Origin: a virus
Direction: 5' to 3' (one strand)
Length of the DNA: 49,329 nt
Virus record (IMG/VR): IMGVR_UViG_3300025122_005511
Span: 1 to 49,329 of that record
Positions within the stretch are counted from its first letter, which is position 1. The number at the start of each line of letters is the position of its first letter. The position numbers and the translations under genes were made by a program. The notes under the pieces were generated by a model, which ran no database searches, was not told the DNA's origin, and saw only the letters and a program-made list of their open reading frames with translations. Shown here piece by piece: positions 1-49,329 of this stretch.

Positions 1-10
1 ATTTTTAATC

Positions 11-547
11 ATGAAATATAAAGATGAACTTATTCGGGCTATGGAGTGGCTGGCTGCAAAAGAAAACACGGTATTTCTTGGACAGGCATGCCGAGTGAGC
101 GGCCATGCTATATCCAGCACCTTAGAGAACGTACCGCTGGAGAAAAGGATTGAGCTTCCTGTGTTCGAGGAAACTCAGCTAGGGCTGTCCACCGGGATGG
201 CGTTAACGGGATTTGTACCGATCACAATGTATCCTAGGTTTGATTTTTTTATTTTAGCATGCAACCAACTTATTAATCATTTAGATAAGATGCGCGAAAT
301 GTCGCAAAACAAGATGCGTCCACGCGTTATTATTCGAGTCGCAGTGGGCGCCAAGCACCCCATCGATGCCGGCCCTCAGCATACTCAGAACCATATTGAA
401 GCATTTAGACAAATGCTAACTGATGTAAATGTCGTAGATCTTCAGGAGCCAGCCGATATCTTTCCTGCTTTTAAAGAAGCATACGAAAGAGAGGACTCTA
501 GAGCAACGCTAGTGGTAGAGCATGGAGAATATTATGGCACCAAATAA
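11..547 (+). CDS. Transketolase-like pyrimidine-binding (E1-beta-like) subunit
   Basis: A 178-residue protein matching only the pyrimidine-binding domain of transketolase and E1-beta proteins, which binds the aminopyrimidine ring of thiamine diphosphate. The segment PVFEETQLGLSTGMA carries the acidic residue that normally activates the cofactor, and GPQHTQN resembles the GPQHSQ loop of E1-beta. The C-terminal transketolase domain is absent, so it is a split-type subunit. Its diphosphate-binding partner would be expected just upstream, outside the window. The start at base 11 gives a normal family N-terminus (MKYKDELIRAM). It overlaps the next gene, a ColD/RfbH-like sugar dehydratase, which suggests a role in transferring a two-carbon unit to a nucleotide-linked keto-sugar. 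The fold assignment is secure; the substrate is inference. Confidence 0.8.
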   Translation: MKYKDELIRAMEWLAAKENTVFLGQACRVSGHAISSTLENVPLEKRIELPVFEETQLGLSTGMALTGFVPITMYPRFDFFILACNQLINHLDKMREMSQNKMRPRVIIRVAVGAKHPIDAGPQHTQNHIEAFRQMLTDVNVVDLQEPADIFPAFKEAYEREDSRATLVVEHGEYYGTK

Positions 548-1715
548 ATTCACGTGGCCGCTGATAAATGACAATATCACGGAATCAGATAAAGAAGCGC
601 TGATTAATTTTATCAAGACTCCCAATGTGAGATTTACTAACGGCCCCCGTGTGCGAGAGTTTGAAGCAAAGTGGTCTGAGTGGCTCGGGACAAAGCACAC
701 AACCTTTGTTAATTCTGGCGCTTCTGCAAATTATATCATGATGTCCATTGTGAAAGACCTGAGAGGCGTTGGTGAAGTAATCGTTCCGCCGATTGGATGG
801 GTGTCGGACATAGCACCGGCAGTAAATTTAGGGATGACGCCAGTTTTTGTTGATGTCGAAAAGAACAATTTTTCAATCACCTATGAAAATATTGTTGCGG
901 CCGTAACCCCCTACACCAAGGCTATTATTTTGGTTCACGCGATGGGGTTCAACGCTATGTCGGAAGAACTTCTAAGCTTCGCGCGCTCTAGAGGCATCCT
1001 TTTAATTGAAGATTGCTGTGAATCCCATGGCGCCACATATGCCGGCCAAAAAGTTGGTACATTTGGCGACATGTCCAACTTTTCGTTTTACTTTGGCCAC
1101 CACATTACCACCATTGAAGGAGGCGCCGTATGCACCGACAACCCAGAGATCCACGAATACGCGCGGCTCTATCGGTCTCACGGGATGACCCGCGAGGCCT
1201 CGCCGGCATTTCAAGAGCGCTACAAGAAGAACTATCCTCGTCTTAACCCATTATTTACCTTTGCGGTGCCCGGGTATAACCTGCGCAGTATGGAAATGAA
1301 CGCGGTTTTGGGACTTGAACAAATGCACCGTCTCGACTCGAACATCCAGCACCGCGTGGAGAATATGGAATGCTGGGTTTCTCATTTGGACTCTAATCGT
1401 TTTTACACCGACTATGCCTTGGAGGGCAATAGCAATTTTGCGCTGCCCCTAATCCTGCAGGAGGCGGACAGAGAGCTTCTGTGCCGCGTCGCAGGCGTTT
1501 TAGAGGAGGTTGGTGTAGAGTATCGCCTTGGAACGGCCGGAGGGGGCAATCAGGCCCATCAGCCGTACCTTGTTGAGGGCCAATATGAGTATCAAATCTC
1601 AGGGCGCCTAGATACGGCTGATTATATTCATGACTACGGCTTGTATATAGGCAACCATACCGACCTAACAGAGGCGCAGATTATAGATTTATGTGAGAGG
1701 CTTAACAATGTTTAA
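534..1715 (+). CDS. ColD/RfbH-like PLP-dependent sugar 3-dehydratase (DegT/DnrJ/EryC1/StrS family)
   Basis: A 393-residue fold-type I PLP enzyme. LIEDCCESHGATYAG holds the Asp that contacts the PLP ring nitrogen. In the SFYFGHHITTIEGGAV motif the internal-aldimine Lys of ordinary sugar aminotransferases is replaced by His (about residues 189-190). That substitution is the hallmark of GDP-4-keto-6-deoxymannose 3-dehydratase (ColD) and of the CDP-sugar 3-dehydrase RfbH/E1, which remove the C3 hydroxyl instead of transaminating. The length is close to ColD. I chose ATG 534 because GGAG at 524-527 lies six bases upstream; an in-frame ATG at 522 would add four residues and has no such site. It overlaps the upstream transketolase-like gene. 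Family and His substitution are visible; the exact nucleotide-sugar substrate is inferred. Confidence 0.85.
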   Translation: MAPNKFTWPLINDNITESDKEALINFIKTPNVRFTNGPRVREFEAKWSEWLGTKHTTFVNSGASANYIMMSIVKDLRGVGEVIVPPIGWVSDIAPAVNLGMTPVFVDVEKNNFSITYENIVAAVTPYTKAIILVHAMGFNAMSEELLSFARSRGILLIEDCCESHGATYAGQKVGTFGDMSNFSFYFGHHITTIEGGAVCTDNPEIHEYARLYRSHGMTREASPAFQERYKKNYPRLNPLFTFAVPGYNLRSMEMNAVLGLEQMHRLDSNIQHRVENMECWVSHLDSNRFYTDYALEGNSNFALPLILQEADRELLCRVAGVLEEVGVEYRLGTAGGGNQAHQPYLVEGQYEYQISGRLDTADYIHDYGLYIGNHTDLTEAQIIDLCERLNNV

Positions 1716-2676
1716 TGGACAAAAAGTATTAGTAACCGGAGGTACCGGCATGATAGGGAGACAGTTAGTTTCCCTGTTGGTAAACCGAGGGGCCCGGGTT
1801 TCTGTGGTGTCCCTGGATACACCAGTGGGACTCCCCCCGGGAGTTGAGTTTCTTAAGGCTGACCTTACCTATTTTGACAAGTGTTTAGAAATTTGTGAAG
1901 GCATGGATTATGTCTTCAATTTGGTGGGGGTCAAGGGGTCGCCTAAGATGTGCCGAGAACAGCCAGCTGATTTCATGGTGCCGATGCTCCAATTTAATAC
2001 GAACATGATGGAAGCCGCCCGGCGCCAGGGAGTCAAATGGTACTTGTTTACAAGCAGCGTGGGAGTTTATCATCCCGCAGAAGTTTTTAAAGAAGACGAT
2101 GTCTGGACCACGTTCCCGTCAGACAATGATCGATTCGCCGGTTGGGCCAAGAGAATTGGAGAACTTCAAGCACAAGCTTATTCTATCCAGTATGGTTGGA
2201 ACTGCGTTTCTATTGTACGGCCTGCAAATGTATATGGGCCATATGATAACTTTGATCCGGAGAATGCTATGGTAGTACCATCGCTCATTCGGAAGGCTCT
2301 GGAAAATGATCATTTAGATGTGTGGGGCGATGGATCTCCGATTCGTGATTTCATTCATTCTAAGGATGTTGCTCTTGGAATGATCCATGTGGTAGAAAAG
2401 GGTGTCACGGAGCCAGTGAATCTTGGATCTGGGGATGGTGTTACCATCAAAACGATCGTAGATTTTGTAGTGGAGCATTGCGGCAAAGACATTGAAGTTC
2501 GCTGGGATACAACGAAGCCCCGCGGCGATGCTCGAAGAGTTTTTGATATGAGCCGCGCCAATTCGCATGGGTTTGTGCCCACTATCTCAATTGAAGAGGG
2601 CATAATCGATACGATTAAGTGGTTTAAGGAGAACAAAGCAATTGTCGATCGACGACATAACGCCTTTAGGAAGTAA
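1708..2676 (+). CDS. NAD(P)-dependent epimerase/dehydratase (extended SDR, GDP-fucose-synthase-like)
   Basis: A 322-residue extended SDR. Residues 4-20 form the Rossmann fold with the motif TGGTGMIG, and FTSSVGVY holds the usual active-site Ser. RPANVYGPYDNFDPENA and GDGSPIRDFIHSKDVA are typical of the GDP-fucose synthase/WcaG group. The catalytic YxxxK is unusual: the segment around Lys148 is FAGWAK, with Ala at the Tyr position. I chose ATG 1708 because GAGAGG at 1695-1700 lies seven bases upstream; a GTG at 1693 is also in frame. It overlaps the preceding gene by eight bases. In the cassette it probably reduces or epimerises a keto-sugar nucleotide. The substrate is unknown. Confidence 0.8.
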   Translation: MFNGQKVLVTGGTGMIGRQLVSLLVNRGARVSVVSLDTPVGLPPGVEFLKADLTYFDKCLEICEGMDYVFNLVGVKGSPKMCREQPADFMVPMLQFNTNMMEAARRQGVKWYLFTSSVGVYHPAEVFKEDDVWTTFPSDNDRFAGWAKRIGELQAQAYSIQYGWNCVSIVRPANVYGPYDNFDPENAMVVPSLIRKALENDHLDVWGDGSPIRDFIHSKDVALGMIHVVEKGVTEPVNLGSGDGVTIKTIVDFVVEHCGKDIEVRWDTTKPRGDARRVFDMSRANSHGFVPTISIEEGIIDTIKWFKENKAIVDRRHNAFRK

Positions 2677-3385
2677 AACATATCTGGTTACAGGCGTTCG
2701 TTCGGGTCTTGGAAAGTACCTTTATGAAAGACTGCCCGGGCCTCTCGGTGTTGATCGGGATAACAAAGAAAAGATGTTGGAGAAAGCTGCTCAAAGCGAT
2801 GGCTTGATCATCTTGCATGCCGCGTTCAATTCAAAGAGAGACTTAGACGATTATAGTTCTTATGCGGAGGACAATTTATTCTTAACAGAAGAGTTGTTAA
2901 ATATTCCACATGCTAAATTTGTTTATTTTTCCTCTGTTGATATATATGGTCCCTTTAGCCCTTATAGTTTTATGAAGAGGTGTGCGGAAGACTTAGTTCG
3001 AAAAAGGTCGAAAGATGCATTGATTTTGAGGCTTCCTGCAATACTGGGACCCACCATAAGAAAAAACTCTTTAGTTAAGTTACTGGAGGGGGACGAGCTA
3101 ACTCTCGCCGGCGAATCTGTCTTTAATTATGTTCTACAAAGTGATATATTAGAAGGGGTAACGGACAGCGCTACCATGGAGAAGACTGGAGTTTATAATT
3201 TTGTGTCCTCCGACAATGTTTCTTTAGCTGAATTGGGGAGTTATTATCGCAGGGGTACGCAATTTGGAGATTATAAATATCAAACTAGTTTGGAAAATTC
3301 TAGAGGGATTCTAAATTTGTATCCCTACCCAAGCCGATCCTCTTTAGATGTTGTAAGGCTGTTTATGAAGGAGTATTATGAGTAA
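2642..3385 (+). CDS. Short NAD(P)-dependent sugar epimerase/reductase (SDR)
   Basis: A 247-residue SDR, shorter than its neighbours. The Rossmann motif TGVRSGLG is near residue 18, FVYFSSVDIYGP holds the active-site Ser, and PYSFMK supplies a regular YxxxK pair. The LRLPAILGP segment and the later Asn/Ser-rich stretch fit a reduced substrate domain. The start is TTG 2642: no ATG lies upstream of the nucleotide-binding motif, and AAGGAG at 2627-2631 sits ten bases before the TTG. The gene overlaps the end of the previous one by 35 bases and its own end overlaps the next gene in ATGAGTAA. A keto-reductase role in the sugar pathway fits the context, but the substrate cannot be read from the sequence. 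Confidence 0.75.
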   Translation: MSIDDITPLGSKTYLVTGVRSGLGKYLYERLPGPLGVDRDNKEKMLEKAAQSDGLIILHAAFNSKRDLDDYSSYAEDNLFLTEELLNIPHAKFVYFSSVDIYGPFSPYSFMKRCAEDLVRKRSKDALILRLPAILGPTIRKNSLVKLLEGDELTLAGESVFNYVLQSDILEGVTDSATMEKTGVYNFVSSDNVSLAELGSYYRRGTQFGDYKYQTSLENSRGILNLYPYPSRSSLDVVRLFMKEYYE

Positions 3386-4331
3386 AAAAACTTTATTATT
3401 ATGTGGCGCCACGGGGTTTATTGGTCGCAATCTCTTAGAGAGATATTCTAACGATGATCGCTATCATGTGCGCGCTGTATGGCACAAGAAGCCGCCCCTT
3501 ACACAGTATAAGGTAGAATGGGTCTCGGCAAACCTTAACAATGAAGAAGACGTATGGCGTGTTACCGACGGAGTAGATATCATCCTACAGTTTGCAGCCA
3601 CTACGTCGGGGGCTAAGGATATCGTCAATCGGCCTTATATTCACGTTACTGACAACGCCGTTATGAATTCACTCCTCCTCCGTGCCGCATTCGACCGTGA
3701 AGTGGAACATTTTGTGTTTCCCAGCTGCACGGTGATGTACCAGCCGAAGGAAGATCCAACGAGCGAGGAAGATTTTGATGGTAATAAGCCTCTTCTTGAT
3801 CGATACTTCGGCGTAGGAAATACAAAAGTGTACATTGAGAAAATGTGTGAGTTTTATGCAGGTCTTGGGAAGACTACACATACTGTGATGCGTCATTCTA
3901 ATATGTACGGGCCCTATGATAAATATGATCTAGAGCGAAGTCATGTCTTCGGGGCGACTGTTACCAAGGTGATGACTAATGAAACTGGCGTTGTAAATGT
4001 ATGGGGCACTGGTGAAGAAGAGCGTGATCTTCTACATGTTGATGACCTCGTTAACTTCGTAGATGCGGCCTTAACGCATCAAAAGGCGCGTTTTGGACTA
4101 TTTAACGTGGGCCTAGGATCCGCAGTACCGGTTATCGATCTAGTAAAAAAGATCATCAGCGCTTCTGAGCGTCCACTTGCAGTAAAACATGACCTTTCAA
4201 AACCCACGATTAAAACAAGCTTGTTCTTAGATTGCACGAAGGCCTTCAAAGAACTGGGGTGGAAACCTCAAATTTCTTTAGACGAGGGAATCAAACGAAC
4301 GCTAGCGTGGTATAAGGAGAATATTCTATGA
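3378..4331 (+). CDS. NAD(P)-dependent epimerase/dehydratase, second GDP-fucose-synthase-like SDR
   Basis: A 317-residue extended SDR starting MSKKTLLLCGATGFIG, a classic dinucleotide-binding N-terminus. FVFPSCTVMY, HSNMYGPYDKYD and EEERDLLHVDDLV line up with the gene at 1708-2676, so the two are related copies of one subfamily. The active-site region reads KVYIEK, with the Tyr three rather than four residues before the Lys, so the canonical YxxxK is again missing. AAGGAG at 3368-3373 lies four bases before the ATG. The gene ends in an ATGA overlap with the next, suggesting translational coupling. Likely role: reduction or epimerisation of a 4-keto nucleotide sugar, as ColC or Fcl do. Substrate unknown. 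Confidence 0.8.
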   Translation: MSKKTLLLCGATGFIGRNLLERYSNDDRYHVRAVWHKKPPLTQYKVEWVSANLNNEEDVWRVTDGVDIILQFAATTSGAKDIVNRPYIHVTDNAVMNSLLLRAAFDREVEHFVFPSCTVMYQPKEDPTSEEDFDGNKPLLDRYFGVGNTKVYIEKMCEFYAGLGKTTHTVMRHSNMYGPYDKYDLERSHVFGATVTKVMTNETGVVNVWGTGEEERDLLHVDDLVNFVDAALTHQKARFGLFNVGLGSAVPVIDLVKKIISASERPLAVKHDLSKPTIKTSLFLDCTKAFKELGWKPQISLDEGIKRTLAWYKENIL

Positions 4332-5335
4332 CATCCGCATTGATTACCGGTATTACTGGGATGGTTGGCTCTCACTTGGCTGATTATTTATTAGCCCACA
4401 CTGATTGGGAGGTATATGGACTGGCCCGCTGGAACGACGATCTTGATAATTTGAATCATTTGCTTCCAGAGATTAACAAGAAGGACCGCATAGAGTTGGT
4501 ATACGGAGATCTTAACGATCTATCTTCACTCATCTATACAATTCAGCTGACGGAGCCAGATTATGTATTTCACCTAGCTGCGCAGAGCTATCCTCAAACT
4601 AGTTTTGAGGCGCCCCTTGATACTTTGAATACCAACATATTGGGCACCGCTAAGCTGCTCGATGCGATTCGTAAGTCAGAGTGCCGGCCAATTATTCATG
4701 TTTGTGCATCTTCTGAGGTCTTTGGCCGAGTCCCCAAGGAATATCTGCCTATTCATGAAGAGGTTCCCTTTCACCCCGCGTCGCCCTATGCAATTTCAAA
4801 GGTAGGAACGGATCTTGTTGGTCGCTATTATGCACAGGCCTATGGACTTACTATAATGACAACTCGTATGTTCACACACACGGGCCCTCGGAGGGGAGAC
4901 GTGTTTGCTGAGTCAACCTTCGCGAAACAGATAGCGATGATCGAGGGAGGAAAACTACCCCCTATCATAAAAGTCGGCAACCTTAGCTCCCTCAGAACGT
5001 GGTCAGACGTCCGCGATGCGGTAAGAGCTTACCATATGTTGGTTACTATAAACCCCACCGCCGGCGAATACTATAATATCGGAGGAACTTTTTCTTGCAC
5101 GGTCGGAGATATGCTTAATCATCTTGTAAGCCTGTCCACCGTAAAGGGAATCGAAGTGGAGGTAGAGCAAAGTCGCCTGCGGCCGATCGATGCAGATTTA
5201 CAGGTGCCCGATACAACCAAGTTCACAAACCATACGGGCTGGACCCCAGAGATCTCCTTTGATAAGACTATGTTAGACTTACTAAACTACTGGAGAGAAC
5301 GGGTGAACTCAGGCCGCAATTTCTTGTCGAGGTAA
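4328..5335 (+). CDS. GDP-mannose 4,6-dehydratase-like SDR
   Basis: A 335-residue extended SDR of the GMD/RMD group. It opens with ALITGITGMVGSHLADYLL and has VFHLAAQSYPQTSFEAP, SSEVFG (Ser129 and Glu130) and PYAISK (Tyr154, Lys158). TGPRRGDVF resembles the PRRGETF segment of GMD. The Ser/Glu/Tyr/Lys set is that of 4,6-dehydratases, whereas the motif GNLSSLRTWSDVRDAVRAY also resembles the reductase RMD, so I cannot fully separate the two. As a dehydratase it would make the 4-keto-6-deoxy sugar nucleotide that the ColD-like enzyme at 534-1715 needs. A GDP-heptose substrate, as for DmhA, is an alternative given the HldE-type genes downstream. AAGGAG at 4314-4319 precedes the start by eight bases. 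Confidence 0.75.
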   Translation: MTSALITGITGMVGSHLADYLLAHTDWEVYGLARWNDDLDNLNHLLPEINKKDRIELVYGDLNDLSSLIYTIQLTEPDYVFHLAAQSYPQTSFEAPLDTLNTNILGTAKLLDAIRKSECRPIIHVCASSEVFGRVPKEYLPIHEEVPFHPASPYAISKVGTDLVGRYYAQAYGLTIMTTRMFTHTGPRRGDVFAESTFAKQIAMIEGGKLPPIIKVGNLSSLRTWSDVRDAVRAYHMLVTINPTAGEYYNIGGTFSCTVGDMLNHLVSLSTVKGIEVEVEQSRLRPIDADLQVPDTTKFTNHTGWTPEISFDKTMLDLLNYWRERVNSGRNFLSR

Positions 5336-5336
5336 A

Positions 5337-6074
5337 ATGAAAAAAATATTGGTGATAGGAGAGACTTGCAAAGATATCTTTTGCTATGGGAAAGTCGAAA
5401 GGCTTTGCCCTGAAGCTCCTGCGCCCGTCTTTAACCCTATTGATCAAGTAGAAAATTGTGGAATGGCGATGAATGTGAGGCAAAATATAATAGCTCTTGG
5501 AACCGAGTGTGATATTGTTACCAACAATAATTGGCCTCACATTATTAAGACGCGTTATATCCATAAGAACACCAATCAGATGTTTATACGTATTGATATT
5601 AATGATGATGCAATAGAAAACTATGATGTAAAGACAATTGAATTTGAAAAATATGGTCTTATAGTAATTTCTGATTACTGCAAGGGATTTTTGAAAGAGG
5701 AAGATATAGTATATATTGCCTCTAAGCATGAAAATGTTTTTTTGGATACGAAGCGTGTATTGGGCCCGTGGTGCACTGGCGTTAAATATATTAAAATAAA
5801 TAATTATGAGTTTGAAAAAACTCAGGCAACAATTACTGATGACTTTCGAGCCAAATTAATTATTACGCTAGGCGCTAGCGGCTGCAGCCACAATGATAAG
5901 ATATATCCTGTGGATGCTGTAGAAATTAAAGACCTAACTGGTGCTGGTGATACTTTTATCGCCGCGCTCGCGGTCAGCTATAATCATAATCCTGATATTG
6001 AAGAGGCTATTGAATATGCTAATAGCTGTGCTACTCAAGTGGTGCAGAAAAGAGGAGTGAATACAGCCCAATGA
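5337..6074 (+). CDS. PfkB-family sugar kinase, HldE/RfaE N-domain-like, shortened
   Basis: A 245-residue ribokinase-fold protein. The opening KILVIGETCKDIFCYGKVERLCPEAPAPVF matches the start of heptose-7-phosphate kinases (VIGDxMLDxYxxGxVxRISPEAPVPV). CGMAMNV replaces the usual GGAANVA, and DLTGAGDTF carries the catalytic Asp205 in the anion hole. Usual family length is about 310-330 residues, so roughly 70 are missing, mainly from the lid and middle region. That could mean altered activity. The gene is visibly more AT-rich than the SDR genes before it. It starts just after the previous stop and ends in an ATGA overlap with the nucleotidyltransferase, so a kinase-nucleotidyltransferase pair is encoded as two genes, where HldE has them fused. 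Confidence 0.75.
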   Translation: MKKILVIGETCKDIFCYGKVERLCPEAPAPVFNPIDQVENCGMAMNVRQNIIALGTECDIVTNNNWPHIIKTRYIHKNTNQMFIRIDINDDAIENYDVKTIEFEKYGLIVISDYCKGFLKEEDIVYIASKHENVFLDTKRVLGPWCTGVKYIKINNYEFEKTQATITDDFRAKLIITLGASGCSHNDKIYPVDAVEIKDLTGAGDTFIAALAVSYNHNPDIEEAIEYANSCATQVVQKRGVNTAQ

Positions 6075-6628
6075 AAACGGTTTGGACAAACGGATGTTTT
6101 GATATTTTACATCGCGGCCACATAGAAATGCTCTCATATGCTAAATCTTTAGGTAAGCATTTGGTGGTGGGTATTGACTCAGACAAGAAAGTAAAAATTG
6201 ATAAGGGTACAAATAGACCCTATAATACTGAAGAAGATCGTAAAACTATGTTAACATCTTTAAAGTATGTTGATGAAGTGGTAATATTTGATACACCACA
6301 GGAACTAGAAAAATATGTTAAGCAATTTCGTCCGACATTTATGGTAGTGGGCTCGGATTGGAAAGGCAAAGAAATAGTAGGCTCACGATTTGCCAAAAAA
6401 GTTAAATATTTTGATAGAATCGGGGAATACTCTACCACTCAAATTTTAGAAAGGAATAAAATTATGGCCAAGAAACAAACACCAACGCGGGAAACACTTA
6501 CTGAGGCTCAGGTTCGCGAACTAACAGATCAGATGTTGCGTAGTGCATTCCGGGACCACTCGCGAGATATGGAAACCCATCTTAAGGATATTGATGAGCG
6601 CCTCAAAGTACTAGAAAGGAAGAGGTAG
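6071..6628 (+). CDS. HldE/RfaE C-domain-like nucleotidyltransferase with helical C-terminal extension
   Basis: A 185-residue protein. Residues 1-130 are a cytidylyltransferase-type domain: TNGCFDILHRGHIEML carries the HxGH motif (His14, His17), then VGIDSD, RPYNTEEDR and GSDWKGKEIVGS. It probably joins a sugar 1-phosphate to a nucleotide, completing activation begun by the kinase. Residues from about 132 are charged and helical, unlike the rest of the family, and begin at an internal Met with its own good ribosome-binding site (see 6464-6628). The tail may therefore be a fused or separately translated small protein. The start overlaps the kinase stop in ATGA. Whether the nucleotide is CTP, ATP or GTP cannot be told. 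Confidence 0.8.
   Translation: MKTVWTNGCFDILHRGHIEMLSYAKSLGKHLVVGIDSDKKVKIDKGTNRPYNTEEDRKTMLTSLKYVDEVVIFDTPQELEKYVKQFRPTFMVVGSDWKGKEIVGSRFAKKVKYFDRIGEYSTTQILERNKIMAKKQTPTRETLTEAQVRELTDQMLRSAFRDHSRDMETHLKDIDERLKVLERKR
6464..6628 (+). CDS. Candidate internal in-frame start giving a 54-residue helical protein
   Basis: Inside the nucleotidyltransferase frame, ATG 6464 is preceded by AAGGAA at 6451-6456 with seven-base spacing, a ribosome-binding site better than that of the full gene. The product would begin MAKKQTPTRETLTEAQV and consist of charged heptad-like helix (DMETHLKDIDERLKVLERK). It matches the part that has no counterpart in the nucleotidyltransferase family. Either two genes were joined by loss of a stop codon, or both a long and a short product are made. 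No function recognised. Confidence 0.45.
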   Translation: MAKKQTPTRETLTEAQVRELTDQMLRSAFRDHSRDMETHLKDIDERLKVLERKR

Positions 6629-6840
6629 TGAAACTTGCAAATCAAGCCATTGGCGCTTTGATGATGGCTCTTCAAAAATCGTTATTGGAACAAAGCGATA
6701 TTGTACCGCTTCTTAAGGAAATGAATTTTCAAGTGGGTGACGGTGATTCAAGCCAGAGTACTTTGATTGTTACAAATCCTCCCGTTGTAAGCTTAGAAAA
6801 TGTCGGTTTAGAAGATGTTGTTTCCTCTATAGAGGAATAG
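6628..6840 (+). CDS. Hypothetical small protein
   Basis: A 70-residue protein starting at GTG 6628, whose first base is the last base of the preceding TAG stop. A purine-rich AAGGAAGAGG lies at 6616-6625. The N-terminal half looks helical (LANQAIGALMMALQKSLLEQ), followed by an acidic, valine-rich tail (VSLENVGLEDVVSSIEE). There are no cysteines and no membrane segment. I do not recognise a family. Its tight spacing with the zinc-ribbon gene suggests a shared transcript. Confidence 0.6.
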   Translation: MKLANQAIGALMMALQKSLLEQSDIVPLLKEMNFQVGDGDSSQSTLIVTNPPVVSLENVGLEDVVSSIEE

Positions 6841-6843
6841 ATC

Positions 6844-7095
6844 GTGCCCCGGTACGAATATGTTTGCGGAGCATGCAATAAAGATGTGGTTATTCAACAT
6901 CTATCGGATGAAGTAGTTAGCAAATGCCCCGAGTGCGATAAAGAATCTTCTCTTACCAAGAAACTTACAACGTTTAGAACGCAGGAGAAGCCGTCTAAAC
7001 GCGGCAGCAAAGTGGGTGAAACGACAGAAGATTTTATAAAGTCTTCTCGGGAAGAGCTACGCCACCAGAAAAAAGAGCTGCAAAAGAAAAGATGA
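6844..7095 (+). CDS. FmdB-like zinc-ribbon protein
   Basis: An 83-residue protein beginning MPRYEYVCGACNKDV, the typical start of FmdB-type zinc ribbons. It has two CxxC pairs (CGAC and CPEC, about 20 residues apart) that should bind one zinc ion. The C-terminal half is lysine-rich and helical (SSREELRHQKKELQKKR). Start is GTG 6844, with AGAGGAA at 6831-6837 six bases upstream. It ends in an ATGA overlap with the next gene. The role of these proteins in phages is unknown; a nucleic-acid or transcription-complex contact is possible given the sigma factor two genes later. Confidence 0.7.
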   Translation: MPRYEYVCGACNKDVVIQHLSDEVVSKCPECDKESSLTKKLTTFRTQEKPSKRGSKVGETTEDFIKSSREELRHQKKELQKKR

Positions 7096-7427
7096 TCTAC
7101 CTTGTAGCTATAGCTGTATTTTCAGTACTATTTAATATTTTTCTTGTTTGGTATTTGGTAAGAATCCTAAGAAAATTTTTATTTATATCAGAAAATTTAT
7201 CTGATCTGTTTCTTGTTACCAAATCATTTCAGGTTTTTATAGGCAATTTATATAGTATGGAAAGTTATCATGGTGAACCTATGATACAAGAAATGGTTTA
7301 TAGGATCAAACAAGTAAGTGACGAAATAGAGGTATTTAGAGATACGTTTGAATATACCTTAGATGAAGAACTAGAGGATGAATTAGATGACGTCTACCAA
7401 GAAGACGAAACGCAAGAAGTCGACTAA
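7092..7427 (+). CDS. Single-pass membrane protein with acidic tail, function unknown
   Basis: A 111-residue protein with one strong N-terminal membrane helix (residues 2-24, IYLVAIAVFSVLFNIFLVWY), then basic residues (RILRKF), a predicted amphipathic helical middle, and a very acidic C-terminus (DEELEDELDDVYQEDE). The layout suggests an inner-membrane anchor with a cytoplasmic tail. Its 3' end overlaps the sigma-factor gene by 41 bases in another frame. I do not recognise the family; a spanin or holin role is not supported by the sequence. Confidence 0.65.
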   Translation: MIYLVAIAVFSVLFNIFLVWYLVRILRKFLFISENLSDLFLVTKSFQVFIGNLYSMESYHGEPMIQEMVYRIKQVSDEIEVFRDTFEYTLDEELEDELDDVYQEDETQEVD

Positions 7428-8091
7428 AAATTATTATTTTACGAAGGTCCACGAAGATGCGATTGTTAAATATGCTGCTACAAATGACAGAGACCTTCGA
7501 ACAGCCCTTTATATAGAATATATTCAGCCGGCATTTGATCAAATGGTGGACAAGATAATTTATACTTATAGGTTCACAAGTCTTCCCAATATTGATTCTC
7601 ATAAAGATGATTGTAAAATTTGGCTTACAACTATCTTAAATAAATATGACCCCAAAAAGGGATCTAAAGCTTTTTCCTATTTTTCAGTTGTTACAAAAAA
7701 CTGGTTTATTCATAAAGTCAAAAAAACACAGAAACAAAACAGAACCGAAGTATATCTTGAGGATCTCGTTAATCCACTGGAAGAGAACTTAATTTCACAG
7801 GTTCCCACGTATGAATCTAAAAGACAGGATTTAGAGTTTTGGGCTTCGTTTGGTACAGAGATGAAAACGTGGGATTCTTTTATGCTCAAGGAAAATGAGA
7901 AAAAAGTATTGATGGCGGTGCGAATATTGTTAGACTCTGCTGATGAGATAGAAATTTTCAACAAAAAAGCTATTTACTTATACTTGAGGGAGATAACCGG
8001 GCTTAACACCAAACAGGTGGTTAATAATTTAAACAAATTAAGAAAGCGATATAGGGTATTTAAGAACAAATGGGAAAGCGGCGAAATTTAA
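7387..8091 (+). CDS. Late-transcription sigma factor, T4 gp55-like
   Basis: A 234-residue basic protein resembling the minimal sigma-70-family factors (T4 gp55 type) that direct host RNA polymerase to phage late promoters. KYDPKKGSKAFSYFSVVTKNWFI is a sigma region-2-like segment: helix, aromatic -10-reading residues, then a basic stretch (KVKKTQKQNR). The C-terminal part (residues 165-230) is helical, ending in KQVVNNLNKLRKRYRVFKNKW, a helix-turn-helix-like stretch. The N-terminus is Lys/Thr-rich. It starts inside the preceding membrane-protein gene. An exact copy of the T4 late-promoter core TATAAATA occurs at 46997-47004, consistent with this factor's expected target. Assignment is by pattern, not alignment. 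Confidence 0.7.
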   Translation: MTSTKKTKRKKSTKNYYFTKVHEDAIVKYAATNDRDLRTALYIEYIQPAFDQMVDKIIYTYRFTSLPNIDSHKDDCKIWLTTILNKYDPKKGSKAFSYFSVVTKNWFIHKVKKTQKQNRTEVYLEDLVNPLEENLISQVPTYESKRQDLEFWASFGTEMKTWDSFMLKENEKKVLMAVRILLDSADEIEIFNKKAIYLYLREITGLNTKQVVNNLNKLRKRYRVFKNKWESGEI

Positions 8092-8375
8092 ATCTAGAAG
8101 ATTATATCGACGAGACAACAACAAACATCAGGGAGGACCGCGCTATGGCAAAGTCTCTTCTTATGGATGCCATACAGGATATGAAACTTTCTGACTCCTC
8201 GCGCCGCGAACTGGGCCCCATAGCAGCAAAATATGTAGAAAACCTCCAGCGCTCAAATGAGCAATTAGTTAAACTCGCTGCCCTTTTGCAAAAACAAACA
8301 TCTTATCAAGTTGGCTTAAGTGCGGATGATAAAGAACAAATATTTGATTTACTGAATGAGACGGAGGAGCAATAA
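8070..8375 (+). CDS. Hypothetical small helical protein
   Basis: A 101-residue mostly helical protein (MAKSLLMDAIQDMKLSD, VENLQRSNEQLVKLAALLQKQ) with a coiled-coil-like central part. The first ATG at 8070 overlaps the sigma gene by 22 bases and has no clear ribosome-binding site. An in-frame ATG at 8145 has GGGAGG at 8131-8136 eight bases upstream and would give a 76-residue product starting MAKSLLMDAIQ. I list the long form but the short form may be the real one. The stop overlaps the next gene's ATG in TAATG. No family recognised. Confidence 0.6.
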   Translation: MGKRRNLNLEDYIDETTTNIREDRAMAKSLLMDAIQDMKLSDSSRRELGPIAAKYVENLQRSNEQLVKLAALLQKQTSYQVGLSADDKEQIFDLLNETEEQ

Positions 8376-9793
8376 TGGCCGAAGAGAAAAAGACTCTAGA
8401 GCTTTGTGGTATAGATTGCGAGGGCCTCAGCGAGTGTGGCGTTCCGAACCCAGATGCATATAGCGCCGACCGGCGCACTCTTAAATCGACCACCGCCATT
8501 TCTCTGGCCCTTCGAGGAGAAACAGTTTCAAGCAAACGTGGATTGCCTAATCCAATGCAAGGCATAGTAATGGGCCGTACCCCCGTTACAGTACCGCAGC
8601 CGCGAAATGTTATTGATCGCATGCGCTATGCAGCAGCCCAAAGACCTAGTTTTGAGGTTTATAATTATGTTTATAAGGTTTTAACTCCCGCAATCGCGGG
8701 GACGAGTTGGTGCCCATTCACCGGCTGCGAAGATCTTACCAAAAAAGATACTTTTATAAAGGGTGTTAGCTCAATGCCTGATGTTGGAGTTGCGATGGGA
8801 GTCACCGGAGGTGATAAGCCTATCGCTGCTGGAACATGGGTAATGGTTAAATTCGCGGGTGGTAATACTCCTAATTTAAGTTCCGGCCAAATTATAGAAA
8901 TAGGAGATGCACTTCCACTTCCGTTTACTTCTATGTTTCCCCGCAAAACCGGGGACCTCTTTAAACTTGGAAAGCCGGGCGTCAACACCGGTGGTGCTCC
9001 CGACACTAGCTGGTATCATGATTCAAGTGAGGAAGAATACATCGCTCCACCCGAAAATTCCAATATAGATCCGGATGATGATAGTCTCATTATTGGCACC
9101 GGCCCGTACGCCCAGCACAAGTTCAAGAAGAGAATTGCATATATGGAGCGTCATATGAAAGAAGCCGGCATTACGAATAGATTTATGAGAATAGCTCTTC
9201 TGGCGGTCACAGCTAAAGAATCGAACATGGGCAGAAGGATGGTTGAGGGAAGCTGGGCAGGGGTAGGTGGAGGTCCTATCAAGCGCAAGTTTGGGGGTAA
9301 AGCTGGGTACAAGTCCGGCCAGAACAACCCCGGCGGCCCAAAATTTACAGAGGCAGAGTTAGCGGAATTAGCCAATAGTGACGTGGACTTTTTTAGTCAT
9401 ATTTATGGTGTCAAAAACGCCTCATCGTGGGCCAAACACAAAACCGATCTAGATGGATTCAATTTCCGCGGCCGCGGCTGGAACGGCATTACATACAAAG
9501 CGCTCTATGCGCGAGTTGGTGGCTCCGAACTAGTAGCCACCCCGGATCTCCTCGGCACCAAAGATCCGAGCGATGAGACCCACGAGTATGCGGCAAAGGT
9601 CGCGGTAACCCTGTTTAAGGCTTCGTTAATGGGCGACGAGCGCGGCCGCGAATTTAATAATGTGACTAGCCAGCAGGAAGCAAACATATTGGGCGCGGCA
9701 TCGAACGCTGGTTGGGGAAAACTCAATGAAATGGGCAAAGCGATCAGCGACTCGATCAATTCCGTAAACAAAACGAGTCATTGGTTTGAATAG
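8375..9793 (+). CDS. Tail-associated lysin with GH19/lysozyme-like C-terminal domain
   Basis: A 472-residue protein in two parts. Residues ~130-190 (VAMGVTGGDKPIAAGTWVMVKFAGG, GQIIEIGDA) look like the OB-fold of gp5-type baseplate hub proteins. From ~240 to the end lies a helical hydrolase domain with LLAVTAKESNMG (candidate catalytic Glu282) and FRGRGWNGITYKALY, which resembles the FRGRGYIQLTGRxNY motif of GH19 chitinase-like phage lysozymes. The probable role is local peptidoglycan cleavage during tail penetration, comparable to T4 gp5. GGAGGAG at 8363-8369 precedes the ATG. Position directly upstream of a spike-like protein and baseplate wedge genes supports a virion role over a free endolysin, but the latter is possible; no holin was found. 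Confidence 0.6.
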   Translation: MAEEKKTLELCGIDCEGLSECGVPNPDAYSADRRTLKSTTAISLALRGETVSSKRGLPNPMQGIVMGRTPVTVPQPRNVIDRMRYAAAQRPSFEVYNYVYKVLTPAIAGTSWCPFTGCEDLTKKDTFIKGVSSMPDVGVAMGVTGGDKPIAAGTWVMVKFAGGNTPNLSSGQIIEIGDALPLPFTSMFPRKTGDLFKLGKPGVNTGGAPDTSWYHDSSEEEYIAPPENSNIDPDDDSLIIGTGPYAQHKFKKRIAYMERHMKEAGITNRFMRIALLAVTAKESNMGRRMVEGSWAGVGGGPIKRKFGGKAGYKSGQNNPGGPKFTEAELAELANSDVDFFSHIYGVKNASSWAKHKTDLDGFNFRGRGWNGITYKALYARVGGSELVATPDLLGTKDPSDETHEYAAKVAVTLFKASLMGDERGREFNNVTSQQEANILGAASNAGWGKLNEMGKAISDSINSVNKTSHWFE

Positions 9794-9810
9794 AAAGAGA
9801 GAGTATAAGA

Positions 9811-10827
9811 ATGGGCAGTCCTTTAAATAAAACTATAGTTGAGCAATGGCGAGCTATTTTACCTGAGGAGATGAAAAAAAGGTTTGATGCTCTTCCGGCC
9901 CCCGCGAAAGCGCGGTTTATGGGAATGGCCGGCACCGGCCGCAAAGAGTATGATTCTCCCAAGTACGCCGTTTCCTCTGATGAGAAACGAATTGCTTTCC
10001 CTGGCAACTCGCATATTGTTTTGGGGTATGACCGACCCCACAGCAGGGCCAGTGGTTATGGAGGAATGGGAAATATACACTGTTCATCCATAGATATCGT
10101 CGCGGGGATGCTTGGATATCAAGCAAGGCGTCATGGGGATAACGGCAAAAAACTAATAGTTAATCCTAATTTTAAAAAAGATGCTGCCCGCATTTATATA
10201 AGCCAGAAGGCTGCGGTAGATCACGTTAACTATTTCGATCTTCCCGCGGGAACTGTAGGAAACGTAAACCTGCAGGAGCCTCGTTCTACAATCGCCCTAA
10301 AGGCAGATACTTTGAGATTTATAGCGCGCGAGAACATCAAGCTCATTACGCGCACGGATAAGAAAAATTCGCAAGGAGGAGAAACAACGCCTGTGGATAT
10401 CGCCCGATACGGCATTGATTTGATAGCCATGAACGATGATGCGGATATGCAGCCTCTGGTTAAGGGCTACAACCTACAGGCATGCTTAAAAGATATTATT
10501 GCTAACGTTAACCAGCTGAGAGATCGACTTGTTACATATATGGACTATAATCGAAATATCTTCACCGCGCTAGCTCATCATACACATTACTCCCCGTTTA
10601 TGATTGGGGGCCCCCAATCCACATCGCCTCCCTTGAAGTCGATGCAGAAGACCATCGAATCCGTTGTATACACGGCCCTGAATGTAGAAATTCCTTGCAT
10701 GTCGGAGGATCTATTGGACGGCAAAAAGGGCGGCATTGCTATTCAGTTTAAATACCTAGGGGGAACTCCCGGAATTGGGATTCAGGGCGAGCGCCCCATT
10801 CTTAGTAGGTATAACAATACCAATTAA
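9811..10827 (+). CDS. Virion protein, possible baseplate spike component
   Basis: A 338-residue protein. The middle (ALKADTLRFIARENIKLIT, ~residues 160-185) has the beta-strand repeat style seen in gp5/VgrG-type spike stems, where ADTVRIxGRENIKI-like segments recur. A helical region follows (CLKDIIANVNQLRDRL) and the C-terminus is Gly-rich with ILSRYNNTN at the end. The N-terminus is helical and basic. It lies between the tail lysin and a 2047-residue structural protein, 17 bases after the lysin stop, with purine-rich AAAGAGAGAG before the ATG. I infer a virion role from context and that one motif; no named family is certain. Confidence 0.5.
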   Translation: MGSPLNKTIVEQWRAILPEEMKKRFDALPAPAKARFMGMAGTGRKEYDSPKYAVSSDEKRIAFPGNSHIVLGYDRPHSRASGYGGMGNIHCSSIDIVAGMLGYQARRHGDNGKKLIVNPNFKKDAARIYISQKAAVDHVNYFDLPAGTVGNVNLQEPRSTIALKADTLRFIARENIKLITRTDKKNSQGGETTPVDIARYGIDLIAMNDDADMQPLVKGYNLQACLKDIIANVNQLRDRLVTYMDYNRNIFTALAHHTHYSPFMIGGPQSTSPPLKSMQKTIESVVYTALNVEIPCMSEDLLDGKKGGIAIQFKYLGGTPGIGIQGERPILSRYNNTN

Positions 10828-10829
10828 TT

Positions 10830-13800
10830 ATGACTATTGATTTTGACAGCCTCAATGTATTTCAGAAGTTTCCCTCCAATATTCCTTGGTTTAATATTGA
10901 TAAGGGTCTTTATGCTGTTATCCTCCAGCCGGCCGTAACGCGTAATCAAAAGGCAAAAAAGTCCCCAGAAGAAGACTTAAAAGATACAGCTGTTGATGCC
11001 TTTATAGAATTTTATTTGCCTGAATTTTATCCTTTTATTTATAACAAGGGGAAAGGGTCGAGGGGCCTTAGCACTACCTACAAGAAGATTAGAAAGGACA
11101 TTCTCGGAAATTTAGATTTTATAAAATCCGATCAGGGCCCGGCAGATATTGCGTCTAGTGCTCCTACGGCGCCTAAATATTTATATAACACTGTCCCCGG
11201 GGCAGTAAATTTTAAAAAGATTCGCGAGGCCCTTCGAACCTATAATCCCTCTACTGCCCAGTCGCCTGCAGTTGTAGAAGCCCTCGAGGCCTCGGAATCA
11301 GGAGAAATTTGTTTGGTACCTGGTCAGACGCGCCCCCTGCCTACTTATAGTTCGGGATTTCCGGATTTTGACGATGCACAAGAGTTTTTTCTTGAACAAC
11401 AGAGCGCAGGTACAGCCTCGTCGTTGGGTGGAACTGTGATTATTAAGCTTGGGATTACAATTGGAACAATGAATGAGTTGGGCGATGCGTTGAAAGCATA
11501 TCATGAACAACTTACTAGGTACCCCGTTCCTCTTAAAATACCTCTTGATTTAGAAGCAATTCGCACCGAGGTCAGGGATATTGTCTCAGATTTGGTTGCT
11601 AACGTACGAAGAGATATGAATTTATCTGGAAGGGATGTGCCGTCGCTGACCAACGAGGATGTGTTAAGAATAGTTGTAGACGCCAAACAAAAAATAAAGT
11701 CTGCCACGTACGAAATTGATATGGGCAGAACGACCATTACTGAGCCGCTTAAGATAGGTATGTTTTCACTTATAAAATATAAGGCCTCAATTCAGGATCG
11801 CTGGGTGATGATGACTTTAATTAATCACCAAAGAATCATCAAAGGCGCCCAAAATAATGGCGCCTCCGGCCCTGGTTTACCCAGTATCATGAACTTTATC
11901 AAAGATACCTATGGGAAATTGTTAGCTACACCAACTTGGGAAACTGTCCGAGAAAATAGTCCGGTAGATGTTGAAGCAGAAGATGGGTCAGTCGAATTGA
12001 GCTTTCAGGCGCCTCCTCCTCCCGGTGTCGACCCCCTTTTATTTAATACAATTTTCCAAGCTGCTGAAAGCTCTATAAAGTTAGATGTTAGCAATCCGCT
12101 TAGTCTTGCCACAACTATAAGTACGTTTGTATCGGGCGAGGAAATGGCTGCTTTAGAGCTTGCGCTTGATGACCCCTCCACCATGGCGGCTTTACTTACA
12201 GAAAATGCGAGCAAAAAGTTTGAATCTAAGTTTCCAATTAAAAAATTAATGGACGACATCAAGGCCATGATTAAAGAGGCTAAAGGCATTTCTGTCGCTG
12301 CCGAAGAGCGAAAAACATTGGAACAAGCGGTGACCGATACCGAAGCAAAACTCCGCAACGCAGAGAACGCCCCGGACGTCGGCGAACAGGCTGGCCAGCT
12401 CCGAATTTTGGATGCAGAATCGGCCTATAATGACGCAGTAGCTGCCTTATCGCGCGATAAAACTTCTTCTAGAGAGGGGGGCGCCACAAAACAGGTTCGG
12501 GATACTCTGGCGATTCTGGACGGAATTTTGCTGCGTTTAGGGATTGAGAACCTCATTGCCGAAGCCATGATTTGCTTGACGATGGGGAGTAATTTCACAC
12601 TAGATCGTCTAAGACAGGCAATTGATCAGGCCTTAGATCTTGCGCAGTTCATAGAAGATTATGAAAAACCCAAGATCCCTAGACCGTTTATGGTGGTCCC
12701 AGACTTCCCGGATATTAAAATAGCATTTAATATTCTCGGCGATCCTCCCCTCTGGCAGCAGATCCGGGACATGATTTTACAGATTTTAGCCGAAACACTT
12801 CTGGATTTGGTCTCCGGCCTGGCCGATATGATTAAATTTAATTGTGACAATCTGCTCAATCGGCCTGAAGAAATGGGCGCAATCGATGCGGCAGCTGCGA
12901 TGAGGGACAACCCAAAGGGGGGTAAGCCGCTTGAAGATCCAGAGATGCAAGATCGATTAGATAACGCGTTCAAACGATTTGGGCTAAATCAAGAAAAGGG
13001 CTTCGACTACCTTTCGGGGGTATCTCAAATCCTTACACCTTTAGAATTGTGTCGCCTTTATAATTCTCCAGCTGATGTTCAGGACACTACAATTCAAAAG
13101 ATAGCTATCTTTAATAAAGGGTGGCCCGAGGAACAGATCCCGCCCTTACAAAGTCGTAATCAAATCTTATCCTTTTTTGCTAGTATGGCCGCACTAGCAG
13201 ACATTACTAGTATATGCAATGATCTTGTGAATGATGTTGATGTGAGGGAGGGAATTCAAAATTATTGTCTAAACGAAGCCGACCTTTCAACTTTGGCCGA
13301 CCAGGAAAGCATCCAAAAATTAGCAGATCTGCTTAACAACGGCCTTCCTATGGAAGCTCCTCTCCCCGACTTACTGTGTCCAGATAACCCTCTATTTATT
13401 CCCAATCCAATCGTGGACCGAGTGATCCCCTCAATTTTTAATATGACAGTTGAAAATGCTAAGATGCAGTTTGCTTATTCGGTGGAAGCTTGCCGAACAA
13501 CTTTGTTGGAGCCACAGGTTACTGCTGGCAACGCCAATCCTGCGCTTAATAAAGCCCTGCAAGATACTTGCGCACGGGGGAAGATTGGTGATGATTGTGT
13601 CGAGCCGCCAGTTATGGATCCCACGTTTATTTCTATTATCGCCGATATATTTGATCAGATACTTAATTCTGGCTTAGAAATCGACCCGGCAGTTTGCCCG
13701 GATTTAAATTTAGCTAAGCTGGGAGGAAGTCTGGACGATTTTCGTGCGCTGATGCCTATTCTGAATTCTATTTTAGAAGATGCCCTTGATGAGGGAGCCC

Positions 13801-16800
13801 GGGCCGAAATGGCCAAGGCCCAAAAAGCTGTAAATCGCGTAAAAGATACCATAGAACAGTCAGGAGGGAACCCTCCTAATGTTACCTATGTGTTTCCTAC
13901 GGATTTTTATAACAATTTTATGGCTATAGCGCATCAGTCCCCACCAGAATACCTTGACATTCAGGGAGGAGACAAGCCAGATAATGCTTGGCGTACGATT
14001 ACTAAATCTCCCGGAGTCACCGGCAAGTTTATTCTAGAAGCAACCGGACGGTTTGAGTATGGATCTGCCGGCAGCGAGAGAACCTATTATTCTAAAATGC
14101 TGCAGGACAAAACTACAGATGAATATGGGCGCCTTCGATTGCAATATAATTTTCTTAAAGAGGTGATTCCCCACATCAATCCTATACGAATCGAGTATTA
14201 TTCTAACGATGATATACAATCCGGGCGCCGACCGGTCTTTAGACTGGGCATTCCATCAGGATTGCTTCCGGGTGTTGAAAATGGGTGGCTGCATATTGCA
14301 GTGCCTGATGATTCTTTTACTCCGTTCTATGGGACCGCGGCCCCCGGGATGCTCATGGCTCCCCCCGATACCGCTTTGGGACATTATGGTACTGAGTCTG
14401 GATTCAACCCTTATATTTTTAACTTTACCTATCCGCTTCAAAAGCAACTCGTAGCGCTTTCTAATAATTCCTTGAGCGCCGGAGATAAAAGATATCTTCA
14501 AGATAAGCTGCAAAAACAGGTTTTTCCAACAGTATTAAATGGTGTAATGAAAAGATCATTTGATTATATTCAGCGCAATGGTATGTTTACTATGACGAAG
14601 CTTAATAAGTTAAATCTTTTTAAAGATAATTCAAATTGTGAGCCTTCCCAAGTTGGAGATTTGTTGGATGTGCGAGGAATCCTAGATCAAGCAAAGAAGA
14701 ATTTTCGACAAGGGTCCTGCAACGACGGGGGAACAGCCCAGGAGTTGTCTGGAGATGCTCTCAAATTAGCCCTGATCAACCTTGAGATACAAGTATATAT
14801 TGTTGAATTTTTAATTAAAAATATTTTTGTATTTAGTGCATTTCAATTTGAAGAAATTTTTAATAAGCCAATAATAAGAGAGTTGTTCCTCACTAGTATG
14901 ATAAGCGAGCTAGAAACTCGATTTACCAGCGATCGTGGTGCGATAAAAGAATTTTTGTATGGTCATTTCGAAAAGCTTATCAGCCGAGAACAAGCCAAAA
15001 AAGCAGGCGGAATAGCTCATTCTTTTACTCCCAACACTGTTGTGCCATATCTTGATGCCGGGACAAATATTAGAAAGGTAAAGTTTAAACAGCTTATTGA
15101 ATTTTTGATAGAGGAAAGAATGGGATATACTTATGAGGTCTGCGGCCAAATGGTGAATACCATGCAGTCTATCAACAATATTCTTAAGACGACCGGCACT
15201 GGTGAACTGTTTGAGGATGTTTTTATCAAGGATATATTGGGTATTTATAAAGCTCCTTATGGACGCAAAAATGCTCCCATGAAATCAGGCGAGGGACGTA
15301 TTTTCTTTGCTAAATATGCACACTGGTCTGGCATATCTAATTGGAACGATTTAGCATCGTCAGAGATTGATATCCCATGGGATCCTAGGGAACTTCAAAA
15401 ACTACAAAAAGGATGGGATCAACAGGCTGCAGCTTTCAGGAAGGCATTTATCGAAAGCGACATGCCGCCGGCGTGGGATCTCATCGGGCGCCACATTTAC
15501 CAGCCTCCGCCAGTAGCCGACACGACTGCGGACTTCATAGCCCAGAACACCGCCAGGCCTACGGGCGGTACTCGGCATACTCTGCAACTGCAGTCAATTT
15601 TGGGAAGTCCTGCTGGAGGGGCAATGCCGGTGCGCACTAGCACCGCGGTTGATTTTATAGATATGATAGAATTAACGGATGGTGTCCTTCCTATATTTGA
15701 GGGCTTTAAGCTTGGGTATAAACTAATGTTTAACTTTCCACACTATAGAACCGCGGAATACAGGGATGCCCAGTGGGATCAGGCCGGCTCTCCGTTTATT
15801 GAATCGTTCAGGCCAGGCCCCGTAAGAGATTTAATGACCCTCGCGCTGCAGCAACAACCTCGTGCAATCGGCAAAGACTCGGTTTTGGATTCAGCACAAG
15901 TTGATTTAGATAGTGCAACTGAGGGTGCTCAGATTTTGGGTGATTTACTTACGGTAAATATTTATGACTATGGAGATTTTAACCCCAACGACCTCCCGGA
16001 TTTTGGTGCCGCTGCAACTTCTCCGCCGCCCACGCAAGGGCCACCCGGCTTCGGCATGCAACAAGCGCCTCCAACCCCTCCGGGTCCTCCCTTAGGCCCG
16101 GGCGCACCCAGCACTGCCGCCAATACCTTCGATAAAGTTAAAAGGTTTAATAGGACTGAGCCAAGCAATCATATCCCTAAAATTAAGAATGACCTAGAGT
16201 ATTCGAGGTTTATTAATCAAACCTTTAATCCTGAAATGGTCATGATGCTGCCGGTACTTTATAATCTGGGGCTTACAAATAGTTTTTTCCCGGGAATAGA
16301 GAGAAATTTTGAAACAACCAAGTTGAACATTTTGGATTTATTTGGCGTTATTTCGAGAGCCTCTCGCCCGCCCGACCTTGTCGAAGGGTCGAACATGGTT
16401 CAGCTAAATAATGAGTTGGCGAATGAAGAGGCCGGCCTGCAAGGCAATATGCGTGAATATATACTTAAGATGCTTCGCGAAACACCCATTAAGATTCTCA
16501 AGGGTTTGGTAGAAATGGTTGACCCGCATGTTGCAATATCTAAGATTATTAGAGACATCACGGGGATGGTATTCAATTATGTGATCATGATGATTGATGT
16601 AGGCATTGATCTTGCTGAGAGTACACAGCCAGATCAATCACCTATTAAGCCAATGCTTAGCGCCCTAGACGGAGAACAAGTACTAGCACTAGCTTTCTGC
16701 GGTCTTAACACGATGAATGCTGAAGCTACCGCTGCATTGCCAGATCCTCCCGGACCGCTTGAGGCTCCCTCTCTTGGTCCAAAAATGACCGTGAAGGGCG

Positions 16801-16973
16801 TAGACTTTACGGGATCAATCGCGGGCCTTCTTATGATGCCTCCAACACCACTGGGAATAATTTATCTTTTGCTGATGCTTCTAGACGCAGCAAGCAATGA
16901 AGAGGCCGAGGCAGAGGGGACAGGCAACTCTCAGCAGAATGCTGCTGATGGACAAAGTTCGAATGTTTGTTAA
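10830..16973 (+). CDS. Very large virion protein (2047 residues), function unknown
   Basis: An uninterrupted 2047-residue frame. Visible parts: a globular N-terminus; a coiled-coil stretch around residues 489-516 (KTLEQAVTDTEAKLRNAE); long helical regions with scattered Cys (for example LCPDNPLF, QDTCARGKIGDDC); a Pro/Gly-rich linker at about 1731-1764 (PPPTQGPPGFGMQQAPPTPP); and a hydrophobic segment at about 1996-2022 (AGLLMMPPTPLGIIYLLLML). It lies between a spike-like protein and gp25, so a baseplate hub, wedge or tape-measure role is possible. The composition is not a simple coiled-coil tape measure, and no sheath or tube gene is near. I do not recognise the family. It starts two bases after the previous stop. 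Confidence 0.75.
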   Translation: MTIDFDSLNVFQKFPSNIPWFNIDKGLYAVILQPAVTRNQKAKKSPEEDLKDTAVDAFIEFYLPEFYPFIYNKGKGSRGLSTTYKKIRKDILGNLDFIKSDQGPADIASSAPTAPKYLYNTVPGAVNFKKIREALRTYNPSTAQSPAVVEALEASESGEICLVPGQTRPLPTYSSGFPDFDDAQEFFLEQQSAGTASSLGGTVIIKLGITIGTMNELGDALKAYHEQLTRYPVPLKIPLDLEAIRTEVRDIVSDLVANVRRDMNLSGRDVPSLTNEDVLRIVVDAKQKIKSATYEIDMGRTTITEPLKIGMFSLIKYKASIQDRWVMMTLINHQRIIKGAQNNGASGPGLPSIMNFIKDTYGKLLATPTWETVRENSPVDVEAEDGSVELSFQAPPPPGVDPLLFNTIFQAAESSIKLDVSNPLSLATTISTFVSGEEMAALELALDDPSTMAALLTENASKKFESKFPIKKLMDDIKAMIKEAKGISVAAEERKTLEQAVTDTEAKLRNAENAPDVGEQAGQLRILDAESAYNDAVAALSRDKTSSREGGATKQVRDTLAILDGILLRLGIENLIAEAMICLTMGSNFTLDRLRQAIDQALDLAQFIEDYEKPKIPRPFMVVPDFPDIKIAFNILGDPPLWQQIRDMILQILAETLLDLVSGLADMIKFNCDNLLNRPEEMGAIDAAAAMRDNPKGGKPLEDPEMQDRLDNAFKRFGLNQEKGFDYLSGVSQILTPLELCRLYNSPADVQDTTIQKIAIFNKGWPEEQIPPLQSRNQILSFFASMAALADITSICNDLVNDVDVREGIQNYCLNEADLSTLADQESIQKLADLLNNGLPMEAPLPDLLCPDNPLFIPNPIVDRVIPSIFNMTVENAKMQFAYSVEACRTTLLEPQVTAGNANPALNKALQDTCARGKIGDDCVEPPVMDPTFISIIADIFDQILNSGLEIDPAVCPDLNLAKLGGSLDDFRALMPILNSILEDALDEGARAEMAKAQKAVNRVKDTIEQSGGNPPNVTYVFPTDFYNNFMAIAHQSPPEYLDIQGGDKPDNAWRTITKSPGVTGKFILEATGRFEYGSAGSERTYYSKMLQDKTTDEYGRLRLQYNFLKEVIPHINPIRIEYYSNDDIQSGRRPVFRLGIPSGLLPGVENGWLHIAVPDDSFTPFYGTAAPGMLMAPPDTALGHYGTESGFNPYIFNFTYPLQKQLVALSNNSLSAGDKRYLQDKLQKQVFPTVLNGVMKRSFDYIQRNGMFTMTKLNKLNLFKDNSNCEPSQVGDLLDVRGILDQAKKNFRQGSCNDGGTAQELSGDALKLALINLEIQVYIVEFLIKNIFVFSAFQFEEIFNKPIIRELFLTSMISELETRFTSDRGAIKEFLYGHFEKLISREQAKKAGGIAHSFTPNTVVPYLDAGTNIRKVKFKQLIEFLIEERMGYTYEVCGQMVNTMQSINNILKTTGTGELFEDVFIKDILGIYKAPYGRKNAPMKSGEGRIFFAKYAHWSGISNWNDLASSEIDIPWDPRELQKLQKGWDQQAAAFRKAFIESDMPPAWDLIGRHIYQPPPVADTTADFIAQNTARPTGGTRHTLQLQSILGSPAGGAMPVRTSTAVDFIDMIELTDGVLPIFEGFKLGYKLMFNFPHYRTAEYRDAQWDQAGSPFIESFRPGPVRDLMTLALQQQPRAIGKDSVLDSAQVDLDSATEGAQILGDLLTVNIYDYGDFNPNDLPDFGAAATSPPPTQGPPGFGMQQAPPTPPGPPLGPGAPSTAANTFDKVKRFNRTEPSNHIPKIKNDLEYSRFINQTFNPEMVMMLPVLYNLGLTNSFFPGIERNFETTKLNILDLFGVISRASRPPDLVEGSNMVQLNNELANEEAGLQGNMREYILKMLRETPIKILKGLVEMVDPHVAISKIIRDITGMVFNYVIMMIDVGIDLAESTQPDQSPIKPMLSALDGEQVLALAFCGLNTMNAEATAALPDPPGPLEAPSLGPKMTVKGVDFTGSIAGLLMMPPTPLGIIYLLLMLLDAASNEEAEAEGTGNSQQNAADGQSSNVC

Positions 16974-17012
16974 AAAAAACATGTTTTCAAATAATTATTG
17001 AGAGGGCGGAAG

Positions 17013-17396
17013 ATGACAACCGGATTAGCACCATTATTACCAATTGAATCAAGCAGGTTTGAATTGATTCAGGATTATCCAACTTTAGTAACACAGAATC
17101 TTAAGATGTTGATACTCACCAACCCTGGTGAGCGCATGATGGATACTAATTTTGGCGTGGGACTTAAAGCGTACCTATTTGAACTAAATGACGAGATGAC
17201 CTATGAAGAGATAACGTCTCGAATTCGCTCACAAGTGGCACAATACATGCCCTTTGTGGAGATACAACAAGTTGCATTCAAAACGCCCGAAAATGATCCT
17301 AGTTTATTTCCTCATGATGTACATACAACAATTACATATAAAATTTTGCCTTTGCGAATGACGGGAATGCTGCAGCTTGATACAAATACGAACTAA
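17013..17396 (+). CDS. Baseplate wedge protein, T4 gp25-like
   Basis: A 127-residue gp25-like protein, a conserved wedge component of contractile tails that helps nucleate sheath assembly. The segment NLKMLILTNPGERMMDTNFGVGLKAYLFE is the family signature (TNPGER followed by DFGxGL). I chose ATG 17013 because AGAGG at 17001-17005 lies seven bases upstream; an in-frame TTG at 16998 would overlap that site. Length fits the family. It is followed 18 bases later by the gp6-like gene, the same pairing seen in many contractile-tail phages. Confidence 0.85.
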   Translation: MTTGLAPLLPIESSRFELIQDYPTLVTQNLKMLILTNPGERMMDTNFGVGLKAYLFELNDEMTYEEITSRIRSQVAQYMPFVEIQQVAFKTPENDPSLFPHDVHTTITYKILPLRMTGMLQLDTNTN

Positions 17397-17414
17397 TTAT
17401 ACTGAGGTAGGTGC

Positions 17415-19205
17415 ATGTCAAAAAAATTAGAGGCCATCGATTACACAAGCAGAGATTTTGCATCAATCCGCAAAGATCTAGAAAATTTTGTAAAAAGATA
17501 CTATCCCAACACCTACAAAGACTTTAATCAAGCAAGTTTTGGCTCTCTTATGTTGGACACCGTTTCCTATATTGGGGATATCCTGTCTTTTTATGTTGAT
17601 TACCAGGCAAACGAAAGCTTTCTAGATACAGCTATTGAATATAATAATGTCGTAAGGCTTGTGCGTCAGATGGGGCTTAAGCTCAATCCAAATCCCTCCT
17701 CGTATGGAATTTTGACGTTCTACATAAAGATCCCGGCTTCCACCACAACGCAAGGCCCCGACACCAACTATGTTCCTATTCTTAAGGCCGGCTCCGAGTT
17801 TACCGCCGATACGGGCGGCTTTTATACCCTCCTTGATGATGTTGATTTTCAGAAAGAACAAAATCAGATAGTAGTAAGTGACGCGGGCAGCACGGGAGGC
17901 CCCACTCATTTTGTAATCCGCGCACAAGGCCGCGCGGTTTCTGGACGCCTAGGTCGCGATCGGGTTTCTCTGGGAAATTTTGAAAGGTTCAGGAGGATAC
18001 CTCTTTCGATAGCAAAAATTAATAACATTGTAAGCGTTTACGATGTGGAAGGTCATCGTTACTATGAAGTAGACCACTTAACTCAAAACGTAATCTATAA
18101 AGCTGTGAGGAATACAACGGCTACTCGAGCATCTGTTCCCAATATTTTAAAACCTTTCCCTGTTCCTCGAAGGTTTACGGTTGAGTTCGAAAATGGAAAA
18201 ACATTTTTGCAATTTGGATATGGCTCCGATTCCGAACTTTCAACTAGTTCTGTGGTCGACCCGGGCAATTTGATGCTTGATATGTTGGGTCGCGACTATA
18301 TTACGGACACGGGCTTTGATCCCACGAAGCTTCTCAACACAGATAAATTTGGTATAGCCCCTGCAAATACCGATTTAGTCATTTCATTTCGATATAACAC
18401 AACTTTAGATGTTAATGCTTCTGTGAATTCAATTACGGAGGTGAGCCGACCCATAGTTATCTTTCAAGAAGAAAACTTATTAACGGGCCCAAAAAGATCG
18501 GCTGTTGTTGAGTCGGTGGAGGTAGTAAATGAGGAACAGTTTGTGGGAAGCATCGCTCTACCAAATTCAGATGAAATTAAGCAAAGAGCATTTAGTTATT
18601 TTGCTACACAAAATCGTGCGGTAACAGCTGAAGATTATAAGGCTATTTGTTATGGGATGCCTGCAAAGTTTGGAAGGATTAAGCGAGTAACTATAGTTCG
18701 AGATTTTAATGCTTATAAGAGAAATCTAAATTTATATGTGGTTTCTGAAAATGAGAGCGGTAAATTGACTGTTCCAAATGCTACTTTGAAAAATAATATT
18801 AAGAATTGGATCTCACAGTATAAAATGATTAATGATACTATCGACATTCTTGATGCAAAGATAGTAAATTTTGGTATTGAATACGAAGCAGCAATTGATA
18901 TGAGCGCTAATCAATATAATGTTATCAATCTAGCTGCTAGAGCATTGGCCAAGAAATTTTCACACTCCTATGATATTGGAGAGCCAATTATGATATCTGA
19001 AATTTATAAAACTCTTAATAAAGTCGAGGGTCTTTTAGATGTCATAACTGTTAAGATAGTTGAAAAATCTGGTGCCTCTTATAGCGGAACTTCTTATGAT
19101 TTTGCCGCCAACACTAGTGCAGATAATTTGCGTATTTTAGCAGAGGAAAATGTCGTTTTTGAAATGAAATTCCCGAATACAGATATAAGAGGAAGCATTA
19201 AGTAA
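17415..19205 (+). CDS. Baseplate wedge protein, gp6/baseplate-J-like
   Basis: A 596-residue baseplate-J-like protein. The N-terminus (IDYTSRDFASIRKDLENFV) and the segment SLMLDTVSYIGDILSFYVDYQANESFLDTA are characteristic of gp6-type wedge proteins in T4-related phages. The central part is beta-rich, and NRAVTAEDYKAICYGMPAKFGRI is a conserved later element of this family. It would form the dimeric arms joining baseplate wedges, with gp25 encoded immediately upstream. Its stop overlaps the next gene in TAATG. Confidence 0.85.
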   Translation: MSKKLEAIDYTSRDFASIRKDLENFVKRYYPNTYKDFNQASFGSLMLDTVSYIGDILSFYVDYQANESFLDTAIEYNNVVRLVRQMGLKLNPNPSSYGILTFYIKIPASTTTQGPDTNYVPILKAGSEFTADTGGFYTLLDDVDFQKEQNQIVVSDAGSTGGPTHFVIRAQGRAVSGRLGRDRVSLGNFERFRRIPLSIAKINNIVSVYDVEGHRYYEVDHLTQNVIYKAVRNTTATRASVPNILKPFPVPRRFTVEFENGKTFLQFGYGSDSELSTSSVVDPGNLMLDMLGRDYITDTGFDPTKLLNTDKFGIAPANTDLVISFRYNTTLDVNASVNSITEVSRPIVIFQEENLLTGPKRSAVVESVEVVNEEQFVGSIALPNSDEIKQRAFSYFATQNRAVTAEDYKAICYGMPAKFGRIKRVTIVRDFNAYKRNLNLYVVSENESGKLTVPNATLKNNIKNWISQYKMINDTIDILDAKIVNFGIEYEAAIDMSANQYNVINLAARALAKKFSHSYDIGEPIMISEIYKTLNKVEGLLDVITVKIVEKSGASYSGTSYDFAANTSADNLRILAEENVVFEMKFPNTDIRGSIK

Positions 19206-20752
19206 TGGGGTTTAAAAGATATACAGGTAGCGCCGACACTACTATTACAAATGCTTTTAAGGCAAGCCTGACGGCCAACAGCCGCGGCACTGGCTCTAAT
19301 ATGGGCTATGCAGATTCCATAGAAGTATTCTCTATATATGGACAAAACTCCGGCTCCTCACTCGGCAAGTCCCAGGAACTTTGTCGAGCTATGGTAAAGT
19401 TTCCTATTACTGCAATCAGCGCAGACAGAACCGCTGCAGCAATTCCAGCCAGCGGCAGTGTTAATTTTTTCCTTAAGTTAAGCAATGCAAAACATCCTTG
19501 GACTTTGCCACAAGATTTTACTTTGGTAGTCGCGTCCGTTTCTCGTTCGTGGGACGAAGGAACTGGCCTCGACATGGACGAGTATTCAGATTTGGGTAAA
19601 GCCAACTGGATGTCGGCTTCTACCACCACAGCATGGACAAATATCGGAGGAGATTTCCGGGATGACAACGAGGCTTCGGATGCACCGGTTTATCGTCAGA
19701 CTTTCCCGCTGGGCTATGAAGACCTAGAAATTAATATTACTCCGACCGTAGAGAGGTGGATGCAGACCTCAGGCACCGCGCTTCATCACCCCAATTATGG
19801 ATTAGGAATTTTCTTAACCTCAAGCCAGGAAGCCTATGCAGCAGCCGCGGCAGCGAACGGCGTGATAGAAAACACCGGCGGCGCCGAGATCTCTTATTAT
19901 ACAAAGAAGTTCTTCGCGCGCTCAAGTGAATATTTTTTTAAGCGCCCGTGGATTGAGGCACGATGGGACTCTCGGGTCGAAGATGATCGCGGCGGCTTTT
20001 ACTATAGTAGCTCAATGGCTCCAGCAACCGATAATTTAAATACTCTTTATCTATACAATTATGTCCGCGGCCAGCTTACGAACATCCCCGCTATTGGTAC
20101 CGGTCTGGTATATGTTTCTCTCTTTTCCGGAAATGCCGGCAACACGGCCCCATCTGGAATTCAGCTTTTGTCGGGCGGAGCGACCGTAGTAACTGGCGGT
20201 TATGTGAGCACCGGTATTTACTCAGCATCTATTTGTATGACCTCTTCTTCCGCCAATGGCGCGCCATCTAAGCTGTTCGATCTGTGGTGCTCGCTGCCGA
20301 CTGGCTCTACTCAATACAAGACTGGTTCTATAAGCACAAAAACTTTTCGAAATTTTCAGGGCGCGCCAACATTCGAGCGGCATACAGCAATACAGAATTT
20401 ACAAACCTCTTATAGAAGGAACCAAACTGTACGCTTTAGAACTTTTGTTAGAGATAAAAACTGGAGTCCAACGATTTACACGGTCTCTACAACTGTTAAT
20501 CCTACAGAGGTAATCGAGAGTGCGTCTTATAGGATTCTTAGGCTTGTTGATAACTATGAAGTTCTTCCCTATGGTACGGGAAGCGAGTACTCAACATACT
20601 TGTCTTATGATGTCAGCGGCAATTATTTTGACTTAAGTATGCTGGAATTAGAGGCTGGATATATGTATGGAATCAAATTATCTTACTATAATGGTAGTGT
20701 AGCAACTTGGGTGGAGCAACCAGAAACGTTCAAATTTAGGGTTGATGAATAA
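19205..20752 (+). CDS. Virion protein with DNRLRE-like beta domain
   Basis: A 515-residue protein. Residues ~1-235 resemble DNRLRE-type beta-sandwich domains: alternating strands, VASVSRSWDEGTGLDMDEYSDLG, and FPLGYEDLEINITPTVERWM, which matches the 'strand followed by WxxG' style of that family. The rest is Ser/Gly/Tyr-rich beta sequence with repeated short strands, ending VEQPETFKFRVDE. It sits directly after the gp6-like gene, where T4 has gp7 and gp8, so a wedge or fibre-attachment role is likely. AGAGGAAG near 19189 precedes the start. The domain call is by pattern only. Confidence 0.55.
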   Translation: MGFKRYTGSADTTITNAFKASLTANSRGTGSNMGYADSIEVFSIYGQNSGSSLGKSQELCRAMVKFPITAISADRTAAAIPASGSVNFFLKLSNAKHPWTLPQDFTLVVASVSRSWDEGTGLDMDEYSDLGKANWMSASTTTAWTNIGGDFRDDNEASDAPVYRQTFPLGYEDLEINITPTVERWMQTSGTALHHPNYGLGIFLTSSQEAYAAAAAANGVIENTGGAEISYYTKKFFARSSEYFFKRPWIEARWDSRVEDDRGGFYYSSSMAPATDNLNTLYLYNYVRGQLTNIPAIGTGLVYVSLFSGNAGNTAPSGIQLLSGGATVVTGGYVSTGIYSASICMTSSSANGAPSKLFDLWCSLPTGSTQYKTGSISTKTFRNFQGAPTFERHTAIQNLQTSYRRNQTVRFRTFVRDKNWSPTIYTVSTTVNPTEVIESASYRILRLVDNYEVLPYGTGSEYSTYLSYDVSGNYFDLSMLELEAGYMYGIKLSYYNGSVATWVEQPETFKFRVDE

Positions 20753-20759
20753 TTAGGAT

Positions 20760-23700
20760 ATGAGTTTTAAGCACCTTTTTGACAAAGCACAAACTCTTAA
20801 ATCGCTTTCCAACAAATCAGCTGATCAAATTGGATCTGCGATTGAGTCGGCGCAATATCAAAAAGAAGACATTATAAAAGAGAACAGGTTTATACCTGCT
20901 GTCAATTATGCAAGTGCTTCTAGCTTTGCCCGCTACGGGTCCGCAGAAAAATATTATGCTGAATCCATAGATCGAATTTGGAAGACATATCCCTATGATG
21001 GATCTCTGCGAGAGAGACTCCAGTGGGAAAATGAATCTACCGAAATTGATCTTTATCTTTATGACAACCTTTACCCGCGCAGTACCGGCTATATTCTTAT
21101 GTCGCCCGCCGGCTGGGGCACCCAAGCCTCCACAACAAATGGCTACGGACTCCCTAGCGATTTAGAATATATCTATTTGAAGGGCGGCCCACACCCAAAT
21201 CCAGATGGGATGTCTCCCACCTACTTACAGTTCACTGGGTCTAACTATTATGAGACTGGGTCCAATAGGGGCTCCAATCTTAAATATGATTTATCGGGGG
21301 ACGGCGTAACTTTAGAGTTCTGGCTCAAAAAGGATGCTTTTGACAATACTAAGACAGAAAAGGAAGTTATTTTCGATCTTTGGAATGGTAGCGACCGAGT
21401 TCAAGCTACTGCAGTCGATGCAATTGATACAACTGGTGTAGTTGCAGATGGTGGCGATTGTACGATTACGATTACGATTCCTGCAGCAAATGGCGGGGAT
21501 GCTACGGGCGGCGCTGGTGCAATTACAATACTTTTAGATGCCTCGGAAACCACTGGTACCCCCCCGGCCGCTAATCAGATTGGTATTGGCATCAACGGCG
21601 AATCAGATTCGAGTATTGCAACGTTGATCAAAAGAGCTATAAACAATACTTCTAATTCTCGTATAATCCCGGCGAGCGCTGGCTCAAGGGGTACGGCGGG
21701 TGTCTCAGGTATTACGGCAGCCGAAGGTTCAAGCAACACTCAACTTACACTTACTATGGACGCTGCTGGGGCTGATGGTAATATCGCCGGCGCTCTTGCA
21801 AACGTCACCGGCCCTACTATAGTTGATGTAACGGCTTTTACCGGTGGCGACGACCGCGATTTCGGGCGCCTATCGCTAGCGATGGATTCCTCCAACGATG
21901 GAGGGGCTGTCTTTACGGCCACTCTTGTGTCCGGATCTGACGGGGTAACGGAACAATCGATAGGAAGCGCCATTACTGTTGCAGATTCAGCATGGCATCA
22001 TTATGCCTTCTCCTTTAAAAATGCTTCCGCAGGTATCACAAGTCGCGTCTACGTTGATGGGGCGCTAAATCAAAATACTACTTTAGGCTCAGACGCATTA
22101 AGTGAAGTTACTGGCGCTCTCCAGGCTACCATTGGAGCACTCGCCACCACACTCGGCGGCGGCGCTCAATACGCAGGCAAACTTTCGGGCTCTCTAGACG
22201 AGTTTAGGTATTGGAAGACCCAACGCAGTTCTCAAGATGTTGGCCGTTTTTGGTTTACGCAAGTGGGGGGCGGCACCAACGACGATCCCATGCCGTTTAA
22301 GGACACTTCAGAGGTGGCCAACACTAAGTTGGGCGTCTACTATAAGTTCAATGAGGGCATAACTGGCACAGGTTCTGTCGACAGCACCGTTTTAGATTAT
22401 TCGGGCCGCGTGACCAACGGCGCTTGGACTGGATACACAACCGATTCGCGCAACACGGGCTCCGCCATTATTTCTTCTAGTGCAGCAACCAAAGAGTTTG
22501 AAGATCCGATTATCTATTCTTTTGATGCTGCTGTATCGACGCTGCGAGCTAACCTGATTCAGTCTGGATCCGACCATGATGCTACTAATGCGTCGATGAT
22601 CTATAGCTCAATACCGGCTTGGATTACAGAGGAAGATCAAGAAAGAGGGTCACAGCTTCAAAATCTTACCCAAATTATGGCGAGCTATTTTGATACTCTT
22701 CATTTGCAAGTTGAATCCCTCAATAAACTAAAGGATATCTCATACGTTAGTGGTTCTGATAAAGCTAACGTTTTTGCCGAACGAATGTTAATGTCCACGG
22801 GCCTTGTGACACCAGAGCTATTCGTTGACGCATCTATTATCGAGAAGCTTGCCGACAGAAGTGAAAAACTCGTCTTTGAGAAAAGCCTCACAGAAGTAAA
22901 GAACTTAATTTACAAGAACATTTATAATAATTTAACTTACATTTATAAATCTAAAGGCACCGAGAAGGCCTTTAGAAACCTTATTCGGTGTTTCGGCGTT
23001 GATGATGAGCTGATTAAAATTAATATGTATGCAAACAATATTGAGTTCGATTTTACAACAAATCGAACCAATCAGTCGTTTGGAAAGAAATTTGTTAATT
23101 TCAACAATTATACAAATATGGATGCAAATGTATATCAGATTCGTGACCCGGGGGATACGACTAATACTAGCGGCTTTATATCCGCCAGCACTGAGTTGAC
23201 TGGCGGCTTTGCTCTTACTCTTGAGGCCGAAGTTATATTCCCTGAAAAGTTTAATCAGAGTCATGACTTTTATCAAGATACAAACATTATTTCTTCTTCA
23301 TTATTTGGCGTGCATGCTACTAACGTACAGCCTTCTGATACGGCCGGCTCAGAAGCCGCACAGACTGACACTGCTTTTCCTACGGATGATGCTACCAATT
23401 TCCAAGTTTTTGCAGTCAGAGAAACCAGGGACTCATCAAATGTCGTTTTTATTCTAACCGGTTCGGCAGGAGGTTATCTCCCCAATCTTACGAGCTCTAT
23501 GTTTTATGACGTTTATAATAATTCAAAATGGAACTTTGCTGTTAAGATTAGCCCTGAAAACTATCCTTGGGTTGGGCAAGTGGAGAGCACCCCGAATGCA
23601 AACTACTCGGTGGAATTCCAGGGAGTTAATGTAGATGCCGGTATTGTTGTTAATAGCTTTAATGTAACGGGAACCGTGACTGCTCCGGGGACTGCCTTTC

Positions 23701-26700
23701 TTACCGGCTCTCGGCGTGTCTTTATGGGCGCGCACAGGACAAATATGACGGGTACTGTGCTTCAGAGAACCGATGTAAAAGGAGGCTCGTGCCGGCTTTG
23801 GCTCGACCGTCTGAGCACTCAAACCATTGAGGCGCATGCCTATGACCCCACCAATTATGGTCTCGCAGATACTGCTCTTTATGCCTTTCCTTTCCAGGCC
23901 TCCGCTAGTTTCGGCGATCTGCCGCGTATCAACACTTTAATTCTTAACTGGGATTTTAACCAAAACACAGGATCAGATGCTGACGGCGGTTTTAGAGTTG
24001 CTGATATTTCGTCTGGCTCGGCAACAATGGCTGCAGCCCGCAACGATTGGCTTGGGAATATCTTATATTACCAGCACCCGGGTTCAGGGTCTAGTTTTGC
24101 AGCTAGCACAACTGCAGTCACTGATAAGGATTATGTGGTTGCGTCAAAACAGAATCTACCGGAGACTCTGGAATCATCGGATATGATCACTGTGCTTTCA
24201 CAGCAGGATGATGTAGAGTTTACAAGAGACTCCCGACCCCAAAACTATTTCTTGGCGTTTGAGAAGAGTATGCAGCAGGCCATCTCTGACCAAATAATCA
24301 ACTACTTTGCTTCCTTGAGTGATTTAAATACTCTTATCGGCGCGCCAGTTAACAGATATCGCACAGAATATAAGGGGCTTAAGCATTTAAGACAGCGCTT
24401 CTTCGAAACAGTTTCTAATGACGAAATAGATTTTGAGAAGTTTTTTGAGTATTATAAATGGATCGACGGTGCCTTGAGTGTCCTCCTGGGACAACTTGCC
24501 CCCATATCTCTAGAATTCGATCCCAATGTTCGAACGCTAATTGAAAGTCATATTCTGGAGCGCAGCAAGTATCAGAATAAGTTTCCATTCCTGGCGAAGT
24601 CAGAACCTGACCTGTCCGGAACAATCGGAACCATAGCAACACCAATTGCTGTTAATTCTATTATCAATGATGCACAGGGAACAGGATTTGAATCTGCTCA
24701 GGCTCCAACCAATCGTGTTACCGGCATGCCCAATACCTCAGTGCTCAATAGCTGGAAATATGATCATGCCCCGGTACCCACCGCGTCTTGGGTCGATGGC
24801 GCCCGACCTCAACAGGATACAGGATCGACATGGTGGCAGAACCGCGCCGAGCGTGGCGGCCTTTCGGATCTGCAAAACTTAAATGCTACTGGGGTAATGC
24901 CGGCTAATGCGCTAGCCGATAGACAAATCCTGCTCAACGCTATTAAAGCTTCCAATAACCGCACCCTCGGCCGTCCCTACCGCTTCAGCGGCGGAGGCTC
25001 TGTGGTTCTTGGTGGCGTCGCTCGGCATCCAAGCCAGCGCAAGGGTGTCGTGTATGAAGCGACGGCCCCTGCGGGGCCGACTGTGGGCCCTGGTGGCGCA
25101 GCTACTGCAGTCGACGCAATTGATACAACTGGTGTAGTTGCAGATGGCGGCGATTGTACGATTACGATTACGATTCCTGCAGCAAATGGCGGGGATACTA
25201 CGGGCGGCGCTGGCGCAATCACAATACTTTTAGATGCTTCAGAAACCACTGGTACCCCAGCCGCAGCAGATCAAATTGGTATTGGTATTCTTGGTGAAAT
25301 TGATTCGAGTATTGCAACCTTGATCAAAAGAGCTATAAATAATACTTCTAATTCTCGTATAATCCCGGCGAGTGCTGGTTCAAGAGGCACCGCGGGTGTC
25401 TCAGGTATTACGGCAACCGAAGGCTCAAGTAACACTCAACTTACACTTACTATGGACACTGCTGGGGTTATTGGTAATGTCGCCGCCGCTCTTGCAAACG
25501 TCACCGGCCCTACTATAGTTGATGTAACGGATTTTACGGGGGGCGGCAATCCCGGCGTACCAAGCGACATCATGGTGGCCAAGTCGGCAGATGTGGAAAG
25601 CTTAATTAGCTCTTCCGATGTATACTTCCCATCTCAGAAGGTTCGTTATGGATTTGGAATGGGGGTTCAGTCGTCAAGCTATAAAACTTATGAAATAGAT
25701 GCTGACGGCGCTACGGTTGCTCCCTTCAGCTTGTATAGTTCTTCCATCAGTGATACGCTGTCGAGCGAGATGTCGAACTTCACCGGCAGCACAATCATTA
25801 CCAATATGCATGCCGATCTTACGTCAGATCAGACAGATATCCCGATGCAGGGGCCCTTCACTGAGAAGTTTGTTGGAGGGCGCCAGCATCGCCATATTGA
25901 ACTGAACCAGTCGCGGTCATCTGATGATAGTCTTTCAATGGCCAATAACTTCAATGGTCTGGACACGCGAGCAGATCGCCCTGAAGGCTTCCGCATCCAG
26001 ATGGGGTATGAGTTCACGGGGTCGAACACCGGAAGCCCCTGGAAGGCATCCTCGGGGCGCCTGCAGGTTGTTTCACCACAGTACCCTGAGTTGGATACTG
26101 CGCCAGGCACCACCAATCTTTTCGAGAGGCCAAAGGCAAATATTCCGAGAGAAGAATACGCCAAGCGTCCTGTAAACATCAAGAATATCCTGATGACGAC
26201 TGCTTCGTTGAGTCAATCATTGTCCGGGCCGCTGGAGCACAATAGAATTGGTAACTACTCGAAGAATTATGAGGTTATTCAGACCTCCGGCCGCACACAG
26301 AATGATCCATTTTTCCAAAAGCAGTCGTTTACGTTTGCTCCGGACCCCGAGACTTTGGCTACGAGAGGGCGTTTCCCACTAGAGAACCCGGCCCATGGTG
26401 CGGTCCAGTTTGACGGGACGAGCAATTATTGGCTCAGCAGCGGCAACAAGTTTTCTGATGCCACCGCTATGGATGCTGTTATGGGTGGTGCAGGCAACGC
26501 AGCAGTCCCCTATAGCGTTTCAATTTGGGTATACATACAAGATGGCGGAGATACGGACCCAGTTATATGGTCCAAGGACCAGAGCAGCGGCGAAGCTGAG
26601 GTATATTGGGATACAAGCCATACAAGGATCTACTTCGAGGTCAATAAGGACTCCATTATTCGGGCCTATAGTAGTAGTATAGTATATTCCGAGAGATGGA

Positions 26701-29700
26701 ATCATATAGTGGTTACGTTTGATGGGGGTTCCGACAATGGAGGCACAAAAACTCCGGCTATCTGGGTGAATGGCCTGGATTTGACTGCCGCTACAACTAC
26801 ATCCGGTACTCCCGCAGCAATGACGGAGGGTCTCGTCTTGGGCGGCGACAACAGCCGCTCCGGGAATAGTTTCAAGGGCTATATGTGCGATTTCGCCATA
26901 TGGGATAAAGTGCTGAGCGCGACGGAGATACTAGAGATTTATGGTGCTAATGGCCAAACGGGACAAGGGAAGGGACGTCGACTTGATCTAAATTCCGTAT
27001 CTTGTGCTAATAATTTAGTAATTTGGACGCCGTTGGGTAGTACCGGATGGAATACTTTTGGAGCACCTCCCGACACCGTGAACCTGTACTCTCATGGTGG
27101 CAAGTACAGCGTCGGAGGAGCATACCAAACATGGTCGCCAGGGGTCAACGGCACTCTCGTATCGTCTTCTTTGCACTGGATTGGAGGCAGAACACAAAAC
27201 CTTAGCGGCAATTTAGATTACGCCATCCCGGCCCGTACTGGCTCCGATTCTAACCAGACCATTATTGTTAATCGCTTTAGCGCACCCGGCGGCTATGATG
27301 TGTCGTCGCAGGGGTATATGGACCCAGCACATGAAGAACACTCAGTCTATAACGCGATGCCATACCGCAATCAATCGGTTATCAACTATGGTGTTTCTGG
27401 CAGTGCATCAGCACCGCCGTCTGGGTCGACAATTATGGTGCAGGATCAGCTTCTTAAGCCAAGAGGTCTGGATCAGCTATCTACCATTCATACAGCCCAT
27501 TTCGGAGCAGATGCTGCATTTGGAGCGATAACATTGGCCCAAGCTGCAGCAGGAGGCGAGGGCACTGTTACAAGGCCCGCATTCTATAAGACCCAAAGAA
27601 ATGCGCGCAAGGAGTTACAGATAGGTGTAGAGAGCTCTTGCCTGCAGGTAAGCAGCTCAAGCCCTGTAATTAATAACGCGAAGGTAGCTGCCACCAAATG
27701 GGATTCACTAATTGGTGATGACGTACCTGGCGCCGGCGCGCGCACCTTTTCAGTGAGCATGTGGGTGAGCTTGAATTCAGATGCAAATAGTCCGTTGTTT
27801 TCCGCCGGCGGCTCTGGCGCCGCCACGGCTCCGAAGTATGTTTACTACCTCGCCTCAGATAATAAGTTTTATTTTGAAATCGCCGGCGGCGTCGCAAACG
27901 GTATTGTGAAGTCCTCCGCCATAACCACACCCTCAGCTGGTACTGTAGTTTGGAATCATATAGTGGTGACATTTACTGGCGGCACCACAACGAACTCAAC
28001 GACCATGAAGATATATATTAATGGTGTAGACGACACGAATGCAGATACCACCGGAAACGGAATCACCGCTATGGTCACGGGTGATGTTTATTTCGGTTAC
28101 GAGCCGAATAGCGACGTCTCGGCGCCGGCTATGTTTAGTAATTGTGCGATATGGAATACAGCTCTTACGTCGACAGAAGTAAGAAGGATATATAATTCGG
28201 GTCAGCTTTATGACTTAAGCAAACTTAAAGCTGATAATTTAATTTCATGGATCCGTCTTTCCGCACCGGAAGGTCAAGTCCTCGAAAACACACTAGCCAC
28301 CAACGACCCCGCAGACATTCTAGGTGTTAAAAATATAGCACCGAAGCGTGTCAGCTTCTTTGGCTCTGCTACAGAGGCTGATTGGACAATTCTTACGAAG
28401 GGAAGCCTGAACGGCCGATATACAGCTTTTGTGCCCCCTTCGCCAGACGACTGGCCCGTTGTGACCGGCTCTGTGTATGATAATGCATTTGAACAGCATG
28501 GCGTTCCTAACGCAGACAGAAATTATGCGTGGATTACTGCTTCTTTGGATGCAGATGTTCCCTTTTATGGTTTTGATGAGGAAATCGTTGCACCAACTCT
28601 TCCGATTACGCCCTACTACACGGGCAACAAGTCTGTAGGCTTCCTCGACCTTTCTGCGGAAAGCGGCCTCCAGCGCCTTGATGATCTCCAGACCGCAGAG
28701 TATTGGGATAACTTGATTGGTGGTGGTTACAACGTCGCGCAGGAAAAGATTCCTCTCAAATCTTTTAGCGTATCAATGTGGATATACCCAACGGCCATTT
28801 CCGCAAATTATCCTTGCCTATTCATGTTCGGTGCCAACAGTCGCTTTATGACGCTCGACACCACCGCCGCCGGATTTCCAACCATTCTGCGCGCGTTCGT
28901 CGGCGCCGGCGGCGCCACTGCGGAGACCGGGTTCCTCGGTCAGCAACGAAATACGGCCGCAATTATTAACCAGAACGAATGGGTTCATGTAGCAATGACT
29001 TATACGGGATCCACCCCTCACCAACCATGGGTGAATAGCAACCCTCCGAACATCTTTGTTAATGGCGTCGAGAACTGGACCGGCGTCGACCTCGGATCTC
29101 GCCCAAAGGGCATCCTCTCAGGCTCCTTATCTATTGGTTCGGCCGGCAAGGACATGGCGACCCACGTCACCGTCGCACAGGGCCAATTTGAGGGCTATAT
29201 GTGTGATTTCGCCGTATGGTCTGAGAGGCTCACCGCCGACGAGATTACTAAGATTTACAATGATGGATATCGATACAATCTGAAAGATCCGAACCGGCCG
29301 GCCGGCCTAGTATCCTGGTGGCCGATGGGATCAGATTCCGACGACAGCCTAGGCGCCCCGATCACCGTCGACGGCGTTCTCTATACGCCGGCCGGCGCAG
29401 TCTTCGACGAACTAAATCGTGCGCCCCTCATCCCCCCAGCCGTCGGTTCGAACCCGACAGCTTCCGCCGAGGGAGTGGCCCCCAGCGCAAGCTTGCCCCT
29501 GTTCGACTTCTTGAAGAACACTGTGCCCAAGGTTTCTGAGATTTCTGCTTACACAACACCGGGCCTCGGAAGCCCTTCGGGTGCATACGTCCCGGGTCTC
29601 TACCCTTTCCAGGGTCGAGGCTCGGGGACTTATAGTGCATTCGGGTCTGCCGTAACCTCCCCGAATCAGAATTATGAGCCGCCATATTCGACTTTGGTCG

Positions 29701-32700
29701 AGAGCGCAAGCATTAGCTTTACAGGAATGGCTTACAACGATTATGCGATTAGGTATGCTAACTTGGATACACACGTTCTTGAGGCACCCGTTTTCCGACC
29801 AAACACTAAGTCTTTGAAGGTATCGGGGGGGCTTTCAATTACCCTTGCTGCCGCTCTCTTGGATATCGAAGGCCCGAAGTGGATGGCCGGCAACGCCGCA
29901 TCCTGGACCACCATCGGCGCCCCCGGACAGATCCCGGCCCAACCTGGAAGCGCCTCTTCGGCCTTTTCAATAGCAACGTGGATTTACATAGATTATAGCG
30001 GGAGCTACATTCAAGCCCTGAACACCGCGTCCACCGCGCCCGCCGTTCCCTCTAATCCGGGCATAACACCCGGCGCGGGCTTCCTCGACACCATCGACGG
30101 GACCTACACGGACGCCGGTCTGATGATGGTGGCGGGCTGGAATTACGCGAAGAGGAGTAGCATTGCATTACCAATTCAGGCGCTTTGGTTGATTCCTAGG
30201 TACACCGCCGGTACTAATAACTCTTCCTCCGCACCCACGTGGATGCCTTTGTTTACTGTCTCCGGTGGCGCCGATGGCTACGCTGCGGCCGGCTATGACA
30301 CGGGGATATGGGGGTCCAGGAATGGAAACATTTTTGTAACCGGCTCCGACTGGAATTGGACCACTGGCGCCGGCGGAGCTTTGGAAGCAAATAAATGGTA
30401 CCACATAGTTTGTACTTACGACGGCACCGATCCAGCGTGTGTTGCCAACACTGATGCGCGCCTTGGTCTAAATGCACAGAAGATCTATATAAATGGCCGA
30501 TCTACAGACCTCCGCGATGGCGAGGGCGGCGGCGCCGTTGCTTCTGGTACGTTGATGCCGGGTGGATACAGCCCCGGAAGCAATCCGCAAGGTTTGGAGG
30601 ACCCCGGTTATATCGCAGCCGCATTGTCTATAGGAAACGCCGCGGTCAATAGTAACTATTTCGGATATCCATTTCGCGGCAATATCAACGACATCCAGAT
30701 ATATAATGAGGCGCTTTCTGGGCCGCAAGTTAAGGAATTGTTTAATCGTCGCGGCATTAATCATTTCGACACAACTTACAAAAAGAATTTAATAGCATGG
30801 TATAAAATGGGCGACACGGACGGTGATTCCAACGTGTTTATTCAGGATGTTGTATCGGGCATAAACGCTGTTAACGTCGGACTTACTGGGTCGGCGGCCA
30901 TATTCTCTCAATCGGCCATAGTTACAGAGGCCCCCGCTACTGGTTCCTCGGTGTCGGGCACAAACGAGTATCGGTATATATCGGGCACCTTCATGGCAAA
31001 TTCTTTTGTTACATTGAATCATACTCTGCTGAATTTGAATGGCCCTTACCAAAATCCGAGTTGGAAACAGATGCGCTCTGGCCAACATCGAGTTGCTAGG
31101 AGCCTGAAAGAAGCTAATCGAATTTCTATCGCAGAGCCGCCTCCAATGGTTGCCGAAGGCGTAGCCGGCGGAACAAATGCTGTTAATTTCCTCCGCGGCA
31201 AGTCTTCAATATCGTTTACAGATTATGTGGAACAACCAATTTCCAGCAGGTTTAAGCCCTTCTTGGCTGCTTTTGAAGATAACTCTACCCTTGCTGTGCC
31301 TGGAAATAATACGGCCGTTCGGGTATCTTATGGAAATAATATAGATTATTTCTCCAACCCGGGCCTCAATAACAAGCTTAATTTGCAGGCTAACACGCGC
31401 CAAAACCAGGCCTATAACGAAGTCACTGAATATATTGCTAAAACTGGTGACGCTCCGATGACGATGTCAGTTTATGCCTCCTATGGAGAACAAATCTATC
31501 CTCGAGCAGTTAATGTATATCAGCCTAGAGTAAGAACTAGGGAGCAGTATAAAATTGATAATATCTGGAATGATGTGCGGCGACTGAGAGCATACGATCA
31601 GGTTAATTCTCAAGGATGGCCCGTATATTCCTATCCCCTCACAGCTTCAGTGCTCTTGGACAGTCCAGGCACCAACGCCTATAGCTACTTCGCGCAGCAA
31701 TGGGTTGGAGATGTTAGCGCTCAATCTGCATGGCCGCTGGATGCTCCAATAAAATATACGGAAATAACTTCTAGTGGCGGCTTTGTTACTGGGTCAAACG
31801 AATATACTGAAGGGGGTCGAACCATTTATCATACGGCCTCCGTTTCTTCACTAGTCTCGGGCGCCCTCCCCGCCGCGGCAACGGGCTCTATGCCCTATGC
31901 GTTATTTAGCGGCGTTAACATGCTCGATGATGTTAACATCAGATCTTTGCTTACTAATCTAATTTATCCCACTAGTGGGGCCGGCGCTGGCGAACTTCAA
32001 AATTGCTATAGTTATTACAGAAATGCCCGATGGACAGCTGCACTCGGGTCCTCGGACGAGGTTTCTATTGCCCCTAGTCAGTCAGTCCATCCTGCGGCAA
32101 GTTACATTAGACCATTGCCGGAGGTGCCTGCTCGAATTCAAAACTATACGGCAGGCGATTACCTGGTACCCTGTGGGGAGACTCTTATTGGTTTTCATCC
32201 TTGGATTGCTCCATATCAAGAGAAGTTGAGTCCTTATCAGCCATATGCTGATTATGCTGAGAATTTACGCTTAGCAGGGAAAGATTGTTCAATTATTCCT
32301 GAGTTTAGAATAAGCGAAGTATTAGAAGAATACCTGGGCAACGAGAGTACCGAACCTGCTTCTGATGGCTTTTTAGCAAAAGTGAGCTCTATGTTTAGTT
32401 TGACCGGCTCTTCGTTGGCCCCGGAGACCAAAGACTTTTATAATGTTTATTCAACTAGCGATTTCTTAGAGCTATTCCGCATTGTAGACGAAGATCTTGA
32501 TAGCGCCCGTTCCGCTAGCGAACAGAGTATCAAGAAACACGGCGCGACTCTTCAGGCTACTGCGTTTACATCCTTTCTGCCTTATAAGGGATTCTATCCG
32601 GCCGAGAGGACAGTCAAGTTGGCATCCTATTTCTCTCAATCGATGGGCTCCTTCTTGCCCGGCACGAGAAGTTATGATGGATCGGTAAGAGATGGCGTCA

Positions 32701-35324
32701 ACTACCCGGCCGCAACGGCTAACCAGACCCTTTCCCGAATTTTGTTAGAGCCTCTTTTCGCTCCAGGAATTTTATTTAATACGATTAAATCGGGAATCGC
32801 GGTAAGTAATTTCGTTGTTAGGAATACAGCTTCAAATCCGGGCGACGCCAAGAATCCACCTAGCATCATCGACGCCCAATTAAAAGTTCAGGGTCTATTG
32901 GGTGTTGCCGCCAAGAAACCTGGTTGGAGCGTATCGGCCTGTACTACACTTTCGGGTAGTATCGGTGGCCACGAAGGGTTGAAAGATAATTATTATGAAT
33001 ATAATTTTAATTCTTCGGCTTCCTATCAGTCGGCTTCAATCAATTCATGCAGTTTTGGTGCCTTAAATATTGGTCATAGCGCATCAGCCGGGATCACGTC
33101 ATTTAATGTGATACAAGTTGCCGCAGGCGCAGAGGGCACAGTATGGGGTTCGATAGCCACGGCCGTCCAGTCAAATCGTTACGGCTTTTTCTTGGAGAAG
33201 ATTCCCTTTGAGGCCATCAGGCGCCCTTCGGAATATCTTGCCTGGACCGCATTGGCCACGGGAACGATCGGCCATACGCCTGATCCCATATGGGGCGGCG
33301 GATATCAAACGGGCTCTCTGACTTCCGACAGTCAAATGCTACAACCTAATGGTGTTTTAACCAATACTGCTTCGTCTGAAGAACCTGAGTCTGCCGGCGG
33401 CATCGGCGCAGGGTGGCTGTATGATACGGGGTGCACAAATAGCTCTAGTATTGCTGCTTCTGTCTCGCGGGTCACAGGCCAGTACAGCGCCAGTGCCGGG
33501 GACTCACGCTATAACGCCTCCGGCAGCACACTCATTGGCTATGGTGTTCTCAGTGATCAGCGCCAGAACAAGATACGCTGGAATGGCGCCATGTCGTCGC
33601 AGTTGTATGAATTGGCCATTGATAATTTCTTGTGCGAGACGGTTAACTTCTTCCAGGATCGTTTAACAAGTTATGTTTCAAAGGAAGAAACAGCATTCTT
33701 GCCTGTTGAAAAGAACGCATATTATGGAATGCGTGTTTCACTGTACAGATCCCAGGATGATAACGGGGACCCGAATTTTGGAATGTACAGCAGGGCCACT
33801 GCGTTTGGAAGCGCTATCACAGCGACAGGTAGTAATGGCTCCTGCGTTACTATGGCTCACCTTACGCCTCCTTATTATAATGGAGGAGCCACAGCTGACA
33901 TTGTTTTCCAAGCTCCCTATAATGATCGCCCCACTTTGCAAGATATTATTTCGATAGCAAAAACAGCTTATAATCGCAAAGTTGAGAATAATGTGACGTT
34001 AGATGTCCACAACAGCGGTACTATGATCGGGCTTGTGACAAGTTCGATTCTCCTTCAAGATTACCACTATAATCAAATGCAGGTAAGCGCAAGCGTTAAT
34101 ATATTTGATAAGATTTTAGCAATTCCCGAAGGAACCACAGAACAGAAGGTTCAGTGGCTTGTTCAGTCTAAATTCGAAACTCCAGTATTTGATTTTTATG
34201 ATACTCCGTCTTTACCTCATCCAACAGCATCACTGTATTTTAACTCCTCGAGCATCCCCGGAAACGGCGGCGCCGGGGTGACACCCGTAGAAGCTGCGAT
34301 TAATGTTACTTCTTCCACGGCGCCCTTCCAAATTCGAGGAATGTGGCATCAATATGGACGTCTTCCCGAACCATCAAAGGGAGTCTTTTTGGGTCTTACT
34401 GATTTACCGCACAAGTATAGTTCTTCTCATTACGGAGATATTGATGTTCTGTCATTACGGAAGATCGTGGGGTTTGATAATGCAGGCGATAAGAAAATTG
34501 GTACCCTTGCAGAATCTACTGTGGTCCGCGAGGCAGTTGTGGTTGTGCCCTTTAACGTTCGCCAAGGCACCCGTGAGTTTAAGAAAATAGCTAGTTCCTT
34601 GGAGATGCTTGAAAAATCCGGAGCATTGTCGGCGAAGAACGCCGCGATGATCGCCAAGTCGGCCGCGGCCGGCAACGCGGTTCCGGAATCTAATGTTTGG
34701 GAAGAGCGCCTAAATCGGTATAATAGGCAAACAGAGCTATTAAATAGATATATTTTCCCTCCAGTATTTGATTGGCTCGTAAATCGATCGACGCTGCCCG
34801 TATTTTTTGATGCTTTTGAATTTGAAACAACATTTAGTCGCAAAGATTTACAAAACATGTGGCAAAATCTCCCGCCCGAGAGCAACCAAAAGATGGTAAA
34901 ACAGTCGGATACCATTAAAATTTCTAAGTTTTGGTCGCGCCAACTTTTCTCGGGAGCGGGATTTAATAGCAACACACAGTGGTTGGTTTTTAAGGTTAAG
35001 CAGCGCGCCGCCAAAGACTACAGCATCTTTTCCAAGCAAGGTCTTACAAAGGATATTCCTATTGTCCCGGCTTCAATTGACTCCCCTTACAGTTTCAACT
35101 GGCCGTATGATTATTTCTCTCTCGTAGAACTACTTAAAATTGATGAGAATGTGGAATATATGTCTAAGAATTCGGGGGCCTCGCGATGGGAAGACCCTGC
35201 GGTTCCTCCAACGCTCGGCGCAGCTGCAGGGACGGACCCAGATGGGAACTCTACGTTTGTGGGAGACTATACGGACGCAGAAGCAACAGCGATTCTTAAC
35301 GACTTAAACAGGAACAATAGCTGA
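20760..35324 (+). CDS. Giant LamG-domain virion protein (4854 residues), probable tail fibre or adhesin
   Basis: A single open frame of 14.6 kb. Five laminin-G/concanavalin-like domains can be read: residues ~153-493 (VTLEFWLKK ... GSLDEFRYW), ~1879-2062 (YSVSIWVYI ... GYMCDFAIW), ~2294-2481 (FSVSMWVSL ... FSNCAIW), ~2625-2841 (FSVSMWIYP ... GYMCDFAVW) and ~3018-3347 (FSIATWIYI ... GNINDIQIY). Each has the WNHIVVTF-type strand and an xVNGV loop. The first is split by a ~147-residue insert whose near copy recurs at ~1447-1595. N-terminal (1-120) and C-terminal parts (FSRKDLQNMWQNLPPE) have no LamG character and probably anchor it to the tail. LamG domains commonly bind glycans, so host-surface recognition is the inferred role. 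Confidence 0.85.
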   Translation: MSFKHLFDKAQTLKSLSNKSADQIGSAIESAQYQKEDIIKENRFIPAVNYASASSFARYGSAEKYYAESIDRIWKTYPYDGSLRERLQWENESTEIDLYLYDNLYPRSTGYILMSPAGWGTQASTTNGYGLPSDLEYIYLKGGPHPNPDGMSPTYLQFTGSNYYETGSNRGSNLKYDLSGDGVTLEFWLKKDAFDNTKTEKEVIFDLWNGSDRVQATAVDAIDTTGVVADGGDCTITITIPAANGGDATGGAGAITILLDASETTGTPPAANQIGIGINGESDSSIATLIKRAINNTSNSRIIPASAGSRGTAGVSGITAAEGSSNTQLTLTMDAAGADGNIAGALANVTGPTIVDVTAFTGGDDRDFGRLSLAMDSSNDGGAVFTATLVSGSDGVTEQSIGSAITVADSAWHHYAFSFKNASAGITSRVYVDGALNQNTTLGSDALSEVTGALQATIGALATTLGGGAQYAGKLSGSLDEFRYWKTQRSSQDVGRFWFTQVGGGTNDDPMPFKDTSEVANTKLGVYYKFNEGITGTGSVDSTVLDYSGRVTNGAWTGYTTDSRNTGSAIISSSAATKEFEDPIIYSFDAAVSTLRANLIQSGSDHDATNASMIYSSIPAWITEEDQERGSQLQNLTQIMASYFDTLHLQVESLNKLKDISYVSGSDKANVFAERMLMSTGLVTPELFVDASIIEKLADRSEKLVFEKSLTEVKNLIYKNIYNNLTYIYKSKGTEKAFRNLIRCFGVDDELIKINMYANNIEFDFTTNRTNQSFGKKFVNFNNYTNMDANVYQIRDPGDTTNTSGFISASTELTGGFALTLEAEVIFPEKFNQSHDFYQDTNIISSSLFGVHATNVQPSDTAGSEAAQTDTAFPTDDATNFQVFAVRETRDSSNVVFILTGSAGGYLPNLTSSMFYDVYNNSKWNFAVKISPENYPWVGQVESTPNANYSVEFQGVNVDAGIVVNSFNVTGTVTAPGTAFLTGSRRVFMGAHRTNMTGTVLQRTDVKGGSCRLWLDRLSTQTIEAHAYDPTNYGLADTALYAFPFQASASFGDLPRINTLILNWDFNQNTGSDADGGFRVADISSGSATMAAARNDWLGNILYYQHPGSGSSFAASTTAVTDKDYVVASKQNLPETLESSDMITVLSQQDDVEFTRDSRPQNYFLAFEKSMQQAISDQIINYFASLSDLNTLIGAPVNRYRTEYKGLKHLRQRFFETVSNDEIDFEKFFEYYKWIDGALSVLLGQLAPISLEFDPNVRTLIESHILERSKYQNKFPFLAKSEPDLSGTIGTIATPIAVNSIINDAQGTGFESAQAPTNRVTGMPNTSVLNSWKYDHAPVPTASWVDGARPQQDTGSTWWQNRAERGGLSDLQNLNATGVMPANALADRQILLNAIKASNNRTLGRPYRFSGGGSVVLGGVARHPSQRKGVVYEATAPAGPTVGPGGAATAVDAIDTTGVVADGGDCTITITIPAANGGDTTGGAGAITILLDASETTGTPAAADQIGIGILGEIDSSIATLIKRAINNTSNSRIIPASAGSRGTAGVSGITATEGSSNTQLTLTMDTAGVIGNVAAALANVTGPTIVDVTDFTGGGNPGVPSDIMVAKSADVESLISSSDVYFPSQKVRYGFGMGVQSSSYKTYEIDADGATVAPFSLYSSSISDTLSSEMSNFTGSTIITNMHADLTSDQTDIPMQGPFTEKFVGGRQHRHIELNQSRSSDDSLSMANNFNGLDTRADRPEGFRIQMGYEFTGSNTGSPWKASSGRLQVVSPQYPELDTAPGTTNLFERPKANIPREEYAKRPVNIKNILMTTASLSQSLSGPLEHNRIGNYSKNYEVIQTSGRTQNDPFFQKQSFTFAPDPETLATRGRFPLENPAHGAVQFDGTSNYWLSSGNKFSDATAMDAVMGGAGNAAVPYSVSIWVYIQDGGDTDPVIWSKDQSSGEAEVYWDTSHTRIYFEVNKDSIIRAYSSSIVYSERWNHIVVTFDGGSDNGGTKTPAIWVNGLDLTAATTTSGTPAAMTEGLVLGGDNSRSGNSFKGYMCDFAIWDKVLSATEILEIYGANGQTGQGKGRRLDLNSVSCANNLVIWTPLGSTGWNTFGAPPDTVNLYSHGGKYSVGGAYQTWSPGVNGTLVSSSLHWIGGRTQNLSGNLDYAIPARTGSDSNQTIIVNRFSAPGGYDVSSQGYMDPAHEEHSVYNAMPYRNQSVINYGVSGSASAPPSGSTIMVQDQLLKPRGLDQLSTIHTAHFGADAAFGAITLAQAAAGGEGTVTRPAFYKTQRNARKELQIGVESSCLQVSSSSPVINNAKVAATKWDSLIGDDVPGAGARTFSVSMWVSLNSDANSPLFSAGGSGAATAPKYVYYLASDNKFYFEIAGGVANGIVKSSAITTPSAGTVVWNHIVVTFTGGTTTNSTTMKIYINGVDDTNADTTGNGITAMVTGDVYFGYEPNSDVSAPAMFSNCAIWNTALTSTEVRRIYNSGQLYDLSKLKADNLISWIRLSAPEGQVLENTLATNDPADILGVKNIAPKRVSFFGSATEADWTILTKGSLNGRYTAFVPPSPDDWPVVTGSVYDNAFEQHGVPNADRNYAWITASLDADVPFYGFDEEIVAPTLPITPYYTGNKSVGFLDLSAESGLQRLDDLQTAEYWDNLIGGGYNVAQEKIPLKSFSVSMWIYPTAISANYPCLFMFGANSRFMTLDTTAAGFPTILRAFVGAGGATAETGFLGQQRNTAAIINQNEWVHVAMTYTGSTPHQPWVNSNPPNIFVNGVENWTGVDLGSRPKGILSGSLSIGSAGKDMATHVTVAQGQFEGYMCDFAVWSERLTADEITKIYNDGYRYNLKDPNRPAGLVSWWPMGSDSDDSLGAPITVDGVLYTPAGAVFDELNRAPLIPPAVGSNPTASAEGVAPSASLPLFDFLKNTVPKVSEISAYTTPGLGSPSGAYVPGLYPFQGRGSGTYSAFGSAVTSPNQNYEPPYSTLVESASISFTGMAYNDYAIRYANLDTHVLEAPVFRPNTKSLKVSGGLSITLAAALLDIEGPKWMAGNAASWTTIGAPGQIPAQPGSASSAFSIATWIYIDYSGSYIQALNTASTAPAVPSNPGITPGAGFLDTIDGTYTDAGLMMVAGWNYAKRSSIALPIQALWLIPRYTAGTNNSSSAPTWMPLFTVSGGADGYAAAGYDTGIWGSRNGNIFVTGSDWNWTTGAGGALEANKWYHIVCTYDGTDPACVANTDARLGLNAQKIYINGRSTDLRDGEGGGAVASGTLMPGGYSPGSNPQGLEDPGYIAAALSIGNAAVNSNYFGYPFRGNINDIQIYNEALSGPQVKELFNRRGINHFDTTYKKNLIAWYKMGDTDGDSNVFIQDVVSGINAVNVGLTGSAAIFSQSAIVTEAPATGSSVSGTNEYRYISGTFMANSFVTLNHTLLNLNGPYQNPSWKQMRSGQHRVARSLKEANRISIAEPPPMVAEGVAGGTNAVNFLRGKSSISFTDYVEQPISSRFKPFLAAFEDNSTLAVPGNNTAVRVSYGNNIDYFSNPGLNNKLNLQANTRQNQAYNEVTEYIAKTGDAPMTMSVYASYGEQIYPRAVNVYQPRVRTREQYKIDNIWNDVRRLRAYDQVNSQGWPVYSYPLTASVLLDSPGTNAYSYFAQQWVGDVSAQSAWPLDAPIKYTEITSSGGFVTGSNEYTEGGRTIYHTASVSSLVSGALPAAATGSMPYALFSGVNMLDDVNIRSLLTNLIYPTSGAGAGELQNCYSYYRNARWTAALGSSDEVSIAPSQSVHPAASYIRPLPEVPARIQNYTAGDYLVPCGETLIGFHPWIAPYQEKLSPYQPYADYAENLRLAGKDCSIIPEFRISEVLEEYLGNESTEPASDGFLAKVSSMFSLTGSSLAPETKDFYNVYSTSDFLELFRIVDEDLDSARSASEQSIKKHGATLQATAFTSFLPYKGFYPAERTVKLASYFSQSMGSFLPGTRSYDGSVRDGVNYPAATANQTLSRILLEPLFAPGILFNTIKSGIAVSNFVVRNTASNPGDAKNPPSIIDAQLKVQGLLGVAAKKPGWSVSACTTLSGSIGGHEGLKDNYYEYNFNSSASYQSASINSCSFGALNIGHSASAGITSFNVIQVAAGAEGTVWGSIATAVQSNRYGFFLEKIPFEAIRRPSEYLAWTALATGTIGHTPDPIWGGGYQTGSLTSDSQMLQPNGVLTNTASSEEPESAGGIGAGWLYDTGCTNSSSIAASVSRVTGQYSASAGDSRYNASGSTLIGYGVLSDQRQNKIRWNGAMSSQLYELAIDNFLCETVNFFQDRLTSYVSKEETAFLPVEKNAYYGMRVSLYRSQDDNGDPNFGMYSRATAFGSAITATGSNGSCVTMAHLTPPYYNGGATADIVFQAPYNDRPTLQDIISIAKTAYNRKVENNVTLDVHNSGTMIGLVTSSILLQDYHYNQMQVSASVNIFDKILAIPEGTTEQKVQWLVQSKFETPVFDFYDTPSLPHPTASLYFNSSSIPGNGGAGVTPVEAAINVTSSTAPFQIRGMWHQYGRLPEPSKGVFLGLTDLPHKYSSSHYGDIDVLSLRKIVGFDNAGDKKIGTLAESTVVREAVVVVPFNVRQGTREFKKIASSLEMLEKSGALSAKNAAMIAKSAAAGNAVPESNVWEERLNRYNRQTELLNRYIFPPVFDWLVNRSTLPVFFDAFEFETTFSRKDLQNMWQNLPPESNQKMVKQSDTIKISKFWSRQLFSGAGFNSNTQWLVFKVKQRAAKDYSIFSKQGLTKDIPIVPASIDSPYSFNWPYDYFSLVELLKIDENVEYMSKNSGASRWEDPAVPPTLGAAAGTDPDGNSTFVGDYTDAEATAILNDLNRNNS
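21405..21847 (+). repeat. Direct repeat copy 1, 443 bp, inside LamG domain 1
   Basis: This stretch recurs collinearly, without indels, 3696 bases downstream at 25101-25543 with roughly nine in ten bases identical by eye. It encodes a ~147-residue beta-rich domain starting AVDAIDTTGVVADGG and ending VDVTAFTGG. Here it interrupts LamG domain 1 between DLWNGSDRV and FGRLSLAMD, strands that would otherwise be continuous. Confidence 0.9.
25101..25543 (+). repeat. Direct repeat copy 2, 443 bp
   Basis: Second copy of the repeat at 21405-21847, in the same reading frame of the same gene. It follows a Gly/Pro-rich stretch (GPTVGPGG) and is followed by GNPGVPSDIM, so this copy appears as a free-standing domain between linkers. 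Many differences from copy 1 are at third codon positions, as expected if the encoded domain is kept functional after duplication. Confidence 0.9.
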
Positions 35325-35332
35325 GTGGGATA

Positions 35333-36478
35333 ATGGAGTTTTTTAATAAAAAAGAAGAAGTCCTAGATGTTCAGCTGACGGAATATGGAAAATATTTGCT
35401 TGCACAAGGCCGAATGAAGCCTGCCTTTTATGCTTTTTATGATGAGGAAATTCTTTATGATGTGGCCAAAGTGGCGTCATCTAATGAGGGGGTTAGAGTA
35501 GAAGACCCCAAAGATGCTGATCGGCGCATACGGTATGAAACCCCCAATTTAAAACCACAATCAAACACCACTGGCGTAGAAACAAGAGTAAGAGAATTTT
35601 TAAAGTCCGTTGAATCCAACATAAATAAAAAAGCGCTCTCTGTTAATTCAATTAACTTTGCCGATGCCTTTGAAAACGTCCCGCACTTTGATCAGAAATT
35701 TTTTGTTGCAACCGATCCGCTTGGGACTAGTGATTTAAAATCAGAATATGCACCAGCATGGGGCGTCAACATGCTTAGTAATGAAATTTCATCAAGTCAA
35801 GATTACTATACCCTTAATTTAACAAGCAGCACCGCCACCCTTAATGATGGTGTCATTAAAGAGATACCTCAGATTGACATCACGATAGATTACAAGACGT
35901 TTTATACTACCGACACACGGAACAATAAGGGAAAAGATTTCGTTATAACTAATGCTAACGACAATGGAATATTTATAGCAGTGAAGCATGATTATATTTT
36001 AATTGATTTGCAAGAACACAACACCGTTTATGAAAAAGAAAATTTTCTTTGTGAAGTTTTTCTATCGAGCAGCGCCGGAATTCGAAAGCCTGCCAGCGGC
36101 TCTTCTACAGACAACGACACAAGCCTTCAGCAGCTTGATTATCAAAATGCGTTCTTGGCCCCGGTATCACAAAATAATATTGAGTATTTTTTAAATTTTG
36201 ATTTTGATTTCGGTATACCCTTGGATGTTGCATTAATTTATGGTATTAACGAAAGATCCATTACTCATAACGACGCCCTTACACCGGGAACCACCACCTT
36301 TGGGGACCGTCACGACAGCGAAGGTCGCCCCTTCCGGTCTTCGGTGGAAGGCGATGTGTACGGTACGCCCACTTTCGGCGACGATCCAACGCGCGGCACT
36401 TCACCAGAGTCCGCTGGAGCGCCTGGAGGGGACGGCGACTGGATGGGTATCGCTGCTGATGATGAGGAGCCGTGCTAA
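35333..36478 (+). CDS. Virion structural protein with LD-LT-G N-terminal domain, paralogue A
   Basis: A 381-residue protein beginning MEFFNKKEEVLDVQLTEYG, then KYLLAQGRMKPAFYAFYDEEILYD. This N-terminal pattern (LDxxLTxxGxxxLAxG followed by a D-rich F/Y segment) also occurs in the gene at 43543-44496 and is known to me from structural proteins of large marine T4-related phages. The remainder is beta-rich and acidic, ending in a Gly/Asp-rich tail (GAPGGDGDWMGIAADDEEPC). It follows the giant LamG gene after eight bases and overlaps the next gene. A tail or baseplate accessory role is inferred from context. Confidence 0.65.
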   Translation: MEFFNKKEEVLDVQLTEYGKYLLAQGRMKPAFYAFYDEEILYDVAKVASSNEGVRVEDPKDADRRIRYETPNLKPQSNTTGVETRVREFLKSVESNINKKALSVNSINFADAFENVPHFDQKFFVATDPLGTSDLKSEYAPAWGVNMLSNEISSSQDYYTLNLTSSTATLNDGVIKEIPQIDITIDYKTFYTTDTRNNKGKDFVITNANDNGIFIAVKHDYILIDLQEHNTVYEKENFLCEVFLSSSAGIRKPASGSSTDNDTSLQQLDYQNAFLAPVSQNNIEYFLNFDFDFGIPLDVALIYGINERSITHNDALTPGTTTFGDRHDSEGRPFRSSVEGDVYGTPTFGDDPTRGTSPESAGAPGGDGDWMGIAADDEEPC

Positions 36479-39456
36479 TGGGAAATATAGCCTGCGCGCC
36501 CTTTGAAAAGCCTATTCCTCTTCCTCTTGTTAAGAGTGTAGAGATTTTAGCCAGTGATGTAAATCCATCAATAACAAAACTCAAAATATTGCTTAGCCTG
36601 CAGGCGGTCAAAATTGAAGAAGGGCACTCCTTTGGCCTTTTTGTGGCATTAATTAATGATGACAAAGTGCTTAGTTTACTAAAGGAAAACCCATCGGCCC
36701 TAAAATACGAGATAGTTAATAAAGATACTCCTTCTACAAAATCCTCGATGATTAAAAAATATATTGGCGTTGAAGATTTTGTTACAGATGGAAAGATCAG
36801 ACATATAATAAACAAACGTGATGGAACCGGCGTTATAACCAAGGAATTAAGCATGGACGTAGATCTTTATCTTGCTGATGGTCAAAATTTATGGCTATAC
36901 TGCGTCGCTTACGAAATGGATAATGAAGCAGAAAATTTTAACGTCACAGCAACTCCGCAAAACAAAAAGTTTGCAATTGGTACTCCGGCGATAGAAACAA
37001 TAATGAGGAATGGCCACGCGATGCCCACCACTTATTTATATACTTTAGGGGACACGGTAGAAGGATATGGTACACGAGGAGATGTATGGGTGGGCCCTGT
37101 CCATCGAAAAGGGCGCACTTATATGGCCGGCGATCGCCATGACCCTTCAAAAGATCACCCGACACTTCAAAGACTTACAGTAAGCAATCAGAAGATTAAG
37201 GATTTACGACTTCTAAATCATATAGAAAATCTTAACTTAGATAATTTTACTATAAACATGAGAAATATTAATAAGACAGATTTCCGTAATTTTGAGAGGG
37301 TGAAGCAGATGGTAGGGAAGAGGTACTTCTCTAGGTTGCGATATTCTCGAAGTTCGACCGGGGATTTTAAGCTATGGTTTGCTTTGGATTATGATGCATT
37401 CATTAATGATCATTGCCGGCTAGCTAATGTGTTTACTAATAAGGGATCTTTGAGGTCGACTTACGCGGTTAGTAATATTACAGTTTTTAGGCAGAAGAAA
37501 GAGAATTACACGGACGGCTCCAAGTTGGCTTTCCATTTAAATGCGGAAAGTCAAAAGAAGGTTCTTGAATCCCCGATACGTATTGGAGATCTTAAGAAGG
37601 GAAACATTGTTCCCTTTAATACTTCAAAAGACGGTTTTGTAAATTTTTTGATTAACGATTCTCACATGAAACGAGACGAAATTAATATTTATGAATATAC
37701 GGTTAATTTTGAGTTTGTTGATAATAGTGCTTTGGTGGTCCACGAGATGGTACAAGCCTTAGAGCGAGAGTTCGTTAAGTTCCAGTCCTTTTTATCAAAT
37801 TTTGAGGCGCTAGGCAAAAAGAATTTCGACATACAAGAATATTTAAGAGCTAACGCTGGGGTAATTAAAACTAATGATTCGTGGCTTAAGCTGATAAATA
37901 AATTTGTTGCATCTGTTTGGTTCTTCTTTGGGCAAAGCGGCTTCGGCGGCCAAAAGCCAATCCTTTGGAAGAAGAACTTAACAACCATGGTTAACCCCAT
38001 GTCGGCGACCGAAGAATCTCTCAGGGAATTTACTGAGCTTATAAAAGATTATATAAATGATTTACAGTATTTGGTTTCGAAGTCCGCGGTGGGCAGAAGC
38101 GATGCCAAGTTTAGTGCAAGATCAAAAATTGGTTCTACACGTGACTTGGTAAGAAAAATCAAGTATACCCACGTTCCTAGACGAGTTCGAAAGCGCAGCG
38201 AAAACAATGTTGGTTTTGACTATCTTGGTTTAGGCGCTCACGCAGAAGAGTCGCCAACCTCTTTCACAAAAATTAGCTATGATTCATTGATCAATAGGTT
38301 AAATGGAGAATTACGAAAATACCAAGTTGGAAATCCAAATGTTCCCACAATTAATAAATATGGATTTTTATCTCCCTCTAGTATTCATACTCCATATGAA
38401 ATCCAGCCCACTACTCGATCAGACTTGGAGCTTTCTGACGGCCTTGTGATCTTGGACAACAAGGTCAACCCGGGTATCAACCTGTTTAGTGCCGACGGCG
38501 CTATAGCAGACTTAGATGTTAAGATATCTAAGATGCAGTGTATTCAGGGATCCGCGGGCATAACGTTTGAACCACTAAGAACCAGTCTGGTGGATTATGT
38601 TGAGGCCAGAAAGGAACCGGCCCCAGACCAAAAAGACGTTTCTTCCGAAGACTATCTTGCTATTGGTGGGTTTCCAGAAGAGATCACGGCTGCTGAAAGC
38701 CCAGTAAGCGCAAGTCAAGAGGCATCGCTCACTCAATTACAGTTTTCTAGAAGGGCCATTGAGGTGCTGGAAGCAGATTTGTCTGAGAGAATGCTAGACG
38801 GAATTGCTCAAAATTTTACCACTCCACGTTTAAGACGCACCACCGCGGTGGAGGGCTCATTGGCTTTAGCGCGCATAAAACAAAACATGGAGGAGTTTCT
38901 TGATATAAATTCTTTCCAAAGAGATATTAATTATAATTCCCTGGTAACTATACAATTTTTGGATGGTTACCAGCGGGGCGATATTCGACGCCCTCGATGG
39001 CGACAGTTATCTGAGGGACGTTTCAGGGAAATGAAAGCCGCAGGTAGTACGGTATTATGCAGACTAAGGCGGTGTCCGAGCATTACGGGGCATAACAGCT
39101 ATAGACTGAGCCGTTATAATTATTTGTTTATGTTACAGGCTGAAGAGGATTTTCAATCTGATGAAAATATTATAAAGACGTCATATAAGGCCCGCTATAG
39201 GAAATATTATAAGAGTATGACTCATACGAATAGAGGCACTACCACCAATATCAATCGTGGCGCTGCCAACTACGGCCCCGAGTATTGTGTTTCTGGCGCT
39301 ATGATTTTCAAGATAAAGTCTATAAGAATCAGAAAAGCATCGCGGTTGCGCGGCCGCCGAGTTACTGTCGCATCTGATAAGGGTCCTCCTGCGACCAAGG
39401 GCGCGCCTCCCACAAAATCGATGAAGCAGTTTACTGACGCAGGAGAGTCGTATTAA
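36478..39456 (+). CDS. Large virion protein (992 residues), function unknown
   Basis: A 992-residue protein starting MGNIACAPFEKPIPLPL. I chose ATG 36478 because GAGGAG at 36464-36469 lies eight bases upstream; the in-frame GTG at 36472 sits too close to that site. The N-terminal ~170 residues look beta-rich; a helical middle (HEMVQALEREFVKFQSFLSNFEAL, ~425-450) is followed by an aromatic stretch (ASVWFFFGQSGFGGQK). The C-terminus is strongly basic (IRIRKASRLRGRRVTV), suggesting contact with an acidic partner or DNA. It lies in the structural block, so a virion role is probable. No family recognised. Confidence 0.65.
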   Translation: MGNIACAPFEKPIPLPLVKSVEILASDVNPSITKLKILLSLQAVKIEEGHSFGLFVALINDDKVLSLLKENPSALKYEIVNKDTPSTKSSMIKKYIGVEDFVTDGKIRHIINKRDGTGVITKELSMDVDLYLADGQNLWLYCVAYEMDNEAENFNVTATPQNKKFAIGTPAIETIMRNGHAMPTTYLYTLGDTVEGYGTRGDVWVGPVHRKGRTYMAGDRHDPSKDHPTLQRLTVSNQKIKDLRLLNHIENLNLDNFTINMRNINKTDFRNFERVKQMVGKRYFSRLRYSRSSTGDFKLWFALDYDAFINDHCRLANVFTNKGSLRSTYAVSNITVFRQKKENYTDGSKLAFHLNAESQKKVLESPIRIGDLKKGNIVPFNTSKDGFVNFLINDSHMKRDEINIYEYTVNFEFVDNSALVVHEMVQALEREFVKFQSFLSNFEALGKKNFDIQEYLRANAGVIKTNDSWLKLINKFVASVWFFFGQSGFGGQKPILWKKNLTTMVNPMSATEESLREFTELIKDYINDLQYLVSKSAVGRSDAKFSARSKIGSTRDLVRKIKYTHVPRRVRKRSENNVGFDYLGLGAHAEESPTSFTKISYDSLINRLNGELRKYQVGNPNVPTINKYGFLSPSSIHTPYEIQPTTRSDLELSDGLVILDNKVNPGINLFSADGAIADLDVKISKMQCIQGSAGITFEPLRTSLVDYVEARKEPAPDQKDVSSEDYLAIGGFPEEITAAESPVSASQEASLTQLQFSRRAIEVLEADLSERMLDGIAQNFTTPRLRRTTAVEGSLALARIKQNMEEFLDINSFQRDINYNSLVTIQFLDGYQRGDIRRPRWRQLSEGRFREMKAAGSTVLCRLRRCPSITGHNSYRLSRYNYLFMLQAEEDFQSDENIIKTSYKARYRKYYKSMTHTNRGTTTNINRGAANYGPEYCVSGAMIFKIKSIRIRKASRLRGRRVTVASDKGPPATKGAPPTKSMKQFTDAGESY

Positions 39457-39457
39457 A

Positions 39458-42175
39458 ATGGGAGTTTATAAAGATTCTACAATTTTGGTTGATGATGGAA
39501 TAATTGGTATTCGCCGACGCCGAAGTAATCGGCAAGGAAAATACTATAGACATCCTTTGGTTAGAAATTACTGGGGCCCCGCTGATCAGTTCCGAGGAGC
39601 TCAAGGATATTATTTTGCGAAAGGATCATATAGAAAACAGCCTCGCCTCTTTAATTTTAGTCGACATCCTTGGTGGGCAAAAAATATTAGGCGCCCGCTA
39701 AAGTTAGCCGGCGGCGGCAGATTCACAAATTCATCATTTACTGTGTATTTTAATAACAGAAATTGGAATCTTGCCAATCGGCGCAAAACGAAAGTTTTAA
39801 ATAATTATTTGTCGCAGCCGACCACCGACGCCGTGTCCGGTGATCCAAATTTTTATCAGTATTTGGCGGGCAATTTAGGAGAGTCCAGCTATTATAAAAA
39901 TTATTATTTAAAACGATGGAAGAAAATAGCAAGATTCCGTCCCCTAATAAAACTAGATACTGAGTATACTGACCACCTTACTTTATATCGAAAGCCTCCT
40001 CTCGACGATGAAGCCCTCGAAAAAAGTGATTATAATGTAGCAGTTAATTCGTTTTATAATTTCTATCTTGATACGATGCCGCCTTATGAGAGCGTAGTAG
40101 CCGCCGGAGGCCGCGGCATTGAACTGGTACTTCCAAACCTGTATATGCTTGAATCAGATATCCACAATACAGCTAGTGTAAACTACACCGATCAGTTAAC
40201 GTTAAATAACGCCAGTAGTTTTTATGATGGTCCGGAACTCGATGTTTGGTTCCTAGAACAAAACCAAACGTCCACCGAATCCGGCAAAGCATACTTTCAG
40301 CAATTTTCAGAAGCCCTGAGTGCAGCAAATAATGGTGGCGCTATAGGCTCTATTAAAGACGAGTTTGATTCGCGATTTAAAAATGTTGCTATTTTATATC
40401 CTGACCTTGAAATTTTAAAAAAATATAACATACGTGATGACCGGGGAACACCCGGTGATACATCGGATGATATTAAGGCAACAGCTTTTTATCCTTTTTA
40501 TAATGAAGTAATCGTTGGCTTTGATCGCGACGACATTGCGGGCATTGGTGGAAAGCCAGCAAGCTTTTCATTTTTTACTTCTTTGTTCGCATCCAAACTA
40601 GACGCGGACCATGTACGAAGTTTTATAGTATTTATGCAGCTGTATATTATTGAGAACATGCGGAATGGCGACGTTACCAACTCAGGGTATCAAGCTTTTC
40701 TTAGAGAATCAATCAATGGGCAAGGGAGAGTAAGAGATAGTGTTGTTTCAATGGGGGACAGGAGCGACACCGTGTTCAATTTGGGTGATTTTTTGTATGC
40801 ACTCAAAAATCATGAATTAGATTATCTCTTAGGTGTTTATAATGAATCCAAAGAAGAGATGGCAGAGGGATCAAATTATACCATTTTACGTGAGTGGGAA
40901 AAAGAAGATCTTTTTAAATTAAATATTAAAGACGCTATCAAAGTAGCGGACAGTGAAATGTTGCAGGATGCTTTAGAAGAGCGCCGCCGATCTTTGAAAG
41001 AAGTTTATGATAATATGGAAGCCCCTAGTGAAACTCTTATGTATTTAATTGAAAAGAGAGACACAGCGACATTAGCTCCTGGCGGCGGAGAACCAATACA
41101 AACCATAATGATTTCAAAAGATGTTGTTTACAGTGAATTATTGCGGTATATAGACACTCAAGTTCGTTATGGAGCAAAATATCAATACAGTATAAAACAG
41201 GTAAGAATGATATTTGGTAACACATATACCTATGATGGCATAAGTTTTGAATTTGGTACAAAAAAGGTGGGACAAGGGAAAGCAGTCGGAAATGCACTAG
41301 GATTTATTTATCCAGCAGGCCAAGCATATACAGGCGTCGCGGTTAATGGCGGCACCCCTGACCGCGAGTATAACTACTTGGAACCAGGGGACTCTCAAAA
41401 CCCAGCGCAGTCCCAAGTTGGCCATTTTATTTTTAAGCTCTCAGCAGAAAGATCCAATTTGCTGCTTACGAATAATGAGCTTCCTGCTACACGTGCGTCT
41501 GCGCCTTCATCCCTGTTGGGTAAATATTATAGAGCCATTAGAGAAGGGGCTGCAGACTTATCTGGATTAATTATAGAGTTGCATGCTGGCTTCGGCACTA
41601 ACGGGGCTGACGATGGTGGAATGACGGCTTTTGATATAAAAATCCCGGACGTCATTGGTTCCATGAGCAACGCCGAACTTGCGCAACCCTATGAGGAGGA
41701 AATAGGAGAAGTTCAAAGTGCGCTTCCGCTTTATAGGCAAGCAATTGATATATTGGTGGGCAACGCTGGAGGCGGCCAGGGCGCCCTAGAATCCGTAGTT
41801 GATGAAATCAGTAATGGTTTTAGAAGGATGATAGAAGATGGCCAGAAGGCAAAAGTTAACGGCTTGCTAGCTGAGATGAGACATATACGGGACACTTTTG
41901 TTACTACGGCATCTGGCGCAGGGGGGTCAACATCTTTAGGAGTAAATGATGCAAGATCCCAAGCTGCGCGCAGCATATATAATTCCGTCGACCTTAAAGT
42001 AAGAGAGACTTTGACCACAGAGGTTCCCACTATCCCAGAATCTGAAGAGACAGACCTTACAAATCCGCTTCTCAAGGAGGTCTTGGGTTCTCCGTCCGCG
42101 GTGGAGCAGAAAGAACTGGCTACCACATTTAAGGGCGCCAAGGGCAAACGCGGTATGAAGATGAGGTTTCAATAA
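39458..42175 (+). CDS. Large virion protein (905 residues) with basic aromatic N-terminus, function unknown
   Basis: A 905-residue protein. The first ~130 residues are rich in Arg, Lys, Tyr and Trp (IGIRRRRSNRQGKYYRHPL, NFSRHPWWAKNIRRPLK), quite unlike the acidic remainder. Later parts include helical segments (LKEVYDNMEAPSETLMYLIEKRD; FRRMIEDGQKAKVNGLLAEMRHIRD) and a Lys/Arg-rich end (FKGAKGKRGMKMRF). AGGAGAG lies about a dozen bases before the ATG. It is packed between structural candidates with gaps of one and three bases. I do not recognise it; the alternating charge suggests an assembly interface. Confidence 0.65.
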   Translation: MGVYKDSTILVDDGIIGIRRRRSNRQGKYYRHPLVRNYWGPADQFRGAQGYYFAKGSYRKQPRLFNFSRHPWWAKNIRRPLKLAGGGRFTNSSFTVYFNNRNWNLANRRKTKVLNNYLSQPTTDAVSGDPNFYQYLAGNLGESSYYKNYYLKRWKKIARFRPLIKLDTEYTDHLTLYRKPPLDDEALEKSDYNVAVNSFYNFYLDTMPPYESVVAAGGRGIELVLPNLYMLESDIHNTASVNYTDQLTLNNASSFYDGPELDVWFLEQNQTSTESGKAYFQQFSEALSAANNGGAIGSIKDEFDSRFKNVAILYPDLEILKKYNIRDDRGTPGDTSDDIKATAFYPFYNEVIVGFDRDDIAGIGGKPASFSFFTSLFASKLDADHVRSFIVFMQLYIIENMRNGDVTNSGYQAFLRESINGQGRVRDSVVSMGDRSDTVFNLGDFLYALKNHELDYLLGVYNESKEEMAEGSNYTILREWEKEDLFKLNIKDAIKVADSEMLQDALEERRRSLKEVYDNMEAPSETLMYLIEKRDTATLAPGGGEPIQTIMISKDVVYSELLRYIDTQVRYGAKYQYSIKQVRMIFGNTYTYDGISFEFGTKKVGQGKAVGNALGFIYPAGQAYTGVAVNGGTPDREYNYLEPGDSQNPAQSQVGHFIFKLSAERSNLLLTNNELPATRASAPSSLLGKYYRAIREGAADLSGLIIELHAGFGTNGADDGGMTAFDIKIPDVIGSMSNAELAQPYEEEIGEVQSALPLYRQAIDILVGNAGGGQGALESVVDEISNGFRRMIEDGQKAKVNGLLAEMRHIRDTFVTTASGAGGSTSLGVNDARSQAARSIYNSVDLKVRETLTTEVPTIPESEETDLTNPLLKEVLGSPSAVEQKELATTFKGAKGKRGMKMRFQ

Positions 42176-42178
42176 AAA

Positions 42179-43498
42179 ATGGCCATTAAATCGATCAGTT
42201 GGTACCTCGACATAGAAGAGTTTTTGGCGGGTAAATTATATAATTCTTTTTCCGCGGGCCCACTCGCTCGATCTTGGGATGATGAGGGAGATACTTCTAG
42301 CAAATTTATGTCCATTCAAGAATTAGTAGACGAGATAAACGAGCTTTTTGATGAAGTTTGGGACGATGGCGACGGTGACACCAAAAACCTGTATGAAGTA
42401 GTGCCCACCTTGATTCAGTCATCTGAGACATACGCTTCAGCAACCGGCGGACAGGCAGCCATTAAGTTTGTATTCAGAAGGTCTTACCCTATCTACCCTC
42501 TGGAAGAGGCCTCTTCTCATACCTTTAGAATAGCGTTGCGCACAGGTGCTCACGGATCCGAAACTTTCCAGCCAGAAGAACCACAGTCACCGGCAGCCAC
42601 GATTACCTATACCAATAAAAGCAATATTAGATCTACAACTTTGCCGTATTGGTCAACTACTGCGATGGTAACTGATAAGCCGCCGATAGCTCCGGACGTT
42701 GTATTCGTTCCGTTTTTGGGGATTAGCAACAAACTTTTATTATTACTAGACGGAAATATGGGAAACCTAGATCTTAAGCCAATTATAATCAAGAATTCTG
42801 ATGTTAGTTTTTTGGTGGATGAGCTTTATTCTCAATTAAAACTTTCTGTAGCGCACCACGAAGCTGTAAGCTTTTTGAATAAAAGTAACATTACACTAAA
42901 CTACAAGAGCGATGACCCCATAACAAGATATCAAATTTTTAGGACCACTACAAAACCTCGTACTTATAGTGATTATAATACTGCTAATAATCCTATTGCT
43001 ACAGTCAAAGAAATGATAGCTACCGGAAAGCCCTCGTCCCCGGCGACATATATTAGCACCATTAGGCCAAACGTTAAATATTATTATTGTGTAAGAGGAA
43101 TTGATATCCACGGCAATATATCTAATCCTACTGAAGTATTCGAGGTGGAGATGGTGGACAATAATGGCCAGCTATACTACACCCTCAGCGTTCTTGATAT
43201 GGATGTCCCGCCCCCAAGAGTATTCGCCTCGCCCGGGCGCCGTTTTATTTATATAGCGCCCGCAGATCAACAAAAGGTATTTAATAGAACAACTTTTGAT
43301 GAATCAAATGAAGTGAAAGAGCAACCACAAAATATAAAATTAACTGATTTACCTCCACCAAATGTGTTAGGATACTTAGAAGAAGACGGACAATCCGTGT
43401 GGGATAAGAAATTTAAAATTAGAGTAACCAGTGCCAAAACTGGAAAGAAGTTTGATTTGAACATTACGGTTAAAAATAGTGGAGTTACTAATCCGTAG
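42179..43498 (+). CDS. Virion protein with fibronectin-III-like region
   Basis: A 439-residue protein. Residues ~235-325 look like a fibronectin type III domain: ITRYQIFRTTTKPRTYSDY, then YISTIRPNVKYYYCVRGIDIHGNIS and PTEVFEVEMV, with the usual 'Y-x-x-R-xxD-xxGN-S' ending of an FN3 strand pair. The N-terminal part (SWYLDIEEFLAGKL, DEINELFDEVWDDGDGD) is acidic and helical. FN3 modules are common in phage tail proteins and often act as spacers or weak carbohydrate binders. Position in the structural block supports a tail accessory protein. Confidence 0.6.
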   Translation: MAIKSISWYLDIEEFLAGKLYNSFSAGPLARSWDDEGDTSSKFMSIQELVDEINELFDEVWDDGDGDTKNLYEVVPTLIQSSETYASATGGQAAIKFVFRRSYPIYPLEEASSHTFRIALRTGAHGSETFQPEEPQSPAATITYTNKSNIRSTTLPYWSTTAMVTDKPPIAPDVVFVPFLGISNKLLLLLDGNMGNLDLKPIIIKNSDVSFLVDELYSQLKLSVAHHEAVSFLNKSNITLNYKSDDPITRYQIFRTTTKPRTYSDYNTANNPIATVKEMIATGKPSSPATYISTIRPNVKYYYCVRGIDIHGNISNPTEVFEVEMVDNNGQLYYTLSVLDMDVPPPRVFASPGRRFIYIAPADQQKVFNRTTFDESNEVKEQPQNIKLTDLPPPNVLGYLEEDGQSVWDKKFKIRVTSAKTGKKFDLNITVKNSGVTNP

Positions 43499-43542
43499 GA
43501 ACAAATGCTATTTGATAACTATTTAATAGGAGAGGAAAAAAT
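43499..43542 (+). promoter_or_regulatory. Intergenic leader with strong ribosome-binding site
   Basis: One of the few real gaps in the structural block. It holds the 11-base palindrome CTATTTAATAG (43519-43529) and the ribosome-binding site AGGAGAGG (43528-43535) seven bases before the ATG at 43543. The AT-rich palindrome could be a small operator or part of a promoter, but no standard -35/-10 pair is visible. Confidence 0.35.
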
Positions 43543-44496
43543 ATGGGATTCTTGCAAAACGATGGCGACATCATACTCGATGCCGTTTTAACTGATACAG
43601 GGAGAATGAGGCTAGCCAAAGGTGACGGCAGCTTCAGGATTTCTAAGTTCGCTTTAGGCGACGACGAGATTAACTATGGTCTGTACGATAAAAACAACAC
43701 TAGTGGCTCGGCATATTACGACTTAACCGTTCTTCAGACGCCAGTCTTGGAGGCATTCACCAATAATACATCAACCATGAAATCAAAACTGATTTCAATT
43801 AACCGTAATGATATTCTATATCTTCCGGTGTTAGAACTGTACACTACAGCCGGAAAGGGATCCGCAAAGAACGCCAACGGTGCTTTCAATGTTGCCGTTG
43901 ATAAAAATACAATCGATACTTTGGTCACGCCGGGTACTGGTATTTTGAATGGCTTTAAACCAAATGATGATGTTTCAAGGGTTGAAGTCCACCAGGGGCT
44001 GGATACTACTGAGCTATCTAATGAAGAGCCGCTTGCACGTGATCTCGTAGAGGTCGCTTATATCGTTGAGATCGATAATAGGTTTGGCGCAATCTTCCCG
44101 CCTCCTGGCGGGGTTTCTAATACGGTGCTTGAAACGGACACCCAGTCCCCAGCAGCGACTCCGTCGTTTATTGATGACGATAATATTGCTTCTTATTATT
44201 TTACTTTAAGAAATACCAATGGGTTTGTTGCGAACTTGGGAGGCACTGAAGACTCTTCAATTGCTGGACCACGCGGCACCAAGCTGGGTTTCCGCATCAT
44301 GTCTAGCCTAGAGTTGAGAACGAGTGATTATTTATTTACGCAACTCGGAACCCTTGCGGCGTCGGCATTGTCGAATGATGCGGGGACCAATTTAACTGCA
44401 TCTAATTATCGTTTTATTGATACGACAGTGCGTGTTACAGGTGTTAACACGGGTTACAGGATTGATATTCCATTACGATTTGTTAGATCGGTATAA
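43543..44496 (+). CDS. Virion structural protein with LD-LT-G N-terminal domain, paralogue B
   Basis: A 317-residue protein starting MGFLQNDGDIILDAVLTDTG, then RMRLAKGDGSFRISKFALG and DDEINYGLYD. This N-terminus aligns with that of the gene at 35333-36478, so the two are paralogues flanking four large genes. The rest is beta-rich with Thr/Asn stretches. It is preceded by a strong ribosome-binding site and may be highly expressed. I infer a tail or fibre-base role from context and from resemblance to structural proteins of marine T4-related phages. Confidence 0.65.
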   Translation: MGFLQNDGDIILDAVLTDTGRMRLAKGDGSFRISKFALGDDEINYGLYDKNNTSGSAYYDLTVLQTPVLEAFTNNTSTMKSKLISINRNDILYLPVLELYTTAGKGSAKNANGAFNVAVDKNTIDTLVTPGTGILNGFKPNDDVSRVEVHQGLDTTELSNEEPLARDLVEVAYIVEIDNRFGAIFPPPGGVSNTVLETDTQSPAATPSFIDDDNIASYYFTLRNTNGFVANLGGTEDSSIAGPRGTKLGFRIMSSLELRTSDYLFTQLGTLAASALSNDAGTNLTASNYRFIDTTVRVTGVNTGYRIDIPLRFVRSV

Positions 44497-44512
44497 TAGA
44501 GAAGGATAAACG

Positions 44513-45685
44513 ATGGCTACTACATTTAAGACTTTGCGCTCCAAAGACGTTGTTTCAACTAGGACCATGCTGCATGAGGCGATTCCGATTACTGGAACGA
44601 TCATTTCGGGAACCTATGCCGACTTGAATATCAAAAACTATTCTCATGGAATTTTTCAATCTGTTTTTGATTACCCATATTTAAGTTCTTCGGCAAATCA
44701 TATTTTTGATATGTCGGCAGGATATGCTTCTGGCTCGTCTCTCTCTGGCTCTGGCTTCCTCCAGAACGCCAAAAAAGTTAATATCTATAATGAGTTATCT
44801 CAGATTTTAGTTGGTTTTGATGAAACTGGGTCTGTGAGGAATTTCGACAAGGACGGAGATCTTACGGGCGGCGACAAGCTTAGAGAAGTATTCTTCTTAA
44901 ACTTTACGCGCTTGCTTCAAAAAGACGAAGTCAAAAAGGGGAGCTTTAGTCTAGAGCTAGGCACGAGCGGCTCGATATTAAATCCTTTTGCGACAAGGGT
45001 CACACTATCAGACATTAGTGGCGCCACGGCGTATAAGGTCAATTCCCCAGCTGGTGAATATGGAATTTTGTATGCCAACAATAGCGTCGGCACAACTCTG
45101 AAGAATGCCGATACGGTCACTCAAACAAAGGCTGGGCTAATTTTTTATCAAGCCGGCATCGCGGTGGTTACAGCCTCTATCTTTTCTGGCTCGTTCCCCG
45201 ACACCGTTATGACGGACGGCGACACCGCCGGCGGCACCTGCGATAACGACGGGCTCGGCCTTCTATCGTCGTCTATTTCGGGCACCCTCTTCGACGGCCG
45301 CCCATCCGCATCGCCTACGGTGCCGATGATCAGCGGCACTAATGATATTAATGATATCTTAAGCGCATCAGCAATCTCTGGTACGTGTGATATTCTAAGA
45401 CATCGTTTATATAATATCCAATTCAATAACACAACCGAACTGAATTCTACGATTTACTTCTGCCGGGCCAATCATAACGAGTTTAATTATTCATCTAATC
45501 CTACTTATCTTAGTGCTAGTAAGTTAGTTGTAAAGAACAATTCGCAAGACACACCCGTATCATATGCGACTTCTGTAGGAATGTATTCGCCCGATAATGA
45601 ATTGTTGGCCGTTGCAAAACTGTCTGAGCCGATGAAGAAGGACCCGTCAAATGAGTTTACAATTAGGGTACGTTTGGATTATTAG
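44513..45685 (+). CDS. Virion structural protein, paralogue 1 of a tandem pair
   Basis: A 390-residue Ser/Gly/Thr-rich, beta-rich protein. Its last ~70 residues (NEFNYSSNPTYLSASKLVV, then YATSVGMYSPDNELLAVAKLSEPMKK and EFTIRVRLDY) line up with the end of the next gene, so the two genes are tandem relatives with diverged N-terminal parts. AGAAGGA lies ahead of the start. The shared C-terminus (NPTYL ... NELLAVAKxxxPxKK ... LDY) is familiar from structural proteins of large marine phages. A fibre, whisker or baseplate-peripheral role is likely but not proven. Confidence 0.65.
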   Translation: MATTFKTLRSKDVVSTRTMLHEAIPITGTIISGTYADLNIKNYSHGIFQSVFDYPYLSSSANHIFDMSAGYASGSSLSGSGFLQNAKKVNIYNELSQILVGFDETGSVRNFDKDGDLTGGDKLREVFFLNFTRLLQKDEVKKGSFSLELGTSGSILNPFATRVTLSDISGATAYKVNSPAGEYGILYANNSVGTTLKNADTVTQTKAGLIFYQAGIAVVTASIFSGSFPDTVMTDGDTAGGTCDNDGLGLLSSSISGTLFDGRPSASPTVPMISGTNDINDILSASAISGTCDILRHRLYNIQFNNTTELNSTIYFCRANHNEFNYSSNPTYLSASKLVVKNNSQDTPVSYATSVGMYSPDNELLAVAKLSEPMKKDPSNEFTIRVRLDY

Positions 45686-45693
45686 GATATGGA

Positions 45694-47001
45694 ATGGCCC
45701 GCTTCTTTTATAAGTTTAAGAAAAATGACGTTTATGTCAACACGATCAAAACTTATCCGGAAGTAAAATTTACGATTACGGGAGGGGCGGCTTCTTACAA
45801 TGATACCCCTAACATATCCGGTTCTCTTACAAGTTCTTTAAATCTTCTCAGCTCGGGAGGGATCAGTCTCTATGAGTTGAATGTCGATCGGCAGGAAAGT
45901 AGTTCTGCCGACCCTGACGCTGATCCCACTCCGCAGAACTTTGGCCCCAATAATGTTGTAAACAACAAATTGATTAGGCCATGGGTTTCAAAGGACGGCA
46001 TGCGAATAGGCTTCCGGACCACCAGCAAGGCAAGCTTTAATTCGACAAGTCCGGGCGATATTATGTATAGCTCTTATCCTTTGAGCGCCTCTATTAAAAA
46101 GACCTATTATGATTCTACCACGGCTCGCTATACGGCGGCTACTTTCGACAAGACGTCCGGTACCGGCATCGCAGTCAGTTCCCAGGCCTCGGTAACGCGG
46201 ATCCTTGCATTGAAAAACACGATCAATTATTACAATTATGTAAATCCTGAGTTCACCTATTCAAATGCGAGCCGTGATTTTGATAGCATCGATTTGGGGC
46301 TTATCAGCATTCCAAGTATTTTTTATGGCAATAATATTAAAAAGGGAACCATAGACCTTAAGTTTTTTTTCACCGGCACTCTCGTTGCCCGGGCACAAGA
46401 CACAGCTCAAAATGGTCTTTTGTACGAGACCACCGGTCCCCGCACCGGCGGCGTTATCGGATTGGTACTTTACAACGAAGGAATGCTAATTCTTACGGGA
46501 GCATATGATTTGGCCCCCGACGGAGGAACCGCTGCGGTACCTGATGCCTGCGAAGATACTTATGAGGGCGGCGCTACCAATTATGATCCTAAGTGGGTAT
46601 ATTTTGGTGCTGGCGCGCAGCAGGCAGGAGTCGCACCGGTATATTCTTCTTTTACAATGGAGATGAGCGGCACCGAAGCTATTCAGTCTCTTACTATGTT
46701 TGCAAAGCTGCCTAAAGGACAGCTAAATCATTCCAATAATCCTACCTATTTACAGTTCTCAACGGCTAGCCATGTGCTTACTGGATCTTCGGCATACTTA
46801 CAAGATCGCAAAAGAGTCATTAAAAATATTGTTTCTTCGTCGTATAACGATCCTACTGGATCTTTTGAAAAGACCACCTATATTTCTAAGATTGGGATAT
46901 ACGACGAAAATGAAAATCTTATTGCTATCGCGAAGCCTGCCACGCCTGTTAAAAAAACGGCCGCCAGAGATTTTACGTTTAAGCTGAAATTAGATATATA
47001 A
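45694..47001 (+). CDS. Virion structural protein, paralogue 2 of a tandem pair
   Basis: A 435-residue beta-rich protein. The C-terminal segments NHSNNPTYLQFS, YISKIGIYDENENLIAIAKPATPVKK and DFTFKLKLDI match the upstream gene in order and spacing. The N-terminus (MARFFYKFKKNDVYVNTIKTYPEVKF) differs from the upstream gene. AGGA lies six bases before ATG 45694. The stop codon lies inside the TATAAATA late-promoter-like element, so this gene closes the structural block. Confidence 0.65.
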   Translation: MARFFYKFKKNDVYVNTIKTYPEVKFTITGGAASYNDTPNISGSLTSSLNLLSSGGISLYELNVDRQESSSADPDADPTPQNFGPNNVVNNKLIRPWVSKDGMRIGFRTTSKASFNSTSPGDIMYSSYPLSASIKKTYYDSTTARYTAATFDKTSGTGIAVSSQASVTRILALKNTINYYNYVNPEFTYSNASRDFDSIDLGLISIPSIFYGNNIKKGTIDLKFFFTGTLVARAQDTAQNGLLYETTGPRTGGVIGLVLYNEGMLILTGAYDLAPDGGTAAVPDACEDTYEGGATNYDPKWVYFGAGAQQAGVAPVYSSFTMEMSGTEAIQSLTMFAKLPKGQLNHSNNPTYLQFSTASHVLTGSSAYLQDRKRVIKNIVSSSYNDPTGSFEKTTYISKIGIYDENENLIAIAKPATPVKKTAARDFTFKLKLDI

Positions 47002-47004
47002 ATA
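46997..47004 (+). promoter_or_regulatory. Candidate T4-type late promoter core (TATAAATA)
   Basis: An exact match to the T4 late-promoter -10 sequence recognised by gp55-type sigma factors, placed at the last gene junction of the structural block, where the preceding stop codon falls within it. A transcript would begin near 47010-47011 and run into the RuvC-like and primase genes. Octamer matches also occur inside genes by chance in this AT-rich sequence, so position is the main argument. The gp55-like gene at 7387-8091 is the supporting context. Confidence 0.4.
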
Positions 47005-47038
47005 CGTGCGAATGTTTAAAATTCGGCCGCAGCTTTGG

Positions 47039-47044
47039 TACAAT
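47039..47044 (+). promoter_or_regulatory. Possible -10 element (TACAAT) for a leaderless resolvase transcript
   Basis: TACAAT lies so that position +1, seven bases downstream of it, is the A of the ATG at 47051. No ribosome-binding site precedes that ATG. The best -35 candidate, TTTAAA at 47015-47020, is weak. A host-type promoter giving a leaderless mRNA is possible, but the support is thin. Confidence 0.25.
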
Positions 47045-47050
47045 GACTCT

Positions 47051-47584
47051 ATGATTTTAGGACTCGACATATCCACCAGCATAACTGGCTATACTATATT
47101 AGATAGCGCCGGCAATATTGTGGTCTGCGATCACATCGATCTGCGAAAAGAAAAGAACTTTTTTCAGAAGGCCGTTGAGATGGAAGTTGTCCTCAACTCC
47201 GTCAGATCTAAATATTTTATAGAACATGTTTATATTGAACAATCACTTCAGTCTTTTAGGTCTGGATTCTCTTCAGCACAGACTCTCTCTTTGTTGTCTA
47301 AAATTAATGGCATTGTGTCGTGGATATGCTATAATATTTTTGGAGCCGAGCCAAAGTACTTAGCCGCCACATCGGCCCGCAAGCTTTGCGGCATTAAAGT
47401 TCCGAAGGGACAGAAGGCAAAAGCAGTCGCACTGCAGTTTGTTGTTGACAACGTCGATACTTTTGAGGTACAATATACAAGGCATGGAAATCCAAAGGCT
47501 GGTTATGCTGACCGGTCGGATAGCTACGTAATTGCAAAGGCCGGCTGGGTACGTGAAAGAGAAGAAGCTCAAAATACTGACTAA
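47051..47584 (+). CDS. RuvC-like Holliday-junction resolvase / RNase H-fold nuclease
   Basis: A 177-residue protein from ATG 47051. MILGLDISTSITGYTIL is the first strand of the RuvC fold with Asp6; YIEQSL gives Glu63; and ADRSDSYVIAKAG gives Asp154 and Asp157, with the three-residue spacing of RuvC Asp138/Asp141. This is a complete four-acid metal site. Such phage enzymes resolve branched DNA during replication and packaging. In-frame starts at GTG 47006 and ATG 47012 would add up to 15 residues with no family match, so I prefer 47051 although no ribosome-binding site precedes it. The 3' end overlaps the primase gene. Confidence 0.8.
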   Translation: MILGLDISTSITGYTILDSAGNIVVCDHIDLRKEKNFFQKAVEMEVVLNSVRSKYFIEHVYIEQSLQSFRSGFSSAQTLSLLSKINGIVSWICYNIFGAEPKYLAATSARKLCGIKVPKGQKAKAVALQFVVDNVDTFEVQYTRHGNPKAGYADRSDSYVIAKAGWVREREEAQNTD

Positions 47585-48488
47585 CGTGTTGGGGTCCTTT
47601 TATCGGACCAACAACGAGTTTCTTTTTAAGTGTCCTTACTGCGATCATCATAAACGCAAGTTCTCCGTAAATCTCGACAAGGGCTATTACAAATGCTGGG
47701 TATGCGATACACGCGGTAAGAACCTGTATCGAGTTGTTCGCCGTTTTGGTGCGAACCACGACAAATCGCAGTGGAGAGATCTCACCTCCGAGATTGATTT
47801 TGATCAACTCGAAGATTTGTTTGCCGAGAAAATAGAAGAAAAACAAATACTTGAGATGCCTGAAGGGTTTGTATCCTTAGCGAACAGGGACGTTCCGCCT
47901 ACTGGATTTGCCGCGCGCAACTATCTCCGAAAGAGAGGAATCAGTAAGCAAGATATTATTTGGTGGAAGATGGGTTATTGTAGCCGCGGCGAATACGAGG
48001 GCAGAATCATTATTCCATCGTTTGATGATGAAGGGGATCTGAGCTACTTTGTTTCCCGATCTTATGACAGAGCTTACTATCCTAAATACAAAAACCCTCC
48101 CGCGAGTAAAAACATTATCTTCAATGACTTGTTCGTAGATTGGAGTTCAGACATCATCTTAGTAGAGGGTGTCTTCGATGCAATTGTCGCAGGGCGCAAC
48201 TCGGTTCCTCTGCTTGGTTCCACTTTAAATCAGAATTCTATTTTGCTTCGAAAAATCGTGAAAGAAGATGCGGGCGTCTATATCGCTTTGGATCCGGACG
48301 CAAAGAAAAAAGAACTTGAGGTTATCAAAACTTTATTGGATTTTGATATCGAAGTTTGGAAGGTTGATCTTGGAGATAATCAGGATGTGGGGTCTATGGG
48401 CAAAGATCATTTTCAGGAATGCATGGAAAATGCGACCCTTATCACTCCCGACAACTATTTATTGTTGACGCTTGTTTCGTCAATATAA
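47532..48488 (+). CDS. DNA primase, DnaG/T4 gp61-like
   Basis: A 318-residue protein with an N-terminal zinc ribbon (CPYC and CWVC, about 25 residues apart, with KFSVNLDKGYYKCWVC between) and a TOPRIM domain: DIILVEGVFDAIVA carries the catalytic Glu and YIALDPDAKKK the DxD metal-binding pair. This is the gp61-type primase arrangement; no helicase domain is attached. The frame opens at TTG 47532 inside the resolvase gene; GTG 47553 (start MKEKKLKILTN) is an equally possible start and neither has a clear ribosome-binding site. It would make RNA primers for lagging-strand synthesis with a helicase encoded elsewhere. Confidence 0.85.
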   Translation: MQRPAGYVKEKKLKILTNVLGSFYRTNNEFLFKCPYCDHHKRKFSVNLDKGYYKCWVCDTRGKNLYRVVRRFGANHDKSQWRDLTSEIDFDQLEDLFAEKIEEKQILEMPEGFVSLANRDVPPTGFAARNYLRKRGISKQDIIWWKMGYCSRGEYEGRIIIPSFDDEGDLSYFVSRSYDRAYYPKYKNPPASKNIIFNDLFVDWSSDIILVEGVFDAIVAGRNSVPLLGSTLNQNSILLRKIVKEDAGVYIALDPDAKKKELEVIKTLLDFDIEVWKVDLGDNQDVGSMGKDHFQECMENATLITPDNYLLLTLVSSI

Positions 48489-48502
48489 AGGAATACATAA
48501 AA

Positions 48503-48661
48503 TGAAACAATTATTATTAGACAGTTTAGCCTTAAGTAAGGATTTGTTATTGCTCCGCGCTCCCCGAGCCCTGTATGTGGTTTTGGCGGCAAACAGCGCC
48601 GGCGCACTTGTTGTTGGTCTTGTTGTCGGACACTGCTCCCTGCTTTAGGAGAGACAAATGA
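48503..48661 (+). CDS. Small open frame of uncertain reading, possibly frameshifted
   Basis: ATG 48503 follows AAAGGA (48488-48493) by nine bases, a good start context, and begins MKQLLLDSLALSK. In that frame it continues to a TGA overlapping the next gene's ATG, but the middle (CMWFWRQTAPAH) does not look like a natural protein. The neighbouring frame from 48541 to a TAG at 48646-48648 encodes a convincing membrane helix (VVLAANSAGALVVGLVVG). A one-base indel near 48540 would join the two into a ~48-residue membrane protein. Small size and doubtful frame keep confidence low. Confidence 0.35.
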
Positions 48662-48702
48662 AAATTACCAAACGAAGACTCAAAGAGATTATCAGGGAAG
48701 AG
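48658..48702 (+). repeat. 45-bp leader-coding repeat, copy 1
   Basis: The first 45 bases of this gene and of the gene starting at 49167 differ at four positions by eye. They encode MKITKRRLKEIIREE here and MKITKQRLKDIIKEE there. Downstream of this the two genes show no obvious similarity. Confidence 0.85.
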
Positions 48703-49167
48703 GTCAGCCAGGCTCAGCAACGCCGCGACGCGTTGGTTTCTCCAGACTCCGGCGGCTTGTCCTGGCGCGACGATGATGAGGATTCAAAGCTTAATGAGAC
48801 GCTCCCGGACGCCGGAGGCGTGTGGGTAATTGAGAAGACTGGGGTTGGCGCCGACGAAAGGTATTTGCAACGCGGGAATCAATGGGGGCCTTTGTGGGAT
48901 CCCGACATTCCGGACACCATTGGCGCCCTCGTATTTGGGGACGAGCCCGAGGCTGCAAGTTATCTGAGGCAGAACGACATTTCCACCGATAATCGTCCCT
49001 ATCCATCGTTTTACAGCGATGATGATTTAGAGGCAATGGAAATGCAAGCAGAAGAGCCCCCGCCGGACCCCCATGATGAAGAAACTTTACGTCTCTCGGG
49101 AGATCCTTCGCAACGAGAAATCGATCGACTTGCTTATGGTGCCCGCACGGGCCGCTGGAGAAAGTAA
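48658..49167 (+). CDS. Protein with N-terminal MKIT leader, possible packaged internal protein
   Basis: A 169-residue protein. The first 15 residues (MKITKRRLKEIIREE) form a basic amphipathic helix shared with the next gene; the rest is acidic and loop-rich (DEDSKLNETLPDAGGVWVIEK, EMQAEEPPPDPHDEE). AGGAGAG lies just upstream of the ATG. IxE motifs in the leader (IRE) fit the cleavage rule of T4-type prohead proteases, which trim capsid-targeting leaders of internal proteins. The body has no recognised domain. An internal-head-protein role is inference. Confidence 0.65.
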   Translation: MKITKRRLKEIIREEVSQAQQRRDALVSPDSGGLSWRDDDEDSKLNETLPDAGGVWVIEKTGVGADERYLQRGNQWGPLWDPDIPDTIGALVFGDEPEAASYLRQNDISTDNRPYPSFYSDDDLEAMEMQAEEPPPDPHDEETLRLSGDPSQREIDRLAYGARTGRWRK

Positions 49168-49211
49168 TGAAAATTACCAAACAAAGACTTAAAGACATTA
49201 TCAAGGAAGAG
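49167..49211 (+). repeat. 45-bp leader-coding repeat, copy 2
   Basis: Second copy of the leader sequence at 48658-48702, placed exactly at the start codon of the next gene and in the same frame. The similarity ends near codon 15. Confidence 0.85.
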
Positions 49212-49329
49212 CTTCAATATGTTCTGTCTGAAAACTCAGGAATTAGATGGTCGAAGTCCAACCAAGCGCCCAGCGGAATGCGAGGCGATGTTTATAACGC
49301 GGAGGACGAACAACTTATCCAGCAAGCCC
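49167..49329 (+). CDS. Second MKIT-leader protein, partial (runs off window)
   Basis: Begins at ATG 49167, sharing a TAATG junction with the previous stop and preceded by GGAG at 49157-49160. The 54 visible residues start MKITKQRLKDIIKEELQYVL, the same leader as the upstream gene, then diverge into a polar sequence (SENSGIRWSKSNQAPSG). The frame is still open at the window edge. Two consecutive genes with the same leader but different bodies indicate a signal or tag, not a shared enzyme domain. Confidence 0.75.
   Translation, partial: MKITKQRLKDIIKEELQYVLSENSGIRWSKSNQAPSGMRGDVYNAEDEQLIQQA

Follow-up and report, generated by a model that had tools for sequence, protein, structure and literature searches.

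A recurrent N-terminal leader on sequence-unrelated proteins of T4-like phages is probably a capsid-targeting propeptide

We analyzed a 49,329-base viral record (hereafter, the window: the whole stretch of DNA under analysis), which is a 49-kb fragment of a myovirus with the T4-like baseplate genes gp25 and gp6. At the 3' end of its + strand lie two consecutive open reading frames, one of 169 amino acids (48658-49167, N-terminus MKITKRRLKEIIREEVSQ...) and one of which 54 amino acids are visible before the window ends (49167 to the 3' window end, N-terminus MKITKQRLKDIIKEELQY...). Their proteins start alike (MKITKRRLKEIIREE and MKITKQRLKDIIKEE, respectively), and we refer to them as leader genes 1 and 2 and to the common N-terminal peptide as leader A. 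The features of the locus are listed below, with a slash marking predicted cuts.

47532-48488, + strand: DnaG-like primase (Pfam DNAG_N and Zn_ribbon_DnaG), which by synteny bounds the leader-gene array on the left, a border conserved among relatives
48502-48648, + strand: hydrophobic peptide of 48 aa between the primase and the leader genes, conserved in near relatives (46 aa)
48648-48657, + strand: ribosome-binding site GGAGAGACAA, called on its sequence, preceding gene 1
48658-49167, + strand: leader gene 1, with leader MKITKRRLKEIIRE (residues 1-14), an acidic body and the C-terminal module REIDRLAYGARTGRWRK
48658-48699, + strand: leader A of gene 1, predicted cut after E14 (IIRE/E), placed from the MCP site and a leader-swap junction
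49167-49329, + strand: leader gene 2, ended by the window edge, with leader MKITKQRLKDIIKE and 40 body residues
49167-49208, + strand: leader A of gene 2, predicted cut after E14 (IIKE/E)

The start of gene 2 overlaps the stop of gene 1 (TAATG). At their N-termini the two proteins are identical at 12 of 15 residues and diverge afterwards, which bears out the claim of a first-pass annotation that two adjacent proteins have a leader in common. Its description of them as otherwise unrelated held in part: the bodies do diverge, with protein 2 judged on 40 residues, but protein 1 is no orphan, as most of it can be aligned with three leader proteins from other phages (L116, L064 and L094; distant homologs found by local comparison). 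A full search of the viral collection returned no close homologs of protein 1. A six-frame scan of the 49,329 bases for the leader gave two strict or loose matches, both in these genes. AlphaFold predicted a helix at residues 5-27 of protein 1 that spans the leader (pLDDT about 75), with the remainder mostly of low confidence and a mean pLDDT of 55. The C-terminal module REIDRLAYGARTGRWRK is common to leader proteins with differing bodies (window 49090-49166, L122:15990-16104 and L116 near 790-870), and another such module, KKRYGDDAESVMYATATKIAKDKK, is found in L020, L026, L049 and L085.

Elsewhere in the window, a single 4854-codon open reading frame (20760-35324) lies amid baseplate and tail genes, and an aminotransferase, four nucleotide-sugar epimerase-like genes and a nucleotidyltransferase are clustered at 522-6628, a possible case of surface sugar modification. 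Neither a prohead protease nor recognized capsid genes were detected in the window fragment. We gathered relatives by a tail protein of the window and tested 22 large ones, all of them uncultured contigs; in that tail protein, genome G001 (193.8 kb) is 96% identical to the window. Gene order in relatives runs from the primase through the leader genes to gp17, gp20, gp21, a core gene, a gp22-like gene and gp23, and near relatives carry further leader genes at the same site, as had been anticipated for the region beyond the window. The T4-type prohead protease expected in such a genome was likewise found, with Peptidase_S77 present in 22/22 large relatives and Gp23 in 21/22. Among 17 further contigs picked by the leader, 11 had the protease and the other 6 were also without Gp23; two of these six have the portal gene 2 kb from the contig end, so truncation explains the absence of the protease in those two and is the likely cause in the others.

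Leader A proved to be a short N-terminal peptide common to proteins of unrelated body. In the broader locus set, which took in more loci and required a ribosome-binding site upstream, 274 distinct leader proteins fell into 188 unrelated body clusters, and among the matches listed from a scan with a degenerate leader DNA pattern, 119 non-redundant leader proteins fell into 78. The pattern occurred in at least 120 stretches among public viral contigs, and in 11.3 million prokaryote contigs it occurred in 2, both from marine metagenome-assembled genomes and possibly binned phage contigs. In an alignment of 130 leader proteins the consensus was confined to columns 1-16; information content was 4.3 bits at E14/E15 (a value fixed by the search pattern itself), 2.6 bits at residue 16 and <1 bit from residue 18, and conservation includes E15 and L16, two residues beyond the predicted cut. 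With a leader profile, six relatives obtained almost complete yielded 22 starts scoring ≥20 bits and three codon-shuffled versions of the same sequence yielded none, so the leader is not a product of chance. Most of the listed profile starts have a recognizable ribosome-binding site upstream, and the T4 late-promoter motif TATAAATA was not found upstream of leader genes. Other deposited phages yielded a single weak match to leader A, in an uncultured 484-kb phage record, and no mention of the leader strings was found in the open-access literature searched. One 237-aa leader protein (L215:1991-2701, or G003 96991-97701) harbors another complete leader A internally, beginning near residue 117 and with a possible start of its own at 2339, an arrangement that resembles two cargoes fused into one precursor.

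Within the leader, codons vary synonymously (all three Ile codons and several Leu and Thr codons are used) but encode fixed residues, which places selection at the level of the peptide. We therefore rejected the idea that the repeat is a DNA element, such as a recombination site or translation enhancer, translated by chance. Adjacent copies that are alike in DNA and cargo genes shuffled beside the repeat would suit such an element, but the free synonymous variation argues against it, as does homologous cargo that can bear a different leader sequence, leaving it with a negligible probability.

The leader ends in II[RK]E, which fits both the end of the MCP propeptide (LL[RK]E in 21/21 relatives, at the alignment position of the T4 gp23 cut FLTE/A) and the spacing of T4 cuts, and so forms a predicted cleavage site. 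The protease itself carries L[LI][RK]E near residue 8 in most genomes, and the conserved core gene after it mostly has LI[KR]E at residues 13-16; T4 gp21 loses nine residues ending LLIE. A spacing of phi-x-x-phi-phi-x-E is common to gp24 (INELLRE-10), IPII/III (YQEFIAE-10), gp23 (FGSFLTE-65) and leader A (LKEIIRE-14). In T4, experimentally known cuts fall after residue 65 in gp23 and after residue 10 in gp24 (PMC9958956), and the CTS of IPIII comprises 10 residues, in which targeting was mapped to residues 4 and 7 and processing to residues 8 and 10 (PMC9026906). L8, I11, I12 and E14 of leader A equal in spacing CTS positions 4, 7 and 8, which are hydrophobic or aromatic, and the Glu at CTS position 10. 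In cargo bodies, [LI]xE occurs at 0.98 of the shuffle expectation versus 1.18-1.24 in other genes (P about 0.005), and two control motifs are not avoided; this modest, post hoc signal suggests that mature bodies are exposed to the protease and withstand it.

We next considered where leader genes lie. In loci picked by the leader only, 153/213 leader genes were ≤8 kb from, and co-oriented with, a head gene or primase/tail markers, compared with about 18% for background genes, counted relative to head genes and primase (the nominal P is tiny; the phages are related, the genes clustered and the marker sets slightly different). Across six whole relatives, 10/20 were near markers (P 0.001), with about half away from the head block. 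Leader genes concentrate immediately behind the primase, where an array can hold as many as five, just ahead of gp17, in the interval from gp20 to gp21, and immediately behind gp21. Even phages that are nearly identical (93-96% identity in the tail protein) differ in the array behind the primase. G001 and L116 both share with the window the C-terminal module of protein 1 and the start of the gene that follows, but G001 has another body in front of the module, so bodies appear to be exchanged by recombination. The array would thus appear to be a fast-changing cargo cassette, with bodies exchanged behind constant leaders.

Recognizable domains in leader A cargo are the J domain (DnaJ), which begins at residue 18, right behind the leader, along with pentapeptide repeats, a 2H-phosphodiesterase-like domain and a peptidoglycan-binding domain. 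In contrast to the basic T4 IPs, most bodies are acidic (median -6 per 100 aa), and six relatives gave no tblastn match to T4 ipI, ipII or ipIII, with Pfam assigning other domains. Acidic bodies are also a trait of gp67 and gp22, and the gp20-gp21 interval and the position just downstream of gp21, which hold several leader genes, are near the T4 locations of gp67, gp68 and gp22; in G014, the gp21-adjacent protein has a Glu-rich stretch. The leader proteins could accordingly be internal prohead-core (scaffold) proteins like these three, held in the core by the leader, then degraded and lost before DNA packaging and not injected. We consider this unlikely, though worth weighing: the bodies avoid the [LI]xE cut motif rather than being rich in it, leader-gene content varies among near-identical phages, unlike that of essential core genes, and the cargo that can be recognized is of DnaJ, pentapeptide-repeat and 2H-phosphodiesterase-like type.

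An unbiased comparison of N-termini within each genome recovered leader A together with a second leader, B (MKLLFENWRKYLNE; ENWRKFLNE). Applied to internal segments, the comparison gave no matches in five of six genomes and seven in G020; applied to T4 60-109 kb, it returned the IPII/IPIII pair, a known CTS; and in the cultured relative immuto it found no repeated leader. Leader B has the spacing W-x-x-F-[LI]-x-E, which is that of T4. Its core, W[RK]x[FYWH][LIVM], falls within the first 16 residues of 33 genes in six genomes versus about 1 expected, and the form M..ENW[RK]x[FY][LIV]xE occurs on 31 body clusters, with kinase-like and 5'-nucleotidase-like proteins among them. Domains in its cargo are protein kinase-like (a label read by eye for one cargo) and LRV repeats; this eye-read cargo and the 2H-like cargo of leader A had no matches among solved structures. 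A 22-residue query with leader B found no match in deposited phages. Leader B is nearer than leader A to T4 YQEFIAE, both being too short for homology statistics, and a profile of leader A, itself short for such statistics, had no match in T4 60-109 kb. Two homologous large leader B proteins (770 and 840 aa) end in a C-terminal copy of the motif (WRKFLNG and WKQFLRG). Leader B loci are as follows.

L220 (G011), 9894-19506: leader B locus
L238 (G009), 2366-10781: leader B locus
L207, L214, L217, L236, L248 and L252: further leader B loci

The leaders also replace one another. Leaders A and B are found on adjoining genes, for example at 19 kb in G011 and, at the site matching that of the window, in G001 and G002. 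One cargo carries leader A in L009, L116 and L118; in L127 it carries leader B, and both leaders meet it at the same residue (IIKEE/MDAMRG and FINEE/EDAMRG, the slash here marking the junction). Further homologous cargoes have either leader A or a third leader, or either leader B or a shorter one, and a 5'-nucleotidase-like protein has leader B in two phages, another N-terminus of equal geometry in immuto and none in G011. A different role for the peptide, as a docking or dimerization helix outside the capsid (for example, binding a phage regulator or the membrane) with a coincidental LxE ending, would accommodate the conservation that runs past E14 to L16 and the leader genes outside the head block. 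It is nonetheless improbable, as the ending equals the MCP cut in 21/21 genomes, the spacing equals known T4 cuts, the leader is swapped with a T4-CTS-like leader at the cut and leader genes cluster in the head block.

Together, the protease in relatives, the head-block enrichment, the MCP-like [LI][LI][RK]E ending and the swaps at the predicted cut support the capsid-targeting reading of the first-pass annotation, and we conclude from these sequence comparisons that the leader is very probably a T4 CTS-like propeptide for capsid targeting and, within that type, a new and strongly diversified form. The basic amphipathic leader helix, with L8, I11 and I12 on one face, would attach the newly made protein to the prohead core; Peptidase_S77, the T4-type prohead protease, would then cut after E14 (II[RK]E/) and the peptide would leave, while the mature cargo would remain in the head alongside the DNA and, by analogy with T4 IPI and Alt, enter the next host cell at infection. 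Core docking, actual cleavage, virion retention and injection are steps that we infer. A role of the injected cargo as anti-defence or take-over effectors is plausible by analogy, IPI and Alt being the T4 precedent (PMC9958956).

Several known systems share parts of this arrangement. Like the leaders of T4 IPI-IPIII, leader A is a short N-terminal sequence ending phi-x-x-phi-phi-x-E on small dissimilar proteins, occurs with a T4-type protease and bears cargo that varies between phages. In contrast to the T4 CTS, it is longer (predicted cut after 14 residues rather than 10), differs in sequence (MKITxxRLKxIIKE versus MKTYQEFIAE), is basic, and is found on about 188 sequence-unrelated bodies in this sample, often arrayed, with acidic rather than basic bodies. 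Closest in sequence is the gp21-removed propeptide of T4 gp24, MAKINELLRE, with equal spacing (INELLRE-10 versus LKEIIRE-14) and a loss of 10 residues (PMC9958956); gp24, however, is a shell protein, whereas the leader proteins are small and without shell-protein similarity. In phage P1, an N-terminal signal of DarB brings the protein and a reporter into the capsid (PMC9024508), as is proposed here for leader A; unlike the present proteins, Dar proteins are without a common leader, and the P1 protease is compared with HK97 gp4 rather than T4 gp21 (PMC9024508). Ejection proteins of phiKZ and SPN3US have N-terminal propeptides cut after Glu by a gp21-like protease, and the SPN3US paralogs gp53 and gp54 have an identical 15-residue N-terminus (PMC5694885), but several of these propeptides exceed 100 aa, the motif in SPN3US is A-x-E and the cargo set is limited.

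Flavobacterium phage vB_FspM_immuto (L282, 11856-12455 and head block) is a possible laboratory system for testing leaders: it has a T4-type protease, a nucleotidase gene beginning with MKKVMGNLADLLLE and further genes beginning with MADNFNLRSFLTE or MENFDLKKFLVE. No dedicated paper on its virion proteomics was found in the open-access literature searched.

T4 capsid targeting is a known kind of system; new, as judged against the open-access literature searched, are the sequences and interchangeability of the leaders, the wide range of cargo types and the cassette. On balance, we favor the view that a marine T4-like clade runs an open cargo system, in which interchangeable tags (A, MKITxxRLKxIIKE; B, ENWRKFLNE; and shorter ones) and a fast-recombining cassette behind the primase would serve hundreds of unrelated cargo families, among them kinase-like, J-domain, pentapeptide and 2H-phosphodiesterase-like proteins. 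To our knowledge, only a few internal proteins are known in T4, and we know of no account of the proteins that enter the cell with the DNA for most marine phages. If the capsid-targeting reading is true, the tag would allow injected effectors to be listed straight from metagenomes: any gene beginning with it would be a candidate for an injected protein, found by sequence search, and in this sample it marks about 190 mostly anonymous protein types. Interchangeable leaders with a single-residue junction would also be natural parts for studying how proteins are loaded into phage heads.
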